Source: Bacteriovoracia bacterium
Lineage (GTDB): Bacteria > Bdellovibrionota > Bacteriovoracia > Bacteriovoracales > Bacteriovoracaceae
Direction of reading: 5' to 3'
NCBI GenBank assembly: GCA_030431635.1
Contig: JAUIIL010000008.1
Location: 1-64,000 of the forward strand
Length of the DNA: 64,000 nt
The notes below the pieces were generated by a model, which was not told where the DNA came from, did not search any database, and saw only the letters and a list, made by a program, of their open reading frames with translations. Each line of letters starts with the position of its first letter. The first letter of the stretch is position 1. Shown in pieces: positions 1 through 64,000 of this stretch. A program made the position numbers and the translations under genes.

Positions 1-1
1 C

Positions 2-85
2 AGCGTGGGTTTAGATGAGCAAACTATAAAACGGTACGTTGAATACCAGGGGCGCCAGGATGAAGGGGAGCTCATCGAGCTCTAA
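2..85 (+). CDS. C-terminal end of a probable IS200-type (Y1) transposase
   Basis: The window opens inside an open frame that ends with TAA at 83-85. The last 27 residues contain VGLDEQTIKRYVEYQ and an acidic tail. This resembles the end of IS200/IS605-type single-tyrosine transposases, including the REP-associated kind, which commonly finish with a short helix of the form (E)xIKxYIExQ. A GC-rich palindrome starts ten bases after the stop, as expected for the subterminal hairpin these enzymes recognise. The catalytic HUH and Tyr residues lie outside the window, so the family call rests on the tail and the hairpin only. Confidence 0.5.
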   Translation, partial: SVGLDEQTIKRYVEYQGRQDEGELIEL

Positions 86-94
86 CGGTAAGGG

Positions 95-113
95 CCCCGG
101 GCATGCCCGGGGG
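95..113. repeat. GC palindrome (REP/IS-end-like hairpin), copy 1
   Basis: CCCCGGGCATGCCCGGGG at 95-112 is a perfect 18 bp palindrome in otherwise AT-rich DNA. Bases 95-120 are identical to 59096-59121, which form most of a longer palindrome there. It lies between the probable transposase stop and the end of the convergent porin gene (stop 128-130). It is likely the right-end hairpin of the element or a REP unit handled by that transposase. No T-run follows on either strand, so a role as a simple terminator is less likely. Confidence 0.75.
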
Positions 114-127
114 AATCTATGCCTTTT

Positions 128-1351
128 TTAAAAATATTTAGTAAGAGTAAGGTTAACTTGGTTATCTTGATGAAGCGGTTCAAGACCTATTTTTACTAAA
201 CTCTTTTGTGGGGCATCTATATATCTAAACCCTGTTTTCAAAGACCATGTATCAGTAATTCTTTGAGAATAAGTTGTTGAGAAAAGATATTCATGACTTC
301 TCTCCATATCAAAAATAAAACTGATAAATAACTCCTTGCTGAGTACATCGTTTAGAGCAAATCGATAGCCGATTAATGCATCTCTTTGAAAAATTGAAAG
401 ATTGGCCCTATTTTCTTTACTAACGTTAGGAATACTCATCCCTTCGAAGATAAAAGTAGAGTCAGAGCCATTTTTATGGCTAAAGCCATAGTCTAGGCCA
501 AAAGCTATCTGGTGGTGATCTAATTTTTCAAATCCAAGAGCCACAAAGTCTCCTGAATTATCATAATCAATTGAAGCTGTCTCTAGTTTGAAAACAAAAG
601 CATCAATCGCTTGTTGATAAGTTAGACCATACTGAAATATAGGAAGTGTATATAGTTGAATTGAACCATTAGTTGCTGTTGTAACAATAGGATTATATCT
701 GTCTTGGTGTTTTATAGCATATAGGGAAAAATCAATTCCATCAAAACTATGTTCAACTCGAGTGGCCCAACCTAAGTTCCATTTGTCATTCATTTGTTTT
801 CCATCTTTATCAAGATGAATAGGGTCGTTTATTTTTTGGCCAGGTGAAAAAAAGCTTAATCTATTTTCTGATTTTGGCAGGTTAGGATCTTGAATGTGAG
901 GTAGCAGATAAAAATTAAGAGATCCGTTATTTAAGTAATAAGTTGTTTGGAGCATGAGTTCTCCAATCTTATCTGCATTTTCAAGGTTAGAATCAAAGTT
1001 TCTAGGGTTAATGACATCCGCTGGATGAAAAGCTTCAGTCGAAGACCAATTGAGAGTTTGAAATCCACCAATAATAAGCCATCGTTCTCCATCATAACCT
1101 GTGTAAATATCCTCGGGAATAAGAATATCTCTATCGTGATCAGAATAATCTGTTCTAGAACTTAATTTTAATTTTGAAATCCATTTTTTTTTCTCAAAAT
1201 AAGCTTCAATTCTAGGGGCGATAGCACTTCCGTAATCAGTCGTATAGGAATTATTATCATCTTTAAACTGTCTTAGTTCAAAATTAACTTCACCTTTAAA
1301 AGAATTATTTGCAAGAGCAATAATTGGTAGTAAAAGAAAAATAATTTTCAT
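128..1351 (-). CDS. Outer-membrane beta-barrel protein, DUF1302/alginate-porin-like
   Basis: A 407-residue protein with a short signal peptide (MKIIFLLLPIIALA, cleaved near residue 15). The rest alternates polar and aromatic residues and ends in F (LTLTKYF), as outer-membrane barrels do. The segment near residues 95-120 (GGFQTLNWSSTEAFHPADV, then INPRNF) resembles the conserved turn of DUF1302-type barrels, where a GRQxxxWG...xINPxD pattern occurs. The gene starts 8 bp after the LolA-like gene. Such barrels are often paired with LolA-like periplasmic proteins, which suggests export or envelope lipid handling. Substrate unknown. Confidence 0.55.
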   Translation of the reverse strand: MKIIFLLLPIIALANNSFKGEVNFELRQFKDDNNSYTTDYGSAIAPRIEAYFEKKKWISKLKLSSRTDYSDHDRDILIPEDIYTGYDGERWLIIGGFQTLNWSSTEAFHPADVINPRNFDSNLENADKIGELMLQTTYYLNNGSLNFYLLPHIQDPNLPKSENRLSFFSPGQKINDPIHLDKDGKQMNDKWNLGWATRVEHSFDGIDFSLYAIKHQDRYNPIVTTATNGSIQLYTLPIFQYGLTYQQAIDAFVFKLETASIDYDNSGDFVALGFEKLDHHQIAFGLDYGFSHKNGSDSTFIFEGMSIPNVSKENRANLSIFQRDALIGYRFALNDVLSKELFISFIFDMERSHEYLFSTTYSQRITDTWSLKTGFRYIDAPQKSLVKIGLEPLHQDNQVNLTLTKYF

Positions 1352-1359
1352 TACATTTC

Positions 1360-2118
1360 CTATTTCTTTAAGTTTCTTTTATTAAACTCTTTGTCAGAAA
1401 AATTTAATTCTACTTTTCTATCTTTCCACTTTAGAACGGATTTTTTCAAAGTTTGGTGGTTATTCATTGTCACTTCAGTTGCTTTCCACCATTTTTTTAT
1501 TTTTTTAAAACCACTAAAAATAGCGGTCTTTAAAATTTCATTTTTTCTATCAAAGTAATCGATTTTAACGGGATTTAAATATTCCTTGTCCATCCATACC
1601 GTTTGTTTGCTGTAGCCACTATTGTTATTTTTAGGAATTCTGTCTAATTTCCATGTTTCTCTGCTATTAATTTTTTCATCATTTATATATTTATACTGAT
1701 ACTTTTCTATTTCTTGGGAACCAAGATCTTCATAGGTGAATTCACTTCCCATAAAAGAACCTGTTTTGCTTCGAGAAGAAATTCTTTTAACTTTTTTTAA
1801 AGAAGGAAGATAAAGCCATTGATCATCATCTGACTCTTTATGAGTCCAGGTAAGCATTTTTGTTCCATTGACATCTTTTGGCCATAAGAAGGTTAAAAGA
1901 GATTTATCACCATCATGAGGGATTTCTTTAATAATAGAAGTCATTCTTCTTTCAATTTTTTCTCCAGTGGCATTAATAAGAAACATCTCCATTGTGCTTT
2001 GTTCACCAACAAATCCATTGTTATATTCTTGGGATTTTTTTGCAATTTCCAACCCTTTTTCTTCAGGAGAAGAAGCAAAAACACTTAAAATAAAGCAAAA
2101 TAAAATAAACACTTTCAT
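1360..2118 (-). CDS. LolA-like outer membrane lipoprotein-sorting family protein
   Basis: A 252-residue secreted protein with a signal peptide (MKVFILFCFILSVFAS). It carries the signature of the LolA-like family (Pfam LolA_like, 'outer membrane lipoprotein-sorting protein'): WLYLPSLKKVKRISSRSKTG near residue 100, then FMGSEFTYEDL. It is probably periplasmic and binds a lipidated or hydrophobic ligand, but the specific cargo is unknown. I chose the ATG at 2118 because GAGAGG lies eight bases upstream; a TTG two codons earlier sits too close to that site. The gene is followed after 8 bp by the barrel gene, so the two probably work together. Confidence 0.7.
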   Translation of the reverse strand: MKVFILFCFILSVFASSPEEKGLEIAKKSQEYNNGFVGEQSTMEMFLINATGEKIERRMTSIIKEIPHDGDKSLLTFLWPKDVNGTKMLTWTHKESDDDQWLYLPSLKKVKRISSRSKTGSFMGSEFTYEDLGSQEIEKYQYKYINDEKINSRETWKLDRIPKNNNSGYSKQTVWMDKEYLNPVKIDYFDRKNEILKTAIFSGFKKIKKWWKATEVTMNNHQTLKKSVLKWKDRKVELNFSDKEFNKRNLKK

Positions 2119-2135
2119 TTGCAATGCCTCTCTAG

Positions 2136-4928
2136 TTATAAGACGTCTTTTAAAAAGACTCCTGTATGTGATTTTTTAAATTTAGCGACTTCCTCTGGTG
2201 TTCCTTCTGCAATAACTTCACCACCAAACTTTCCACCTTCTGGTCCTAAATCAATAATATAATCAGCTGTTTTAATGACATCAAGGTTATGCTCAATAAC
2301 AATAACACTATGACCGTTATCGACAAGTTGATTGATGGCCTTTAATAAAATAGCGATATCGTGAAAATGAAGTCCAGTAGTGGGTTCATCAAGAATATAA
2401 AGACAATGTCCCTTAGGTCTTTTAGATAACTCACGAGAAAGTTTAAGTCGTTGGGCCTCTCCCCCTGAAAGAGTTGTTGCTGGTTGACCAAGTTTCATAT
2501 AGCCAAGACCGACACTATATAACGTCTCTAAGGCCCTAGATATTTTGGTATGGTTTGAAAAGAAACTTTTTGCTTCTTCAATAGACATATTTAAAACTTC
2601 TGAAATATTTTTATTTCTATATGTTATTAATAAAGTTTCTTCATTATATCTTTTTCCATGGCAAGAGTTACATGTAATAAAAACATCAGGTAAAAAATGC
2701 ATTTCTACTTTTAAAGTTCCATTTCCTTCACAGCTCTCGCACCGTCCTCCTTTAACATTAAAGCTAAAACGACCAGGTTGGTAACCTCTTATTTTTGCTT
2801 TATTTGTACTTGAAAAAAGTTTTCTAATATCATCAAAAAGACCTGTATAGGTGGCAGGGTTTGATTTAGGAGTTCTTCCAATAGGAGATTGGTCTAGTTT
2901 TATAATTGAATCAATGAGATGAGCGTTTTTAATTTTTTTAAAATTAGTTGAGGAGGAAGTTTTTTTATCGATAACGTTTTTGATCGCTGGAGTTACAATT
3001 TTATGAATAAGTGTTGATTTCCCTGATCCACTCACACCTGTCACACAGGTTAACGAATGAATAGGTATTTTTATATCAATTTCTTTTAAATTAAATTCTT
3101 TTGCTCCAAATATTTCAATGAAATTATCTGAAACCCTTCTTTTTTCAGGAATAGAAATTTTGTACCTACCAGAAAGATAATCAGCTGTTAAAGTTCCTTC
3201 TTTTTTTAATACAGAATTTAATGTGCCTTCGTTAACAATTTCTCCACCGTGTATTCCTGCCCCTGGCCCTATGTCAATAATATGATCTGCACTTCTAATT
3301 GTTTCTTCATCGTGCTCAACCACAATAACTGTATTTCCTAGTTCTTTTAGAGAAATAAGAGTTTTAATGAGTCTTTGATTATCTCTTTGATGAAGTCCAA
3401 TACTGGGTTCATCTAAAACATAAATAACACCTGATAAAGCAGAACCTATTTGTGTTGCTAATCTGATTCTTTGACTTTCTCCTCCAGATAATGTGACAGC
3501 ACTACGATTAAGAGTAAGATAGCTAAGACCAACATCAATTAGAAAAGTAAGACGATCTTTAATTTCTTTTAAAAGTTTTTCTGCAATTATCTTTTTTTCA
3601 CCTTTAAAGCTTATTTTATTAATAAAGTCATAACATTCATCAATAGGAAGAGCAGATAAATCTACAATAGAGAGACCTTCTATTGTTGCTGAAAGGGCAT
3701 AAGGATTAAGTTTTTTGCCATTACATTCGTTGCAAATTTCTATTTCCATGAATTCTTCTAAAGATTCTCTCGTTCTTTCAGAAGAGGTTTCATTGTATTT
3801 TTTTTCAAGCCAGCTAATCATTCCAGGAAAGTTTTTCTTAAAATTAAACTGAGAGTTTTCTGATTCAAAAGAATAAGTGTAGGTTTTATCACTTCCATGA
3901 AAAAGAATTTTTTTAAACTCTGACGAAATTTCTTTAAAACTAGTAACTAGTGAAACCTTCTCTTTTTTCGCAACAGATTTTACCATTTGAAGTAAAAAAG
4001 AGTTTTTGTTTAAAAGAGGAAGAGCTCCTTTTGTTAGGCTCAATGTTTCATCCATAATGAGGCTTTTCTCGCTGAACCCCTTTGATTCACCTAAGCCATT
4101 ACATTTAGGGCATGCACCTAAGGGGGAATTAAAGGAAAAGAGTCTAGCTTCTAATTCAGGGTATCCTGTTTGAGATTCTTCACAAAAATATTTTTCAGAA
4201 AAAAAATGATCTTTATCGTCAATATTTACAATGACAAAGCCATGAGAAATTTTTAATGAATGCTCTATAGAATCCGTTAGTCTAGAACGAATATCAGGTT
4301 TCATAACAATTCTATCAATAATGAGTTCAATAGTATTATATTTATTTTTATTAATCTTTAGATCTTCAGAAAGGGTTTGTATTTCACCGTTAACCCTAAC
4401 TCTTGAAAAACCCATTGTTTGGTATTTTAAAATCTCTTCTTTATGTTCACCCTTTTGATTTTTAATAATTGGAGAGATAATTTGAAACTTAGTTTTTTCA
4501 GGGTATTTAAGTAATGTTTCAACTATCTGTTGAGCGGACTGAGCTGAGAGTTCTTTCCCGGTTACAGGTGAATGAGCAATTGCAGTTTTTGAATACAAAA
4601 CTCTTAAGTAGTCATAAATCTCAGTTACTGTTCCAACGGTAGAACGAGGGTTTTTAGTCGTTGATTTTTGATCGATAGCAATAGAAGGAGATAATCCTGA
4701 GATTGATTCAACATCTGGAGGATCTATTTGACCTAAGAATTGTCTTGCATAGGAAGATAAAGATTCAATATACCTTCTCTGGCCTTCGGCATAAATTGTA
4801 TCAAAAGCCAGAGATGATTTTCCAGAACCAGAAGGGCCTGTAATGACAGTTAGTTTATCTCTGGGTATTTCAACTGAAATATTTTTTAAGTTATGTACTT
4901 TTGCTTTAGAGATTTTAATTGTTTTCAA
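2136..4928 (-). CDS. uvrA: Excinuclease ABC subunit A (UvrA)
   Basis: A full-length 930-residue UvrA, the damage-sensing ATPase of nucleotide excision repair. It has two ABC modules. The first Walker A ([14 protein letters not shown]) is near residue 31, and the second ([10 protein letters not shown]) is in the C-terminal half. Each module has an LSGGE-type signature ([26 protein letters not shown]). Paired cysteines of the zinc modules are visible ([24 protein letters not shown]...CNSCHGKRY). Its start overlaps the end of pdxA by 14 bp. It is encoded in the same block as mfd, the factor that brings Uvr proteins to stalled RNA polymerase. Confidence 0.98.
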
Positions 4929-5829
4929 AGTGAACCAACTCTTTTTCTAACCATTTAAACAGATAAAACGAACCGAAGTAGTTAGCTTGGTTTTTACCAT
5001 ATAAACCAAAAGCTGTCCCATGATCAACGCTAATTCTTATAAAAGGAAGTCCAAAAGTAATATTAATTCCAGCATGCGAAAATTGAGATTTAAAATAGGC
5101 CAAACCCTGATCATGATAGGCATAAACTAGTAATTGATTAATATTACGATGATATGTATGGGTAATGTCTCCAGAAAAAGGGCCTTTTGCAGTCTGGTTT
5201 TTTTCAACGTATCTTTTTATAATGTTATCTTCTGTTCCGAGAATTCCATCCTCTCCTGCATGTGGATTGATACCGCTGAAAATAATTTCAGAAATATTTC
5301 GATTAATTCGTTTTAATCCTTTAAGAGTATTAGTGATTTTATCTTCAACCAATTTTTCTTTAATCTTATGAGTAACTTCTTTAAGTGGAATATGATCAGT
5401 TAATAATAAAAGATTAATATTGTGAGAAATAAAACACATCGACATGTTTGAATTAAGAAACTTTTTTCTAAAATATTCTGTATGGCCATGTAAAAGCTCA
5501 CCATTGAGTATTAACTGGTCTTTGCTTGTTGGAAGCGTGACGAGTGTATCATCTTTCTTGATGATATCTAAAATGGATTCTAAACAGACTGTTGATTGAG
5601 GAAGAAGACGGTTTGTTTGAAAGGAGCATAAAAGAGTGGCTTGAGAAAAGGTGACAAGAGAATCTTGTATTTTAAATACTATGTTCATTGTTTTTAAAGT
5701 ATCTATTAAAGAGTCTTTAAAACAATAAAGGATAATCTTTTTTTGAAACTTCTTTCCAAGTAAAAGATATGTCTTTAGGAAAACTTCAAGAGAGACAGAT
5801 TTTTCATGTCCTTGCGATACGTAAATCAT
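4915..5829 (-). CDS. pdxA: 4-hydroxythreonine-4-phosphate dehydrogenase (PdxA), divergent N-terminus
   Basis: A 304-residue PdxA-family enzyme, which oxidises 4-phosphohydroxythreonine in pyridoxal-phosphate synthesis. Motifs present are [11 protein letters not shown] near 111-120, TDHIPL (His146), [10 protein letters not shown] (His190), [10 protein letters not shown] (His239) and [19 protein letters not shown]. The three histidines match the family's metal ligands. The N-terminus is altered: [15 protein letters not shown] stands where most PdxA have GEPAGIGPE. The middle is also shortened, so substrate range could differ. Gene order SurA-like then pdxA (2 bp apart) echoes the surA-pdxA linkage of enterics. 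Confidence 0.88.
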
Positions 5830-5831
5830 GA

Positions 5832-6731
5832 CTAATGGTATTGAATGAAATAATTAATTTTTTCGTTTAAAAACCATGAATTATTAATTTTTTGAGATAG
5901 TTTAAAGAAAAGTTCATTTTTTATTTTTTGTCGTTCTTTGATATAAACTTCAGATTCTTTTAGATCTTTTTGCTTAATATAAAAAATGTGGACATAATTG
6001 TTTTTTCTAATGGGAGTTGAAAAACTTCCTTCATCAGTACTTTTTAGAACAGAAGCCAACTCAGGATCAAGATTTTCTTCTGATACCGATTCAATAAAAT
6101 TAGACTCAATGTCCTTATAAAGCTCAGGAATATTTCCTGTGAGTCGATAATTCTTAAGTATCACAGGAAGGTTTTTTTCAGCATCCTTGTCAACAAGTTC
6201 AGATTTTAAATAAAAATCAACAAGAGAATATTTAAAACCAAGGGCCTTGTTATTTTTATTCATTTGGTAGAAAGTATTTTTAATTTCTTGTTCGGTAATA
6301 GAAACTAGAGGTGCGATAACTCTAGAAGTGAAAATATTAAGCTCCATTGTTTCTCTAATAATTTCAAAATATTCAGAAAAACTGATACCTTCTGTTTTTA
6401 AATATTTCATCAAATCATTTCTTGATAAACCAAGTCTTTTTTCAGTCATTTGAATTCTGTTTTCCACGGCATCATCAGAAACAACATAGCCAAGAGAAGA
6501 GAGCTTATCCCTCACAATATAAGTATAAAAAATTTTATCTAAGAGTTCCTTGTTTTCGTACTTTTCTCTATCGTAGATTAACGGAGAGATTTCTTTTCTA
6601 GCATGGGTTGTTTTATCAATCTGATTTAGTTCAGATAAAGTAATAACTTTATCATTAATAACACCAGATATCTTATCAAGTAATTTTGCCTGGAGGTTGC
6701 ACGATAGAATAAGAAGTATAACTAGTTTCAT
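5832..6731 (-). CDS. SurA-like periplasmic chaperone without an evident parvulin domain
   Basis: A 299-residue protein with a short signal peptide (MKLVILLILSCNLQA). It then has the SurA N-domain pattern (ISGVINDKVITLSELNQID) and a helical core typical of the SurA/PpiD peptide-binding fold (residues about 25-165). The C-terminal half lacks the GDLG and FG..HI.K motifs of a parvulin domain, so it is probably a chaperone only. It sits between a parvulin PPIase and pdxA in one operon. Role inferred: carrying unfolded barrel proteins through the periplasm. Confidence 0.7.
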   Translation of the reverse strand: MKLVILLILSCNLQAKLLDKISGVINDKVITLSELNQIDKTTHARKEISPLIYDREKYENKELLDKIFYTYIVRDKLSSLGYVVSDDAVENRIQMTEKRLGLSRNDLMKYLKTEGISFSEYFEIIRETMELNIFTSRVIAPLVSITEQEIKNTFYQMNKNNKALGFKYSLVDFYLKSELVDKDAEKNLPVILKNYRLTGNIPELYKDIESNFIESVSEENLDPELASVLKSTDEGSFSTPIRKNNYVHIFYIKQKDLKESEVYIKERQKIKNELFFKLSQKINNSWFLNEKINYFIQYH

Positions 6732-6750
6732 TAGTACTAGTTATACCTAA

Positions 6751-7560
6751 TTATTTTAAATATTGCTTGTTAATTTTAATTTCAGCTGATTTTCTTAGTT
6801 TTTCAAAATAATCTGCTAAAACTTTATCACGCTTTTGGTCATGAAGAATTTTTTTATAAACATCCTTGTTGATATCCTTGAAGTCTTTAACCCCAGTTAT
6901 TTTAATTAAATGAACACCGTATTGTGTTCTTACTGGACCTACTATTTTACCTACATTTTGACCTTTAATGGCTTCATAAAACTCAGGAACGTATCCAGAA
7001 GGTGGGTGAAAACCAAGATCTCCTGAATTATAGGCACTGCTTGATTGTGAGTACTTAGATGCTAATTCATCAAACTTTTCAGGCTCATTTTTCACGTTAT
7101 TTAGAATAGTTATAAGTTGATCATAAGCTGATTTAACATCTTCTTTTGTAGGAAATGCTCTTAATCGGATAAGAATATGGCTTGTTCTGTATTCTTTGTT
7201 GTTTTTATAATACTCCTCAACATCTTTATCTGTTATTTGAGGTGCTATTTTTAAAAGTTCAGCTTCAAGATCTTTTGAAACTTGAGCATGAAAGAGCAGA
7301 TCATCTACCTTTTTTCTTACAACAGGATCTTGAATAAGATTCTGTTTTTTTGCTTTTTGAACTCCAAGCTCTCGATTAATGAGTTCTGTAAGACTTGATT
7401 CCATTGTTATTTTCTTATTTGAAATAGTAAGCATGCTTTGTCGGTAATAATTCTCCAATTCAGAAAGAGATATATTCTCACCATTCACGGTCGCAACAAT
7501 ATCTTCAGCGAAAGAGAAGTTCATAACTAATAAAAAAATAAACAAAATCTTAATCATCAT
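6751..7560 (-). CDS. Parvulin-type peptidyl-prolyl cis-trans isomerase, exported
   Basis: 269 residues: a signal peptide (MMIKILFIFLLVMNFSFA), a SurA/PrsA-like N-domain (VATVNGENISLSELE), then a complete rotamase/parvulin domain. The rotamase signature residues are YRTSHILIRL, ELASKYSQSSSAYNSGDLGF, then GPVRTQYGVHLIKI. The family catalyses proline isomerisation of exported proteins in the periplasm. It lies 46 bp downstream of mfd and 19 bp upstream of the SurA-like gene, so the two foldases are probably co-expressed. Confidence 0.88.
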   Translation of the reverse strand: MMIKILFIFLLVMNFSFAEDIVATVNGENISLSELENYYRQSMLTISNKKITMESSLTELINRELGVQKAKKQNLIQDPVVRKKVDDLLFHAQVSKDLEAELLKIAPQITDKDVEEYYKNNKEYRTSHILIRLRAFPTKEDVKSAYDQLITILNNVKNEPEKFDELASKYSQSSSAYNSGDLGFHPPSGYVPEFYEAIKGQNVGKIVGPVRTQYGVHLIKITGVKDFKDINKDVYKKILHDQKRDKVLADYFEKLRKSAEIKINKQYLK

Positions 7561-7606
7561 ATATTCCTCAATTTTCTTTTTATTATATAACAGTTAGGAA
7601 AAAATA

Positions 7607-10600
7607 CTAAGAAATCTTACTGACAATTAGTTGACAAAATTCGTTGAACTTATCTTTTGAGAGCTCTTCTTTAAATGAACAGTCGATAGTAAAGTTTGGG
7701 TTTATTTTATAAACTTTTGGTCTACTCATGAAAAAATCCAAAATTCGATTTCTTAAATCAGGATTAGATTCAACTTTTTCCTTATTAAAAGAGAGTGAGA
7801 CTTTGTTTTTTGAAAGTTTGATGATGGAAAGTGGTAGTTTGGACAGAGTATTTCGAATTTTAAGAATGAAAATAAGGTTTTGTGCATTATGTGGTATTGG
7901 CCCATAAACTTGTTCGATCTGACTCTCAATTTCATCAATTTTTTCATTTTCTCTTGAATTAGATAGCTTTTTATATGTTTTTAATCTTTGCCCTGAATCT
8001 TGTATATAATCCTCAGGTATATAGGAATCAAAATAGGTATGGATTTCAATATCATTGAAAGTTTCAAAACTTTTTCCAGAAAGTTCGCTGATAGCTTCAT
8101 TAAGCATTTCCATATAAAGCTCAAGTCCAACTTGATTAATATGACCGGATTGCTCAGCACCTAAGATATCACCAGCACCTCTAATTTCAAGATCTGTTGA
8201 AGCAATGGCAAAGCCAGAGCCGACATCTGCAAAAGTTTGAAGTGCCTTAAGTCTTTTTTGGGCAATACTAGATAAAATTTTATTCTGTCCTATGGCAAAA
8301 TAAGCAAATGCTTTTTTATCAGATCTCCCTATTCTTCCCCTTAGTTGATGCAGTTGAGCAAGTCCGAAGGTATCAGCATTGTTGATTATCATTGTATTTG
8401 CGTTTGGGATATCAATTCCAGATTCAATAATAGTCGTTGAAAGCAAAATATCTGTTTCATGTGCATAGAATTCTTTAATTTTTGTTTCAAGTTCTTTTTC
8501 ACCCATTTGTCCATGGCCAACAGAAATTTTAGCATGAGGGACTAAGCTTTTAATTTCATCAGCTATTCTTTGAATATCTTTAACTCTGTTATGAACAAAA
8601 AAGATCTGCCCTCCTCTCTTTAGTTCCTTTTCAATAGCATCCTTAATAGTATGTTTGTCATACTTAATAAGATAAGTTTTAATCGACTGCCTGCGAGGGG
8701 GGGGTGTCTGAATAAGGGAGAGATCTCTGATTCCTAAAAAAGAGAGTTGAAGTGTTCTTGGAATTGGAGTTGCAGTCATCGTGAGACAATCCACGTTAGT
8801 TTTTAAAAGTTTAAGTTTCTCTTTATGGCCAACTCCAAAACGATGTTCTTCATCTATAACAATGAGCCCTAAATCATTAAATTCTATATTTTTGGCCAAT
8901 AATTTATGTGTTCCAATGATGATATCAATTTCACCAGACTTCAATTTATCTAGCGTTTCTTTTGTTTGTGAAGGTGTCTTAAATCTTGAAATAAAATCAA
9001 CTTTAACGGCTTGAGCTTTAAAGCGCTTGCTGAAGCTTTCAAAGTGCTGGAGCGCAAGAACTGTAGTAGGAACAAGAACAGCCACTTGTTTATGGTCAAG
9101 CACTGCCTTAAAAGCCGCTCTCATTGCAACTTCTGTTTTCCCAAAACCAACATCCCCACAAATAAGTCGATCCATTGGAGTTTGAGATTGCATGTCTTCT
9201 AATACGTCGTGAATAGCTTTTTCCTGATCGGGAGTTTCTTCAAAGGGAAAAGAATGCTCAAATTCATAATAGTCATGATCTGGTTTAGAAAAAATAAAAC
9301 CTTGGCTTTCTTTTCTTTTGGCTTGAAGTTCAAGTAAGTCAAATGCAAGTTTTTTAATTGATTTTTTGATTTTTGATTTATTCTGATTAAATTTTTGAGA
9401 TCGAAGATTTGCAACCTTTAGGTCTGCATCTGAGTTAGCTTGTTTTTGAATGAGGTTAATTTTATATACAGGCACTAAAACTTTATCTTCGGAGTCATAG
9501 TGAATGACAATAAAGTCAGATGTGCGCCCTCCCACATCTATTGATTCAAGGCCTTTATAAATACCGAGCCCATGGTCTCTATGGATAACAAAATCATTGA
9601 TTTTTAAACTGGCCATTTGTTCAGCAAATAAATCAGGATTAAAAGAAGATTTTTTAGTTTTCTTTGTTTTGATCGAAAATAAATCTGCTTGGGAAATAAA
9701 CCAAGATCGTTCAAGTGGATAATAGAACCCTTTATCAAGAGGAAATTTAATATAATTTATTTTTGATTTTAAAAAGCCTAGTTCAGTATTATTATCAATC
9801 AAAAATTGAATTTCATCTTTAATTTTTTCAGTTTGATAACAAAAGAAAAAACTCTCTTCTTTTTTTGAATTTTTAGCTAAAACTTTAAAAAAGCGTTCTT
9901 TAAAGTTTAAATCTTTAAGATCAAGTGATTGAGTATTAATATGTGTTTGAATATCAACCAGCTTAAGGTGAATCTTTTCTTCTTCTCTAAGATCAATTTT
10001 AATTTCAACATCATCAATAATAATTTTTTTTAATTTTTCTAAGTTTAAATTAAAGTTCAGGTCATAAAAAAAACTAACTTCAGGAAATATATTCATACTT
10101 TCTACATCTGATTGTGACTGAATAAAATCACTTCTTAACGAATCAATAAAAAGTTCAAAATTTTCAATTTGGTTAGCAAGGTTAAAAAAATGAAAAAAAG
10201 AATCCTCCTTCAAATAATGAGAGAGTGTTTCTGTGTCTTTAAAAAATAAAGGTATTAAATGAGCAATATCTGTAAAATCATTATCCTTTATGCTTTCAGA
10301 AAAGAGTTCTTTTCTTTGAAAATATTTGTTTTTAAAACGAGGTTCAGGCATTGGAATATGTTCTCTAAGTTGAATCACAAAATCTTCTTGTTTTAAAATA
10401 TAAGGAGAAGCAGAGATTAAAAGATTTGAATAAGAGTTATTTCTAAGAGTTTTTTGAGTTTCTTTTTCTATTTGAAATATTTCTTCGATCATATCATCAA
10501 AATAATGAACTCTTATAGGAGAAGAGTTTGAGGGATAAATATCAAATATTTCTCCTTTCTGGGAAAACAAGCCTGGCTTGTCCGCTATAGGTGCATTTTT

Positions 10601-11086
10601 ATAACCAATAGAAACAAGTTTTTTAGCTAGCTCATAGGGTGAAATAACATCAGAGATTTCAAGTTTGAAATTATATTGCTCAAAAAAAGAGCGAGGGGGT
10701 ATTTTTAAGAAAAGAGCATCTAGGGTTGTGATAATAATCTTAAATTTATCTTTTTTAAAAACGAGATCAGAAAGTGTTTTAAATTGAGACATCAGGTTTT
10801 GTTCAGAGGAGATAATTGAGCTGTAAGGACCATATTCATGCCCTAAGAATAACAAAGTAGAATGCTTGGTTTTTAGCGCGTCATATATTTTTTCAGCTTC
10901 TTCCTGATCCTGACACACAATAACATTTTGCTTCCCTTTAAAGAGGTTTGTAGAGGGCTCATTAAAATGTTCAAAAAGCAAAAGCCACTGGTAGGTTGAG
11001 ATTCCGTCGATATGAACTTTTCTAAAATTTTCTTGAGTGAGTAAGTCTTTTAATTTTTGCTTTATGATTTGAAAAAATAACACCAC
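7607..11086 (-). CDS. mfd: Transcription-repair coupling factor (Mfd)
   Basis: An 1159-residue Mfd of usual length. It removes RNA polymerase stalled at DNA lesions and recruits UvrA. The UvrB-like N-terminal part is followed by the RNA-polymerase-interacting domain (FVIHRDHGLGIYKGLE, near residue 505). RecG-like helicase motifs come next: Walker A GDVGFGKTE near residue 645, DEEHRFGV near 747, TATPIPRTL, and QLRGRIGRSD. A C-terminal TRCF domain ends it. The start is GTG in a GTG-GTG pair with AGG just upstream. It is the first gene of the seven-gene minus-strand block and diverges from nuoA. Confidence 0.97.
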   Translation of the reverse strand: MVLFFQIIKQKLKDLLTQENFRKVHIDGISTYQWLLLFEHFNEPSTNLFKGKQNVIVCQDQEEAEKIYDALKTKHSTLLFLGHEYGPYSSIISSEQNLMSQFKTLSDLVFKKDKFKIIITTLDALFLKIPPRSFFEQYNFKLEISDVISPYELAKKLVSIGYKNAPIADKPGLFSQKGEIFDIYPSNSSPIRVHYFDDMIEEIFQIEKETQKTLRNNSYSNLLISASPYILKQEDFVIQLREHIPMPEPRFKNKYFQRKELFSESIKDNDFTDIAHLIPLFFKDTETLSHYLKEDSFFHFFNLANQIENFELFIDSLRSDFIQSQSDVESMNIFPEVSFFYDLNFNLNLEKLKKIIIDDVEIKIDLREEEKIHLKLVDIQTHINTQSLDLKDLNFKERFFKVLAKNSKKEESFFFCYQTEKIKDEIQFLIDNNTELGFLKSKINYIKFPLDKGFYYPLERSWFISQADLFSIKTKKTKKSSFNPDLFAEQMASLKINDFVIHRDHGLGIYKGLESIDVGGRTSDFIVIHYDSEDKVLVPVYKINLIQKQANSDADLKVANLRSQKFNQNKSKIKKSIKKLAFDLLELQAKRKESQGFIFSKPDHDYYEFEHSFPFEETPDQEKAIHDVLEDMQSQTPMDRLICGDVGFGKTEVAMRAAFKAVLDHKQVAVLVPTTVLALQHFESFSKRFKAQAVKVDFISRFKTPSQTKETLDKLKSGEIDIIIGTHKLLAKNIEFNDLGLIVIDEEHRFGVGHKEKLKLLKTNVDCLTMTATPIPRTLQLSFLGIRDLSLIQTPPPRRQSIKTYLIKYDKHTIKDAIEKELKRGGQIFFVHNRVKDIQRIADEIKSLVPHAKISVGHGQMGEKELETKIKEFYAHETDILLSTTIIESGIDIPNANTMIINNADTFGLAQLHQLRGRIGRSDKKAFAYFAIGQNKILSSIAQKRLKALQTFADVGSGFAIASTDLEIRGAGDILGAEQSGHINQVGLELYMEMLNEAISELSGKSFETFNDIEIHTYFDSYIPEDYIQDSGQRLKTYKKLSNSRENEKIDEIESQIEQVYGPIPHNAQNLIFILKIRNTLSKLPLSIIKLSKNKVSLSFNKEKVESNPDLRNRILDFFMSRPKVYKINPNFTIDCSFKEELSKDKFNEFCQLIVSKIS

Positions 11087-11126
11087 GCACCTATTTTAAG
11101 AAATGAATGTTTTCAGACAAAGCACT

Positions 11127-11155
11127 TTGCTATTTCAAAGGTTTTTTTGTATTCT
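11127..11155 (+). promoter_or_regulatory. Possible sigma70-type promoter of the nuo operon
   Basis: TTGCTA at 11127-11132 and TATTCT at 11150-11155 are separated by exactly 17 bp. They lie about 40 bp upstream of nuoA in the 111 bp divergent gap with mfd. Each hexamer matches consensus at four of six positions. A clear ribosome site (TGGAGA) precedes the nuoA ATG. Confidence 0.4.
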
Positions 11156-11197
11156 GTAACCCACCAAAAACACATTTAATATCCCTGGAGACATTGA

Positions 11198-11614
11198 ATG
11201 TCATCTGAAAATCTTGACGTTTTTTTGCCTGTAGTAATTATGGCCGTAATTGCTGTGGTTATCTATGCTGGAGCAATTATTGCTTCAAAAATTTTATCAA
11301 ACCTAAACCCAACACCTCAAAAGCAAACTGCTTATGAGTGTGGTGAGGAACCTGTTGGGACAGCGTGGTCGCAGTTTAACATAAGGTTTTATGTTGTGGG
11401 ACTTATCTTTATTATTTTTGATGTAGAGTCCGTTCTTATGTTTCCTGTCGCTGCCGTTTTTAAAGAGTTAAATGAAATTGGTCATGGTGGTTATGTCCTT
11501 ATTATCTTTTTAAGTTTTATTTCTGTTTTACTTGAAGGCATTGCTTATTGTTGGAAAAAAGGTGATTTGAATTGGGTTATGAGTTATCAGAAAAACAAGA
11601 GTGGGGTTAAGTAA
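11198..11614 (+). CDS. nuoA: NADH-quinone oxidoreductase subunit A
   Basis: A 138-residue NuoA with three membrane segments. It carries the family's conserved loop YECGEEPVG, the FNIRFYVVGLIFIIFDVE segment, and the acidic DVES in the second helix. It is part of the membrane arm near the quinone site of complex I. It overlaps nuoH by one base (TAATG) and opens the block. The usual next genes nuoB, C, D, E, F, G and I are absent here, so this cluster encodes only membrane-arm subunits. Confidence 0.97.
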   Translation: MSSENLDVFLPVVIMAVIAVVIYAGAIIASKILSNLNPTPQKQTAYECGEEPVGTAWSQFNIRFYVVGLIFIIFDVESVLMFPVAAVFKELNEIGHGGYVLIIFLSFISVLLEGIAYCWKKGDLNWVMSYQKNKSGVK

Positions 11615-12753
11615 TGAATTCAACTGTTGTATCTTTTTTTTCTCAATTTGAATTTTTCAACGATGCCGTAAAATCTCTTAGTGAAACTCTTGGTTTCAAC
11701 ACTTATGCAGCTGTTTCTTTGTTAGTATTCTTGGTGGCCGCAACAGTTCTGACTATTGTTTGCGCTACGATTGGAGGATTGGGAACATATGCTGAAAGGA
11801 AAATTTCAGCTGATATACAAGCAAGAGTTGGGCCAAACAGAGTTGGTCCTTATGGTTTGTTACAACCACTTGCCGATGCTCTGAAACTATTGACTAAAGA
11901 AGATATATTTCCGGCTAACGCAGATAAATTTATGTTTTATCTTGCTCCTTTTCTATGCGTTTTAGGAGTTTTTACAACATTAGCAGTACTTCCTGTTTCA
12001 AGTGGATTAACATTGACTCATCTTAATGTAGGTGTTTTCTATATTATTGCAGTTTCTTCTCTTGTGGGGGTAGGTGTTTTTCTTGGAGGATATGCTTCAA
12101 ATTCAAAGTGGTCGATGCTGGGAGGGATGAGAGGTGCTTCTCAAATTATTAGTTATGAAGTCCCGATTACGATAAGTATTATTGCAATTGTTGTTTTGTC
12201 TGGTGGTATGTCCTTTGAAAAAATAGTGTCTTCACAAGGTGGACTTCCTCATCAGTGGTTTATTTTTCATAACCCTTTTACCTTTATTGGTTTTTTCATC
12301 TTCTTTGTTTCTGGTTTAGCAGAAACAAATAGAGCTCCTTTTGATTTGCCAGAAGCAGAGTCAGAGCTTGTATCTGGGTATCATACAGAATATACAGGGA
12401 TGAGGTTTGCTTTATTCGCTTTAGCAGAGTACGTTGAAATATTTGTTCTTTGTGCAGTAGCTTCAACACTTTTCCTTGGTGGTTATCAACTCCCTCTTCC
12501 TGAAACAATTGTTTCTAAGATGCCCGCAGCTGCTGTTCAGCTTTGGCAAACAGTGATTTTTTTCATTAAGGCTTTGGCTTTATATTATGTCGTCATTTGG
12601 GTGAGATGGACTCTTCCTCGAATTAGGGTTGATAGGTTAATGTCTATTTGTTGGAAGGTTTTAACTCCTTTTGCGATTTTTAATTTAATAGGAGTTTCTA
12701 TTTGGATGGTTGTTTTTAAAGGTGAATCTTTGTTGAAAATAATCTTTCATTAA
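11614..12753 (+). CDS. nuoH: NADH-quinone oxidoreductase subunit H
   Basis: A 379-residue NuoH, the membrane subunit that lines the quinone tunnel. Diagnostic motifs are intact: AERKISADIQARVGPNRVGP (near 65-85), MRGASQIISYEVP, and GLAETNRAPFDLPEAESELV with its acidic residues. There are eight or nine membrane helices. It follows nuoA with a one-base overlap and is 13 bp from nuoJ. Regular complex I gene order would place G and I between H and J; both are missing. Confidence 0.97.
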   Translation: MNSTVVSFFSQFEFFNDAVKSLSETLGFNTYAAVSLLVFLVAATVLTIVCATIGGLGTYAERKISADIQARVGPNRVGPYGLLQPLADALKLLTKEDIFPANADKFMFYLAPFLCVLGVFTTLAVLPVSSGLTLTHLNVGVFYIIAVSSLVGVGVFLGGYASNSKWSMLGGMRGASQIISYEVPITISIIAIVVLSGGMSFEKIVSSQGGLPHQWFIFHNPFTFIGFFIFFVSGLAETNRAPFDLPEAESELVSGYHTEYTGMRFALFALAEYVEIFVLCAVASTLFLGGYQLPLPETIVSKMPAAAVQLWQTVIFFIKALALYYVVIWVRWTLPRIRVDRLMSICWKVLTPFAIFNLIGVSIWMVVFKGESLLKIIFH

Positions 12754-12766
12754 AGAGAAGGTTGCT

Positions 12767-13300
12767 ATGTTTATATGGGTTTTATTTTTAATTTCTGCAC
12801 TACTTATTTTAGGAACATCTGTAGCAGCACTTGTGACTAAAAATATTATGCATTCATGTATCTATTTACTTGGAACTCTTCTAGGGATTTCTGGTTTATA
12901 TATTACATTAAATGCTGATTTTGTAGCCGTAACTCAAATAATGGTTTATGTGGGTGGGATTGTCATTCTGATGCTATTTGCGGTGATGTTAACTGGTGGA
13001 AAAGAATTTGTCAGTAAAGGTCAGCAACTTTTAGGCTTAGCTCCTTTGATGGGAAGTAAATCGACTTATGTTTTTGGACTGTTTGGAGCTTTAGTTTTTG
13101 GAGGTATTTTTGCTAAGTTAATTTCATATATAGTTAAGCTTCCCATTGATTCAACTGAACAGAAAATTCAAAGTACGGTTGAATCAATTGGTAAACTATT
13201 GATAACAGACCATGTTTTAGCATTTGAATTATCCTCTGTTTTACTTTTAGGAGCTTTAGTTGGTTCTGCGATTATCGCTAGACCAAGGAGAGAGAGTTAA
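12767..13300 (+). CDS. nuoJ: NADH-quinone oxidoreductase subunit J
   Basis: A 177-residue NuoJ with five membrane segments. The conserved stretch ADFVAVTQIMVYVGGIVIL and the following LFAVMLTGG mark the pi-bulge helix TM3 that undergoes conformational change in complex I. The C-terminal helix ends LLLGALVGSAIIARPRRES, which is useful below for recognising the divergent copy J'. It is preceded by AGAAGG and followed after 5 bp by nuoK. Confidence 0.95.
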   Translation: MFIWVLFLISALLILGTSVAALVTKNIMHSCIYLLGTLLGISGLYITLNADFVAVTQIMVYVGGIVILMLFAVMLTGGKEFVSKGQQLLGLAPLMGSKSTYVFGLFGALVFGGIFAKLISYIVKLPIDSTEQKIQSTVESIGKLLITDHVLAFELSSVLLLGALVGSAIIARPRRES

Positions 13301-13305
13301 ATATT

Positions 13306-13611
13306 ATGATACCTTATATTGCTTACTTAGGAATTTCTGCTTTTTTATTTATTATTGGTCTTGCTATTATGATGTCCAGAAAAAACATCGTAGCAATATT
13401 GCTTGGTATCGAGTTTATTCTAAATGCAGCGGCTTTAAATTTTGTCACTTATTCTAAATACTCAGCTCATAACCTAGATGGTCACATATTTGCTTTATTT
13501 ATCATTGTTATCGCAGCAGCCGAAGCAGCAGTAGGACTGGCCATTGTTATTAGATATTTTCAATTAAAAGAAACAGTACATATAGATGAGGCTTCTGAGC
13601 TTAGAAATTAA
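13306..13611 (+). CDS. nuoK: NADH-quinone oxidoreductase subunit K
   Basis: A 101-residue NuoK with three membrane helices. Both membrane glutamates needed for proton transfer are present: Glu36 in LLGIEFILNAAALN and Glu73 in IVIAAAEAAVGLAI. It is a normal-length member of the family and lies 5 bp after nuoJ and 12 bp before nuoL. Confidence 0.96.
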   Translation: MIPYIAYLGISAFLFIIGLAIMMSRKNIVAILLGIEFILNAAALNFVTYSKYSAHNLDGHIFALFIIVIAAAEAAVGLAIVIRYFQLKETVHIDEASELRN

Positions 13612-13623
13612 GGTTGTTAAACT

Positions 13624-15801
13624 ATGGAATATACTATCACTTCAATAGCTCCTATTTTTCTTTTTCCATTCACTGCATTTGTTTTGAATGCTTTTTTTGG
13701 AAGAAAACTTCCAAGAGAAGGAGACTGGTTAAGTGTCGGCGCTATTTTCATGTCTTTTGTTTGGGCTTGTAGGATTTTTAGTGATTTTATTTTTGGCAAA
13801 TTTTCAACAGATTATTATGTTCACAAAGTATTTAACTGGATTGATCTCTCTTTTGGAGAGCAAATCTTTAAAATAGATCTGGGTATCTATATAGATAATA
13901 TGACTGCGATTATGCTTTTAATGGTAACAGGGGCAGCGACTTTAATTCATCTTTTTTCAACCTGGTATATGAAAGGAGATGAAGGGGGTTATGGCAGATT
14001 TTTTATCTACCTTTCTCTTTTCACGTCAGCAATGCTTGGGCTTGTTTTGGCTGACAACCTTCTTCTTTTATTTATTTTTTGGGAAATTATGGGGTTTTGT
14101 TCATACTCATTAATTGGTTATTACAACAAAAAAGAAAGAGCTGGTTATGCTTCTATCAAAGCTTTTATGACAACAAGGGTGGGGGATGTTTTTCTTCTAC
14201 TTGGAATTCTTGCAATCTGGTCTGTTGTTGGAAACGTTAACTACGTTGATATTTATTCAGCCATCTCCCAAGGACTTTTTGAAGGTAAGGTGGTTTTAGG
14301 TATTTCTCTAGCAACTTTTGCAGCTTTTTGTGTTTTCATGGGTACAATTGGTAAGTCTGCCCAGTTTCCTCTTCAGGTTTGGCTCCCTGATGCCATGATG
14401 GGTCCAACTCCATGTTCAGCTCTCATTCATGCTGCAACAATGGTTGCTGCGGGGGTTTATCTCTCTTTAAGAATGTATCCTCTAATGCAATTAGGAGATA
14501 TTACTCATTTTATTGCTTATATAGGTGCCATTACTGCGTTTGGAGCTGCTACTATTGCTCTTGTACAAACAGATTTAAAAGCCGTTCTCGCATTTTCTAC
14601 AATTTCTCAACTTGGTTATATGGTCATAGGAATTGGTGTTGGTTCGTATAATGCAGCTTTTATGCACTTAATCACTCATGCTGTCTTTAAGGCTTGTCTT
14701 TTCTTATCTGCTGGTTCAGTTATTCACGCTGTCCATACTCAAGAGATGCCCCAAATGGGCGGGTTGAGAAAAAAACTCCCTATAACCTTTATGTGTATGA
14801 TGCTTTGTACTCTGGCCATCGCAGGCATTCCATTTTTTTCTGGTTTTGTCTCAAAAGATAGGATCTTGGGTGATGCTCTCTATTGGGGATTATTTTCAGG
14901 TCAAAGTAAAGTTCATTTTCTCGTTCCTTTTTTGGGTTTTGCAGGAGCATTCTTAACAGCTTTTTATATGTTCAGAATGATGTTTCTTACTTTTTTTGGG
15001 ACACCGAGGGATCAACATGTTTATGATCATTGCCACAAAGAAACTTTCTCTTTTAATAGAAATCTACCTCTCATAATACTTGCTACTTTTACGCTTGGGA
15101 TTTTCTTTTCTGGTTCTTTAACAGGACAGGGGATTGCGAAAGTTTTTCCTAAAGGTGGGCAGGAGTGGTTTAAAATTTTAGTAGAGGCTCCTCAGGTGAA
15201 AAAATTTGAATCCTACACTAAGGAAGGATTTGGTTTTAGTGATACAAGAGCCGAGAAAAGTTGGGAAAAAGCTCATTATCACCACCAAAGTGGATACGCT
15301 GGTATTAATCCTGAAAATGAAGAAGGAATCCATCATGCTCACGTTGAAGGGGCAATTGCATCTATTATCATTGCTTTTTCAGGTGTTTTTCTCGCTTTTC
15401 TTCTCTACATCAGAAGAACAATATCTCCTGATAAGTTTGTAAACCCTCTGAGATGTTGGTACGAAGCTCTTAGGAGAAAATATTATTTTGATGAACTTTA
15501 TATTGATATTTTTATTAAAAAGGTTTTATTAAAATTCAATGAGTTTCTAGCTTTTGTTGATATGGGAATTTATGATCGATTTGCTATTGATGGATGGGAA
15601 AAAGTGAATAGAGTTCTCTTTAAAGCGAGTAAGTGGTTTGATGATGTTGTTGTGGATAGTATAGCTGTTGATGGAACAGGAACATCTATTAATATTTTTA
15701 ATCTCATTTTAAGAATTGTTCAATCTGGGAAAATCCAGCTTTACTTTTTTATTTTATTATTTGTGCTAGCTGGATATGTTTGGACATTAGATATAGCGTA
15801 A
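13624..15801 (+). CDS. nuoL: NADH-quinone oxidoreductase subunit L
   Basis: A 725-residue NuoL, the distal antiporter-like subunit with the long lateral helix. Key stretches are intact: LLLLFIFWEIMGFCSYSLIG (TM5 glutamate), GKSAQFPLQVWLPDAMMGP (TM7 lysine region), PCSALIHAATMVAAGVY, and KAVLAFSTISQLGYM. A histidine-rich cytosolic insertion (AHYHHQSGY...HHAHVEG, near residue 565) precedes the C-terminal lateral helix. It lies 18 bp upstream of nuoM. Confidence 0.97.
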   Translation: MEYTITSIAPIFLFPFTAFVLNAFFGRKLPREGDWLSVGAIFMSFVWACRIFSDFIFGKFSTDYYVHKVFNWIDLSFGEQIFKIDLGIYIDNMTAIMLLMVTGAATLIHLFSTWYMKGDEGGYGRFFIYLSLFTSAMLGLVLADNLLLLFIFWEIMGFCSYSLIGYYNKKERAGYASIKAFMTTRVGDVFLLLGILAIWSVVGNVNYVDIYSAISQGLFEGKVVLGISLATFAAFCVFMGTIGKSAQFPLQVWLPDAMMGPTPCSALIHAATMVAAGVYLSLRMYPLMQLGDITHFIAYIGAITAFGAATIALVQTDLKAVLAFSTISQLGYMVIGIGVGSYNAAFMHLITHAVFKACLFLSAGSVIHAVHTQEMPQMGGLRKKLPITFMCMMLCTLAIAGIPFFSGFVSKDRILGDALYWGLFSGQSKVHFLVPFLGFAGAFLTAFYMFRMMFLTFFGTPRDQHVYDHCHKETFSFNRNLPLIILATFTLGIFFSGSLTGQGIAKVFPKGGQEWFKILVEAPQVKKFESYTKEGFGFSDTRAEKSWEKAHYHHQSGYAGINPENEEGIHHAHVEGAIASIIIAFSGVFLAFLLYIRRTISPDKFVNPLRCWYEALRRKYYFDELYIDIFIKKVLLKFNEFLAFVDMGIYDRFAIDGWEKVNRVLFKASKWFDDVVVDSIAVDGTGTSINIFNLILRIVQSGKIQLYFFILLFVLAGYVWTLDIA

Positions 15802-15819
15802 TTTTTTAAGGAGATAATA

Positions 15820-17346
15820 GTGAGTGGCTTATTAAACTGGATTCTTTGGTTACCCGTTATTGGAATGATAGCAATTCTTTTCGTTCCAAAGGATAAAAAA
15901 GATTTGATTAGAACGTTTGGAGTTGTTACGACATCAATAACATTTCTTTTAACCCTTGTGCTTTACGCAAAGTTCAACACTTCAATAGGTGGAATGCAGC
16001 CAGAGTTTTTAATTAAAGTTCCATGGATTGAGCAATTTAATATTTTTTACTCACTTGGAGTTGATGGAATTTCTTTACCAATGGTTGTTTTAACAGGACT
16101 CCTTTTCCTTATTTGTACAGTGAGTTCTTGGAGTGTTGATAAGCAAGTTAAGTCTTATTACGTACTTCTTTTGATGCTGCAATCTTCGGTTTTTGGAGTC
16201 TTTTTTGCCCTCGATTTTTTCCTTTTCTATGTTTATTGGGAAGTTATGCTTCTTCCAATGTTTTTTCTTATTGGAATTTGGGGAGGAGAAAACAGAGAGT
16301 ATGCAGCGATCAAGTTCTTTCTCTATACTTTTTTTGGATCAATTATCATGCTTGTTGGGATTATCGCCTTATATTATGCCACTGGAAAAGGCGTTGACTC
16401 CTTTAATATTCTTGCTCTTCAAGGTGGACATTTTACAAAAGAGGTTGTGACTTTATTTGGGACAGAATTCTCATTTGAAAAACTTTTCTTTTGGGCCATG
16501 TTCTTAGGGTTTGCTATTAAAGTGCCAGTTTTTCCTTTCCATACTTGGCTCCCACATGCTCACGTTCAAGCCCCTACAGCGGTATCTGTTATTCTAGCGG
16601 GTGTCTTGTTAAAAATGGGAACATACGGTTTTTTAAGAATTGCTTTCCCTATTTTTCCAATGGCTTCTGTTGAATACTCAACGGTCATTGCAGTCCTGGG
16701 TTGTATCTCTGTTCTTTACGGAGCATTTTGTGCGATGGCCCAAAGTGATGTCAAAAAACTCGTTGCCTATTCTTCAGTCTCTCACATGGGATTTGTTATG
16801 ATGGGGATGGCAGCTATGACTGTTCAGGGAATGAATGGAGCAGTTCTTCAAATGTTTAACCATGGAACATCAACAGCAATGATGTTTCTTATGATTGGTG
16901 TGATTTACGAAAGATCTCACCACAGATGGATCGTTAAGCCTGATGGAAGTAAAGGGTATGGTGGTCTTTATTCTCATATGCCAAAATACTCTATTATTTT
17001 CATTATAGGTATGTTTGCTTCTCTTGGTTTACCAGGTCTTTCAGGTTTTATTTCAGAAGCTCTTATTTTTCTTGGAATCTTTAATCGGTTTACAACAATT
17101 ACCGTTTTTGCCGTTCTTGGTCTTCTGCTTGGTGCTGCTTACTTATTATGGATGTTTAAAAGAATGTTTTTTGGAGAGGCTTCTGCTGAGGTGAAATCAT
17201 ATCCAGATATGAGCATTAGAGAAGTTGGTTATATGATTCCACTTTGTGTTGCCGTTATCGTTTTTGGAATTTACCCATCTCCAATTTTAAATGTTATGAA
17301 AGCATCAGTTGCTCAACTATTAGATTTATTGGGTAAATTTAGCTAA
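15820..17346 (+). CDS. nuoM: NADH-quinone oxidoreductase subunit M
   Basis: A 508-residue NuoM, a proton-pumping antiporter-like subunit. Glu141 (YVYWEVMLLPMFFL) matches the essential TM5 glutamate of E. coli NuoM. The KVPVFPFHTWLPHAHVQAP and DVKKLVAYSSVSHMGFV segments carry the TM7 and TM8/9 signatures. The start is GTG, with GGAG six bases upstream. It is followed after 9 bp by nuoN. Confidence 0.97.
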   Translation: MSGLLNWILWLPVIGMIAILFVPKDKKDLIRTFGVVTTSITFLLTLVLYAKFNTSIGGMQPEFLIKVPWIEQFNIFYSLGVDGISLPMVVLTGLLFLICTVSSWSVDKQVKSYYVLLLMLQSSVFGVFFALDFFLFYVYWEVMLLPMFFLIGIWGGENREYAAIKFFLYTFFGSIIMLVGIIALYYATGKGVDSFNILALQGGHFTKEVVTLFGTEFSFEKLFFWAMFLGFAIKVPVFPFHTWLPHAHVQAPTAVSVILAGVLLKMGTYGFLRIAFPIFPMASVEYSTVIAVLGCISVLYGAFCAMAQSDVKKLVAYSSVSHMGFVMMGMAAMTVQGMNGAVLQMFNHGTSTAMMFLMIGVIYERSHHRWIVKPDGSKGYGGLYSHMPKYSIIFIIGMFASLGLPGLSGFISEALIFLGIFNRFTTITVFAVLGLLLGAAYLLWMFKRMFFGEASAEVKSYPDMSIREVGYMIPLCVAVIVFGIYPSPILNVMKASVAQLLDLLGKFS

Positions 17347-17355
17347 GGGAAAAAA

Positions 17356-18825
17356 ATGATATTAAACCTACTTACTAATTTAAGTTACTATATTCCTGAA
17401 ATTGTTTCTATCGTAACAATGTGTGCTCTGCTTTTTCTTGAGGCAAGTTATAAGGCCAGTGAAAAAAGTAGAACAATGGTTTTTGTTGCTTCATTAATTG
17501 GTTTAGTAGTCGTTTTATTTTCTTTAATTTCTAATATGTCACTCGAGCCTGTCTCTCTTTTTGCAAGCGCTGTCGTTGTAGATAAATTTAGCACTCTCAC
17601 TAAAATTCTTATGACTTTAGGAACTTTAGGTGTCGTATATCTAAGTTATAAATCTAAGGATATTTATACAGGATTAAAATCGGAATTTCTTATTATGGCC
17701 ATGGGTGTTCTTGTAGGTGGAATGCTTCTAAGTTCTGCTAATAATTTGTTAACAGTCTATCTAGGAATAGAGACTCTTTCTATTCTTTCCTATGTAATGA
17801 GTTCATTTAAACGACATGAATCCAGTTCTACTGAAGCAGGTATGAAGTATGCTCTTTATGGCGGAATTTCTGCTGGTATCATGCTTTTTGGAATGAGTCA
17901 CATCTATGGTGTTTTAGGAACGATTCAATTTAGTGAGATGGTTCCTTTATTAAAGGAATTAACAGGAGCTAATTTAGCGGTCATGCTTATTTCCTTTGTT
18001 CTCTTTTTTGTTGGGGTTGGGTATAAGATTGCTTGTTTCCCTTTTCATATGTGGTCACCTGATGTTTACCAAGGTTCCCCACTTCCTGTCACAACATTCT
18101 TTGCCTTAGTACCAAAATTTGCGGGACTTGCAGTTCTCGTAAGGATTAGTTTTGTTTTCTTTTCAAATGAAGGAGCACTCCAAATAGGTTGGATTGGTCT
18201 TATTCAAGTTGTTGCTGCTTTAACAATGACTGTTGGAAATGTTACGGCCATTGGACAAGATTCACTGAAAAGACTTTTGGCTTTTTCTTCAATAGGTCAT
18301 GTTGGAATGATGCTACTTGGGGTTGTTGCTGTGAGCGAGTCAACTACTCGTATTATTCTTTTTTATTCAATTGCATATTTATTTATGACTCTAGTTGTAT
18401 TCTATGTCGTTTCAACGATATCGGATAAATACGGAACAGACTCACATTCAGTTATAAAAGGGCTTATCTATAGACATCCCCTGATGGCCATAGTTATGAG
18501 TATTGCGTTGTTTTCTTTGGCAGGACTTCCTCCTTTTAGTGGATTTGTAGCAAAGTTTAATATGCTCTCTGCTGTTATTGAATCTAAGTATTATGCTCTT
18601 GCGTTTGTGGCTGCTATCAATTCTGTCATTTCTCTTTATTACTATATGAGAATTATTAAAATGATGATTGTAGAACAACCTGAGACAAACGAGAAAATTG
18701 AAACGTTCAATTTTATAAACCAGGCTCTAATAACTGTTTATGCGATTCCTGTGCTGTTTTTGGGAATATTTTGGGAAAAAATAATGCTTATTTCCGATGG
18801 GGCCAAAATTTTTATAGTGCCATAG
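17356..18825 (+). CDS. nuoN: NADH-quinone oxidoreductase subunit N
   Basis: A 489-residue NuoN. The proton-path residues expected in the family are visible: Glu139 (TVYLGIETLSILSYV), Lys224 (VGYKIACFPFHMWSPDVY) and Lys254 (ALVPKFAGLAVL). SLKRLLAFSSIGHVG and LAGLPPFSGFVAKF follow. It is the last canonical nuo gene. Only 15 bp separate its stop from the ATG of the first divergent copy, A', so both sets probably share a transcript. Confidence 0.97.
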   Translation: MILNLLTNLSYYIPEIVSIVTMCALLFLEASYKASEKSRTMVFVASLIGLVVVLFSLISNMSLEPVSLFASAVVVDKFSTLTKILMTLGTLGVVYLSYKSKDIYTGLKSEFLIMAMGVLVGGMLLSSANNLLTVYLGIETLSILSYVMSSFKRHESSSTEAGMKYALYGGISAGIMLFGMSHIYGVLGTIQFSEMVPLLKELTGANLAVMLISFVLFFVGVGYKIACFPFHMWSPDVYQGSPLPVTTFFALVPKFAGLAVLVRISFVFFSNEGALQIGWIGLIQVVAALTMTVGNVTAIGQDSLKRLLAFSSIGHVGMMLLGVVAVSESTTRIILFYSIAYLFMTLVVFYVVSTISDKYGTDSHSVIKGLIYRHPLMAIVMSIALFSLAGLPPFSGFVAKFNMLSAVIESKYYALAFVAAINSVISLYYYMRIIKMMIVEQPETNEKIETFNFINQALITVYAIPVLFLGIFWEKIMLISDGAKIFIVP

Positions 18826-18840
18826 ACGGCATTTTCTTTG

Positions 18841-19110
18841 ATGATTCATACTTCTCTATATAGTTTTATTTATATTTCTAGCTTTGTCAGTTTATGTGGA
18901 GCTATCTTCCTTCTTTTATCTAAAGAAGAAGCAAGGCTTAAAAAATATCAAAATGATGAAAATGAAAAACAAGATTATCCAATCAAAGGCTTTTTCAGTC
19001 TATTTTTGTTGTATGGCATTGTAAATATGGATGTATCTGTTCAAAAATCTGTTTTGCCATTTTTTTTAATAATTTTATTAATTGAACAGTTAAATAAAGA
19101 ATATGATTGA
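18841..19110 (+). CDS. A': small membrane protein, putative highly divergent NuoA copy
   Basis: An 89-residue protein with two or three hydrophobic segments. By eye it follows NuoA: a first helix (YISSFVSLCGAIFLLL), a charged loop, then FLLYGIVNMDVSVQKSVLPFF beside NuoA's GLIFIIFDVESVLMFPV. The ECGEEP loop is missing, so the quinone-site function is probably lost. I prefer the ATG at 18841 over the TTG one codon earlier; neither has a strong ribosome site. It overlaps H' by 8 bp. Homology is inferred from pattern plus its position first in a seven-gene array that repeats the nuo order. Taken alone it would only be 'small membrane protein'. Confidence 0.5.
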   Translation: MIHTSLYSFIYISSFVSLCGAIFLLLSKEEARLKKYQNDENEKQDYPIKGFFSLFLLYGIVNMDVSVQKSVLPFFLIILLIEQLNKEYD

Positions 19111-19966
19111 AATATACCGTCCATCTATTGGATTTGCTTTTTTTATTGTGTTTTATATTGCGAATAATTTTTTATTCGCTTATTCCCCATCTCTTTTGTT
19201 TAAAAAATTTACTTTCATTCGTTTAATTAAAGGAGTTTTATACTTATCACCTAACATGCTTTTCGGTGATAAGTACTTTTACCGCATATGGAGTAAACAA
19301 CAAAAAATAGCTTATTTTTTTTGCTTTTTTCTAAGCTCTCTTATTTGTTTTTCAGTTGTCATTGATCCTCTTAATTCTCACATTGATCATAACATTATAC
19401 TATTTTTTTATTTTATTTTAATATTTACTTGTCTTCATTTTTCAAATCTAAACAAAACACAATGTTTTAAAACAATTTTCCAAACAGTTTTTTTTATTTT
19501 TGTTCTTAAACTTTTTTTCAAATTTGAAGAAAAAAGTAATTTTAGTCAAATTTACTTATTAGGTCTAGATGACTTTTTTTTAAACGGATATTATCTTTTA
19601 ACATTTTTGGCATTTATTTCCCTTTGTAGACTATCTGTGCTCACTTATATTGATAAGCAAAAAGGACTGAATTTTAGTTTTTTACTTGTTTTTTCATCAA
19701 TAACATTATTTGTAGGCACTTTTATAAACGCAGGCGGAAATGCTTTTATTCTAAAAAAAATGGCATTGGGAATGAATCATATTTCTTTTGAAGTAGAACT
19801 GTTGTTAACTCTTGTTAAATATTTGCTTGTTAGTTTTTTCATCACACTAATAAAATCCGGTAATTTAAAAGTTTCTTATAGTAGTAATCAAAATCATTAT
19901 CTCAAAGACATGATGATGGTTTCAATATTAATTATTGCGGTGTTATTTTATAATGAATACTATTGA
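19103..19966 (+). CDS. H': polytopic membrane protein, putative highly divergent NuoH copy
   Basis: A 287-residue protein with about eight membrane segments, noticeably AT-rich. The best match to NuoH is C-terminal. TLFVGTFINAGGNAF stands beside NuoH TLFLGGYQ, and LTLVKYLLVSFFITLIKSG beside TVIFFIKALALYYVVIWVR. The RIWSKQQKIAYFF region matches NuoH around DKFMFYLAPF. The AERKISADIQARVGPNR and ETNRAPFDLPE signatures are gone, so a working quinone site is unlikely. It overlaps A' (8 bp) and J' (14 bp), which indicates translational coupling. Confidence 0.6.
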   Translation: MIEIYRPSIGFAFFIVFYIANNFLFAYSPSLLFKKFTFIRLIKGVLYLSPNMLFGDKYFYRIWSKQQKIAYFFCFFLSSLICFSVVIDPLNSHIDHNIILFFYFILIFTCLHFSNLNKTQCFKTIFQTVFFIFVLKLFFKFEEKSNFSQIYLLGLDDFFLNGYYLLTFLAFISLCRLSVLTYIDKQKGLNFSFLLVFSSITLFVGTFINAGGNAFILKKMALGMNHISFEVELLLTLVKYLLVSFFITLIKSGNLKVSYSSNQNHYLKDMMMVSILIIAVLFYNEYY

Positions 19967-20360
19967 TTTTTTATTGCTCTTGACGTTTGTTTATTGCCTG
20001 TTATTTTTATTGAAAATTAACATTAATAAATTTATTTCTTTAGTTCTTAGTTCTCTTTATATCATCTTTCTTAATTTAAAAGGGCTTGACAACCAAACAA
20101 GTTTATTTTTTTTGATAGGGCTAATTGTTATAACTTTTACTGAAAGAGAGTATGAAAAAATTGAAAAGAACAACGTGGAGCATATGGGGTTCATAATAGC
20201 TATTTGGGGATTGTTTTTTACCTTTAGCTATTTATTTTTAAACAACTACAATAATGAAGTTCATTTTGTCCTTAACGAGACAGAAAACTATTCAGCAGAC
20301 TTTGAGATATATTCTCTCGTTGTGTTACTTTTATTGGGTAAAAGGAGACCTAGTGTTTGA
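19953..20360 (+). CDS. J': membrane protein, putative highly divergent NuoJ copy
   Basis: A 135-residue protein with four or five hydrophobic segments. Its end, DFEIYSLVVLLLLGKRRPS, parallels the NuoJ end AFELSSVLLLGALVG...RPRRES, and the N-terminal helices align in order. The glycine-rich VYVGGIVILMLFAVML pi-bulge helix of NuoJ is not conserved (FFLIGLIVITFTERE instead). I use the ATG at 19953, which overlaps the H' stop, rather than an upstream start. It overlaps K' by 8 bp. Confidence 0.55.
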   Translation: MNTIDFLLLLTFVYCLLFLLKININKFISLVLSSLYIIFLNLKGLDNQTSLFFLIGLIVITFTEREYEKIEKNNVEHMGFIIAIWGLFFTFSYLFLNNYNNEVHFVLNETENYSADFEIYSLVVLLLLGKRRPSV

Positions 20361-20595
20361 CTCCAATTTAGATTTTATTTTTTTAAAAATTGTTCTCATT
20401 TTGTTATTTTTAATAATGCCAATATTTTTTTTAAAAAGAAAAGAGAATATCTATTTCATGACACAGTTATTAGCATTAATTATTTTTGGAGAAATTGCAC
20501 TTCATATTCAAACAATTTCATTAAAGATAATTGTAGTGATATCTTTTTTGATTTTTTTAAAACTATGCAGAATGCATTTAAAGGATGAAACTTAA
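20353..20595 (+). CDS. K': 80-residue membrane protein, putative highly divergent NuoK copy
   Basis: The start is GTG at 20353, chosen because AAAGGAG lies five bases upstream and it overlaps the J' stop; an ATG at 20254 would run through J'. The sequence tracks NuoK along its length. FFLKRKENIYFMTQLLALIIF stands beside NuoK IMMSRKNIVAILLGIEFIL, and the two ends are alike (MHLKDET beside FQLKETV). The membrane glutamates corresponding to Glu36 and Glu73 of NuoK are absent. If it is a NuoK relative, it has lost the proton-relay residues. Confidence 0.55.
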   Translation: MFDSNLDFIFLKIVLILLFLIMPIFFLKRKENIYFMTQLLALIIFGEIALHIQTISLKIIVVISFLIFLKLCRMHLKDET

Positions 20596-22082
20596 TGCTA
20601 TCGCTTTTAGTAATTGGGCCAATACTGGTTTTTTTCTTAACCTCTAAGGATAGAAGGCCTGTTGGAGATAACTATAAAAACGTCTTAACTTTGTTTGGTG
20701 TTTCATTACTTTTTCTATTAACATTTTTTGTTGGCAAGGAAACAGTAAGTTTTTCAACATTTTTCAATATTGGGCAAAACCTTCAAACTGAAATCAATTT
20801 CGAGGCAGGCAAGGAAACATTTTTCCTTGCCTCTTTTTTTCTTTTTTATTTTAATATCTATAACATTGAGCAAAGAAAGAGTTTTTTACAATATTTAATA
20901 TTTTTATTAATAATAATGTCTAAAACTTTTTTTGGCTTTTTTTCATTACTTTTTCTAAGTCTGAGACTTATTAAATTAAAGGATAAAAATAAAATAAATG
21001 TTTTTTTAATTTTTCTAATAGCTTGTTCAGCTCTCCTTGCTGTTTTATATCAAGTAACTTATTTTGAAAATGCACAGTTTCTGAATGATTATTCTATAAA
21101 CTTCTTTTTCTTCTCTTTTGTTTTGCTTATCTCTTTCTGGATCAATCTATCTGTTTTTGAGTTTTTAACGATTTCTATTATACTAATAAAACTAAACGCT
21201 CTACCTCAAAGCGATCTCGAAATTAATTTTCTAAATTTTTATATGGCCATTATTCTTTTAAAGACATTTTTTCTTTTTAAAGAAAAACCCTATTCTAATC
21301 TCAAATTAAAAATTTTTGAAAGTTTTTGGATTATATTTACAGTCAATTTTATTTATTCAAAATCATTAGTATCATATTTTGTTTCGCATCTTTGTTTGTC
21401 ATTAATTTATTTGTCTCTTGACTGGTATGAGAGTTACGAAGTCAAAAATAAAAAAGAGTTAATGAAAAAAAATGTTGTGCAAGTTGATATGTCATTTCCG
21501 TATCTAAATGTTGTTTTAGTCTTTTGCATTGTCTATTTGATTGCCTATACGTTTTGCTCTGATGGATATTCTCCTTTTTTTTATAGCCAAATAAGTATTG
21601 CGATTGGATTGGTAAGTACTTTTTTAATTTTAGTTTTTAAGTTGTTTTCACTTTCAATGAAAGAAGTTGATTTTAACAAATATGACAGAAGCTCGATAAT
21701 GAATTTCATTTCAATTCTTTTATCTTTTATTGTTCTCAATGTTTATTTTTTCAAAAATACTCAAACATTCAAACTTGATGATTTTTTCGTAACTTTTTTC
21801 TCGTTGGGAATAATGTCCTATTTGATGCTTTTTTTAAAAAATAAAAACATGAAGCTAGTTTTTTTATCAAGAAGAAGTTTTTTTGAATTGAGTAATAGAT
21901 CTCCCAAAATAAGAACAAACTTTATTTCTATAAAAATAAAAAGCTGGAATTTTGAAAAAATCGTAGCTGCCCTATACTTTTTTTTAAAACTTGATGAAAA
22001 AAGATCAGAGTTTGCTGTTTTTTCTCTTATGTCTGTTTTTTTGATCTTTATTATTCTCTTTATCATGAGAGGAACAGTATGA
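20595..22082 (+). CDS. L': polytopic membrane protein, putative highly divergent NuoL copy
   Basis: A 495-residue protein with roughly 13-15 membrane segments, shorter than NuoL (725). The N-terminal part can be laid on NuoL (IGPILVFFLTSKDRRPVGD beside IAPIFLFPF...GRKLPREGD). A long hydrophilic segment before one last C-terminal helix resembles NuoL's lateral-helix arrangement. The TM5 glutamate and TM7 lysine motifs cannot be found. It starts one base inside the K' stop (TAATG) and overlaps M' by 4 bp (ATGA). It is T-rich with long T runs. Confidence 0.5.
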   Translation: MLSLLVIGPILVFFLTSKDRRPVGDNYKNVLTLFGVSLLFLLTFFVGKETVSFSTFFNIGQNLQTEINFEAGKETFFLASFFLFYFNIYNIEQRKSFLQYLIFLLIIMSKTFFGFFSLLFLSLRLIKLKDKNKINVFLIFLIACSALLAVLYQVTYFENAQFLNDYSINFFFFSFVLLISFWINLSVFEFLTISIILIKLNALPQSDLEINFLNFYMAIILLKTFFLFKEKPYSNLKLKIFESFWIIFTVNFIYSKSLVSYFVSHLCLSLIYLSLDWYESYEVKNKKELMKKNVVQVDMSFPYLNVVLVFCIVYLIAYTFCSDGYSPFFYSQISIAIGLVSTFLILVFKLFSLSMKEVDFNKYDRSSIMNFISILLSFIVLNVYFFKNTQTFKLDDFFVTFFSLGIMSYLMLFLKNKNMKLVFLSRRSFFELSNRSPKIRTNFISIKIKSWNFEKIVAALYFFLKLDEKRSEFAVFSLMSVFLIFIILFIMRGTV

Positions 22083-23326
22083 TTGAATTTAACTTGTTAA
22101 TTTTTTATTTTTTATTATCTTTTGCGTTGATATTTGTTTTTTCAAAAATTAAGTATATAAATATGCTTTTTATTTTAGGTTTCGGAGTAGATATATTTCT
22201 AAAACTCAACAAAATAGATAGTTATTCAAGTTTCGAAATGATATTTTTTTTAACACTCTATTTTTTGACATCTATCTTTTATATTAATGTGAATAACAAC
22301 CAAAAAGAAAAAAAGATAAATCTATTCTCTATTGCTCTTGGATTTTCTCTTTTGAGAAGCTTGTTGTTTTTTGATGCATTTATTTGGAAGTTTCTTGCGC
22401 TTGAAGGGTTGATAGGCGTTTTGTTTTTTTATGATTTAAAAAATATAAAGAATGATCCCACATCACTTTCCAAGAGATTAAACTTGATATTGGCTGGTTA
22501 TGTTTTAATATCCTCCTTTTTTATTATTGGCTTTCAATCAGGAATTAATTTAACAAGCAACTTTTCTTTTTTTGTTCAAAAAGCTATTGATAAAAATGAG
22601 TTTTATTCGATGATTGTTATTTTTATATTTATACTCTATTTATTTTTTAGAACACTTTTTTTATCAAACTTGGCCAGAAAAAAGAATTTGATTTCTCAAA
22701 ATGAATATATCTGTTTATTTTTATCATATTTTTTAATACCAATGGCCTTCTTTGATATACTAAAGGATTTAAATCTTTCAGTTCAGGGCGAAGCTGGAAT
22801 TGAAAACAATGTATTGTTAGTGTTTTTTTTAGTAAGCTTTTTTTATTTGGTAGAAAAAATCAACTACTATTCTTCTATGAAGTTTGTCGTATTGATTTCT
22901 TCTGTCGTATTAATGTTTTCCGGTCTGAATAGTGCTTCAAATGTTTTAGTTTTATTCTTTATAATGTTTTTTTATAATTGGTGTTATCTTTTTTCTTTAC
23001 AAGTAAAAGAAGAGCAAGAAAAAAATGGTTTTCAAAAATTTTTTGATGGCTATTTAAACGAGTGTTCTCAAATAACCCCTTTTACAGCAACATTCACCTC
23101 TTTTATTCTTTTTTTTGGTTTTTATGCTAATAACGGGGCAGGACTTATTTGTAGTCTGTTTTTTTGCTTTTTAATGGTAAAAGGAAAAAAAGATGCTGCC
23201 CCTTTAGAGTTTGAAGGTGATATATTAATAAAACCAACTGATAAAGTGGTTTATTTTATAGCGATGTTAATTCTTTTCTTTTTAGGGTTAATGCCTTTTT
23301 TTATATCGAAAAAGGTGTTGTTATGA
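22079..23326 (+). CDS. M': polytopic membrane protein, putative highly divergent NuoM copy
   Basis: A 415-residue protein with about 12 membrane segments. This is the clearest of the divergent large copies. FFDAFIWKFLALEGLIGVLFF lies on NuoM FALDFFLFYVYWEVMLLPMFF and keeps the TM5 glutamate (Glu109 beside Glu141). SKRLNLILAGYVLISSFF follows like NuoM's IKFFLYTFFGSIIMLVG. The end (ILIKPTDKVVYFIAML...LGLMPFF) matches NuoM's (MSIREVGYMIPL...FGIYPSP). It overlaps both neighbours by 4 bp. Confidence 0.6.
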   Translation: MIEFNLLIFYFLLSFALIFVFSKIKYINMLFILGFGVDIFLKLNKIDSYSSFEMIFFLTLYFLTSIFYINVNNNQKEKKINLFSIALGFSLLRSLLFFDAFIWKFLALEGLIGVLFFYDLKNIKNDPTSLSKRLNLILAGYVLISSFFIIGFQSGINLTSNFSFFVQKAIDKNEFYSMIVIFIFILYLFFRTLFLSNLARKKNLISQNEYICLFLSYFLIPMAFFDILKDLNLSVQGEAGIENNVLLVFFLVSFFYLVEKINYYSSMKFVVLISSVVLMFSGLNSASNVLVLFFIMFFYNWCYLFSLQVKEEQEKNGFQKFFDGYLNECSQITPFTATFTSFILFFGFYANNGAGLICSLFFCFLMVKGKKDAAPLEFEGDILIKPTDKVVYFIAMLILFFLGLMPFFISKKVLL

Positions 23327-24597
23327 TTGATAACTTTTTAATGTTTTTTTTCTTAACAATTTGTGCATCACTTTTTTTCAATAGGTGGATGAGTGTTAAA
23401 GTTTCAAAAATTGCACACATTATACTCGTTTGTATTTTAATCATATTTTTTCAACATAAAGGGTTTTTACTAGGAAACAGTAACAATACTGTTTTTTTCA
23501 AAGCAACAGCCATTTTATCAATTCTTTTTTTTATGAGTTCGGAAAGATTGGACTCAAGAGAAATAACGATAGTAACACTGCTGCCTTTTATTTTTTCTAA
23601 AACCTTCCTTAATAGCAACATACTTTTCATCAATTTAATTTTTTTTCTAATGTCTTTTCTTTCAGTTTCTTCTGATAAGAACAAAATTTTTTATCAAAGC
23701 AAAAAGGAAATTGTTTTTTATTTTCTTTGGCTTGGATTTCTTTTTTCTTATCTTTTTTCCACACAAAGTATTTATGTAAATACCCCTCTAGTTGTTAACG
23801 AGGGGCTTTATATTTTTTCATTCTCTTTCTTGTTAGCACTTCTTGTTACCATGAATGGATTCTTATTTTTCCCTTTGTTTTCTAAAGAGTTAAACCTTCT
23901 AGATGTAAAAGGAATAGCATGGGAGTTAATGTTTTATTTTTTCTTTAAAAACATTATGATTATTAAAATCTTTATTCTCATGAAGTCAAACGTAGATGAA
24001 AACATAATTAACTCAACTAAAAATATTTCTTATATACTTTTCATATCAAGCTTTATATATCATCTCATTCGAACAGTTTCTGTAAAGAAAATAGATTCAA
24101 CAATTTCTTCTGTTATAAGCATAATTCTAAACATAACAGTTTTATATGTTATTCACTTTGATAAGGTTTTAAACTTTATAATATCACAGATTTTTTTGAC
24201 ACTCGTTTCTTTAATAGCAATTAAGCTAGTACAAGATAATTATGATAATAAAAACCTTGTGTTAGAGAAAAACTTTAAAGGTCTTTTTTATATTGATAAA
24301 ACATCAACTGTTGTTCTCATTATTGCTCTTCTTAGTTTTTTAAATTTTCCTGGAGTAAGTACTTTTTTTGAGCTCTACAATTACCTTTCAAAAACAAGTT
24401 CAATCGATTTTAGCTACCTTGATACTTTATTATATTTCAGTCCCATTATCGTTCTAGTATTTGTCTACCAAATCTTTTTTGGCCCTTTTTATAAAAATGA
24501 TCAGGTTAACACTATTTTTTATAGTAAAATGGACATTGAAAAAAAGGTTTTATCTGGTTTTATATGTTTTATCTTACTTTTATACTCATTTATTTAA
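23323..24597 (+). CDS. N': polytopic membrane protein, putative highly divergent NuoN copy
   Basis: A 424-residue protein with about 12 membrane segments. FFPLFSKELNLLDVKGIAW stands where NuoN has CFPFHMWSPDVYQGS, and FYFFFKNIMIIKIFI follows like NuoN ALVPKFAGLAVLVRI. Lys209 therefore matches the TM8 lysine (Lys254). SFLNFPGVSTFFELYNYLS matches NuoN SLAGLPPFSGFVAKFNMLS. The TM5 glutamate and TM7 lysine are missing. It is the last gene of the seven-gene array and lies 13 bp before the TPR gene. Confidence 0.6.
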   Translation: MIDNFLMFFFLTICASLFFNRWMSVKVSKIAHIILVCILIIFFQHKGFLLGNSNNTVFFKATAILSILFFMSSERLDSREITIVTLLPFIFSKTFLNSNILFINLIFFLMSFLSVSSDKNKIFYQSKKEIVFYFLWLGFLFSYLFSTQSIYVNTPLVVNEGLYIFSFSFLLALLVTMNGFLFFPLFSKELNLLDVKGIAWELMFYFFFKNIMIIKIFILMKSNVDENIINSTKNISYILFISSFIYHLIRTVSVKKIDSTISSVISIILNITVLYVIHFDKVLNFIISQIFLTLVSLIAIKLVQDNYDNKNLVLEKNFKGLFYIDKTSTVVLIIALLSFLNFPGVSTFFELYNYLSKTSSIDFSYLDTLLYFSPIIVLVFVYQIFFGPFYKNDQVNTIFYSKMDIEKKVLSGFICFILLLYSFI

Positions 24598-24610
24598 AAT
24601 GTGGAATTAA

Positions 24611-27600
24611 ATGATTAAGTATAGGGTTAAATTGAAATCATCAAGAATTATCGGTCCCATACTTCGTCCTCAAATTTTTGAATTGGCGCAAAAGGGTTAT
24701 ATAGATGAAGATGATTTATATCAAGAATTTCCGGCAGGAGACTGGAAAAAGATCTCAGAAATATTAGATCTTTCATCAATTAAAGACGAAGCAACCTTTG
24801 TAAAAAAAATTGAGAGTGATTTTAAAGAAAACAAAGAGAAGTATATTGATCCTTCATTTCCTCAAGAGTTTTCTTTTAAAAGAGAAGAGACGAGTGAAGA
24901 GGATATAGATAAGGAGAAAGTTGAAAATAAAGCTGATATAAAAGAAGAAGCAAGTAAACCTGTGGAAGAGCTCGATAAAACAGTTGTCACAAATAAAAAA
25001 GAATTGGAATCAATTGATAAAACAATTGTTAATCCTAAAGCACAGGATTTTTTTAAAAAACTTGAAGAAGAAAAAAAAGATGAAGTAATAAAAAAAGAGA
25101 TAGAGCAACGTGTTGATTATGAAAATGATAAAACACAATTAGCCGATATAAACGAACTAAAACAAGAAATTATAAAAAAAGCAAAAGAGAACGAACTTGG
25201 GCTTAAAAATGAAGAAGATGTTTTAAACACAAAGTCCACTGAAGCACTATCAGAAGAAATACCAGTAAATGAGAATAAAAAAAGGAAGAGCAAGAATTTG
25301 ATATATTTTTTGCTCATAGTCTTGTTAGGTTTAATTTTTCTTGATGAAGAAAAAAGCGAAAAAAAAGATATTGCTTTAAAGCCTTATTATCCTGATATTA
25401 AATTTCCCGTAGAGTTTGAAAACCCAGACAAAGAAAAGGGGCGGTTTTATTTTGAAAAAGGAAAAAATGAATACCTAAAAGGATATCAGTTCGAATTTAA
25501 AATTAATGCTCTTGCACTCTTTTTAAAGTCGCTTGAAAACGATTTTGAGAACAAAGATGCTATGTCCTATTACATAATGACTGCTTCAGAACTTCTTATT
25601 CATGCCAAAGATATCCACTCAGCTGGTAGCAAGCTCTTTAAGTTAATAGAAATTTCGCGCTCTCATTTATATTCAAATGTTAACTTAGTCACTGGAGCAG
25701 CGTATTTTTATAAGAACATTGATAAATGTGATGCTGCAATTAATTTGATTGAAAAATATATAACAATAGAAAACCCTTCTTTGAAACTTTTTTCGATTTT
25801 CTTGCATTGCCTTATTAAAGAGGGTGACTTCTCCCGAGCGCGGCGTGTTTACGACAAATTAACACAATCACGGCCAAAGCCAATAGAAGTTTATGTTGAA
25901 TTATTATCATTTGATTTTTTAAATGATGAGTATGCAAAAATTGAAAAGGTTCTTACAGAAGCCTTCAAAGATTATCCTTTATCTCCTAAATTGTTTTTTT
26001 ATAAGGCAAAACTGGATACTTATAGAGAGGATAAAGCTGAACTACTCAAGACACTAAAGAGTCTTAAGAGTTTGTTGAAGGTAAGCCCTGCGATGACTCT
26101 TTCACGTTATTATGAGTATGAAGGACTTTATTATGCTCTTGAGAAGCAAAACAAAAAAGCAGTGGAGAGCTTTCAGTATGCATTACAACTATATGACTCA
26201 CCGGAGTTAAGAGCAAGACTTGCAACACTTGAAACTACGCAAGCAGACTTTCAAGAAGTAACGAATGCTCTTATTTTAGAAAGTAAATCAATAGATTTCA
26301 TGAATAAAGCCAAAGCTGCTTTAGAAAAAAGCAATCTTGACACGGCTTTAAACTTCGCTATAAACGCTGTTGATATATCACCTAATTATTCACCTGCTCA
26401 AATTCTTCTCTCTCAAATTCAAGTGAAAAAAGGTTTTTTTGAACTTGCTATAAAATCTCTGGAAGAAAATGTAAAAAAACATCCTGTTGATCCCTCGTCT
26501 AATTTTGCTTTGTTGGATGCTTATACAAAGGCTTTTAAATTTAATAAAGCAAGAAATCATATTGCGGCTATTTCAAATACAAAGCTAAAAGAATCATCTT
26601 CTTATGCAAAGAAGCTTGCAGATTTTTTTTATGCTTCAAAAGATTATCTTCAGGCCATAAGCTGGTATACAAAAGCAATTGACTTAGAACCTTTAGATGA
26701 TCTTAACTATTACAAACTAAGTCAGATCTTTTTTTATAAAAAAGATTTTAAGAAATCAAAATCAGTTTTAAGAAGAGCTATTGATTTAAACCCAAGCGAA
26801 ACTAGCTATCGCCTGTTATTTTCAAAAAATATCTATGAAATGGAAAGTTCTGAAGCCGCTCTTGGATATTTACGTTCGCTTTCTCAAAAAAATCAAGATT
26901 CCCCTGAAATTCAAGGGCAAATAGCCATCTATTATTTTAGAAGTGGACAGTTAACAAAATTTGAAGCTCAAAAGAAAAAATTAGAGGCTTCGACCAACAA
27001 AACAGAAAGACTTTATGAGTTCCTCATTCAAGCCTCACTTATTGACGAAAAATTTGACCAAGTAGTTGAATATGGGAAAAAACTTTTAGCAATAAACCCA
27101 GGAAATCTGGAAACAAGAATGCTTCTGGGGAGAATTTTGTTTGAGCAATCAAAATTTAAGGAATCATTAGAAGAGTTTAAAGAAGTTAAACTTAGGCTCC
27201 CAACTTACCCCAAACTTCTCTACTATATAAGCAAAATTTATCTTCTGACTGGCGACGTTGATAAGGCTATTGAGATTGCCAACAAAGAATTAAAATCAAA
27301 CCCAAACCTGGAAAGTACTTATATTCTTTTGGGTGATATCTATAGAGAGCAAGACAAGTTTACTAAAGCCCAGGAATATTATAAAGAAGCTCAAAAAAAG
27401 AACCCTAATTCAGCAGAAGCCCTTTTAGGTTTGGCCTTTATTTCCTCAAAGAAAAATCAATATGAAGTGGCGTTGGATTTATATAAAAAAGCTGCATCTA
27501 TAGATATTGAAAACCCTCGAATTCACAAGTATATAGGTGATACATATAGAAACTTAGGACAGGGTAAGCTTGCAATAGAATCCTATAAAGTTTATCTTGA

Positions 27601-27661
27601 GCTAGCTCCAGAGTCTAAGTATAGAAAAGAGATTGAAAACTATATTAAGATTTTACAATAA
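24611..27661 (+). CDS. Single-pass membrane TPR protein with GYF-like N-terminal domain
   Basis: 1016 residues. The N-terminal 55 residues resemble a GYF_2-type domain (GPILRPQIFELAQKGYI...GDWKKISEI). A highly charged linker to about residue 228 holds three look-alike motifs, DKTVV (122), DKTIV (136) and DKTQL (173), which resemble FHA-type phosphothreonine targets. A single membrane helix spans about 230-244. After it, residues 260-1016 form many tetratricopeptide repeats. Predicted: N-terminus in the cytoplasm, TPR scaffold in the periplasm. It lies between N' and serS with 13 and 11 bp gaps. A partnership with the A'-N' membrane proteins is possible but unproven. Confidence 0.75.
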   Translation: MIKYRVKLKSSRIIGPILRPQIFELAQKGYIDEDDLYQEFPAGDWKKISEILDLSSIKDEATFVKKIESDFKENKEKYIDPSFPQEFSFKREETSEEDIDKEKVENKADIKEEASKPVEELDKTVVTNKKELESIDKTIVNPKAQDFFKKLEEEKKDEVIKKEIEQRVDYENDKTQLADINELKQEIIKKAKENELGLKNEEDVLNTKSTEALSEEIPVNENKKRKSKNLIYFLLIVLLGLIFLDEEKSEKKDIALKPYYPDIKFPVEFENPDKEKGRFYFEKGKNEYLKGYQFEFKINALALFLKSLENDFENKDAMSYYIMTASELLIHAKDIHSAGSKLFKLIEISRSHLYSNVNLVTGAAYFYKNIDKCDAAINLIEKYITIENPSLKLFSIFLHCLIKEGDFSRARRVYDKLTQSRPKPIEVYVELLSFDFLNDEYAKIEKVLTEAFKDYPLSPKLFFYKAKLDTYREDKAELLKTLKSLKSLLKVSPAMTLSRYYEYEGLYYALEKQNKKAVESFQYALQLYDSPELRARLATLETTQADFQEVTNALILESKSIDFMNKAKAALEKSNLDTALNFAINAVDISPNYSPAQILLSQIQVKKGFFELAIKSLEENVKKHPVDPSSNFALLDAYTKAFKFNKARNHIAAISNTKLKESSSYAKKLADFFYASKDYLQAISWYTKAIDLEPLDDLNYYKLSQIFFYKKDFKKSKSVLRRAIDLNPSETSYRLLFSKNIYEMESSEAALGYLRSLSQKNQDSPEIQGQIAIYYFRSGQLTKFEAQKKKLEASTNKTERLYEFLIQASLIDEKFDQVVEYGKKLLAINPGNLETRMLLGRILFEQSKFKESLEEFKEVKLRLPTYPKLLYYISKIYLLTGDVDKAIEIANKELKSNPNLESTYILLGDIYREQDKFTKAQEYYKEAQKKNPNSAEALLGLAFISSKKNQYEVALDLYKKAASIDIENPRIHKYIGDTYRNLGQGKLAIESYKVYLELAPESKYRKEIENYIKILQ

Positions 27662-27672
27662 AGGAATGAGAA

Positions 27673-28947
27673 ATGTTGGACTTAAAACTCATTGAGAAGG
27701 AAACAGATAAGGTAAAAGCAAATTTATCTAAAAGAGGTATGGATATTTCAATTATAGATAAAATCCTCTCTCTTAGTATCACAAGAAAGGAATTAACAAC
27801 AAAAGTTGAAGCCGTTAGAGCAGAGCTAAACTCTTGCTCTAAAGAAATTGGAAAACTTAAAAAAAACGGACAAGATGCTTCCGAGATGATGAATAAAGTC
27901 GCTGAACTGAAGAGTTCTAGCGAAAAAAATACGAACGAACTAGAACAAACAAAGCTTCTTCAAGACGATCTTATTTCTACCTTACCTAACCTTGTGTCTG
28001 ATGATGTCCCTGCAGGGAAAACAGAAGAAGAAAATATAGAAGTTTTTCAATGGGGAAAACCAAAGAATTTTGATTTTGAAGTGAAAGACCATCATGATCT
28101 CGGAGAAGAATTAGGGATGTTAGATTTTGACTCAGCTGCCAAGATAACTGGAGCTCGTTTTGTTGTTTACAAGAAAGATTTAGCAAGACTTGAAAGGGCC
28201 CTTTCTAATTTTATGCTCGATTTTCACGCACAAAATGGTTATGAAGAAATTATTCCACCACTCATGGTTCATGAGCGTTCAATGTTTGGGACAGGCCAGC
28301 TTCCTAAATTTGCTGAAGATTCTTTCAAGCTGGAAGGTTTTCCTTGGTACATGATTCCAACATCTGAAGTTCCTCTAACAAATATTATGCGTGAAAATGT
28401 ATGGTCAGATTCTGATTTTCCTAAAAAGTTTTGTGCATTTACTCCTTGTTTTAGAAGTGAAGCGGGTTCTTATGGGCGTGATACCAAGGGGCTGATCAGA
28501 ATGCATCAGTTCAATAAAGTTGAAATGGTCAATATAACCCTTCCAGAGGATTCTGAAAAAGCCCATGAACAAATGGTTCAAAGTGCACGAGGGATTCTTG
28601 AAGCACTCAATCTTCCCTATAGAGGGCTTATTTTATGCGCAGGAGATGCCAGCGCATCTGGTTATAAAACAATTGACCTTGAAGTTTGGCTTCCTTCTCA
28701 AAATACTTATAGAGAGATTTCGTCCGTTTCAAATTGTACTGACTATCAAGCAAGAAGGGCCGGAATTCGCTTTAAAAGAGCTGGTGGTAAGCCCGAGTTT
28801 GCACATACGCTCAATGGTTCAGGATTGGCCGTAGGAAGAACTCTTGTGGCCATACTGGAGAATTATCAACAAAAAGATGGAAGCATTGCGCTACCAGAGG
28901 CGATTAGGCCTTACATGGGTGGACAGGAAATAATTAAAGCTCATTAA
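27673..28947 (+). CDS. serS: Seryl-tRNA synthetase
   Basis: A 424-residue class II synthetase that charges tRNA-Ser. It has the long N-terminal coiled-coil arm (residues about 30-105), motif 2 (FRSEAGSYGRDTKGLIRMHQ) and motif 3 (GSGLAVGRTLVAILENYQ). The TSEVPLTN and EISSVSNCTDYQARR stretches of the serine site are intact. A good ribosome site (AAAGGAATGAG) precedes the ATG. It directly precedes two tRNA-Ser genes, its own substrates. Confidence 0.98.
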   Translation: MLDLKLIEKETDKVKANLSKRGMDISIIDKILSLSITRKELTTKVEAVRAELNSCSKEIGKLKKNGQDASEMMNKVAELKSSSEKNTNELEQTKLLQDDLISTLPNLVSDDVPAGKTEEENIEVFQWGKPKNFDFEVKDHHDLGEELGMLDFDSAAKITGARFVVYKKDLARLERALSNFMLDFHAQNGYEEIIPPLMVHERSMFGTGQLPKFAEDSFKLEGFPWYMIPTSEVPLTNIMRENVWSDSDFPKKFCAFTPCFRSEAGSYGRDTKGLIRMHQFNKVEMVNITLPEDSEKAHEQMVQSARGILEALNLPYRGLILCAGDASASGYKTIDLEVWLPSQNTYREISSVSNCTDYQARRAGIRFKRAGGKPEFAHTLNGSGLAVGRTLVAILENYQQKDGSIALPEAIRPYMGGQEIIKAH

Positions 28948-28951
28948 TTCA

Positions 28952-28980
28952 TTGTCAATTTTCTCAGGAAGCCTTATATT
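28952..28980 (+). promoter_or_regulatory. Promoter of the tRNA-Ser pair
   Basis: TTGTCA (28952-28957) and TATATT (28975-28980) are separated by exactly 17 bp. The predicted start is near 28987, twelve bases before the mature 5' end of tRNA-Ser(UGA). Confidence 0.7.
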
Positions 28981-28998
28981 ACTACAACTTACTTCAAC

Positions 28999-29088
28999 GG
29001 AGGATTGTCCGAGTGGTTGAAGGAGGCAGTTTTGAAAACTGTTGAACGTTTGCGCGTTCCAGGGGTTCGAATCCCTTATCCTCCGCCA
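28999..29088 (+). tRNA. tRNA-Ser (anticodon UGA)
   Basis: A 90-nt class II tRNA. The acceptor GGAGGAT pairs with ATCCTCC, followed by discriminator G and an encoded CCA (29086-29088). The anticodon loop TTTGAAA gives UGA. The long variable arm (GAACGTTTGCGCGTTC) is typical of tRNA-Ser, and the T loop is GGTTCGAATCC. Confidence 0.97.
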
Positions 29089-29108
29089 TTATTTTTTATT
29101 CAGCTAGT

Positions 29109-29198
29109 GGAGATGTGGGTGAGTGGCTGAAACCAGGTCCTTGCTAAGGATCCGAGCCTTCGCGGGCTCCGAGGGTTCGAATCCCTCCGTCTCCGCCA
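29109..29198 (+). tRNA. tRNA-Ser (anticodon GCU)
   Basis: A 90-nt class II tRNA. The acceptor GGAGATG pairs with CGTCTCC, with discriminator G and encoded CCA. The loop TTGCTAA gives anticodon GCU. The variable arm pairs GAGCC with GGCTC. It lies 20 bp after the first tRNA and is probably co-transcribed with it. Its 3' end is the attachment site of the island that follows. Confidence 0.97.
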
Positions 29199-29211
29199 TT
29201 TTTGAACTTTT
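29186..29211 (+). repeat. Left attachment repeat (3' end of tRNA-Ser GCU)
   Basis: Twenty-six bases covering the last 13 nt of the tRNA gene and 13 nt beyond recur at 33920-33945 with two mismatches (29194 C/T and 29200 T/A). Duplication of a tRNA 3' end is the usual mark of site-specific integration. Confidence 0.7.
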
Positions 29212-29302
29212 TTTCCGTTATAGACCGTTGAAATCATTAAATTTTTTAGCAGTTGCAGATTTTTGCGAGCGGTAAAAGGTTCAAAAGTTCGTTAGCTAAA
29301 TA

Positions 29303-31798
29303 TTAGGTTTCAATATCAATGGAGACAGATGTATCAACATGAATTTTATTTTGAACAGAATTATAAATTTCAGTATTAGTCTCTGGTCCTTCTATTGATA
29401 CAATTAGTGAAAATCTAGCATCGTTATTCCAACATTTTTTTTGGGTATATTCTTTCCACCATCCAGTAACAGGATATATTGCAACTTTATTTTTTCCTGC
29501 TAAATCAGCGGCTTTTCCTTCCCAAATGTCAGAGTGGATACTCCCTCTTGTGCGTAACATGGGACCTAGTTTCCAATTAGAGTTATCATCATTACTTAGT
29601 GTAATGTCTTCATCATCTCTTAAAGCGGCGCTAACTCTATGTCTTAGTGAATCTTCTGTTTCATTGGGGCCAAGAGTGGTAAATCTTAAACCAAATGAAG
29701 CATATTGATATTTACTTACTCGTCCTCTGGTAGATGGATTGGGTTCGATAAAATAAGACAATGTAACTTTCATTTTTAAATTAGAGTCTCCTAGTGATTG
29801 GAGAACTTCTACTGGCCACGGTAAATCAAAAAAAACACACTCATTATATTTAGGTTTTGATGATCCATCTTGGAATGGTAAAAATGATCCTTGATGGATT
29901 AATGTAACTTCGTTATCAGCACAAGATATAGCTCTCTCGATGTTTGGAACTCCAAAACCATATTTAGCTAAAAGAGCTTGTGTTTTCTCTCTCTTGGGAG
30001 AAAAAGGAGAGAATTCATTAATCATTTGCTCTGTCCACTCGGCAGAATGAACAATTAAGGCTCTAACTGTTTCTGGCCAATAATTTGGATATAATGAGAA
30101 AATTCTGGCTGCAAAATTTGAAGCTAATCCTGTGGCAGAGCTAGTACCATTCAAATAGTCAAAAACCATATTTGTACGACCATTAGTTGTTAGAACAGAT
30201 AAGGAAGCAGGTTCTTCATATTCAATATTTTGAGAATCTACAGCGCAATTTCCACCTTCAAGAACCACATCTGGTTTAAATGGGACTTTTGATAAATGAG
30301 TCCATGTTAAAGATGTTGTGCTTGATGGAGATAATGAACCTGGAGTTGCCAAGCAATTAAAACTACTAAGGTGTGGCTCATCAATTGTATCTAAACAGGT
30401 GTAGGCACCAACAGTGAGAGCATTCCAAGATTGTGAAGGATCTTGAATTGAGGAAAGTTCATTCTCTGATGGATAGTTTCGAGGATAATTTTCATATCGA
30501 ACATTACCAGAGGATAAGATAAATAGAACCTTTTCTTGTTCATCATTTCCAAATGCTAAAGAATCGATTTTTGAAGACCAAGATGTAGGAATTCCCTTTT
30601 TCGAAGTGGATTCATCAGTGATGGCCATACAAAAAATTTTATTTCTGATTTCTCTTGATGCGATACGGGCTTCATTGATGGCAAGTTCTGTGAGAAATGG
30701 ATAATTTTGAGGTTCATTTCTACCTATTGGGGGTAGTATTTTAAAACTTCCAATTTGATGATTTAGAGTAATACCCTCACCTGTTAGAAGTACTGGGAGA
30801 AGGTCACCGAATTGAGCAAGTCCCACCATAGCTGTTCCGTGAAAGTACCAACGTCGCTCATCAGCCGTGCCCCAACTTGAATCTGCAGTGAGAACATTCT
30901 GTTGGTTAATCTTATTAGATAAAAGCGGGTTACTTTGATGATTGAGTCCTGAGTCAATGACCCATACTTCAGAATTGGGGGCATTAACCCTAATGCGATT
31001 ATTAATATCATCTGCCCATTGATGTTGTTCTGTTAAATCTGATTCTATTATTGGATATGGTGTATCTGCAGCTTTCTTAATCTCACATAGAATACGATTA
31101 AAGTTCAATATTTGTGAAAGACGACTTGGTGTTGTAGTCACTTGAAAGATGCGCCTGTCTAAGAGAGTAATTTTTCCTACAAGAACGTTTATTCCCATCA
31201 TTTGGCAGAAGGAAAGCAAATTTGCTTCCGCGAGGTCTGAATCAAAGATCCAAAGTTCCCAGCAATAACTCTGATTATTATCTGTTGGATACAACTCTAT
31301 ATCACTAGTCCACAAATCCTTTAGTTCAGAAAGCCTCATAGAAGAAATACTATCAACAAAATCAATATTTTTAGGAGCCGTGGTATCACTAGCCTTTTCA
31401 ATTTTATTTTCAAGAGAATTTAAATTTTTCAATGGAAAGGTAAGTGTTGCCTGCTCGCTTCCATCATCATTTTTTTTATAGGAAACAATATTGAAATTTT
31501 TGCTAATTTCTAAGGATTCTAATTTCAGCTGAAAATCTCGATTGTTTATTTGGTCTTTAGGTTCTCCAGTAATCGTTAGATAAATGCCATCAGATTGATA
31601 TTGATTGTTTTGTTTTAGGCTGCTCACTTGCCCTTTTATTGCATTCAATCTACCGAGTATGGTTTGAGCGTGAAATGCAGTATTTCTATCTGGATATTTT
31701 CGAGGTGCTTCTTGAGATATTTTGCGAGGTGGACGAACAAAAGGTTCGGTTGATACATAATTATTCGGTAATGTTATATTCTTATTAGATCTTGGCAT
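29303..31798 (-). CDS. Subtilisin-like (S8) serine protease, IetS-like
   Basis: An 831-residue protein with no signal peptide, so it is probably cytoplasmic. The S8 triad is visible: Asp in VWVIDSGLNHQ (near 280), His in FHGTAMVGLAQ (near 320), and Ser in LNGTSSATGLASNF (near 552). A 250-residue N-terminal region of unknown fold and a 200-residue C-terminal beta-rich region flank the protease. It is encoded 45 bp downstream of a AAA+ ATPase. A cytoplasmic subtilase paired with a AAA+ ATPase is the IetAS arrangement, first described for Agrobacterium Ti-plasmid stability and incompatibility and later listed among anti-phage systems. Function here is inferred from that pairing. Confidence 0.8.
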   Translation of the reverse strand: MPRSNKNITLPNNYVSTEPFVRPPRKISQEAPRKYPDRNTAFHAQTILGRLNAIKGQVSSLKQNNQYQSDGIYLTITGEPKDQINNRDFQLKLESLEISKNFNIVSYKKNDDGSEQATLTFPLKNLNSLENKIEKASDTTAPKNIDFVDSISSMRLSELKDLWTSDIELYPTDNNQSYCWELWIFDSDLAEANLLSFCQMMGINVLVGKITLLDRRIFQVTTTPSRLSQILNFNRILCEIKKAADTPYPIIESDLTEQHQWADDINNRIRVNAPNSEVWVIDSGLNHQSNPLLSNKINQQNVLTADSSWGTADERRWYFHGTAMVGLAQFGDLLPVLLTGEGITLNHQIGSFKILPPIGRNEPQNYPFLTELAINEARIASREIRNKIFCMAITDESTSKKGIPTSWSSKIDSLAFGNDEQEKVLFILSSGNVRYENYPRNYPSENELSSIQDPSQSWNALTVGAYTCLDTIDEPHLSSFNCLATPGSLSPSSTTSLTWTHLSKVPFKPDVVLEGGNCAVDSQNIEYEEPASLSVLTTNGRTNMVFDYLNGTSSATGLASNFAARIFSLYPNYWPETVRALIVHSAEWTEQMINEFSPFSPKREKTQALLAKYGFGVPNIERAISCADNEVTLIHQGSFLPFQDGSSKPKYNECVFFDLPWPVEVLQSLGDSNLKMKVTLSYFIEPNPSTRGRVSKYQYASFGLRFTTLGPNETEDSLRHRVSAALRDDEDITLSNDDNSNWKLGPMLRTRGSIHSDIWEGKAADLAGKNKVAIYPVTGWWKEYTQKKCWNNDARFSLIVSIEGPETNTEIYNSVQNKIHVDTSVSIDIET

Positions 31799-31843
31799 AC
31801 GCCAAAATTATAAACATAAATCGTAATAATATTAACAATAAAC

Positions 31844-32806
31844 TTAGTTTTTATTAAAAAAACCTCTAAGAGAGTCAAGACTAATAAAAAATTTGTCATT
31901 TAATATTATTTCTTTGGAAATTTCATTACACGCTTTAACTATTTCAGAGTGATTAAGTCCTTCTGCTAGAGATGCTAATTTTTTCCAATCAATTTGATCT
32001 TTTGCAAAAGAATAAAGTCTGTCTTTTAAAAGAGCTTCGATGACATTAGCATCTGGATTGTTGTAGTAAATAACCTTATCAAATCGTCTAAAAAGAGCCT
32101 CATCTAATAATTCTGGATGATTAGTTGCCGCAATTATAAGACTGTCAGAGTTTATGTTTTCTAGAAGTTGCAAGAATGTATTTAGAACTCTTCGAATTTC
32201 TCCAACATCATTATCTTTAGTTCTTTTTGCGCCAATGGCATCAAATTCATCGAAAAGATAAATGGCCCTTGTATCTGAAATTTTATTGAAGACTAATTTG
32301 AGTTTTGCAGCAGATTCGCCCATATAGCGTGATAGTAGACCTTCAAACTGAACAGTGAAAAGCGGTAGATTTAATTCACTCGCTAGTATTTTTGAAGTAA
32401 GTGTCTTTCCTGTTCCAGGTGGGCCAATTAATAAAATTTTGCTAATTGGTTTTAGATCAAACTCTTTCAATTTCAATCTTTGCTTCTGTTCAGAAATAAC
32501 TTTACGAAGTGAAGTGTCAATTTCATTAGAAAATACGACATCTCGAAGAGAGACTTCTGGTTTACTCGTATTAAAAAGTGCAGAAAGATCTTTATCTAGA
32601 GAGAGAGATTCAATCTTGGAATCAGTTTGATGATTTTTGATGCTATTTCTGCCCCGATCTATAATTTCTTTCAACTCGGTTGCAAGATTTCCTTGGCCCT
32701 TTTTTGCAGCAGACGCAGCCACCTGTAGTGCCGTAGATATAAAACGCTCTTTATCATCGTTAAAGTATGAGTCTAGTAATGCTTTTAGTTGTTCTTTGTT
32801 TGCCAT
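31844..32806 (-). CDS. AAA+ ATPase, IetA-like
   Basis: A 320-residue AAA+ protein. Walker A is GPPGTGKT (128-135), Walker B YLFDEFDAIGAKR (183-195), sensor 1 AATNHPELL, and the arginine fingers are in FRRFD. The central pore-type segment LLSRYMGESAAKL looks like the FtsH/spastin class of protein-remodelling ATPases. The N-terminal 80 residues are helical and charged. It is upstream of the subtilase on the same strand, as in IetAS pairs, and probably controls or feeds the protease. Confidence 0.85.
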   Translation of the reverse strand: MANKEQLKALLDSYFNDDKERFISTALQVAASAAKKGQGNLATELKEIIDRGRNSIKNHQTDSKIESLSLDKDLSALFNTSKPEVSLRDVVFSNEIDTSLRKVISEQKQRLKLKEFDLKPISKILLIGPPGTGKTLTSKILASELNLPLFTVQFEGLLSRYMGESAAKLKLVFNKISDTRAIYLFDEFDAIGAKRTKDNDVGEIRRVLNTFLQLLENINSDSLIIAATNHPELLDEALFRRFDKVIYYNNPDANVIEALLKDRLYSFAKDQIDWKKLASLAEGLNHSEIVKACNEISKEIILNDKFFISLDSLRGFFNKN

Positions 32807-32808
32807 AA

Positions 32809-32928
32809 TTATTCTTCCAATCCAGACATTACACCTTTGAAGCGTAGTGTCTGGAAAGTATGTTCTAACGTGTCGTCTAATCTTTCCAATAATTCAATAG
32901 TGAGTTTTTTGCTCAGCCACATTTTCAT
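32809..32928 (-). CDS. Possible 39-residue leader peptide upstream of the AAA+ gene
   Basis: A short frame starts at ATG 32928 (MKMWLSKKLTIELLERL...) and stops 2 bp before the ATPase ATG, so the two could be translationally coupled. The peptide is amphipathic and helical. No strong ribosome site precedes it (ACAGAA). It could be a small regulator of the pair or only a chance frame. Confidence 0.35.
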   Translation of the reverse strand: MKMWLSKKLTIELLERLDDTLEHTFQTLRFKGVMSGLEE

Positions 32929-32982
32929 TTCTGTATAAACTATAATATATATTATAATAAGTATGCAATATAATTTATAAAA

Positions 32983-33216
32983 ATGAGCAAAAAGAAACCT
33001 AAAACACATTTGAGATTCAACGAACTACTGGGAGAACATTCAATAGTGACGTTGGCAAAGCATATGGATGTTACATACACAAAGTTGTATCCATACAAAA
33101 AAGAGGGAGCAAATCCAACTCTTAAAGGCCTTGAAGACCTAGCTGATGGATTTGGAAAACTACTTGGAAGAACTGTTCTAATATCAGAATTAATTGATGA
33201 GGAATCGAATAGTTGA
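32983..33216 (+). CDS. Small XRE-like helix-turn-helix protein
   Basis: A 77-residue protein whose middle reads as a helix-turn-helix: SIVTLAKHMDVTYTKLYPYK, then NPTLKGLEDLADGFGKLLG. This is the usual XRE/Cro layout in which the final helix sets when to act. It is divergent from the ATPase gene across a very AT-rich gap (32929-32982). It is well placed to repress that promoter and possibly its own. No clear ribosome site is seen, so it could be leaderless. Confidence 0.65.
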   Translation: MSKKKPKTHLRFNELLGEHSIVTLAKHMDVTYTKLYPYKKEGANPTLKGLEDLADGFGKLLGRTVLISELIDEESNS

Positions 33217-33348
33217 TTTACGGACTGTTTATATGATTATAGTAATTAGACAAATCTCTCTTCCCTAACGCTCTCCTATGTTATTAAGTCTCGAATATAT
33301 AAACACGCCGAAGTAGCGAGCTGTCGAAAGGAAAAGAAACACGACGCC

Positions 33349-33633
33349 CTATTGTTCTCTTTCTGAGTAATCATTAACCTCAGATTCTTTATCTAGCTCA
33401 ACTTCTTCAATCTCAAAGTAAATTTCACCAAAGTGTTGAATATAACCTTCGTATCTCAACTGATCTTCCACTTTCTCAAATGGTTTATCCCACTCAGAAA
33501 TATTATTTTCATTTTCATATACAGCTTGTTTAACCATTTCTTTTATCGCTTGATATTTTTTTGTATAAACACCCTTGATTAGATTCTCAACATCATCACC
33601 ATTAAAGAAAAATTTTAAACTGTAAACTTTCAT
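33349..33633 (-). CDS. Unknown 94-residue acidic protein
   Basis: I do not recognise this gene. A good ribosome site (GAGG, five bases before the ATG) supports it. The product is soluble, rich in Glu, Tyr and Asp (IYFEIEEVELDKESE near the end), with no membrane segment or signal. It is inside the tRNA-linked island, between the HTH gene and the right attachment repeat. Confidence 0.55.
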   Translation of the reverse strand: MKVYSLKFFFNGDDVENLIKGVYTKKYQAIKEMVKQAVYENENNISEWDKPFEKVEDQLRYEGYIQHFGEIYFEIEEVELDKESEVNDYSEREQ

Positions 33634-34104
33634 AACGACCTCACATGAAGCCTGATATGGCTAATTTCGCAAAAGGACACAGTTACTGAAATAATTGATG
33701 GAGAGTATTCGCACTCTTTGTCCTTAAAAGCTGATCGATCCCTTGAGGTCCTTTTCTATATCTAGTTTTCAAAGAGTCGATGCTATCTTTTTATCCATCC
33801 CTTAATCCTCTTGTAATTTTATTGAAATTTATATTGCCATATATTCCTTGTCACTTGTCGTTAGGGCCCAAACCTAATTCTTAGATAAAAATAAACTGTC
33901 GAAATTTAGAGTGTTGGGGTCCGTCTCTGCCATATTTGAACTTTTAAAGAGCGACAAATACCTGTGATTACTCGGCCTTTGATCACTCTTTTGTTGTGAA
34001 TTTTTTACATGGCGGCACATTTAGTATCCAGTTTGTTTCTGAAAATTTGTGTTCAATGCATTTATGAAATAAAAATAGCAAAGAATTTTTGAAAATAAAC
34101 CGCT
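33634..34104. other. Intergenic 470 bp around the right end of the island
   Basis: No gene is supported here. The stretch holds the right attachment repeat (33920-33945) and then about 160 bp of AT-rich DNA upstream of the TIGR02147 regulator. I see no clear sigma70 hexamer pair at a 17 bp spacing. Confidence 0.6.
33920..33945 (+). repeat. Right attachment repeat (copy of tRNA-Ser GCU 3' end)
   Basis: It matches 29186-29211 at 24 of 26 bases, in direct orientation. It includes the tRNA acceptor end and CCA (as GCCA) and the flanking TTTGAACTTTT. It marks the distal edge of the 4.7 kb insertion. Confidence 0.7.
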
Positions 34105-34116
34105 TTGGATTTTATT

Positions 34117-34953
34117 ATGGTCAATACGTATATGTTTCTTGAAACCAGCAAACTTCTCTCAGAAAAGTTTAATGAAAAAAAAATAAATAACGCTTCTTTT
34201 TCTATTCGTGCATGGGCTTCTCAAATGGGGTTAAGTTCTCATGGCGGTTTACAACAAATTTTGGCAGGAAAAAGAACTGTACCCAAGAAGTACATTCCGG
34301 GGATTATCAAATCTCTCGATTTCACCACTGGTGAAGCCATGTACTTTGAAACTCTCATTGACTTTGAGAAAGCCAAAACACCAGAAGAAAAGGATATCTA
34401 CTATAAAAGGTTAAATCATCTAAGACCAAATAGAGAAGAAGTGAAAGTTGTTGAAATTGAAAACTTTAAATATTTTCAAAACCCTCTTCATTCAATAGTA
34501 AGGACAATGCTTGAGAGAAAAGATTTTGAAAATAACCCTGAATGGATTAGAAAAAAAATGAGAATAAAGACAACTAAAAGAGAAATTGAAGAGGTAATTG
34601 AAAGATTAGTTACTCTTGGTTTAATTACTGAAGAAAAAGGGGAACTTAAAAAGGTACACAAACATATAAAGAATAAAATTGATGTTCCTTCAAAGGCCGT
34701 TGAGGAATACCATAAAAAAATGAGCTTAATGGCTTCAGAGGAAATCAAAAATCAAGACATAAATCAAAGAGAATACAATAGCTTTTGTATGAATATGGAA
34801 AAAGAAAAGATAAAAGATGCAAAAAAGAAAATAAGAAACTTCGTGGATGAATTTATTTCTGAGTTTGAAGCTCCAAATAAAAAATCTAATGAAACTTATC
34901 AACTTAATGTTCAATTATTTTCACTAACTAAAGACTTAGGAGGTTTATCATGA
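34117..34953 (+). CDS. TIGR02147-family putative transcriptional regulator
   Basis: A 278-residue protein of the TIGR02147 family, which is abundant in Bdellovibrio-like bacteria and Fibrobacter. It opens with an HTH-like part (FSIRAWASQMGLSSHGGLQQILAGKRTVPKKYI). The family core follows (EAMYFETLIDFEKAKTPEEK), then a winged-helix-like segment (KTTKREIEEVIERLVTLGLITEE). It probably binds DNA; its target is unknown. The start is uncertain: ATG 34117 is used, TTG 34105 is an alternative, and neither has a ribosome site. The stop overlaps the next gene (ATGA), so the two are co-translated. Confidence 0.75.
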   Translation: MVNTYMFLETSKLLSEKFNEKKINNASFSIRAWASQMGLSSHGGLQQILAGKRTVPKKYIPGIIKSLDFTTGEAMYFETLIDFEKAKTPEEKDIYYKRLNHLRPNREEVKVVEIENFKYFQNPLHSIVRTMLERKDFENNPEWIRKKMRIKTTKREIEEVIERLVTLGLITEEKGELKKVHKHIKNKIDVPSKAVEEYHKKMSLMASEEIKNQDINQREYNSFCMNMEKEKIKDAKKKIRNFVDEFISEFEAPNKKSNETYQLNVQLFSLTKDLGGLS

Positions 34954-36440
34954 AACGAACATTTTTAGGGACAATGCTTTTAGCATTGGGGCTTCAGGGA
35001 ATGAGTGGATTTGCTCAAGAGGTTAAAGATGATGATGTGGCCAGACTGCAAGGATTTAACCAAAATGGAGTAACGCGTGGATTACAAGCCCGTGCTGATG
35101 GTGCTGGGAATGGTGGTGGAGCTTGGGCTTGCCGAAACAAAGACCAGCTTCAAACCATCCGTTGGGTTAAGTTTGTAGATCTTTACGAAGCAGAAAAAGA
35201 ATTTCCTCTTCAATTAAAAACCTTTGGCAGCAGAGACTATCAAAAAATTGTTGACGCTCAAAAGGCAAGACTTTTTTCAGTTAATAAAAATCTTTACGAG
35301 AGACTTCGTCCCTACTTTGAAGAAGTGGAAGATAATATTAGAGAAGTTGATGTTGACTTAGAAATTATTGATGATGCTCTTTACCGTGTTTACCCCCCTG
35401 CAAGAGATTGCCTTGGCGGAACTATAAAGTATATTCAGTTAGCAAACTTTACTTATTATGGTGCCGTTTTAATAAATCAACACTTTTTTAACAATGCAAA
35501 GCTCTCTGAGATTGATAAAGCGGGATTGATGTTCCATGAAGCTATTTATGCCTTCTTGAGAGATCGCCATGGAGACACAACCTCAGTAAGAACAAGAGAA
35601 ATCGTAGGTTATATTTTCTCAACCCTTAAAAATAGTGAAATACGAGAAAAGATTGACTTGATTTTAGGTTATACAAGCGGCGGTGTTTTCGGAATGGAAT
35701 TTGCTCCAATTTATGGGGGCTCCTTTACTATGGGATCTCCCAGCATTGAGCCAAATAGAGGTAGCGATGAACAACAAAGACATGTCACGATTACTTATAA
35801 TTATGAAATGATGACTACTGAAGTAACTCAGGCTATGTATTTTGAAATGACTGGTATTAACCCATCAAAATTTAAAAATCAAGAATATTGTCCTCTAAGC
35901 TTTGAAAGTAGAATAAGTCACACGACAGGTAGGGTTGAAACTCTTTGCCCAAATAACCCCGTTGAAAAGGTGTCTTTTAACGATGTTAAAAATTTTATTG
36001 CTTTTCTCAATGCAAAAACAGAAATGAATTATCGTCTTCCTACAGAAGCAGAATGGGAATATGCAGCTAGGGCTGGCTCGCAGTCAACTTACTCGTTTGG
36101 TGATAATGCAACTCTTTTGAGTGAATACGCTATCTATAGTGGAAACTCTGGGAGTAAAACTCATCCAGTTGGAGCAATGAGAAATTATGCCAACAATCCT
36201 AACCATAACGGGATCTATGATATGTATGGCAATGTATGGGAGTGGACACAGGATTGGTATAATGCATGGACATCTGGACGTGTGAATCCTACTGGTCACT
36301 TCACTGGCTCTCTCCGTGTTAAGCGTGGCGGCAGCTATTACGACAATGCGAAGTACTTGCGGTCGGCTTATCGTGGTAGTGACAGACCGTCTAATCAGAA
36401 AAGCAATTTGGGCTTCCGCCTTGTGAGGACATTGTACTAA
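34950..36440 (+). CDS. Secreted protein with C-terminal FGE-sulfatase (SUMF1-like) domain
   Basis: 496 residues with a signal peptide (cleaved after GMSGFAQ, near residue 23). Residues 40-245 form an N-terminal domain beginning GGGAWACR and including HEAIYAFLRDRHGD and SVRTREIVG. I know this pattern from uncharacterised Bdellovibrio-group secreted proteins but cannot assign a function. Residues 250-496 are an FGE-sulfatase/C-type-lectin fold (FTMGSPSIEPNRGSDEQQ, EVTQAMYFEMTG, NYRLPTEAEWEYAARAG, YDMYGNVWEWTQDW, GFRLVR). The catalytic cysteine pair of true formylglycine enzymes is not evident, so a binding role is more likely. Confidence 0.75.
   Translation: MKRTFLGTMLLALGLQGMSGFAQEVKDDDVARLQGFNQNGVTRGLQARADGAGNGGGAWACRNKDQLQTIRWVKFVDLYEAEKEFPLQLKTFGSRDYQKIVDAQKARLFSVNKNLYERLRPYFEEVEDNIREVDVDLEIIDDALYRVYPPARDCLGGTIKYIQLANFTYYGAVLINQHFFNNAKLSEIDKAGLMFHEAIYAFLRDRHGDTTSVRTREIVGYIFSTLKNSEIREKIDLILGYTSGGVFGMEFAPIYGGSFTMGSPSIEPNRGSDEQQRHVTITYNYEMMTTEVTQAMYFEMTGINPSKFKNQEYCPLSFESRISHTTGRVETLCPNNPVEKVSFNDVKNFIAFLNAKTEMNYRLPTEAEWEYAARAGSQSTYSFGDNATLLSEYAIYSGNSGSKTHPVGAMRNYANNPNHNGIYDMYGNVWEWTQDWYNAWTSGRVNPTGHFTGSLRVKRGGSYYDNAKYLRSAYRGSDRPSNQKSNLGFRLVRTLY
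36280..36440 (+). other. Compositionally distinct 3' end of the FGE-fold gene
   Basis: The last 160 bp of the gene look much richer in G and C, and use different codons (GCG, CGG, TCG, TTG), than the AT-rich body of the same gene. They encode RVKRGGSYYDNAKYLRSAYR and the final GFRLVR. This is where diversity-generating retroelements place the variable region in FGE-fold target proteins. No reverse transcriptase or template repeat is in the window, so this is only a flag. Confidence 0.35.
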
Positions 36441-36694
36441 AGACTATTACTCTTTTATTCTTATTTTCGCTCCCTGGGATTGACTAACGCCAAACTCAGG
36501 GGGTGTTTAAGTAGTGACATTTTGAAACCACTTTCTTCTTTTCTTACGTAAAAATAAGGCTGAGTGATTTTTAAAAAAATTTCTATAAAATGAATCGTTA
36601 AAATCACTGACTACTTCTGCAATTTTCACTGAAAGAACATTTAATTAAAAAACAAAATACTTAATATATTCCTTATTTGTTACGAAAGAAAATT

Positions 36695-36710
36695 TGTCTC
36701 TCTAGAGACA
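36695..36710 (-). terminator. Possible terminator overlapping the end of the 84-residue gene
   Basis: TGTCTCT and AGAGACA form a 7 bp stem with a 2 bp centre, overlapping the stop codon of the minus-strand gene. On the minus strand it is followed by AAATTTTCTTT, a weak T-run. Confidence 0.35.
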
Positions 36711-36956
36711 TTTAAGCATTTTTGATTTCTCCTTTTCTAAATCAGCAAGAGCGTGATCAATTCCACTCATTTTAATATTTTTGTTTTTCGAGAGCATACC
36801 TTCTTGCTCGCTTTGATAAAGTTGAACTAGAGAATCCCTCCAGTTTAATAGAGCTTTAATTTTTTCATGATTGTTAATATTGGGATAATCAACAATTTCT
36901 TGAGGTCTTAAAAAGTAACGAGAAGGGGATGATATTATTTTTTCATTATTATTCAT
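36702..36956 (-). CDS. Unknown 84-residue protein
   Basis: Not recognised. It is soluble and helical, with a proline- and arginine-containing N-terminus (SSPSRYFLRPQEIVDYPN) and a charged C-terminal helix (ALADLEKEKSKMLKCL). It starts 9 bp after the lipoprotein gene stop and is probably co-transcribed with it and with the DUF2383/Dps/CsbD stress genes upstream. Confidence 0.5.
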   Translation of the reverse strand: MNNNEKIISSPSRYFLRPQEIVDYPNINNHEKIKALLNWRDSLVQLYQSEQEGMLSKNKNIKMSGIDHALADLEKEKSKMLKCL

Positions 36957-36965
36957 GTTAAATCC

Positions 36966-37328
36966 TTAAATATTATAATTTTTAACTATGAAGCTAAAAA
37001 TTTGCTTACTCTCGTAGTAGCTCGCCCTAAGTTTGTTGAGTTCGCTTGGGGTATAGTTATTCTTAATTTGAGAAATAGTTTTATTTAAACTTTTCTTTAG
37101 TTCTTCTAATTTTTTATTTAATTTTGTTTTTCCTTGCTCTTCAAGATTTGATGACACCTTATTGAAGTCCATGCTTCGAACCCTAGAAGCCAAAACTTTA
37201 ATTTCTGATTCTATTTCTAGATTTGGTCTTGGGTTTTGAGGAATACTTCGAATAGGGATCTGTTGAGAGATGTTTTGATTGCAAGAAAAAGACAAGAATA
37301 TAAATAAGAATGATGCTTGTAAGTTCAT
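36966..37328 (-). CDS. Small predicted lipoprotein, 120 residues
   Basis: The N-terminus MNLQASFLFIFLSFSC is a lipoprotein signal with a lipobox-like LSFSC, and Cys16 would be the acylated residue. The rest is helical and charged (EEQGKTKLNKKLEELKKSLN). It is probably attached to the inner or outer membrane facing the periplasm. Function unknown. It is downstream of the DUF2383 gene and upstream of the 84-residue gene. Confidence 0.6.
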   Translation of the reverse strand: MNLQASFLFIFLSFSCNQNISQQIPIRSIPQNPRPNLEIESEIKVLASRVRSMDFNKVSSNLEEQGKTKLNKKLEELKKSLNKTISQIKNNYTPSELNKLRASYYESKQIFSFIVKNYNI

Positions 37329-37429
37329 TTCATTACCTCAAGTAAAGTAAATAAATTAAGAGAAATCATCGTTAAATTCTGAATTGATTTAACGATAATT
37401 TTTATCAAAGTCCAAAATGAAATAATCAA

Positions 37430-37894
37430 TTATTGCGTTTTCATAATTGAGTTAATACTTTCGATATGTTTTTTTTGCCTAGGAATAAAAGTGTTTCGAA
37501 CTTCATTTTTTTGAAAACTCGTTAATTTATCACTCTTTAACATTTTCTCGTAGTTCGAAAGGCCATGCTCTTCACCTTTCTTTAGAGCGTTTAGAGCACT
37601 TTTTTCTCCAATAAGCTTAGAAGTACCAACAAATGTTTCAACGACAGTTCCCCAAACACTAGATGTATTCTCTGGGATTTTTCCCAAAAAACGGGCCTGT
37701 TGTTTCCAGTAGTCGACAGCTTTTTCATGATCAGATTTAAATTCTTTTAGGCGATAGACTTCAGGGTCACTATCAACCTTTTTCATGACTTGTTCATATG
37801 CTTCTATTGCAGATATTTCACCTCTTAAAATTTCGTCAATATCACTATTTTTAATATGACTAAAATCGTTTGTATTGTTAATGTATGGATACAT
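37430..37894 (-). CDS. DUF2383 ferritin-like four-helix-bundle protein (PA2169 family)
   Basis: 154 residues. The pattern ILRGEISAIEAYEQVMKK, then EFKSDHEKAVDYWKQQ, then GEEHGLSNYEKML matches DUF2383/PA2169-type ferritin-like bundles, with Glu and His spaced as in a di-iron or ferritin fold. A clear AAGGAG lies five bases before the ATG. It is 11 bp from dps and probably a co-induced stress protein. Metal binding is inferred only. Confidence 0.75.
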   Translation of the reverse strand: MYPYINNTNDFSHIKNSDIDEILRGEISAIEAYEQVMKKVDSDPEVYRLKEFKSDHEKAVDYWKQQARFLGKIPENTSSVWGTVVETFVGTSKLIGEKSALNALKKGEEHGLSNYEKMLKSDKLTSFQKNEVRNTFIPRQKKHIESINSIMKTQ

Positions 37895-37905
37895 ATTTAC
37901 TCCTT

Positions 37906-38370
37906 TTAATCTAAATGTGACTTGAGCATCCAGCCCATTTTTTCATGTTTTTGAAGAAGCCCAATTAAAAAATCCTCTGTTCCAGGATCTGGTTTAAGCA
38001 ACTCTTTTTCAGCAGTTACTTCCTTGATAAAAGCTTGGATTCTGTTGCTATCGCTGAATAAATCATTTAGCATTTCACTACTGGATAGTGATTGACCATT
38101 TCTTTCATCAAGATCCATTTCACCCATTATTGTTTTGACGGTGCTAAGCGGTGTTTCTCCCAAAATTCTAATTCGCTCAGCAATGTCATCCATAACCTCA
38201 AGAAGCTCTCGGTAATGTTCTTCTAAAAATTTATGTAAACTATAAAATCTTGGACCCGTGATGTTCCAATGGTAGTTTAATGTTTTTGTAAAGAGAGCGT
38301 ACTCGTTGGCCAGCAAGTTGTTCAACGCTTCAGAAATGGTCTTTATAGAGGAATCATCTATATTTGCCAC
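37906..38370 (-). CDS. dps: Dps-family DNA-protecting ferritin
   Basis: A 154-residue Dps: ANEYALFTKTLNYHWNITGP, then FYSLHKFLEEHYRELLEVMDDIAERI. These contain the inter-subunit ferroxidase residues (His33-type His, Asp and Glu). Dps forms dodecamers that oxidise iron with peroxide and shield DNA. The start is GTG at 38370 with a poor ribosome site. An AAGGAG lies about 25 bp upstream with the frame open, so a longer form with a non-standard start is possible. It lies between the DUF2383 and CsbD genes. Confidence 0.9.
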   Translation of the reverse strand: MANIDDSSIKTISEALNNLLANEYALFTKTLNYHWNITGPRFYSLHKFLEEHYRELLEVMDDIAERIRILGETPLSTVKTIMGEMDLDERNGQSLSSSEMLNDLFSDSNRIQAFIKEVTAEKELLKPDPGTEDFLIGLLQKHEKMGWMLKSHLD

Positions 38371-38408
38371 AGGTCTACTAAAATTTGCTATAATCTCCTT
38401 ATTTAGTT

Positions 38409-38621
38409 TTAAGAGAGAGATTCATTTAAGCGATCGAGAAGTGAGTTTAGTTTTTTCTTAGTTCCCTCAACTGATTCACCGTATTTTTTTTGAATCTTTC
38501 CTGCGATTTGCTCGATATTTCCTCTTGTTTTATCGAGTTCATCTTCTGAAAGATCGCCCCATTGTTCTCTAATTTTTCCTTTTAGTTCTCTCCATTTTCC
38601 TTTTGAAATTTGATCATTCAT
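38409..38621 (-). CDS. CsbD-family stress protein
   Basis: A 70-residue CsbD-like protein (KWRELKGKIREQWGDLSEDELD, then RGNIEQIAGKIQKKYGES). The family is small, helical and induced by general stress; its function is not established. I chose the ATG at 38621 because AAGGAG lies six bases upstream. The frame extends nine codons further without support. It heads the minus-strand stress cluster CsbD, dps, DUF2383, lipoprotein and 84-residue protein. Confidence 0.85.
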   Translation of the reverse strand: MNDQISKGKWRELKGKIREQWGDLSEDELDKTRGNIEQIAGKIQKKYGESVEGTKKKLNSLLDRLNESLS

Positions 38622-38843
38622 AAAATTCTCCTTGTTTAAAGTTTTCAATCAAACAGCTTTTTAGCTTTCTCTATATTCAATGGTTTGATCTTTTTTTTCA
38701 TCACTAAACTTAGTAATTTTTGTGCATAAATTTACACATCTAATTTGTGCTGATTTCTACACAAAACTTTCAAAGATAAAAGATTTTTTCTTAAACCAGG
38801 TTTATTACCACTAATGTGGAAGGTTGTTTTAAAGGAGTTTTTT

Positions 38844-39188
38844 ATGAGCACCTCAGATAGTAAAAGCGAATTTCTAAATGTAGCTGATGTAAATAAGAAA
38901 AAGGAAGAGTTTTTAAACGAAAAACTTGAAAGAGTTGAAGTCGGACTTAAAAACCTTGAACTTTCATATTTAAGAGAGTTTCCAGAATTAAAAAGAGGTA
39001 AGTTAAAACACCTTTTTAAAAAGAGATATTATAATGAACTAGAAAAAATCGACAATCTTTTTATTAAGGCTGATTACCTTGGTTTAAAAAGTTCAAACTT
39101 AATCATGGATGAAATAGATGAGCGTATTAATAAATTAATAGCGATTTTAAAGAAAGAGAATTCAACAATCAACATGGAGGTTATGTAA
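38844..39188 (+). CDS. Unknown 114-residue helical protein
   Basis: Not recognised. AAAGGAG lies six bases before the ATG at 38844. The product is soluble and strongly helical or coiled-coil (VNKKKEEFLNEKLERVEVGL). The C-terminal part is acidic, ending MDEIDERINKLIAILKKE. Its stop overlaps the next start by one base (TAATG), so it is coupled to the broken Pal-like gene. It is divergent from the CsbD stress cluster. Confidence 0.6.
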   Translation: MSTSDSKSEFLNVADVNKKKEEFLNEKLERVEVGLKNLELSYLREFPELKRGKLKHLFKKRYYNELEKIDNLFIKADYLGLKSSNLIMDEIDERINKLIAILKKENSTINMEVM

Positions 39189-39644
39189 TGTTAAAATTAA
39201 ATTTTTTATTATTGATTCTATTTTTTACTTTTGTAGGATGTTCATCATGCAAGAAAGAAAATAAAAATTCTTTTGAAGAAAATGCTTCAAGAGACACCTT
39301 AGATTTTCCTCGAAAAGTCGCGGAGATAAATTTTAGCTTTGATTCAGCTAGTGTTAAAAGATGAATCGGACGGTTTTACTATTTTAATAAAAGGACATAC
39401 TGATGAAATAGGTACTTTTGAGTATAACCAAAATCTATGTATGGATAGAGCAAAAAGTGTAAAGAAAATGCTCGTTATACGAGGCATTGAACCTGAAATA
39501 ATTAAAACAATAAGTTTTGGTGAGAGTCAACCAATTAAAGTAGGACTTGAGCTTGATATAAGAAGAAAAAATAGACGTGCAATTATAGAAATTGTTCCTG
39601 CCGAAAAAGATCCCTCACAAACGACAATTTCAATGAATCAATAA
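39188..39644 (+). pseudogene. Broken Pal/OmpA-like peptidoglycan-binding lipoprotein
   Basis: The first frame (39188-39363) encodes a lipoprotein signal with lipobox (ILFFTFVGCSSC). It goes on to the start of an OmpA C-terminal domain (INFSFDSASVKR) and then stops. In another frame, 39365-39644 supplies the rest of that domain: FTILIKGHTDEIGTFEYNQ, DRAKSVKKMLVIRGIEP and RRKNRRAIIEIVP. Compared with E. coli Pal, about 15 residues between the strand and the GHTDE motif are missing and the frame changes, so an out-of-frame deletion has split the gene. The downstream fragment lacks its own start. A sequencing error alone would not explain the missing residues. Confidence 0.75.
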
Positions 39645-39675
39645 TTTCAATCCCATCAGTAACTCCCTCCCTACT

Positions 39676-39699
39676 AAAAGGCCGTTAAAACGGCTTTTT
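39676..39699 (+). terminator. Rho-independent terminator
   Basis: GCCGT pairs with ACGGC around a TAAA loop. The stem is flanked by AAAAG on the left and TTTTT on the right, so it is near-symmetric. It lies between the broken Pal-like gene and the convergent histidine kinase gene and may stop transcription from both sides. Confidence 0.75.
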
Positions 39700-39733
39700 C
39701 CTATTTTGTTTAGCAAGTTAAAATTGTAATTTC

Positions 39734-41251
39734 TCAATATTGTACTAATGGAATTTTTATTTCAAAAACTTTGGAGAAACGGGTACTCTCTAGTCTTAGT
39801 TCGCCTCCATGAGTTTCAATGATGCCCTTGGAAACACTTAGTCCTAGACCTGTGCCTTTTCCCAGTTTCTTTGTCGTAAAGAATGGATCAAAAACTCTTT
39901 CATAGGCTTCTTGAGAAATTTCAATGCCATTGTCTTCTACCTGGATGGAGATCATGTCACCGTGTTTCTTGGCTTCAATTTTTATAAAATAATCTATCTC
40001 AACACCGGATTCTTTATTTTCAAAAATGGCATCCATGGCATTACTTAAGAGGTTAAACATTACTTGTGATAAATGAACTTCATTTCCATTAAAGATAAGA
40101 TTTTTATCACAATGAACCTCAAAGCGTATTCCTTCTTTGAGTAGTTTTTCTTTGAAAAAAGAGGACACTTTATTGATAACAATAAGTAAGTCAGTATTTT
40201 GGAAGTTGATTCCAGAACCATCTCTTGAAAAATCCAAAAGGCCTTTGATGATTTCGGAGATGCGATTAATTGTTGTATAGATTTCATTTGTAATAACTTT
40301 AACTTTTTCGGAGGGAACAACGTTGGATTTTTCAGAAAGTTTTGTTAGCTGTCTGGAGTAAGCGCCAATAATAGCTAGAGGATTGTTTATTTCATGAGCA
40401 ATGCCTCCAGCCATTTCTCCTAACGAAGCAAGCTTTGAGGCTTGAATGAAACGAGCTCTTTCTAGTTTTAGTTCTTCTTCAATTTCTTTTTTCTTAGTAA
40501 CATCAATTGAAATTTCAGTGAAGGAAAGGATATTCTTGTTGTGGCCATATACTGGAAATCGATAACTGTCGTAATAGTGCTTTTCACCATTTGTGTGCTC
40601 AATTTCAAGTGAGCTTGTTACAGATGACTTCAATTGTATTTTTTGTTGAAATTGCTTTTTGTTGTGAAAAATGTCGCTATCAGATTTGCCAATAATGGTG
40701 TCTCGATTTTTTCCAAATGCCTCACAAAATGAATCATTTACAAATAAGTAGCGTCCTTCTGAGTCTTGGCATCTAACAAGTCCTGGCATATTGTCCAAGG
40801 TTGCTGACAGAATATCTTTTGTTTGAGATAGTTCTAAATCGGTGTTTATTTCACGAGTAATATCAACTGAATACATAATAATCCCTCCAATTTCATTGTT
40901 ATGATACCAGGGACATACATACCAGCTAAGGTACATGACGCTTCCATCCTGACGATCAAAGCGATCGCACGAGTTGTGTTTAAAGGCTCCTCTGAGTGCT
41001 TCCTGGTGAATTTCTTTCCATTCATCGTTAATTTCAGGAAAAACTTCATAATGCGACTTGCCAATAACAGATTCCTTTAAGTTATAGATATCAATCCAGC
41101 TTTTACTAAGACCGAGATAGCGAACTTGACAATCAAATATTGCGATTGGCAAAGGAAGCGAATAATAACTCTGTTCAATAAGAGGAAAGGGAGTAAATAA
41201 GGTTGTTGAACTTTTATCTCTCGTGCAATTTACTTTTTTTGCTTTTTCCAT
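39734..41251 (-). CDS. PAS-domain sensor histidine kinase
   Basis: 505 residues with no membrane segment. Two PAS domains cover about 30-133 and 145-255. A HisKA dimerisation helix follows with the phospho-acceptor His286 (EMAGGIAHEINNPLAI), then a HATPase domain with N box (VMFNLLSNAMDAI) and G boxes (GTGLGLSVSKGIIETHGG). It is a cytoplasmic sensor; the ligand is unknown. No response regulator is adjacent, so it is an orphan kinase here. The closest gene on the same strand is the globin, 59 bp upstream. Confidence 0.9.
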   Translation of the reverse strand: MEKAKKVNCTRDKSSTTLFTPFPLIEQSYYSLPLPIAIFDCQVRYLGLSKSWIDIYNLKESVIGKSHYEVFPEINDEWKEIHQEALRGAFKHNSCDRFDRQDGSVMYLSWYVCPWYHNNEIGGIIMYSVDITREINTDLELSQTKDILSATLDNMPGLVRCQDSEGRYLFVNDSFCEAFGKNRDTIIGKSDSDIFHNKKQFQQKIQLKSSVTSSLEIEHTNGEKHYYDSYRFPVYGHNKNILSFTEISIDVTKKKEIEEELKLERARFIQASKLASLGEMAGGIAHEINNPLAIIGAYSRQLTKLSEKSNVVPSEKVKVITNEIYTTINRISEIIKGLLDFSRDGSGINFQNTDLLIVINKVSSFFKEKLLKEGIRFEVHCDKNLIFNGNEVHLSQVMFNLLSNAMDAIFENKESGVEIDYFIKIEAKKHGDMISIQVEDNGIEISQEAYERVFDPFFTTKKLGKGTGLGLSVSKGIIETHGGELRLESTRFSKVFEIKIPLVQY

Positions 41252-41310
41252 AAGGTTATTTCTTTTTAATATGAAGTATAAACCAAGGAACGGAGTTTTT
41301 GGTAAAATTC

Positions 41311-41910
41311 TTAAGCAGCATTTTTTTTCATTAGTTGAGATGATTCTTCTTCCAGAACTTCATACATCAGATGTCTTACCTTTTTTCTGATGTAATCAAT
41401 CATTTCTTCATTAAAAGATTCATCAATAACCTCATAAATAAGTTTTTGAGCAATATGGTGTGCTTTTTCAACAATAAGATGACTCGAAATATTTTCTTTA
41501 ACTGAAGCTTTTGCCCCTTCTTGCATAGTTTGAGCAATAAATTGATAAGCTTCTAACCATTGAGAATTCAAATCATCACTCCAATCGTCTCCAAAAAAAT
41601 AAGAAAAGCTTTTTAATAAACTGGCACCAACCCATTCATAGTGTTCTTCTTCAACACCATATTCTAGATGCCTGGTTCCCATTTTCATTAAGTAATCTTT
41701 TAATTCATCACCGTTTTCAAGATTATCAACAATAAAGACCAAAGAGTTGATAAGAGCCTTTTTTTGTTTATCCATTTCAATATTATTAAAAAGTTCACTC
41801 GAAGAAGGGTAGTCTTGCCATAATAGTTCATAAAATTTATCAGCTATTTCATTTGCGATAGGTTTAGCTTGTTCAAATGAATCTCTTAAAAGTTGTACGT
41901 TTAGGGCCAT
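41311..41910 (-). CDS. Single-domain globin with C-terminal extension
   Basis: 199 residues. Residues 1-135 follow the flavohaemoglobin-type globin fold (LLRDSFEQAKPIANEIADKFYE...), with proximal His81 in MGTRHLEYGVEEEHYEWVG. Residues 140-199 form an extra helical region, with no reductase domain. The start is the second ATG (41910), because GGAGG, its ribosome site, overlaps the upstream ATG at 41922. The family binds O2 or NO. Together with the PAS kinase downstream it could be a gas-sensing or protective pair (inference). Confidence 0.75.
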   Translation of the reverse strand: MALNVQLLRDSFEQAKPIANEIADKFYELLWQDYPSSSELFNNIEMDKQKKALINSLVFIVDNLENGDELKDYLMKMGTRHLEYGVEEEHYEWVGASLLKSFSYFFGDDWSDDLNSQWLEAYQFIAQTMQEGAKASVKENISSHLIVEKAHHIAQKLIYEVIDESFNEEMIDYIRKKVRHLMYEVLEEESSQLMKKNAA

Positions 41911-42067
41911 TAAATCCTCCATTTGTTTTTTATCTTATCGAGAGAAACATTCATTTTTTGAGTCAATAATAATTAAGAAAATAGTAGATAATTTGAAAAA
42001 ATACGTATTTTTACTATTATAAAAGAATAAAAAATATTTATTTTATTAATTGTAATCTGGAGAGATT

Positions 42068-43240
42068 TTGGGCAAACGTCTTTTCTTTTTTCTTTATTTA
42101 TCTGAAGGAGCTCCCATTGGTTTCATCTGGTGGGCCATGCCTGCAATACTATCTAAATATGGATTTAAACTTTCAAGTATTGCAACTATATCAGCGTTGG
42201 CCACCATTCCATGGACATTTAAATTTTTACTTGCTCCAATCATAGATTTAATTTCCCTGAAACTTTTTTCTCTAAAAAAACAACTAATTGTTTATCAAAT
42301 ATTAATGGGGTTTGTTCTTATACTATTACCATCAGCAATAAGATTACAAAATCAAGTGTTTATCATTACCGTTTTAATCATTCACGGTATATTTGCATCG
42401 GCCCAAGATATTTGCATTGATTCACTGGCAATTAAATCAATTCCAAGTGACAAGCTTGGAGAAATTAATGGTGTTATGCAAGCAGGGATGCTTTGTGGAC
42501 GATCTCTATTTGGAGGAGCAGGTGTTTTTATCGCTTCTTACTTGGGATTAGAGTTTACAACGTATTTTTTATTAAGTTGCGTTTGGATAAGTATCGTATA
42601 TCTGCAAAAAACAAAAATTAAATTGAAACAAAAAGAAGAGATAAGACCCAAGAAATATTTTGATGATTTTATTAAGTTATTGAAAAAAAGCACCATTTGG
42701 AAATTGGCACTCATTACATATTTTTCCGGTTTTTCCTATAATGGTATTTCAACAATTGGAAGTGCTGTCCTTTCAGAAAAAGGAGTTTCACCTGTTTTTC
42801 ATGGTCTTACTTATAGCTTAATCATTCCTTTTTTTATGACAATGGGTGCGCTTTATGGAGGTAAGTTTTCTGATAGATATAATTCTCAGAAATTTCTCTC
42901 TTGGATGGTTATTTGCTCCATTATTTCATCTTGTCTAACAGGATCTTTTATGGACTTTGTTCAAGAAGAAAAGCTTCTCATTATCTCATATGCTTTTTTC
43001 TATTTTTTTATAGGAGCAACAACAACAAGTTTGTACACTTTTTTAATGCAAAAAACGTCAAAAGAATTTTCTGCGTTAGAGTTTTCTATATTTATGAGTA
43101 TAACAAATCTTTGTGATTCGACATCAAGTTATTTAACAGGTCAATTAGTTGAGGAACTATCTTATTTTTCTACGGCGATGATAATCGGAAGCATCTGTTT
43201 GATAACTTTAATTGCTTTACGCCAAAGAATAGAAGTTTAA
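42068..43240 (+). CDS. MFS transporter, AmpG-like
   Basis: 390 residues with 12 predicted membrane helices. The opening (YLSEGAPIGFIWWAMPAIL) and the A-type loop region (ATIPWTFKFLLAPIIDLI) resemble AmpG-type permeases, which import anhydro-muropeptides. The HGIFASAQDICIDSLAI stretch is also typical of that branch. The start is TTG at 42068, with GGAG eight bases upstream. In a predator such a carrier could import cell-wall fragments of prey, but the substrate is not shown by the sequence. Confidence 0.75.
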   Translation: MGKRLFFFLYLSEGAPIGFIWWAMPAILSKYGFKLSSIATISALATIPWTFKFLLAPIIDLISLKLFSLKKQLIVYQILMGFVLILLPSAIRLQNQVFIITVLIIHGIFASAQDICIDSLAIKSIPSDKLGEINGVMQAGMLCGRSLFGGAGVFIASYLGLEFTTYFLLSCVWISIVYLQKTKIKLKQKEEIRPKKYFDDFIKLLKKSTIWKLALITYFSGFSYNGISTIGSAVLSEKGVSPVFHGLTYSLIIPFFMTMGALYGGKFSDRYNSQKFLSWMVICSIISSCLTGSFMDFVQEEKLLIISYAFFYFFIGATTTSLYTFLMQKTSKEFSALEFSIFMSITNLCDSTSSYLTGQLVEELSYFSTAMIIGSICLITLIALRQRIEV

Positions 43241-43309
43241 CAATTCCCATTTGTATAAGTGCAATTTTTTAAGTGACTTTTTAATCTTGAAAACTTTAAA
43301 ATATAATTT

Positions 43310-43558
43310 ATGGATTTAGATTTATGGCAAAGTTTATTTGAAGAATATATTCTTAAGAATCCACTGGATGATGAAGACCCATTTGCTACAAAAAGAGACC
43401 TGAACAATAAACTCTACGCGATTGATCATTTTGAAGAGAAGTTGCTTAAACTCCTCGAAATGATGCAAACATCAGAAGGAAAAAAGGAAGCAGAAAAAAG
43501 AGCTTCTCTTATGATTAAGTTCCTTGAAGATCTCAAGGTGGAACTTAATTATGTTTAA
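43310..43558 (+). CDS. Unknown 82-residue acidic protein
   Basis: Not recognised. It is soluble and helical, rich in Glu, Asp and Lys (YILKNPLDDEDPFATKRDL, HFEEKLLKLLEMMQ), with no signal. Its stop overlaps the start of the acetyltransferase gene by eight bases (ATGTTTAA), so the two are translationally coupled and probably work together or are regulated together. Confidence 0.6.
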   Translation: MDLDLWQSLFEEYILKNPLDDEDPFATKRDLNNKLYAIDHFEEKLLKLLEMMQTSEGKKEAEKRASLMIKFLEDLKVELNYV

Positions 43559-44147
43559 AATTAAAAATATTTACGGAAAAGAAATAAAGTCTTTTAGAGA
43601 TCAAATTGGTCAATTAAGAATAGAAGTCTTTAAAGAATATCCTTATTTATATGAAGGAGATTTAAGTTATGAAAGAAAATACTTAGAAACTTATATTCAA
43701 TCAGAGAAGAGCTTAGCAGTTTTAGTTTTTAAAGATAAAAAACTTGTAGGAACTTCTACATGCATTCCTTTAATAGATGAAGAAGAGGGTTTTCAAAAGC
43801 CTTTTAAGGTGGATGAGTATGATTTATCTAAAATTTTTTATTTTGGAGAATCTATTATTCTAAAAGAGTATAGAGGCAACGGTTTTGGGCGACAATTTTT
43901 TGAAGAAAGAGAGAATCATTCCCAAAGAGTTATGAAAGATTTAGAGCTGACAACTTTTTGTAGCGTCCTGCGTGATAAAAACCATCCCTTAAGGCCTAAA
44001 GAATATCGTCCACTAGATTTAATGTGGAAAAAGTTAGGGTATGCACCATTAAATGAAAAAGTACTTGAATATAAGTGGAAAGATATTGATAAAAAAACAG
44101 AAGATCTGAAAAGACTAGTTTGTTGGGGCAAAAACTGGTCAACCTAG
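43551..44147 (+). CDS. GNAT-family N-acetyltransferase
   Basis: 198 residues. The acetyl-CoA-binding motif A is visible (FGESIILKEYRGNGFGRQFF, near 102-121), preceded by the beta strands of the GNAT fold (SLAVLVFKDKKLVGTSTCIP). The start is ATG 43551 behind GGTGGAA, overlapping the previous gene. Substrate unknown. Confidence 0.8.
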   Translation: MFKIKNIYGKEIKSFRDQIGQLRIEVFKEYPYLYEGDLSYERKYLETYIQSEKSLAVLVFKDKKLVGTSTCIPLIDEEEGFQKPFKVDEYDLSKIFYFGESIILKEYRGNGFGRQFFEERENHSQRVMKDLELTTFCSVLRDKNHPLRPKEYRPLDLMWKKLGYAPLNEKVLEYKWKDIDKKTEDLKRLVCWGKNWST

Positions 44148-44230
44148 CTGCGAATAAATTTCTTAAAATATCAATTGAAAATGAAGTTTAGAGCTGGTAC
44201 AAGCAGGTATTTTACTTAAGGATACTGCTT

Positions 44231-45064
44231 ATGAAAGTCATTTTTTTGATACTCTCTTTTGTCTGCTCTACTTGGTCTATTGATTACATAGAAGGTGATA
44301 TTCACTCGATTGATTATAAATGGTTAAACCTCAATCTTTATAGAGGCGACGGCCAAAGGGGTGGTTTTAGGAAGTTTGATGACACCTACCTAGAATTTGA
44401 GTTTGGTGGGAGATCTGGAATTATTGATTTTTATGGTTATAGCGATTTCTTAGATATTGGAGATGATGAAAAAAATAGTGATCAACATAATGGAGATAAT
44501 TCATTTTCAAAATTTGATCTACGTTTTTCATTTGATGCTATGTTAAAGAAAAACTTGGCTTGGGGAGCGGTAAAAGAGTGGTACTTTGCAACCACGACAA
44601 CAGATGCAGATTATGGTTCTTTTGGAGGATTGAGAGTTTATTGGTTTGGGCTTGGAACAGATACTCTTATTCCTTGGTTGGGATTAGTTGGGCTTAATTT
44701 TCAAGCAAGATATTTTGCTGAGAACTATGGGGCCAATAACGAGGGAAACATTGATGGTTATGTTCTTCATATGAACTGGTTTAAGCCTTTTTATTTTTTT
44801 AAACAAAGTGGTTTTCTTGCGTTTCAAGGATACTTTGACTACGAGTTTGATAGCGAAATTAAAGGCTCTCAAAGAAGTCCGACAGCTTTTCAATCATATC
44901 TTGGTTTTTGGTATCATTTAAAAAATTATGCGTTTGGGTATGGGGCAAAAGTCTATCGAAATATGAGTAATTACCGTAATGGAGAACCTTTGAGTACAGG
45001 TTCGTCGACCTTAGTTAATTCAAGCGGAATTGGACACTATTTAAATGTGACCTATAAGTTCTAG
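44231..45064 (+). CDS. Tsx-like nucleoside-specific outer-membrane channel
   Basis: 277 residues with a signal peptide (MKVIFLILSFVCSTWS), then a barrel ending in F (HYLNVTYKF). YLEFEFGGRSGIIDFYGYSD with the adjacent FLDIG, and the FSKFDLRFSFDAML segment, match the Tsx/channel_Tsx family, which takes up nucleosides across the outer membrane. In a predator this would suit uptake of prey nucleosides. It is convergent with the M4 protease gene; the two stops share the tetranucleotide CTAG. Confidence 0.8.
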   Translation: MKVIFLILSFVCSTWSIDYIEGDIHSIDYKWLNLNLYRGDGQRGGFRKFDDTYLEFEFGGRSGIIDFYGYSDFLDIGDDEKNSDQHNGDNSFSKFDLRFSFDAMLKKNLAWGAVKEWYFATTTTDADYGSFGGLRVYWFGLGTDTLIPWLGLVGLNFQARYFAENYGANNEGNIDGYVLHMNWFKPFYFFKQSGFLAFQGYFDYEFDSEIKGSQRSPTAFQSYLGFWYHLKNYAFGYGAKVYRNMSNYRNGEPLSTGSSTLVNSSGIGHYLNVTYKF

Positions 45065-46587
45065 AGAATACCTACTCTTGCAAAAGAGCTTTCTAAAATA
45101 GAGCAATCGTTTTGATTGAGCTGATTTTCACATTCATCTAAAATATGGTTTTTGTAATCAATAAAATCAGCTTTACTAGATAATCTCCTTGTCATGACTC
45201 GATAGAAAATAAGTTGCATTTTTTTCCAGCCAATTTGGCTTACTGATAGAGCGGCAAATTTATTGGGAATTCCACTTAAAATATGAACACCACAGTTATC
45301 ATTGGCTTCATTGGGAATACAGCCAGGTCTAAACATTTGAGGAATTTGAGAAACATGACCTGGTTGAGCAGATAAACCTCTCTCAGGGTGAAGCATATCC
45401 CTTAAGGGTTGATTTGACTTTAAAACAACTCTTTCGCCGATAAGAAACTGGCCTCTAGTTCTTTGATTGGCCACCTCAATCATTTCTCCAAAAACGTCAG
45501 CGAGGTGCTCATTTAAAGCGCCTGATTGTCCTTCATAAATAAGACCACTGGACTGATCGATAACTGCGTGTGTGTACTCATGGCCCACAACATCTAGAGC
45601 TTGAGTAAAGTTTCCAAGCTCGTCCCCTCCTGCTCCAAAGAAAAAAGTTTTCCATGGGCCAAACCAAGCAGCGTTTTGGATAAGAACTTCATCAGTAATA
45701 TTAACAGATGCATTAATAATAGCATTCATGCCATTAAAGCTTGCTTGAGAAAATTGTGTGAAATAAAAATTAGCGACTGTTTCAAAATTATTATAAGCTT
45801 CAAAAGCTTCACCTGGAATATTTTTACCAAGCTGTCTGCCTTGACTTAAAACAAGTGGACCTAGGTTTTGGTTATTCATTTCCCCTTTAATATTTCTTCC
45901 GTTGTAAATGTTGATTCGAGGTTGAAATTCGTGAATAGCACTTCTTTTGCGATAAATCCTTCCTGCACTTCTTCCGTAGGCAATAATTTGAACAATATAA
46001 GGTTTTGATTTGTCGTAAGTTTCACGAATTGAGAATTGCCATAAGAGTAGAGGGGTTTTTGTTCTTTTATCTATTGTAATTAAAAGACCATCGTTTTTAG
46101 CATTTCCAAGTTCAGGTTTTCGGTAACCAATTTGATTAACAGCAATGGAGTAAGCCTTTGTTTTAGAAAAGCCGGGAATGATATTAAAACCAAGAGGAAT
46201 ATCAACAAGAGAGTTGTTGACTGATTGGAGTTTACCAAATTTGTCAAAATTTAGAATTAACTCTGCTCCCTCAACACTGACTCTGTTATAAGTTTGCTGG
46301 TATCTTAAAGTAATACCAAAATAATCTTTATCTCTTTTTTGTAATCTAATCTCGTTGGCCCTATTGGAAATTTCTGGAAAAACGTTAGGGCTTTGTTGAA
46401 CAAATTCCAATGCCTTTGCATTGATAAGACCCCAATTAATTCTTGATGTTGAAATAACTTCTTTGGGTAAAGAGAAATTAATATTTTGGCTTTGAAAACT
46501 TTTATTACCTTGTTTGAAAATTCTTACTTGGGCCAGAAGGCTTGAGGAAATAGCAAAAACAACAATTAGCATCCTTAACAAAAACAT
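45061..46587 (-). CDS. Secreted M4 (thermolysin-like) metalloprotease
   Basis: 508 residues: a signal peptide (MFLLRMLIVVFAISSSLLA), a fungalysin/thermolysin propeptide (to about 215), then the M4 catalytic domain. Zinc ligands and catalytic Glu are in VVGHEYTHAVIDQSSGLIY (HExxH), with the third ligand Glu in GALNEHLADVFGEMIE. A histidine later (CGVHILSGIPNKFAALSV) fits the second active-site motif. It is likely a secreted, self-processed protease for digestion of prey or environmental protein. Confidence 0.92.
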   Translation of the reverse strand: MFLLRMLIVVFAISSSLLAQVRIFKQGNKSFQSQNINFSLPKEVISTSRINWGLINAKALEFVQQSPNVFPEISNRANEIRLQKRDKDYFGITLRYQQTYNRVSVEGAELILNFDKFGKLQSVNNSLVDIPLGFNIIPGFSKTKAYSIAVNQIGYRKPELGNAKNDGLLITIDKRTKTPLLLWQFSIRETYDKSKPYIVQIIAYGRSAGRIYRKRSAIHEFQPRINIYNGRNIKGEMNNQNLGPLVLSQGRQLGKNIPGEAFEAYNNFETVANFYFTQFSQASFNGMNAIINASVNITDEVLIQNAAWFGPWKTFFFGAGGDELGNFTQALDVVGHEYTHAVIDQSSGLIYEGQSGALNEHLADVFGEMIEVANQRTRGQFLIGERVVLKSNQPLRDMLHPERGLSAQPGHVSQIPQMFRPGCIPNEANDNCGVHILSGIPNKFAALSVSQIGWKKMQLIFYRVMTRRLSSKADFIDYKNHILDECENQLNQNDCSILESSFARVGIL

Positions 46588-46703
46588 AAAACTCCCTTTT
46601 CATCTCTAACTCTCACATTAAAGATGGAGTGAGCTTACGCTACAAGGCATTGAAAATCTATTCATGTAAGAAATTGTCAAAAAAGAGAGTAATTTAGTCG
46701 GGT

Positions 46704-48287
46704 TTAGCTACCACTTTTCCCATAGTTAGGAAGAACTCTGGCAGAAGGATCACTAACATTACAGTTTTCCCATTCTTTATTAGGCATCCAAAAATCTTCA
46801 ATAAGAGAACTTCGACCAGTAAAAAATTCTTCAAAAATATCTCTATAGAGGAGTGATTCTTTAGTAAAAGGAGTTTTTTGTTTATATTTAAATCTTGCTT
46901 CAATGAGTTCTTTTTCAGTGTACAACTCTTCAGCGTATTCTTTTAACCAGTCAACAAGTGAATGTCCGACGGCATCAGAGAAGGCAGCTTTCTCTCTGTA
47001 GAGAATTTCATGAGGAAGATAATTATTTTTTTCAAAGGAGCGTCTTAAAAGATGTTTCCCAACCCCTGTCGTGTTCATTTTGAAGCTAGCATCAAGACTC
47101 ATAACATAATCAACAAAGTACTTATCACTAAAAGGAACTCTTGCTTCTAAAGAGTGCATACTAATGCTTCTATCGGCCCTTAAAACATCATACATAAACA
47201 ATTCTTTTACTCTTTTTTTCGCTTCTTTTTGGAACTCAAAAGCATTTGGAGCAAAGTCAGTATATTTATAGCCAAAAATCTCATCACTTACTTCTCCAGT
47301 GAGAACGACTTTAATATCTGTTTTCTCTTTTATATATTTACAAACAAGTGACATACCCATTGCTGCCCTTATTGTCGTAATGTCCCAGGTTTCAAGGTGA
47401 TAAATAAGTTCTCGCAAGTGAGAGAGTGCTTCTTTCTTGGTAAAAATCACTTCGTGATGATTTGAGCCAATGTGTTTAGCAACAATACGAGCATATTTTA
47501 CATCGATGGGGTTTTTATCAATTCCTACAGCAAAAGTTGTAATAGGTTTATCTGAGAGTTTCGCTGCAATTGAGCAAACAAGGGAGGAGTCGAGCCCACC
47601 ACTTAAGAGAAATCCAACAGGAGTATCAGATTGGAGTCTTTTTTCAACTGCTTTTACAAGAAGATCATGAATCTTTGCTTCAGCCTCTTCTACTTTATGA
47701 ATATGAAAAGGCTTTTCGTATTCATGAAACTTAATAAACTTACCATCTAAATAGTAATGACCGGGTGGAAAAGGAAAAACCTCTGAGCAGGTTTCATGAA
47801 TGGCCTTAACTTCAGAGGAAAAACAGATCTTATCTTCATCTTTAGTAAAACCATAAAAAAGAGGACGTACCCCCATTGGATCTCTGGCGGCAAAAAGAGT
47901 TTTTTGTTTTTCATCATAGGTAACGAAAGCATACTCACCATCTAAGCTTTTCACTAGTCTTTCATGGCCAAACTTTTTTAAAAAAGGAAGAATAACCTCA
48001 CAATCGCTTTCTGATTGGAAATGAAATTCAGGAAGCTGTCTTTTTAAAAAACCGTCGTTATAAATTTCTCCATTACATAAGAGGTATCTTTCGCTAAGGA
48101 TGAAGGGTTGATTTCCCTCTGGACTTAAACCTCTGATGGCAAGTCTATGGAAGCCCAAAAAACTTCCATCACTCAAAATTTTTACCTTTGTATCATCTGG
48201 TCCTCTATGTTGGATTTTTTGAAAACCCTCTAGGGCTCGCTCTTTTATTTCTTCTGAAAAACCTGAGTAAAAAACAAATCCGCACAT
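46704..48287 (-). CDS. asnB: Asparagine synthase (glutamine-hydrolysing), AsnB
   Basis: 527 residues. Cys2 (MCGFVFYSG) is the nucleophile of the N-terminal glutaminase, with HRLAIRGLSPEGNQPF following. The synthetase domain has the pyrophosphate motif SGGLDSSLVCSIAA and EVSDEIFGYKYTDFAP. It makes asparagine from aspartate with glutamine nitrogen and ATP. It is divergent from an Lrp/AsnC-type regulator 132 bp away, which probably controls it. Confidence 0.93.
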   Translation of the reverse strand: MCGFVFYSGFSEEIKERALEGFQKIQHRGPDDTKVKILSDGSFLGFHRLAIRGLSPEGNQPFILSERYLLCNGEIYNDGFLKRQLPEFHFQSESDCEVILPFLKKFGHERLVKSLDGEYAFVTYDEKQKTLFAARDPMGVRPLFYGFTKDEDKICFSSEVKAIHETCSEVFPFPPGHYYLDGKFIKFHEYEKPFHIHKVEEAEAKIHDLLVKAVEKRLQSDTPVGFLLSGGLDSSLVCSIAAKLSDKPITTFAVGIDKNPIDVKYARIVAKHIGSNHHEVIFTKKEALSHLRELIYHLETWDITTIRAAMGMSLVCKYIKEKTDIKVVLTGEVSDEIFGYKYTDFAPNAFEFQKEAKKRVKELFMYDVLRADRSISMHSLEARVPFSDKYFVDYVMSLDASFKMNTTGVGKHLLRRSFEKNNYLPHEILYREKAAFSDAVGHSLVDWLKEYAEELYTEKELIEARFKYKQKTPFTKESLLYRDIFEEFFTGRSSLIEDFWMPNKEWENCNVSDPSARVLPNYGKSGS

Positions 48288-48419
48288 TTATCCATCTCCT
48301 GAAGGGCGATTTAGTAGTAAAATCTTATATTTTCTATCGGTTCATGCATTAAAAATGTTAAATATTGCCTTATTTTTATAAAACAATGATTTTTTTTGTT
48401 AATATGTTAAAATTAGCTT

Positions 48420-48893
48420 ATGGAATTCTCTGAAAACTATCAGATTGATAATTTGGATTTAAACATTTTAAAGGCCCTTCAAAGAGATGCTCGTGTGGCT
48501 TTTTTAGATTTGGCCAGAAGCTTAAATGTCTCAGGAGGAACAATACACCAGAGGGTTGATAAGCTTAAGCAAGCAGGCATTTTAACTGGTTCAAAGTTTA
48601 CGATTAATCACAAAAAATTAGGTCATAAGCTAACTGTTCTTTTAGGAATTCATTTAAAAAATGCCAAAGATATTAAAAGTGTGATTGCGCAAATAGGAAC
48701 TTACTCGGAAGTGACAGAGGCCTACTACACCACAGGAAACTTCGCTCTTATTATAAAAGTTATTTTAAGAGATATTGATGATTATCATTCATTTTTGATT
48801 AATAAGATCCAATCTATTACTTCTGTCCAATCGACAGAGTCATTTATTTGCCTTCAAAAAATGATAGATAGAGACTTTGAAATAAGCCGTTAA
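48420..48893 (+). CDS. Lrp/AsnC-family transcriptional regulator
   Basis: 157 residues. The N-terminal winged helix (DLNILKALQRDARVAFLDLA, then VSGGTIHQRVDKL) and the C-terminal RAM ligand domain (VLLGIHLKNAKDIKSV, EAYYTTGNFALIIKVI) are complete. It is closest in style to AsnC. It is divergent from asnB, and the AT-rich 48288-48419 gap likely carries both promoters. The stop shares TTAA with the convergent lipoprotein gene. Asparagine as ligand is an inference from context. Confidence 0.88.
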   Translation: MEFSENYQIDNLDLNILKALQRDARVAFLDLARSLNVSGGTIHQRVDKLKQAGILTGSKFTINHKKLGHKLTVLLGIHLKNAKDIKSVIAQIGTYSEVTEAYYTTGNFALIIKVILRDIDDYHSFLINKIQSITSVQSTESFICLQKMIDRDFEISR

Positions 48894-51469
48894 GGCTGTG
48901 GCCCTAGGAAGTCAGAGAAGCCATTTGTTGTAGAGCAACTATCATCAACGATACAATCAAAAGAAAAATCCTGATCTGAAGCGCCTAGAGCTGCTGCAGA
49001 CATTTCTTCAACACCACCAGTACCATATAAAGACTGAGTGATAGTCTGCATTGAAGATTGGTAGAGAAACTTGCTGTGAAATCGAACGTTCAAATCAGCT
49101 CCGCCTTCGGTATCAACTCTTTTATCGGTAGCAGCTGCGTAGCGACCATTAGTTTCATCTCCACCGAGACTAAACATTCCGGTGCAGGATCCATCAAGGC
49201 AAAAATCCCCTGAATCTAAGTAACTAGAGTTATCTTGAAGACCATCAATATGATCATTACTTCCATAAAAAGCAAATTCTCCACCTGTTCCAGGTTTACC
49301 TACGAATCCTACTTTTGTTATTCCCATTCTTGTATCGTATGCTGATCCGTCAAACCTACTCTCCGTATAAGTACTTGTAGATTTTCCAAAATACTCTACT
49401 CCGTTATAAACAAGTTTCGTTATCTCTCGTCCAAATCGGTACATGTTAACAGTTGACCCTGCATTAGTGTACTCAATATCAGTGAATTCTTCAGCGTACT
49501 CAATATCAAAGCCACCTGATTGAGTATAATCTTGTGCTTTTAACCACAGAACAGAGTCTCCCATTTCATCTCTTGTTGTTGAGTAATGAGTCCATAATGA
49601 GCGTTGGTAAATATTGGTTGAACTTGTGCTTGGGTCGCAATCAATTTCTAAAATCTGATCTGGGGTTCCATTTTTTAAAAGTTTGAGTCTTAAATCAAAA
49701 GAACTTCCTGTTTGTGAAGTCATAAAAGGAGCTAACATCAGTTGTCCTTGACTTACTTCAATATCAATAAGCTCTGGCACTCCTTCATCTATAATAATAT
49801 CTGAAACAACCATAGGGCCATTGGACATAATATGACTTTCTAAATCGGTACAAGTTTGTATTCCAAGATTTTTAAGTCTGGAGAAAAGGAACCCGCCAAT
49901 ACCATCAGCATCTAGGTTTTCTTTGATTTCACCAATAATAGTATCATTCTTATTATTAGGGTACCAACACTGAGATCCTCCAAAACAATATTCATCGTGT
50001 GGAGAGCGACCAGTGCTAGTTCCAGTGAAATCCCAAATGGTTTTTTTCAAATTTTGAGCTTGATAAAAATAAGGAGAACCCACTGCGCTCATATAAACAT
50101 TAATAATTTGAGCCGTTCCAACTTGGGTAGCTCCATCTGACTCGTAAAACTCAACATTAATAGTAAAGCTGTTAGCATTCACCTCAGTACTTGAACCGCC
50201 ACCATTACTTAGTTGAAAAACACACTCTTTTTCTGCGTTTAGGTTCTGCATTGTTACTGCATTAAAACTTCCAGCAGGGACGTGGCATTTAGCAACGTTA
50301 TTGTAGTTACCTGCTCCTTTAATTCCTGCGAAAGCATCTGCTGGAATTCTAATCCATTCCGAAGTATTGTTTTCAGGCGCTACGATATAAGTATTTCCAG
50401 TATCTTCGACACAGTCGTTGCCTGAACATTTTGTGTAAGGAAGGAGTTCTCTAAAAAGACTCAGACCGGCACCAATTTCGTTAAAAGCAATATAGGCCAT
50501 TCGGGTTTGATCCCCTGGGTTGCCACTAAAAATGAGATCGTTTGATTCAACACTTCCATGACCTATTCCGTCTGGAAAATCAAAAGACATATAAGTAGGA
50601 GGTCCATCGTTTTGTTGAGATTCATTGCTATCATCACAATCATCAGTTGTTTCATTGATGAAAAGTTCAACTTTGGTAAAAGCAGGGAAGTTTTCCGAGC
50701 CCCAGGGAAGAGTAATTTGAGATAAATCCACTCTTCCATCATAAGCAGTATCAGGAGTTCCATCGAAATTAGTGTCTTCATCAAGGTAGCAGCGGCTTAT
50801 GACATCAACCCTAGCGCCAGACAGGGGATCAAAACTCATGAGAGAAACTTTAACATTAACTTTATCACCAGCTAGGTGAATACAGTCAGAACCAAGAGTA
50901 AAAAGACTCGTCGTGGATGGACCTGAATAGAAGTCTTCGCAAAGTTCAAAAGTTCCGATTTTTGAGAATTGAAAAATCCCTGAATTGTTAAAAACAGCTT
51001 TAGCTGCTGGGTTCATTGAGTAGGGAAGGGTTGTATTTGAAAAACTTCCAGGTCCTTTACTTAAGGCCATATTGTCACATTTAACGTTGTCGAGGGAAAC
51101 GTCTACTGTCATATTCGCGCCACCGACGACCAGCCCTGGTATATGCTCACAGTAAGTGTTGCCAGTTAAGTTTTGCGGTTCACCAGCTCCAATAGTACTA
51201 TTTAAATTAGCATCACCATCCCAAGTGACAAAAAAGAATTCATATGTCCCAGGTTTGTAAGCTATATCAACGCTTGTTGTTCCACCCGGATAAACACTAC
51301 CATAGCGCTCTCCAGTATTAACATCTCTGGCCCAAATCCCTAATCCTCCACCTGTTTTTTCAGATGCGGAAATGAGGTTACCAATACTAATTTTAAAATT
51401 GGTATCAGTTGGTTTTGAGCTACATCCAATGAGCAAAGAAAATGTTAATAAAATCAAAAGTCTCATCAT
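48890..51469 (-). CDS. Very large predicted outer-membrane lipoprotein, function unknown
   Basis: 859 residues. MMRLLILLTFSLLIGCSS is a clear lipoprotein signal (lipobox LIGC, Cys16). The mature part is beta-rich, Gly/Asp/Ser/Thr-rich and cysteine-containing. It has an early surface-type domain (GTYEFFFVTWDGDANLNS) and a calcium-loop-like DEDTNFDGTPDTAYDG near residue 232. I do not recognise the family. Large beta-rich lipoproteins of this kind in Bdellovibrio-like bacteria are likely surface-exposed. Two starts are possible (51469 or 51466). It is convergent with the AsnC-type gene. Confidence 0.65.
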   Translation of the reverse strand: MMRLLILLTFSLLIGCSSKPTDTNFKISIGNLISASEKTGGGLGIWARDVNTGERYGSVYPGGTTSVDIAYKPGTYEFFFVTWDGDANLNSTIGAGEPQNLTGNTYCEHIPGLVVGGANMTVDVSLDNVKCDNMALSKGPGSFSNTTLPYSMNPAAKAVFNNSGIFQFSKIGTFELCEDFYSGPSTTSLFTLGSDCIHLAGDKVNVKVSLMSFDPLSGARVDVISRCYLDEDTNFDGTPDTAYDGRVDLSQITLPWGSENFPAFTKVELFINETTDDCDDSNESQQNDGPPTYMSFDFPDGIGHGSVESNDLIFSGNPGDQTRMAYIAFNEIGAGLSLFRELLPYTKCSGNDCVEDTGNTYIVAPENNTSEWIRIPADAFAGIKGAGNYNNVAKCHVPAGSFNAVTMQNLNAEKECVFQLSNGGGSSTEVNANSFTINVEFYESDGATQVGTAQIINVYMSAVGSPYFYQAQNLKKTIWDFTGTSTGRSPHDEYCFGGSQCWYPNNKNDTIIGEIKENLDADGIGGFLFSRLKNLGIQTCTDLESHIMSNGPMVVSDIIIDEGVPELIDIEVSQGQLMLAPFMTSQTGSSFDLRLKLLKNGTPDQILEIDCDPSTSSTNIYQRSLWTHYSTTRDEMGDSVLWLKAQDYTQSGGFDIEYAEEFTDIEYTNAGSTVNMYRFGREITKLVYNGVEYFGKSTSTYTESRFDGSAYDTRMGITKVGFVGKPGTGGEFAFYGSNDHIDGLQDNSSYLDSGDFCLDGSCTGMFSLGGDETNGRYAAATDKRVDTEGGADLNVRFHSKFLYQSSMQTITQSLYGTGGVEEMSAAALGASDQDFSFDCIVDDSCSTTNGFSDFLGPQP

Positions 51470-51648
51470 TAACCTATCGACAATCTTTTAATTAACTTAA
51501 AGAACAGTTTAATTATAAAGCTTGAAGAAAGAGCTCAGGTTTAAAAACTTATGAAAGGTATAAGTGGTTGATTTTAATTAATTTTATTAAATTGAATAAA
51601 AATTTTTATTTATAATTAAATTTTATTTATAGCCAATTCTTGATGGCA

Positions 51649-52149
51649 TTATTTGGTATGAACCTTATCCCACTTTTTGAGCTGCCAAGTTGAAAAAACC
51701 GTTGCGACATGATTATTTTTTACATCTCTGATTTCTGTAAGGACTTCTTGGGTTGTTTTGTCTTGTGATTCTAAAGAGGTCCTTAATAATTGAATCTTTT
51801 CTTCTTCTATGATCGCTTCACCAATCAAGTCCATTCTTCCTTGATAATGATATTTAATTTTTAAGTCACTCAAAATATAGCGGTATTCTTTTGTTCCTAA
51901 GTTCTTGAGAAGGAGAATTCCTGCACAATACTCACCTAAAGTGGCAATCGCACAAGCATGTATTCCACCAAGATGGTTTTTATTTTTTCTGATGAAAGGA
52001 AGTCTTATTTTAATTTTTTGATCACTAATTTCTAAAAAACGAAAACCGTGAGGTGAATTAAAAGGAATAACTTGGGCCAAAATTTGAGAAATAAGTGTAA
52101 GCTTAGCCCCTTTTGGATTTTTAAAAAGAAAATCAACATACTTTTGCAT
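51649..52149 (-). CDS. Hotdog-fold protein, DUF4442/thioesterase-like
   Basis: 166 residues. RNKNHLGGIHACAIATLGEY, then a hydrophobic helix, has the shape of the PaaI/DUF4442 hotdog thioesterases, where NHxGxxHxxAxxxxxE marks the active site. Soluble. It probably hydrolyses an acyl-CoA or binds acyl chains; the substrate is not known. It starts 3 bp before the end of the S1/P1 nuclease gene region and is likely co-transcribed with it. Confidence 0.65.
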   Translation of the reverse strand: MQKYVDFLFKNPKGAKLTLISQILAQVIPFNSPHGFRFLEISDQKIKIRLPFIRKNKNHLGGIHACAIATLGEYCAGILLLKNLGTKEYRYILSDLKIKYHYQGRMDLIGEAIIEEEKIQLLRTSLESQDKTTQEVLTEIRDVKNNHVATVFSTWQLKKWDKVHTK

Positions 52150-52152
52150 AGT

Positions 52153-52929
52153 TTACTCTAAAGCCTTTTCTAGATATGAAGCCAGTCGATAACCAGCTCT
52201 TCTTAGTCTATCATTTAAAAAGTTTTTGTGGGTAAAAGTATAGCCATAAGACCAATATCCATCACTATCAGCTTTAAAATTATAGATAGCGCTTCTGTAG
52301 TCTACAGCTTCTTTGATCCAAATATTAATATCATCTTGTTGAATCTTTTGAATTTCTTTTTTATTGAGGGTATCGATAAAAAGAACATAGTCGGTATAAG
52401 AGAGTTTTTGCGAATCGATAATATCAGAATCCCAAATTTTGTGCAGATTCGTTTCTTTTCCAAACCAATTTATTTTAATATCATTTCCACCTTTGTCAGC
52501 AGCTCTTCCAACATGCAGAGGTTGGTGGATATCTCCTATAAGATGTGTAAGCCAACGAACAGCTACTTTCTTTTCTTGGCTCGTTGAGTTTTTATTTTTT
52601 AAAATGGCCATTTGATTTTCAATGGCCTTAACAATATCAATTTCTTGTTCTGACTCTTTATTTAAATAGTAGTTTCCACCATCACTAATAGAAACATAAT
52701 GCCAAACGGCTGCATGATCCCATTTTCCAGAACTTCTCATCTCATCAGGCCAGTTAGCTGCAACTGCAAGAGATTCTTTTCCCATGATTTTGCCAAGTTT
52801 TTTTAGAGCACTTTTACTCATATGTCTCTGAGCAATTTCTCCCACTACCCGGTGGCCGGTGAGTCCCCAAGCAAAAGCTTTTTGAGTAAAAAAACAGTAG
52901 AAGGGTATTAGTAGAATGAATTTCTTCAT
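52153..52929 (-). CDS. Secreted S1/P1-type nuclease
   Basis: 258 residues with a signal peptide (MKKFILLIPFYCFFTQKAFA). Immediately after the cut comes WGLTGHRVVGEIAQRH, whose mature N-terminal Trp is a zinc ligand of P1 nuclease. WPDEMRS, WHYVSI, WLTHLIGDIHQPLHVG and GGNDIKINWFG supply the remaining trinuclear-zinc ligands. The family cleaves single-stranded DNA and RNA outside the cytoplasm. The start is ATG 52929 behind AGGAG; an ATG eight codons earlier has no ribosome site. It would suit digestion of prey nucleic acid. Confidence 0.92.
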   Translation of the reverse strand: MKKFILLIPFYCFFTQKAFAWGLTGHRVVGEIAQRHMSKSALKKLGKIMGKESLAVAANWPDEMRSSGKWDHAAVWHYVSISDGGNYYLNKESEQEIDIVKAIENQMAILKNKNSTSQEKKVAVRWLTHLIGDIHQPLHVGRAADKGGNDIKINWFGKETNLHKIWDSDIIDSQKLSYTDYVLFIDTLNKKEIQKIQQDDINIWIKEAVDYRSAIYNFKADSDGYWSYGYTFTHKNFLNDRLRRAGYRLASYLEKALE

Positions 52930-53018
52930 GGTGATTTCTCCTGGACTTTTCATACCTTGGCCATAAGAGAGAAAACAAGTAAAGAGTTAAGTTCTTGAAA
53001 TAACTTCTTGATTTTTCA

Positions 53019-53047
53019 TTGATAAAATCTTTTTTTTGAGCTATTTT
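53019..53047 (+). promoter_or_regulatory. Promoter of tRNA-Arg
   Basis: TTGATA (53019-53024) and TATTTT (53042-53047) with exactly 17 bp between them. The predicted start is about ten bases before the mature tRNA 5' end. Confidence 0.65.
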
Positions 53048-53063
53048 GACCCTTCACTAATGC

Positions 53064-53140
53064 GCAGCCGTAGCTTAGCTGGATAGAGCACCTGACTACG
53101 AATCAGGAGGTCGTACGTTCGAATCGTACCGGTTGCGCCA
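53064..53140 (+). tRNA. tRNA-Arg (anticodon ACG)
   Basis: 77 nt. The acceptor GCAGCCG pairs with CGGTTGC, with discriminator G and an encoded CCA. The anticodon loop CTACGAA gives ACG, whose A34 is converted to inosine by TadA, encoded 1.5 kb downstream. The D, variable and T arms are regular. Confidence 0.97.
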
Positions 53141-53152
53141 CTTCTTAAAAAC

Positions 53153-53851
53153 TTAATGAAACATATCAAAGAAAGATGTTTCTCCAACAACTGAATAAGC
53201 AAACTGAGAGAGCATTGATATTGATTCGTGTTCAACCTCAACAGAAGCGTAAACTCCATTCTCTCTCGGTCCTTCAAGTGTCATGTTTTTATTCAGTTTG
53301 ATTTCTTGAAGAGAAATACCTGAAATGAAAAAACCATACTCTTTGTGAACAACTTCATCGACATATTCTTGTGAGGAAAAAGAATAGGACTCAATTCTAG
53401 TAACAGATTCTCCGCCAGTAAGGAGGGAGCGTCTATCGAGGTTATCGAACAATTCGATAAAATCGTTAAATTTTTTTATAATAAAATGATTTGAGTTTTT
53501 TTCTGGATTTATTAAAAAAATTTGCAATACCCATTTGGATGTTGGTTTTTCTAAGTTTTTTGAAAAGGATAGCCAATAGGATTCTTTGAGTTGCTTATTT
53601 TTTGGTTTAATATTAAGACCCATGAATTCTATTTTTTCTGAAGTTTCTTGGATAGGTATTGTTCTTTTTTCGATGTTGATATCGTGCTCTTTTTCAAACA
53701 TGGAAAAGATAATATTTGCTTCTTCTTCTTCAAGAAAACTAAGTGAAACTTCTGGAGTATTTTTCTTTTTTTTAAAAAAATGGAAACAAGCGTCTGATTT
53801 TGTAGACAGTAAGAAAAAAATAAAAACGAGGCTAAAAAAAGTTTTTGACAC
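53153..53851 (-). CDS. Unknown exported 232-residue protein
   Basis: Not recognised. A signal peptide (MSKTFFSLVFIFFLLSTKSDA) is followed by a lysine run (HFFKKKKN). A mixed alpha/beta domain follows, with WLSFSKNLEKPTSKWVLQIF and YGFFISGISLQEIKL. It is probably periplasmic. The gene is convergent with tRNA-Arg and divergent from the PilZ-like gene. Confidence 0.6.
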   Translation of the reverse strand: MSKTFFSLVFIFFLLSTKSDACFHFFKKKKNTPEVSLSFLEEEEANIIFSMFEKEHDINIEKRTIPIQETSEKIEFMGLNIKPKNKQLKESYWLSFSKNLEKPTSKWVLQIFLINPEKNSNHFIIKKFNDFIELFDNLDRRSLLTGGESVTRIESYSFSSQEYVDEVVHKEYGFFISGISLQEIKLNKNMTLEGPRENGVYASVEVEHESISMLSQFAYSVVGETSFFDMFH

Positions 53852-53933
53852 GATTGAACTTATTAGAAGTAATGCAATGCGAAAAGAAAAAAGAATAAAG
53901 CCTGAAAATATTATATTATGATAAAATAAGTCG

Positions 53934-54662
53934 ATGCATAGCTTACTTACTCAGTTTCGTTTTACCAAAAATTACGACAAAGCAATCACTCTTCAGTGGC
54001 TTCATTTAGCTTTATGTTTTTTTGCTTTATTAGCAGAACTTCTTAACGACTACACAAATGTAATTTATTTTTTGTTGAAATTTTTCGCTCTCCTACTGCT
54101 TTATCGCTTTCTCTTTGTTGCCTTAAAGGAACTTCTTTATACTTTTTGGACGTTGTTATTTTTCGTTTTTGCTCACTTTTTCTACTATGCTATTTACTAT
54201 GCCTCAGTTTCACAATCCTTCTTCATTCTTTATAGCATTGGATGTTTTTTGATTATGATTGAAGCCTATATTATGTCATCTCCACTTTTTTATCCTCGAA
54301 TCCAATGGTGGGAGTATGATTTTCGCATAAGAAGTGACATAAAAATCAAAGTAAAGTTAACTGATAAAGAAGTTGATGGCCGTCTTACAGATTTAAGAAG
54401 AGAAGCGGGTTGTATAGTTTTGTTTGAAGAACTAAACATAGGAGATAAAATTTCTTTTTCAACACTCTTTTTAGATGAAGAAATTTTTTTTCTTACAGAA
54501 GTTGTGAGTAAACGAGAGCCATGTCCTGGAAGAGGAATGAACTATGGAGTGAAATTTTTTCTTGAAAATGAGGAAGAGAAAAAACTTTATAATCGCTTTA
54601 GTAGGTTTTGGAGAGTAAAAAGCAAAGGACGATTAAGAAGAAAATTTAGGGATAATCCATGA
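53934..54662 (+). CDS. Membrane protein with C-terminal PilZ-like domain
   Basis: 242 residues. Four or five membrane helices occupy residues 20-120. The C-terminal 120 residues look like a degenerate PilZ domain: FRIRSDIKIKVKLTDKEVDG, then LTDLRREAGCIVLFEELNIGD and YGVKFFLENEEE. The canonical RxxxR and D/NxSxxG c-di-GMP motifs are not clean, so nucleotide binding is doubtful. The stop overlaps the tadA start (ATGA). Confidence 0.6.
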   Translation: MHSLLTQFRFTKNYDKAITLQWLHLALCFFALLAELLNDYTNVIYFLLKFFALLLLYRFLFVALKELLYTFWTLLFFVFAHFFYYAIYYASVSQSFFILYSIGCFLIMIEAYIMSSPLFYPRIQWWEYDFRIRSDIKIKVKLTDKEVDGRLTDLRREAGCIVLFEELNIGDKISFSTLFLDEEIFFLTEVVSKREPCPGRGMNYGVKFFLENEEEKKLYNRFSRFWRVKSKGRLRRKFRDNP

Positions 54663-55132
54663 ATCAGATGAGCTGGAATATGCAATCAGCGTTAAGAGAA
54701 GCAGAAGAGGCCTACCAAAAAGATGAGGTGCCTGTAGGGGCCCTAGTGGTTGATGAAATGGGAAGGATTATATCTAAGGGTCATAATTTGAAAGAAAAAA
54801 CAAACGATCCGTGCGCTCATGCAGAGATTATAGCGATTCAAGAAGCCTGCAAGAAGAAAGGGAATTGGCGCTTGAGTGGTTATACACTTTTTGTCACTCT
54901 TGAGCCTTGTTCAATGTGTATGGGAGCGATTATCCAGTCTCGCATAAAAAAAGTTATTTTTGGGGCCTATGATCCTAAGGGTGGGGCCATTAGTTGTGGT
55001 TTAAATATTCATCAAAATAACCATTTTAATCATCAAGTTGAAGTTGTTGGAGGGGTGAATCATTTTGAATGTTCTAAAATTTTATCGGATTTTTTCCGTC
55101 TTCGTCGTGGCCAGTACAACCAACCTGGCTGA
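54659..55132 (+). CDS. tadA: tRNA(adenosine34) deaminase TadA
   Basis: 157 residues. The zinc-dependent deaminase motifs are complete: CAHAEIIAIQEA (His ligand and catalytic Glu) and TLEPCSMCMGAI (two Cys ligands). It converts A34 to inosine in tRNA-Arg(ACG), which is encoded upstream at 53064-53140. It overlaps the preceding membrane protein gene by 4 bp and is followed by tRNA-Ser(GGA). Confidence 0.95.
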   Translation: MNQMSWNMQSALREAEEAYQKDEVPVGALVVDEMGRIISKGHNLKEKTNDPCAHAEIIAIQEACKKKGNWRLSGYTLFVTLEPCSMCMGAIIQSRIKKVIFGAYDPKGGAISCGLNIHQNNHFNHQVEVVGGVNHFECSKILSDFFRLRRGQYNQPG

Positions 55133-55138
55133 AACCCC

Positions 55139-55167
55139 TTCACACAAAGAGAAAAAATAGGTAAAAA
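55139..55167 (+). promoter_or_regulatory. Possible promoter of tRNA-Ser(GGA)
   Basis: TTCACA (55139-55144) and TAAAAA (55162-55167) at 17 bp spacing, about 20 bp before the tRNA gene. Confidence 0.45.
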
Positions 55168-55188
55168 TTAAACTCAGTTCAAAAATGC

Positions 55189-55276
55189 GGAGAATTGACC
55201 GAGTGGCTGAAGGTGCACGCTTGGAAAGCGTGTGTACCGCAAGGTACCGGGGGTTCGAATCCCCCATTCTCCGCCA
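55189..55276 (+). tRNA. tRNA-Ser (anticodon GGA)
   Basis: 88-nt class II tRNA. The acceptor GGAGAAT pairs with ATTCTCC, with discriminator G and encoded CCA. The loop reads TTGGAAA and gives GGA. The variable arm pairs GTACC with GGTACC around GCAA. A region of broken and mobile-type genes follows it. Confidence 0.96.
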
Positions 55277-55282
55277 TTAGTA

Positions 55283-56737
55283 TTATCTAAACAGTTTCAT
55301 ACAATGTTCTGAAAGAAGTATGTCAGAGAGCTTTTGACCACTAGATAACTCCATTATTTTGAGAAATTTCTTTGCAGCCGAATCGTCTTTGTTTTCTTTA
55401 ATATATTCTGCCCAATCAGTTGGCTCTGTCAAAATGCCATCCATCCAGCTTTCGCTGGTAATGAAGTTTTCTAACACAATACTCTTAACTTTTTCTGCTG
55501 ATTTATGCTTACTCCAACTTCTTACAAATGGGTATATTAAACCAAGTTCTTTATAAGTAGTATCCTTGAACCACATTTTAAGAGCCATATCTCCTAAGAA
55601 AGTTATGCCCAAACCAACCATTGTTATTTTTGCTGTCATGCTGTCTACGATATTTACTCCACCAATACTAAATAAAAAGCAAGTAAAAATATCTGCAATA
55701 GCGCTGTAACCATTTATTTGACCTATAGAACCTGTATTTTTACCAATAGTAACATAGAGTTCTTACATTAATAGCAGTGAATTTTTCCACATCTTTTGCA
55801 TTTCCTTTGGCAGCATGATGAAGAATTTTTTTATTCGTATAAAAAAACAAATCACTAAGCATAGAAACACGTTCAGTAAGTTTTGTTTTATTAAACTCTA
55901 TTTGAGAGGAAATACCTTCTACCATATAATTCGAAGTATCCATTAAACCGTTCAAATAGCGCAAGCCTTCTGTATCAATAGCAATACTATACATTGTGTT
56001 TTCTATTTTTTTTACTTGAGCACTGATTTGAACTTTTTTACCTGATCCTAGATTTTCATTTAAAATCTCTTCAATATTTCCCAAGAATTCATAAACGATT
56101 GATTTTAAAGCAGGATTTTCGTTTCTAAGTTTTTTTATATCTGCAGATGGTCTAGGAACACTTTGCTCTATTTCTGCTAGATAATTATCTAATTTAATCT
56201 GCAAATAATGGTTTTTTTCAACTTGTTTAATATTAAGCTTGATATAAACCTTCTTTTCCGAACTGATAAAAAGGTTCTCATCAAATTGAGGCTCAAAAAT
56301 TTTCAAGGAAACTTCTTTCTCTTTTTTAAATTTAATATTCTCAAGACTTGTCTTATATATAGGAGTTCCTAATTTAATTTTTTCTGCATCTTCCTCTAAC
56401 TTTGAAAAGTAGAGATTTCTATTAAGATCAAATTCAAGTTTTCCACCATAAGTTGCTCTAGATAAAAATGAGGAAAGAGTAGAATTCTTTTTCTCATTCA
56501 CTTCATAACTTTGAAAAAGCTTGATAACTTCAATTTCTCCACCTCTTTCTAACAGTTTATCGCTGGTATCAAGAGTAATGACTTCTCCATTTTTTTTATC
56601 TGAACGAGATGAACTTTTAAATCAGAACTTAAGGCCAAAAAGATATTCTTTTTAGAGGCGGCTTCAGTATTGCCTGGTTTAGCTATAGATAGAGAATTAA
56701 GTATAAGAACACATACAATAAGGATTAATTTTTTCAT
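55283..56737 (-). pseudogene. Secreted protein gene with two frameshifts
   Basis: Three same-strand frames join into one protein of about 485 residues. 56737 down to about 56608 gives a signal peptide (MKKLILIVCVLILNSLSIA) and FLALSSDLKVHLVQIKK. A -1 shift at a run of eight A (56590-56597) joins that to NGEVITLDTSDKLLERGG and on through 55740. A second, one-base shift near 55765 joins RTLC to TIGKNTGSIGQINGY and continues to 55283. Both joins give sensible sequence with no stops. The fold is not recognised; a hydrophobic Gly-rich segment lies near the C-terminus. It starts downstream of the exported AAA+ gene, probably its partner. Confidence 0.7.
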
Positions 56738-56816
56738 GAGGTTACAAGCACACTGTTAAGAAATATTTTTCAACGCGATGTGTAAAAACGATATGTTTTA
56801 TTGTATTTAATTTCGT

Positions 56817-58598
56817 TTAAATTTTTTCAAGATTCATGACTCTTTCATGTTTGAGGCGGTAAAGCCTTTTTAGTTCTTCTTTGAATTTATCACTATAGTT
56901 ATACCTTTTAGCAGAAGAATCTAGGATTGAGTAAATTCTTTTTAAAAAAGAATTCATTGAACTAGAATCTTTCTTATATAAAGTTTCAGTATTTTCAAGA
57001 GCTCTCAAAATAATGGTCAGAATGAGAGGTTCAAAGGGTTGTTTTTCCCATTTACCGATTCCCATTTTTTCCATCTCATTTGTAATAAAATCTGAGTCTC
57101 TTAATCCCCATTCTAGATAATTAGGGAGTTTATTCATTAGACTAAGAAAATGAGAAGAACTTAAAGAGTTGTGAAAAACAAAGTTATTAATAATATCAAG
57201 TTTGGTAGTCTCTTCTTTCTCTATTGTAATTCTCTCTAAGGTTTCCGTTAGTTTCATATCAGTGTTTTCTCTTCTTAAGATTGCTTTCTTTACTTCTTCA
57301 GAAGTGAGATCTGTTAGGGATATATTATAAATTTCATTGTAAAGTTTAACGAAATCCTCATCAGTTAAACCGCTAGCTACCTTTTGGTAACTTAAAGATT
57401 CCTCACCTTGTTTAATTCCAATATTAATAACATCTCCAACTTCTAATTGTTTAGAGCTAAGCATGTTTGTAAGTGGTTCGATAACATAAGTTTCAATTGA
57501 TTTTTTAATACTTCGACCACCAAATTCAGTAGAGTATCCGTGCTTTAATAAATATGAACGAGCTTCTTGAGTTAAGTTAAACATAACTCTAGCGTTAGGA
57601 TTTTCAAGAAAATTCTTTCTTTGAGCTAGCGAAAGTGTAAGGTTGAGAATTTGTTCTGCTTCTTCATCTGTATGTTGTATAAACACGTAGGTTTTATCAA
57701 TTCTATTTCGAAATTCAGGTGAAAGATGGTTTTTTACTGCATCTAGAGCAGCTTCTTTTATTCGATCGTTGGTTAACTCAATATTCGAATATTTATTTTG
57801 TGTTGAAAAACCAATGGAGTTGAACTTTTCATTGAGAACTTTATTCATTTCACTCTGTCCCAAATTGCTTGTGAAGATGATAATTGAGTTCTTAAAGTTA
57901 ATATTCTTATTATCTCCAGTACTAAGCCTTCCTTTGTCTAAAACTCCTAAAAATAGTTTTAGCAGAGCCGGACTTGCTTTTTCAACTTCATCAACTAAAA
58001 CAACATTAACACCATATTTTTTACTAGTAGCTTCCTCTAGTCTTTTACTTGTGACTAAAGGTTCAGTATCTTTATGGCCAGTATAACTTGCCGTAGCACC
58101 TGTTAATTTTGAAATTTCATGATCTCTCTGCATTTCAGAGCAATCAATATAAATAAGAGTCGAAGGATCCAGTCCTAAGCTTTCATGTAAAGCTTCAGCG
58201 GCTAAAGACTTTCCTGTACCAGTTATCCCAAGTAAAATAATGTTTCCAACCGGTCGAGTTCTATTTAGAGTTCCTAAATAGGCTTTTTGAATCATTTGGG
58301 CTAAATCAAACTTTACTTGATCATGACCAATCATTCTTTTATCCATTTCTTTAATAATTTCTTTACCGATGTCTCCGAGTAGGTTTGGGTCGAGTTCAGG
58401 GTCTACAGGGTAAATTGAAATTTCTTTTTTATTTGATGAGTCTTTTATAATGGCTGCAAGTTTGGTTTTTATTTGATCACTATTAAGACCGTTAAAAACT
58501 TCTGAACAATTTTTTTTTTGTTCAAGGTTGATCTTCATTGAAGAGTTGGCAAAGACGTTAAATAAAGAAGTTACGATGAAGAAAGCGAAAAATTTCAT
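56817..58598 (-). CDS. ClpB/Hsp100-type AAA+ ATPase with an N-terminal export signal
   Basis: 593 residues. The N-terminus MKFFAFFIVTSLFNVFANSS is a convincing signal peptide. A single AAA+ module of the Clp/Hsp100 class follows. Walker A is GITGTGKS (124-131), Walker B VVLVDEVEKASP (199-210), sensor 1 IIIFTSNLG, arginine finger PEFRNRID, and sensor 2 FGGRSIKKSIE, with a D2-small domain after it. A 170-residue helical C-terminus of unknown type ends it. All ATPase residues are intact, although the protein appears destined for the periplasm or beyond. It lies 79 bp upstream of the frameshifted secreted-protein gene. Confidence 0.82.
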   Translation of the reverse strand: MKFFAFFIVTSLFNVFANSSMKINLEQKKNCSEVFNGLNSDQIKTKLAAIIKDSSNKKEISIYPVDPELDPNLLGDIGKEIIKEMDKRMIGHDQVKFDLAQMIQKAYLGTLNRTRPVGNIILLGITGTGKSLAAEALHESLGLDPSTLIYIDCSEMQRDHEISKLTGATASYTGHKDTEPLVTSKRLEEATSKKYGVNVVLVDEVEKASPALLKLFLGVLDKGRLSTGDNKNINFKNSIIIFTSNLGQSEMNKVLNEKFNSIGFSTQNKYSNIELTNDRIKEAALDAVKNHLSPEFRNRIDKTYVFIQHTDEEAEQILNLTLSLAQRKNFLENPNARVMFNLTQEARSYLLKHGYSTEFGGRSIKKSIETYVIEPLTNMLSSKQLEVGDVINIGIKQGEESLSYQKVASGLTDEDFVKLYNEIYNISLTDLTSEEVKKAILRRENTDMKLTETLERITIEKEETTKLDIINNFVFHNSLSSSHFLSLMNKLPNYLEWGLRDSDFITNEMEKMGIGKWEKQPFEPLILTIILRALENTETLYKKDSSSMNSFLKRIYSILDSSAKRYNYSDKFKEELKRLYRLKHERVMNLEKI

Positions 58599-58768
58599 TT
58601 ATAAGTCCTGGGCACGTTATTGGACGGAAAATAAATAAAGGTTGAGAGTTTGTAAATGCAGTGCGGTATTTTTTTCCCGGGGAAGTTTTATCTATTTTAG
58701 ATATAGAAATCAGTCTATCTATTTGTTTTTAATTAAAAATTTTATTTTATGTTAATATAAATATTAAT

Positions 58769-59205
58769 ATGAAAAACAAAATTCTTAGACAAAACTTTAG
58801 CAATGACTTGAAAAAAGTTGAAACTCAACTTGGGCCTTGGTCAAAAAAAAGTAATTGGATTGAAACCTTAAGGGCCCATTTAGGAATGACTTTAAAGCAA
58901 CTTGGAAAGCGTTTAGGGGTAAGTGCTGTTGCTGTAAAGCAAGTGAGTGAAAAAGAAAAGCTAGGCGAAGTGACTTTAAAAAAAATGAGTGAATACGCAG
59001 AGGCTTTGGGTTGTCGTTTTTATTATTTTCTTGCACCAAAAGAGGATCTAGAAATTTTCATAGAAAGAAAAGCCAGGCAGCTCGCTTATAGATTCCCCCG
59101 GGCATGCCCGGGGGAATCTATATAGAAGCGCTTCAAGAAGCTGATAAAAGAAATTTTGATAAACTAACGAGTTTTCTTTTTCCTGATTTAATCAAGGGAT
59201 CGTAG
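58769..59205 (+). pseudogene. Mobile mystery protein A (5' part) joined to protein B (3' end) by a palindrome
   Basis: Residues 1-105 of the first frame match 'mobile mystery protein A' (an XRE-type antitoxin-like protein): WIETLRAHLGMTLKQLGKRL, then EALGCRFYYFLAPKEDLE. At 59087 the frame runs into a 36 bp palindrome and ends at 59125. Beyond the palindrome another frame gives YIEALQEADKRNFDKLTSFL up to TAG at 59205, which resembles the C-terminus of mobile mystery protein B, the Fic-domain partner. Nearly the whole Fic gene is therefore missing. The pair is known as an A-B operon. This looks like a deletion scar. Confidence 0.7.
59087..59122. repeat. Perfect 36 bp palindrome, copy 2 of the GC hairpin
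   Basis: Every base pairs about a centre at 59104/59105. The arms are TATAGATTCCCCCGGGCA and its complement. Bases 59096-59121 equal 95-120 at the end of the probable IS200-type transposase gene. The palindrome sits exactly at the protein A/protein B junction. Confidence 0.85.
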
Positions 59206-59219
59206 CGATCCCTTGATTA
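59189..59219. terminator. Strong hairpin between convergent genes, possible bidirectional terminator
   Basis: TAATCAAGGGATCG and CGATCCCTTGATTA form a perfect 14 bp stem around a TAG loop. It lies between the mobile mystery remnant and the stop of the FadL-like gene. The T-runs beside it are weak, so the terminator role is likely but not certain. Confidence 0.55.
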
Positions 59220-59226
59220 GCAAAAA

Positions 59227-60450
59227 TTAAAATCTATATTTAGCACCTAAGTGAACAGCATAAGCATAAGTTGAATAGTTACCAACAGAGTAAGCTGTTG
59301 AACTATTAGCAGAAGTGTTCCCATCACTGGAATCAACATCTCCATCAGCAAAACTGTACTCAACGCCCCAGTTAAAATCTAAATTTTTAAAGAAGTTCTC
59401 TTTTCCCATTCCAAAAGTAAGAGTGTGCCCAACGCCAGGGGAAGAGAAAGTTGCTCTTGCGTATCTCTCTGGAACAACTTGTGAAGTCCAAGCGTAACCA
59501 TATCGATAGGCCCAAGTGGATGCATACTCAGCAGCAAGCCTAATATTGGTTTGATTTCTCCATTGCTGAGTAACAGTAGCATCGTTATTACTATTTGCTG
59601 CATCAAGAAAAACCTCTTTGTTTACTCCATACTCTGTCCAAACATACTCAGCAAACCCCTTCCATTTTTGTGAAAGCTTTTTATAACCCCCAAAAGTTAT
59701 TTGCTGTGGTAGATAAGTTGTGGCCTTAACAGGTGAATAAGTTGAGCCGGTCAATGAGTTATGAACCATGGAATCACCTTCAACATCTGCCTTTAATTCG
59801 GAACGATACATAACTCCTAGAGCATAATCTTTATTATCCCCTTCGTATTGAAGTCCGAGACGATAAGTTCCAATAACTGTGTCTTTAAGGTTTCGGTATT
59901 GTTTAGCAACGGTAACTGAAGAAGCTCCACCGACTGCATTAAATTCCGCTTCAACAAAAGATGTTCGAAGATTCAAACCAGCCTTAAGGTTTTTGTTAAT
60001 ACGGTAACCAAGTCCAAGACCAAGCTCGTTGATAACAATTCTTGTATTTACATCAGCATTTGGGCCAGTTGAAACAGAGACATTTTCATACTTAGGAGTT
60101 GTTCCAGCTGCTGTATAAAAACCAACAGCGTAGCTAAAATCTTTATTCAGTTTTCGGCCATAAGTTAAACTTTGAATTGCGCTCCATATTTTTTCACCTT
60201 CTTCAACTCCGGTATTAGTATCCACTGGTCCGGAAAATTTAGAAACAGTTGGAGACAGGTTGTAACTAAGTTCAGAGCTCTTTATATCTGCAATTCCTGC
60301 AGGATTAAAAAAGAGTGCTTCAGAATCATCTACGTGAGCAACAGCTGAACCAGCTAACGAAGCATATTTTCCTGACCAAGTTGTTACTTTTTCATATCCT
60401 GCCCCCATGGCCGATAAACTTAAAAAAACCAGTAGCAATTTTTTTTTCAT
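59227..60450 (-). CDS. FadL/TodX-type outer-membrane transporter
   Basis: 407 residues with a signal peptide (MKKKLLLVFLSLSAMGAG). GKYASLAGSAVAHVDDSEALFFNPAGIAD matches the FadL N-terminal hatch, where the NPAG motif is diagnostic. The rest is barrel, ending YAVHLGAKYRF with a C-terminal Phe. The family moves fatty acids or other hydrophobic compounds across the outer membrane. I chose the ATG at 60450 behind GAGG; an ATG five codons upstream lacks a site. Confidence 0.88.
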   Translation of the reverse strand: MKKKLLLVFLSLSAMGAGYEKVTTWSGKYASLAGSAVAHVDDSEALFFNPAGIADIKSSELSYNLSPTVSKFSGPVDTNTGVEEGEKIWSAIQSLTYGRKLNKDFSYAVGFYTAAGTTPKYENVSVSTGPNADVNTRIVINELGLGLGYRINKNLKAGLNLRTSFVEAEFNAVGGASSVTVAKQYRNLKDTVIGTYRLGLQYEGDNKDYALGVMYRSELKADVEGDSMVHNSLTGSTYSPVKATTYLPQQITFGGYKKLSQKWKGFAEYVWTEYGVNKEVFLDAANSNNDATVTQQWRNQTNIRLAAEYASTWAYRYGYAWTSQVVPERYARATFSSPGVGHTLTFGMGKENFFKNLDFNWGVEYSFADGDVDSSDGNTSANSSTAYSVGNYSTYAYAVHLGAKYRF

Positions 60451-60563
60451 ATAAAACCTCACCAAAATTGTTTCTTTAACTATAAGAGCGCTGAGCTATT
60501 TCTAAAAGTACAGTTTTTTTATATTTTTTGTGTAGAAACGTTCAAATTCAATAGTCTTCTTTT

Positions 60564-60592
60564 TTGACAGACGTTTATTTGACTATTAGTAT
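60564..60592 (+). promoter_or_regulatory. Promoter of ffs
   Basis: A perfect -35 TTGACA (60564-60569), 17 bp, and -10 TAGTAT (60587-60592). The predicted start near 60597-60599 coincides with the 5' end of the SRP RNA helix. Confidence 0.8.
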
Positions 60593-60596
60593 TCAG

Positions 60597-60700
60597 GCGG
60601 TGGTCTGGGCCTAGGCAATCAGGTGGTTATGAACCCCGCCAGGTCCGGAAGGAAGCAACGGTAGTTAATTTATCTGTTGTGCTTTGGTTCAGGCTGCCGC
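60597..60700 (+). ncRNA. ffs: Signal recognition particle 4.5S RNA
   Basis: The SRP domain IV signature is present: AGGTCCGGAAGGAAGCAAC near 60641-60659. The ends form a hairpin: GCGGTGGTCTG (60597-60607) pairs with CAGGCTGCCGC (60690-60700). It is the small bacterial type of about 104 nt, and it binds Ffh for co-translational membrane targeting. It lies 78 bp upstream of dnaX, a linkage seen in other bacteria. Confidence 0.95.
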
Positions 60701-60778
60701 TTGTCTGCTTGCGAATTGACTTTAAATAGGTCACCTCTTATAACACAGCCAGCATAAGATTATTAATTTTGAGGACTT

Positions 60779-62347
60779 ATGAGTTATCAGGTTTTGGCCA
60801 GGAAATGGAGGCCACAACAATTTCAAGACGTGGTTGGGCAGGAAGCTATTGTTAGAACACTTCAAAATACTCTTTTGTCTCAAAGAGTTGCTCATGCCTA
60901 TCTTTTTACTGGAACGCGTGGAGTAGGAAAAACGACCGTCGCTAGACTTTTTGCTAAAGCTCTCCTTTGCCAAGATCCAAAGGGAGACTCTAATCCTTGT
61001 GGCCAATGTCAATCTTGTTTGTCTTTTCAAGAGGGTTCTTCGATGGATTTTATTGAAGTGGATGGAGCTTCAAATAACTCTGTTGAAAACATCAGATCAC
61101 TCATAGAAAATGTTCAGTATCTTCCGACAAAAGGTGATTATAAGATCTATATAATAGATGAAGTTCACATGCTCTCTATTAGCGCTTTTAATGCTTTGTT
61201 GAAAACGTTAGAGGAGCCACCAGCGCATGTTGTTTTTATTTTTGCAACGACAGAGCCCAATAAAATCCCGCAAACGATTTTATCTCGCTGCCAACGTTAC
61301 GATTTTAAAAACGTCTTAGTTGAAGATATTTCTTCTCACATCAAAAAGATTGCCACGAGTGAGGGGATTTCATTTGATAATGATGAAATTATTAAGGTTA
61401 TTGCTCAAAAAGCAGACGGTTCATTAAGAGATTCACTCTCTCTTGTAGATCAAATTCTCGCTCTAAGTGAGGGGAAAAAAATAACAGAAGAAACTCTGAT
61501 TCAATCCTTAGGGGTTGCCAGACTTTCGGCCATCAAGGAATTAGTAACCGCAATTTTAGAAGGGTACTTAAATAGATGTTCAGAGGTTTACTCACAAATT
61601 GTTAAAGAAAATGTTGAAGTAAAAAATATAGCAACTCAGATCATTGATCACTTTTACTATATTATTGAAAATATAGATGAGCCTGAAAAGGTTTATTCAA
61701 AGGGACTAGTTAAAGAGGGCTTATTAAAAGAAATAAGTATTTCTGAGCTTTTTTGGATTTACGAGGGGCTTAATAGGGATTTCGAATGGGCCCTAAATTC
61801 ATTAAACCCTGTTAAGGTTGTTGAAGTTGTTCTTAAAAAATACACTCTAAGAAAAACGATTCTTCAATCGACCGATCTTAAAATCGACAGAGAGTCTGAA
61901 AAAAAAAAGATCTCTAAGCCCAAAACTTGGGAAGACTTCTTAGAACATTTAAAATCAGAATCCCCTGGAATTTATGCCAATATTGAAAGAGGTAACATTA
62001 TTGAAAAAACATTTATTTCGGAAGCGAATGTAAGTGTTTCTTACGGTTTTGCTGATGAAAGTAAGGTTTTTTACGATTACTTCCAAGACAAAGAGAGCTA
62101 TCAGAAGTTAAAATCTTTAATGGCTTATTTTTTTGATAAAGAAGTTGAAAATGTAGACTTAAAAATTCAATTTCTTTCTAGAGATCAAAAACAAGAGCAA
62201 AACTTTGTCTCTCGAGTAGAGAAAGAAGAACAAGAAAGGGCAAAAAGTGAAGAAGAAGCAAAGAAATCTCTACTTGATAATGAGAATATTAAAACATTAG
62301 AAAAAGAATTTAATACCAAAGCTGATAAAATCGTTTTAAACAAATGA
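60779..62347 (+). CDS. dnaX: DNA polymerase III subunit gamma/tau
   Basis: 522 residues. The clamp-loader AAA+ module has Walker A ([14 protein letters not shown], near 45), the zinc-binding cysteines (CGQCQSC), Walker B region DEVHMLS, and the SRC motif (LSRCQRYDF). A tau-like C-terminal region ends in a charged helix ([15 protein letters not shown]). A run of eight A at the KKKISKP codons (near 61900) could be a slip site for a gamma form. It is the first gene of dnaX, ybaB, recR, mglB and mglA. Confidence 0.96.
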
Positions 62348-62354
62348 GGTCGAA

Positions 62355-62657
62355 GTGAAAAATTTAATGAAACAAGCTCAGCAAATGCAAACCAAGCTTG
62401 CCACTCTTCAAAATGAACTAGCGACAAGAGAAGTTGAGGCCAGTTCTGGTGGAGGAATGGTAACGGTTAAAGTAAATGGTAAACAAGAGTTACTAGAGGT
62501 TTCTATTAATAAAGAATGCGTTGATCCAGATGATGTTGAAATGTTGGAAGAACTTGTTAAAACTGCTGTTAATCAAGCTCTTAAAGAATCTCAAGATATG
62601 GTTTCTAATGCTATGTCAAAAGTAACAGGTGGGCTTAGTATTCCCGGACTTTTTTAA
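62355..62657 (+). CDS. YbaB/EbfC-family nucleoid-associated protein
   Basis: 100 residues, the typical size. [20 protein letters not shown], then [20 protein letters not shown], matches the family, which binds DNA as a dimer. The start is GTG at 62355 with GAGG five bases upstream. It lies 7 bp after dnaX and overlaps recR by one base, the standard dnaX-ybaB-recR order. Confidence 0.93.
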
Positions 62658-63253
62658 TGGATTTACCAGAGCAACTTAAATCTGTTCAATTTTTTTTCTC
62701 AAAACTTCCAGGTGTCGGTGAAAAAACGGCAATGCGCCAAACACTTCAAATAACGAATTGGAATGAGAAAGAAAGAGTTCAATTTGCTGAAGCATTAGTT
62801 GCTCTTAACTCTCTTAATAATTGTGAGAATTGTGGTTTTTTTAGCTCAAACTCTGTTTGCAATTATTGCCAAGATGAACACCGCATAGAGACACGAACTC
62901 TATGTGTCGTTGAATCAATAACAGATTTTATGGCAATAGATAGAAGTGAACAGTATAAAGGGCTCTATCATATTTTAGGAGGAGTCTTAAATCCTCTCAT
63001 GGGCATCGGGCCTGAGGAGCTTAAAATACCTCAGCTTTTAAAAAGAATAGAGATAGATAAAATATCTAATATTATTTTGGCCATAAATCCTTCAGTTGAA
63101 GGAGACGCCACTTGTTCATATTTAAGACAAAAAATATCTGAAAACATTAATGTAGAAAGAATTGGATTTGGAATTCCCATGGGTGGAAGTCTTGAATATC
63201 TTGATTCACTTACTATTATGAAAGCTTTAGAAAATAGGAAGTCTTTTACATGA
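62657..63253 (+). CDS. recR: Recombination mediator protein RecR
   Basis: 198 residues. It has the helix-hairpin-helix (KLPGVGEKTAMRQTL), the Cys4 zinc finger (CENCGFFSSNSVCNYC) and the Toprim domain (CVVESITDFMAIDRS, GGVLNPLMGIGPEEL). It acts with RecO and RecF to load RecA at gaps. It overlaps mglB by 4 bp (ATGA). Confidence 0.96.
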   Translation: MDLPEQLKSVQFFFSKLPGVGEKTAMRQTLQITNWNEKERVQFAEALVALNSLNNCENCGFFSSNSVCNYCQDEHRIETRTLCVVESITDFMAIDRSEQYKGLYHILGGVLNPLMGIGPEELKIPQLLKRIEIDKISNIILAINPSVEGDATCSYLRQKISENINVERIGFGIPMGGSLEYLDSLTIMKALENRKSFT

Positions 63254-63738
63254 GCAATATACCAAGCCTTTTAAAAAACTTTTTTTCCTCAGAGATGAGT
63301 TTGCAAGATCAAAGTATTTTTGTGACCAGAAAAGATGGAATTTTATTGTATTCAAATATAAAGGATGGTTCGGAGCAAGCCGTTAGTGCTTTGGTCAGTG
63401 GTCTATGGCAAGCAGCAAAATCAATAACGGATTTTTTACCAAGAGAAAATGGTGCAGGGCCGTATAGATTGAGTTTTGACACGTCATCTAAGGGGCTTTA
63501 TATTTTCCCGCTTTTATTGCACCAAGAGGAGTATTTTTTGGCCGTGACTTACGCTGAGCAATTAAACCCAGGACAATTAAAACAAAAAATTAAACATACG
63601 GCCTTGCAATTGAGTGAATTTATCATTAAAAAGGGTCAGCATTTAACGAAAGAAAAAACTGCTAAGAGAGAAGGTTATTTATTTTCTCAAATATCTGATG
63701 AAGAAATGGATCACCTTTTTTCGTTTGCAGGAGAGTAA
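63250..63738 (+). CDS. mglB: MglB-type roadblock/LC7 protein (MglA GTPase-activating partner)
   Basis: 162 residues with a roadblock/LC7 fold (SIFVTRKDGILLYSNIKDGSE, then QAVSALVSGLWQAAKSI). A C-terminal helix ends EEMDHLFSFAGE. Directly upstream of mglA, as in Myxococcus and Bdellovibrio, where MglB stimulates the MglA GTPase or binds it to set the cell pole. The call comes from fold and position. Confidence 0.82.
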   Translation: MSNIPSLLKNFFSSEMSLQDQSIFVTRKDGILLYSNIKDGSEQAVSALVSGLWQAAKSITDFLPRENGAGPYRLSFDTSSKGLYIFPLLLHQEEYFLAVTYAEQLNPGQLKQKIKHTALQLSEFIIKKGQHLTKEKTAKREGYLFSQISDEEMDHLFSFAGE

Positions 63739-63743
63739 CATAG

Positions 63744-64000
63744 ATGTCATTTGTAAATTATCATACAAAAGAAATTAACTGCAAGATAGTTTATTACGGC
63801 CCAGGATTGGGGGGAAAGACAACGAATATTCAGTATGTATATCAAAAGACAGCTTCTGGTAATAAAGGAAGAATGGTTACTCTTAATACTGAAAATGAAA
63901 GAACGCTCTTTTTCGATTTCTTACCTCTTGATCTTGGCGAAATAAGAGGCTTTAAAACAAGATTCCATCTTTATACAGTTCCTGGGCAAGTTTTTTATGA
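63744..64000 (+). CDS. mglA: MglA Ras-like GTPase, N-terminal part (cut by window end)
   Basis: The first 85 residues are visible. The P-loop [10 protein letters not shown] (residues 19-28) and the MglA-type switch segments ([18 protein letters not shown], then [12 protein letters not shown]) are diagnostic of bacterial MglA. It is a polarity switch that controls motility and pili in Myxococcus and invasion in Bdellovibrio. It begins 5 bp after mglB, with GGAG eight bases before the ATG. The gene continues past 64000. Confidence 0.95.

Follow-up and report, generated by a model that had tools for sequence, protein, structure and literature searches.

The window analysed here, a 64,000-nt stretch of contig JAUIIL010000008.1 from a Bacteriovoracia bacterium (genome G000; other G numbers denote genomes of relatives and lower-case g numbers denote genera), carries a canonical nuo membrane-arm cluster, set 1, all seven products of which score above the Pfam cut-off. 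The peripheral genes of the corresponding complex I-1, nuoB1-C1-D1-I1, lie at ~410–413 kb of G000:C2. Beginning 15 nt behind nuoN is a second group of seven genes, A'–N' (set 2), in which neighbouring frames overlap by 8, 14, 8, 1, 4 and 4 nt in gene order; the overlapping frames and the product sizes given in the initial annotation were all confirmed (Table 1). The TPR gene that comes next serves as a syntenic marker; it is kept where set 2 has been lost and is hence not specific to set 2. None of the seven A'–N' products scanned gave a Pfam or NCBIfam match above cut-off, and pairwise blastp of these products against the other degenerate copies, including that of the nearest relative, returned no match. 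N' is alone among the seven in matching its counterpart in relatives, with residues ~253–393 aligning to their NuoN (E 3e-6 to 7e-3).

Table 1. Set 1, set 2 and the adjoining TPR gene in the window.
Feature	Position	Strand	Product	Basis or remark
Set 1, nuoA-H-J-K-L-M-N	11198..18825	+	Canonical membrane arm of complex I-1	Pfam matches; directly upstream of set 2
A'	18841..19110	+	Degenerate NuoA2, 89 aa	First of seven; family profile match
H'	19103..19966	+	Degenerate NuoH2, 287 aa, 8 predicted TM	Family profile match
J'	19953..20360	+	Degenerate NuoJ2, 135 aa	Family profile match
K'	20353..20595	+	Degenerate NuoK2, 80 aa, GTG start, 3 predicted TM	Family profile match
L'	20595..22082	+	Degenerate NuoL2, 495 aa	Position plus intermediates
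M'	22079..23326	+	Degenerate NuoM2, 415 aa	Position plus intermediates
N'	23323..24597	+	Degenerate NuoN2, 424 aa	NuoN matches, HMM chain, family profile
TPR gene	24611..27661	+	TPR protein, 1016 aa	After set 2 in most genomes inspected

Sequence comparison makes it close to certain that A'–N' encode a second complex I membrane arm in the order A-H-J-K-L-M-N, and synteny is the decisive evidence for this identity. A second arm is shared across Bacteriovoracaceae, which are predator-type bacteria, at the same place: in the family genomes inspected, the interval from nuoN (or mfd) to the TPR gene either contains all seven genes in this order, is reduced to a remnant of five genes (in a single genus) or is empty. 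Relatives at this position grade from plain NuoAHJKLMN (e.g., NuoM at 1e-94) to degenerate forms like those of the window, and graded intermediates were found for each of the seven positions. The initial proposal of a second arm, gene for gene, is thereby borne out, with seven subunits belonging to complex I (NDH-1) by descent from NuoA–N. Comparison of degenerate-family profiles with the intact subunits recovered H' (NuoH2, E 8e-28), N' (NuoN2, 4e-13), J' (NuoJ2, 1.6e-5), K' (NuoK2, 3e-5) and A' (NuoA2, 7.5e-4), and in each of these five cases the own subunit is the best match. Off-diagonal E values are mostly ~0.1–1, the exceptions being the mutually homologous L/M/N, K'–J (0.004) and N'–J (0.011). 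Direct profile–profile comparison of L' and M' with NuoL2 and NuoM2 reached no significance, and their assignment in the window rests on position and intermediates. For L, intermediates match intact NuoL2 at 6e-60 (G021), 1e-18 (G061) and 1e-8 (G134), and the G021 protein also matches NCBIfam NDH_I_L at 6e-38; for M, intermediates match intact NuoM2 at 1e-69 (G036), 3e-62 (G021), 5e-9 (G061) and 1e-8 (G034). In iterated HMM searches, about half of the degenerate copies joined the models, and N', via the NuoN2 chain, was the only protein of the window among them. The AlphaFold2 model of L', built on an alignment of degenerate copies only, has a pLDDT of 53 and no meaningful PDB match. The weak model of M', built on an alignment with intact rows, has a pLDDT of 61 and MrpD as best PDB match (prob 0.89, E 1.5), a match that is not independent.

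Set 2 is not a membrane arm standing alone, a point on which the initial interpretation was incomplete. Its peripheral genes, in the order lipoprotein-B'-CD'-I', occupy a separate locus at ~158–162 kb of G000:C2, where CD' matches PF00346 (1e-77) and PF00329 (1e-27), B' matches PF01058 at 7e-4, under the cut-off of that family, and I' is assigned by position only; B, C, D and I of complex I (NDH-1) are thus also represented by descent. In relatives with an intact second membrane arm, the peripheral locus encodes a full NADH module, B-CD-E-F-G-I, as in the intact B2-CD2-E-F-G-I2 locus of G014/G030. In G005/G026, E/F/G are present but degenerate, and in most other relatives B'-CD'-I' stand alone; in other families of the phylum, NuoC/E/F sit inside set 2. 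Judged from this gene content, the ancestor of set 2 was an ordinary NADH:quinone oxidoreductase comprising A2, H2, J2, K2, L2, M2, N2, B2, CD2, E, F, G and I2, together with the lipoprotein gene. Two apparent features of the peripheral loci were discarded: the intact NuoF beside a CD gene in G063, at first sight an exception, belongs to a complete third complex I that lies apart from a degenerate locus, and a peptide start seen repeatedly close to the lipoprotein gene is actually a tRNA on the opposite strand.

The enzymatic hallmarks of complex I, namely the quinone-site and NuoH loop motifs, the L/M/A/K channel motifs and, in the window species, the Fe-S ligands, are missing from the degenerate copies. 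The NuoH motif GPNRVGPxG occurs in 22/22 intact and 0/47 degenerate copies, and PRxRxD is absent from all 47 of the latter. Corresponding counts are 18/19 and 0/45 for WLPxAM of NuoL, 18/19 and 0/42 for PxHxWLPxAH of NuoM, and 20/22 and 1/48 for FDxE of NuoA, and the quinone-site motif GPxHPxxH of NuoD is missing in every degenerate CD' inspected. Across the family, TM charge of degenerate A and K has fallen to 0.18 and 0.20 per TM, although K' of the window still has two charged residues; the L/M/N helices of degenerate copies carry charged residues at similar density. Neither the CC pair of B' (NuoB N2 ligands) nor either CxxCxxCxxxC ([4Fe-4S]) motif of I' is left in the window species. These ligands are absent in G000 and G034 and kept in many other relatives; on this evidence, "redox-dead" describes the window species and the relative nearest to it and does not extend to the whole family. 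The window genome has no PF01512 match, i.e., no NuoF, and thus no complete NADH module.

Set-2 chemistry was apparently lost after another enzyme took over NADH oxidation. The window genome encodes Na+-NQR (G000:C2:143866), which has also been reported for Bacteriovorax marinus (PMC4014512). Among family genomes, Na+-NQR is found in 0/15 with a catalytic set 2 versus 46/60 others, and either Na+-NQR or a third complex I is present in 58 of those 60, an association that is phylogenetically clustered and amounts to only 1–4 independent contrasts. Na+-NQR is proposed as a functional replacement of set 2, but it is an unrelated enzyme.

We consider it fairly probable that set 2 is a redox-dead, pump-dead descendant of complex I kept for a putative structural or regulatory role. 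Na+-NQR (or a third complex I) would have assumed NADH oxidation, removing selection for set-2 catalysis, and the remaining genes would still be translated and assembled into a predicted redox-dead, non-pumping complex. Its peripheral and proximal parts would hold it together, CD', B', I' and the lipoprotein contributing most, followed by A', H', J' and K', and then by L', M' and N', and its putative role at the membrane would be structural or regulatory, not electron or proton transfer. The more specific version, in which a "pseudo-complex I" is an assembled redox- and pump-dead scaffold with a new role, its ten genes kept for their architecture and its chemistry lost repeatedly and in parallel, strikes us as an even call.

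Set 2 could instead be a relic in slow decay, functionless after replacement by Na+-NQR and gradually being lost, with frames that stay open only since broken membrane proteins are harmful or loss is slow. We regard this as rather unlikely, yet it is a live alternative because protein lengths shrink steadily (medians 657 to 484 for L and 494 to 335 for M) and several lineages no longer have the membrane arm at all (complete, independent losses in genera g24 and g32 and in G067), with a five-gene remnant in g5. The disappearance of catalytic motifs first also fits decay, as does dN/dS, which at ~0.1–0.5 in most close degenerate pairs and near 0.6–1 in some L'/M' pairs is several-fold above the 0.03–0.1 of intact pairs, values that are rough because dS is saturated. 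However, with 0.35 hits per site, simulated substitution-only neutral drift left each gene a frame survival of 0–7% and would put stops in nearly all copies, whereas about 40 degenerate genomes have all seven frames open and no broken frames were seen among set-2 genes. Median TM counts (A3 H8 J5 K3) are the same in degenerate as in intact copies. Peripheral genes remain ~60–83% identical where N1 is 88–92%, and conservation favours the peripheral side: at 92% N1 identity, CD' retains 73% and A/H/J/K ~65%, with L/M/N, the fastest-changing and shrinking part, at 34–44%. Furthermore, set 2 has been kept after deletion of complex I-1 in G009, G021 and G036, which have no NuoN1 and a single NuoD-type gene; there, set 2 adjoins mfd and the peripheral locus is also present. 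Open frames, stable A/H/J/K helix counts and survival without complex I-1 suggest that set 2 is probably not simply dying.

The same three genomes bear on the proposal that set 2 is a dead partner of complex I-1, both arms being produced from one operon as a 1:1 heterodimer or supercomplex. The direct tandem with 15 nt between the arms fits this arrangement, but set 2 and its peripheral locus persist in these genomes without complex I-1, and g24 and g32 have complex I-1 without membrane arm 2, making such a partnership quite improbable; as a sole role, the heterodimer is rejected, together with the accessory domain on complex I suggested initially. Least probable is an ion channel, antiporter or transporter repurposed from the membrane arm, likewise raised at the outset, because although L', M' and N' are of antiporter-like ancestry with helix charges at similar density, they change fastest and shrink beside a better conserved peripheral side, the channel motifs of H, L and M are gone (from all degenerate L and M copies), most A/K helix acids are lost across the family, and g5 lacks M', N' and most of L' while A'–K' stay. 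An Mrp antiporter (MrpA-G set) was rejected given the H, J, K and A homologues and the CD/B locus, and set 2 neither matches PF00361 nor carries antiporter motifs.

Compared with known systems, set 2 is a direct descendant of complex I/NDH-1 (14 core subunits NuoA–N), in that its seven membrane subunits are those of NDH-1 and follow the same order, a second locus supplies B, CD and I, and intact orthologues in the family are ordinary NDH-1. It differs in lacking NuoE/F/G, the NuoCD quinone motif, the NuoH loop motifs and the antiporter motifs and, in the window species, the NuoB N2 and NuoI N6 ligands. The 11-subunit complexes I without an NADH module (cyanobacterial NDH-1, Fpo-like) likewise have no NuoEFG; complex I-1 (A, H, J, K, L, M, N plus B, C, D, I) is of this type and, unlike set 2, still has its catalytic motifs and scores strongly against Pfam. 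Mrp antiporters and complex I variants with an extra NuoM exemplify NuoL/M/N-like proteins that are used without redox chemistry or have expanded in number. Mrp keeps the antiporter motifs, whereas set 2 has lost them but retains A, H, J, K and the peripheral arm. A search of the open-access literature found no description of such a system.

Single pseudoenzymes are common. If set 2 is indeed a retained complex without catalysis, a whole ten-gene respiratory complex devoid of chemistry, its genes intact and ordered in >20 genera, would be very unusual, and would warn that genomes may hold respiratory complexes invisible to sequence annotation. The series within the family, from working enzyme through shell to complete loss, lets the order in which a large machine loses its parts be read directly, and cultured members (Halobacteriovorax) make the reason for its retention testable.

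All seven overlapping frames reported behind nuoN in the initial annotation are present exactly as it gave them. A' starts 15 nt past nuoN, the frames overlap one another, and a TPR gene (1016 aa) follows 13 nt downstream of N', while the seven genes upstream of A' are the canonical NuoA-H-J-K-L-M-N of complex I-1. None of the seven set-2 products (A'-N') scores above cut-off with any Pfam or NCBIfam family. When relatives are searched with the N' protein, its residues ~253-393 match NuoN itself, with E-values as low as 3e-6; because such direct sequence matches are absent for A', H', J', K', L' and M' of the window, these are assigned by position and family evidence. Within the L' coding region (20807-20832) lies a strong intrinsic-terminator-like hairpin with an 11 bp stem and a T-rich tail, which might attenuate the genes downstream.

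Coordinates of set-2 features and peripheral loci (G, genomes, G000 being that of the window; L, individual loci)
Feature	Location	Remark
A'	18841-19110	frame confirmed
H'	19103-19966	frame confirmed
J'	19953-20360	frame confirmed
K'	20353-20595	GTG start; frame confirmed
L'	20595-22082	frame confirmed
M'	22079-23326	frame confirmed
N'	23323-24597	frame confirmed
nuoB1-C1-D1-I1 (L146)	G000:C2 ~410-413 kb	full Pfam scores
lipoprotein-B'-CD'-I' (L145)	G000:C2 ~158-162 kb	B' 144 aa, CD' 547 aa, I' 103 aa
lipoprotein-like gene before B'	L145 5474-6880	counterparts in L147-L163, L276-L287
lipoprotein-B'-CD'-I' without membrane arm 2	L160 (G023), L371 (G160), L378 (G143)	Bacteriovorax-genus genomes

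At the sequence level, synteny plus intermediates is the decisive evidence for the identity of set 2, and at every position it bears out the proposal of a second complex I membrane arm, gene for gene in the same order. Other families of the phylum, as well as G014, G020, G027 and G030, have a plain second A-H-J-K-L-M-N behind nuoN, the contigs of G027 and G030 having room for A-H-J-K only; in G014 the E-values are 3e-15 (A), 2e-73 (H), 2e-11 (J), 4e-10 (K), 2e-88 (L), 1e-94 (M) and 2e-31 (N). The slot recurs across the Bacteriovoracaceae, intact or degenerate, and in ~40 other family genomes seven genes of window-like size and topology lie between nuoN (or mfd) and the TPR gene. Intermediates occupy all seven positions (G032/G134/G135/G075/G061 and G021/G036/G017), and G021 retains NCBIfam matches of H to NuoH (3.6e-31), L to NDH_I_L (6e-38) and M to NDH_I_M (3e-47). 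When degenerate families are compared with intact set 2 as profiles, A' (7.5e-4), H' (8e-28), J' (1.6e-5), K' (3e-5) and N' (4e-13) each match their own subunit on the diagonal, but L' and M' reach no significance, nor was their assignment settled by two structure models. The open literature library yielded no description of such a system.

The window genome carries two peripheral loci. In the second, NuoC and NuoD are clearly fused in CD' (PF00346 1e-77, PF00329 1e-27), and B' matches NuoB weakly (7e-4). In G014 and G030, with membrane set 2 intact, this locus reads lipoprotein-B2-CD2-E-F-G-I2, a complete NADH module, and in other families NuoC, E and F sit between A2 and H2; the set-2 ancestor was therefore an ordinary NADH complex I. 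An intermediate stage in the loss of that module is seen in G026 and G005 (L154 and L155), whose peripheral locus carries NuoF/NuoG-like genes in degenerate form. Almost every genome with peripheral locus 2, intact or degenerate, has in front of B2/B' a ~500-aa lipoprotein-like gene that matches nothing in a Pfam scan. Upstream of L145 5474, as before the peripheral operon of many genomes, lie an opposite-strand tRNA gene and a motif like TGTCAATT; exact copies of all 13 bases of this motif, CTGTCAATTRAAA, occur in three loci only. The working complex I of the window organism (L146 7090-9849) comprises B, C, D, I and A,H,J,K,L,M,N; NuoEFG of complex I-1 is absent, with no NuoF (PF01512) match genome-wide.

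Degenerate copies have lost the residues of the chemistry. GPNRVGPxG of NuoH is found in 0/47 degenerate versus 22/22 intact copies, WLPxAM of NuoL in 0/45 versus 18/19, PxHxWLPxAH of NuoM in 0/42 versus 18/19 and FDxE of NuoA in 1/48 versus 20/22; PRxRxD of NuoH is absent from all 47 degenerate copies, and NuoD GPxHPxxH from all degenerate CD' inspected. In A and K, the mean number of charged residues per helix drops from 0.65-0.70 to about 0.2, although the window K' still has two. Loss of Fe-S ligands is later and patchy: the NuoB cysteines and both NuoI cluster motifs are kept in G002, G007, G021, G022, G036, G065 and others, and all are lost in G000 and G034, the window species being the far end of the series. 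In I' of the window genome (L145 8938-9249), where both 4Fe-4S motifs are gone, the one remaining CxxC...CxxC pair resembles a zinc ribbon; G034 and G016 show the same.

Na+-NQR, noted in Bacteriovorax marinus (PMC4014512), would be the replacement, or else a third complex I, that caused this degeneration. A search of 22 genomes from other families did not find its marker PF05896. On the family tree Na+-NQR occurs in 0/15 genomes with catalytic set 2 and 46/60 of the remainder (Fisher p 3e-8), a phylogenetically clustered association; it provides no more than 1-4 independent contrasts, of which almost all run the way that replacement would predict. Na+-NQR or a third complete complex I operon is present in 58/60 genomes without catalytic set 2, several third-operon calls in genus g24, taken as Bacteriovorax, being NuoF matches rather than operon-by-operon inspection. 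G020 looks like a transition state: NQR is present, EFG is gone and other subunits are intact except the CD quinone motif. Intact genera lie among degenerate ones on the tree of NuoN1, the NuoN of complex I-1 (moderate support, long branches), so that, if lost motifs cannot return, degeneration occurred at least twice.

We consider set 2, whose identity, anatomy, motif loss and retention pattern are documented here, to be probably a retained non-catalytic complex. Slow decay is a less likely alternative. Losses do occur: Bacteriovorax lacks the membrane arm after nuoN and keeps lipoprotein-B'-CD'-I' in genomes inspected, and both parts are lost in genus g32 and G067, so set 2 is dispensable in some lineages. 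However, its frames are open throughout, whereas in simulations with random substitution as the sole process 0-7% of genes stay uninterrupted at 0.35 hits per site, and outside the loss lineages its intactness is not what neutral decay predicts. In congeneric pairs, intact copies evolve like NuoN1 (dN/dS 0.03-0.1), and most degenerate copies show about 0.1-0.5, some higher, with dS saturated. G009, G021 and G036 lack complex I-1, yet keep set 2 beside mfd and the peripheral locus. Little weight falls on set 2 as a partner of complex I-1 or as a channel.

As a retained non-catalytic complex, set 2 would be translated and assembled, its role resting on peripheral and proximal parts and not on electron or proton transfer. 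Between G002 and G070, identity is 92% for NuoN1, 65-80% for lipoprotein/B/CD/I, 64-67% for A/H/J/K and 34-44% for L/M/N; median helix numbers stay the same in A, H, J and K (3, 8, 5, 3), and L, M and N have lost two to four helices. The soluble part, kept without membrane arm 2 in Bacteriovorax, may have its own role. Genus g3 (G002, G123), taken as Halobacteriovorax, carries degenerate set 2, which is therefore present in cultured species. Set 2 is complex I by descent and lies outside the enzyme definition of complex I.
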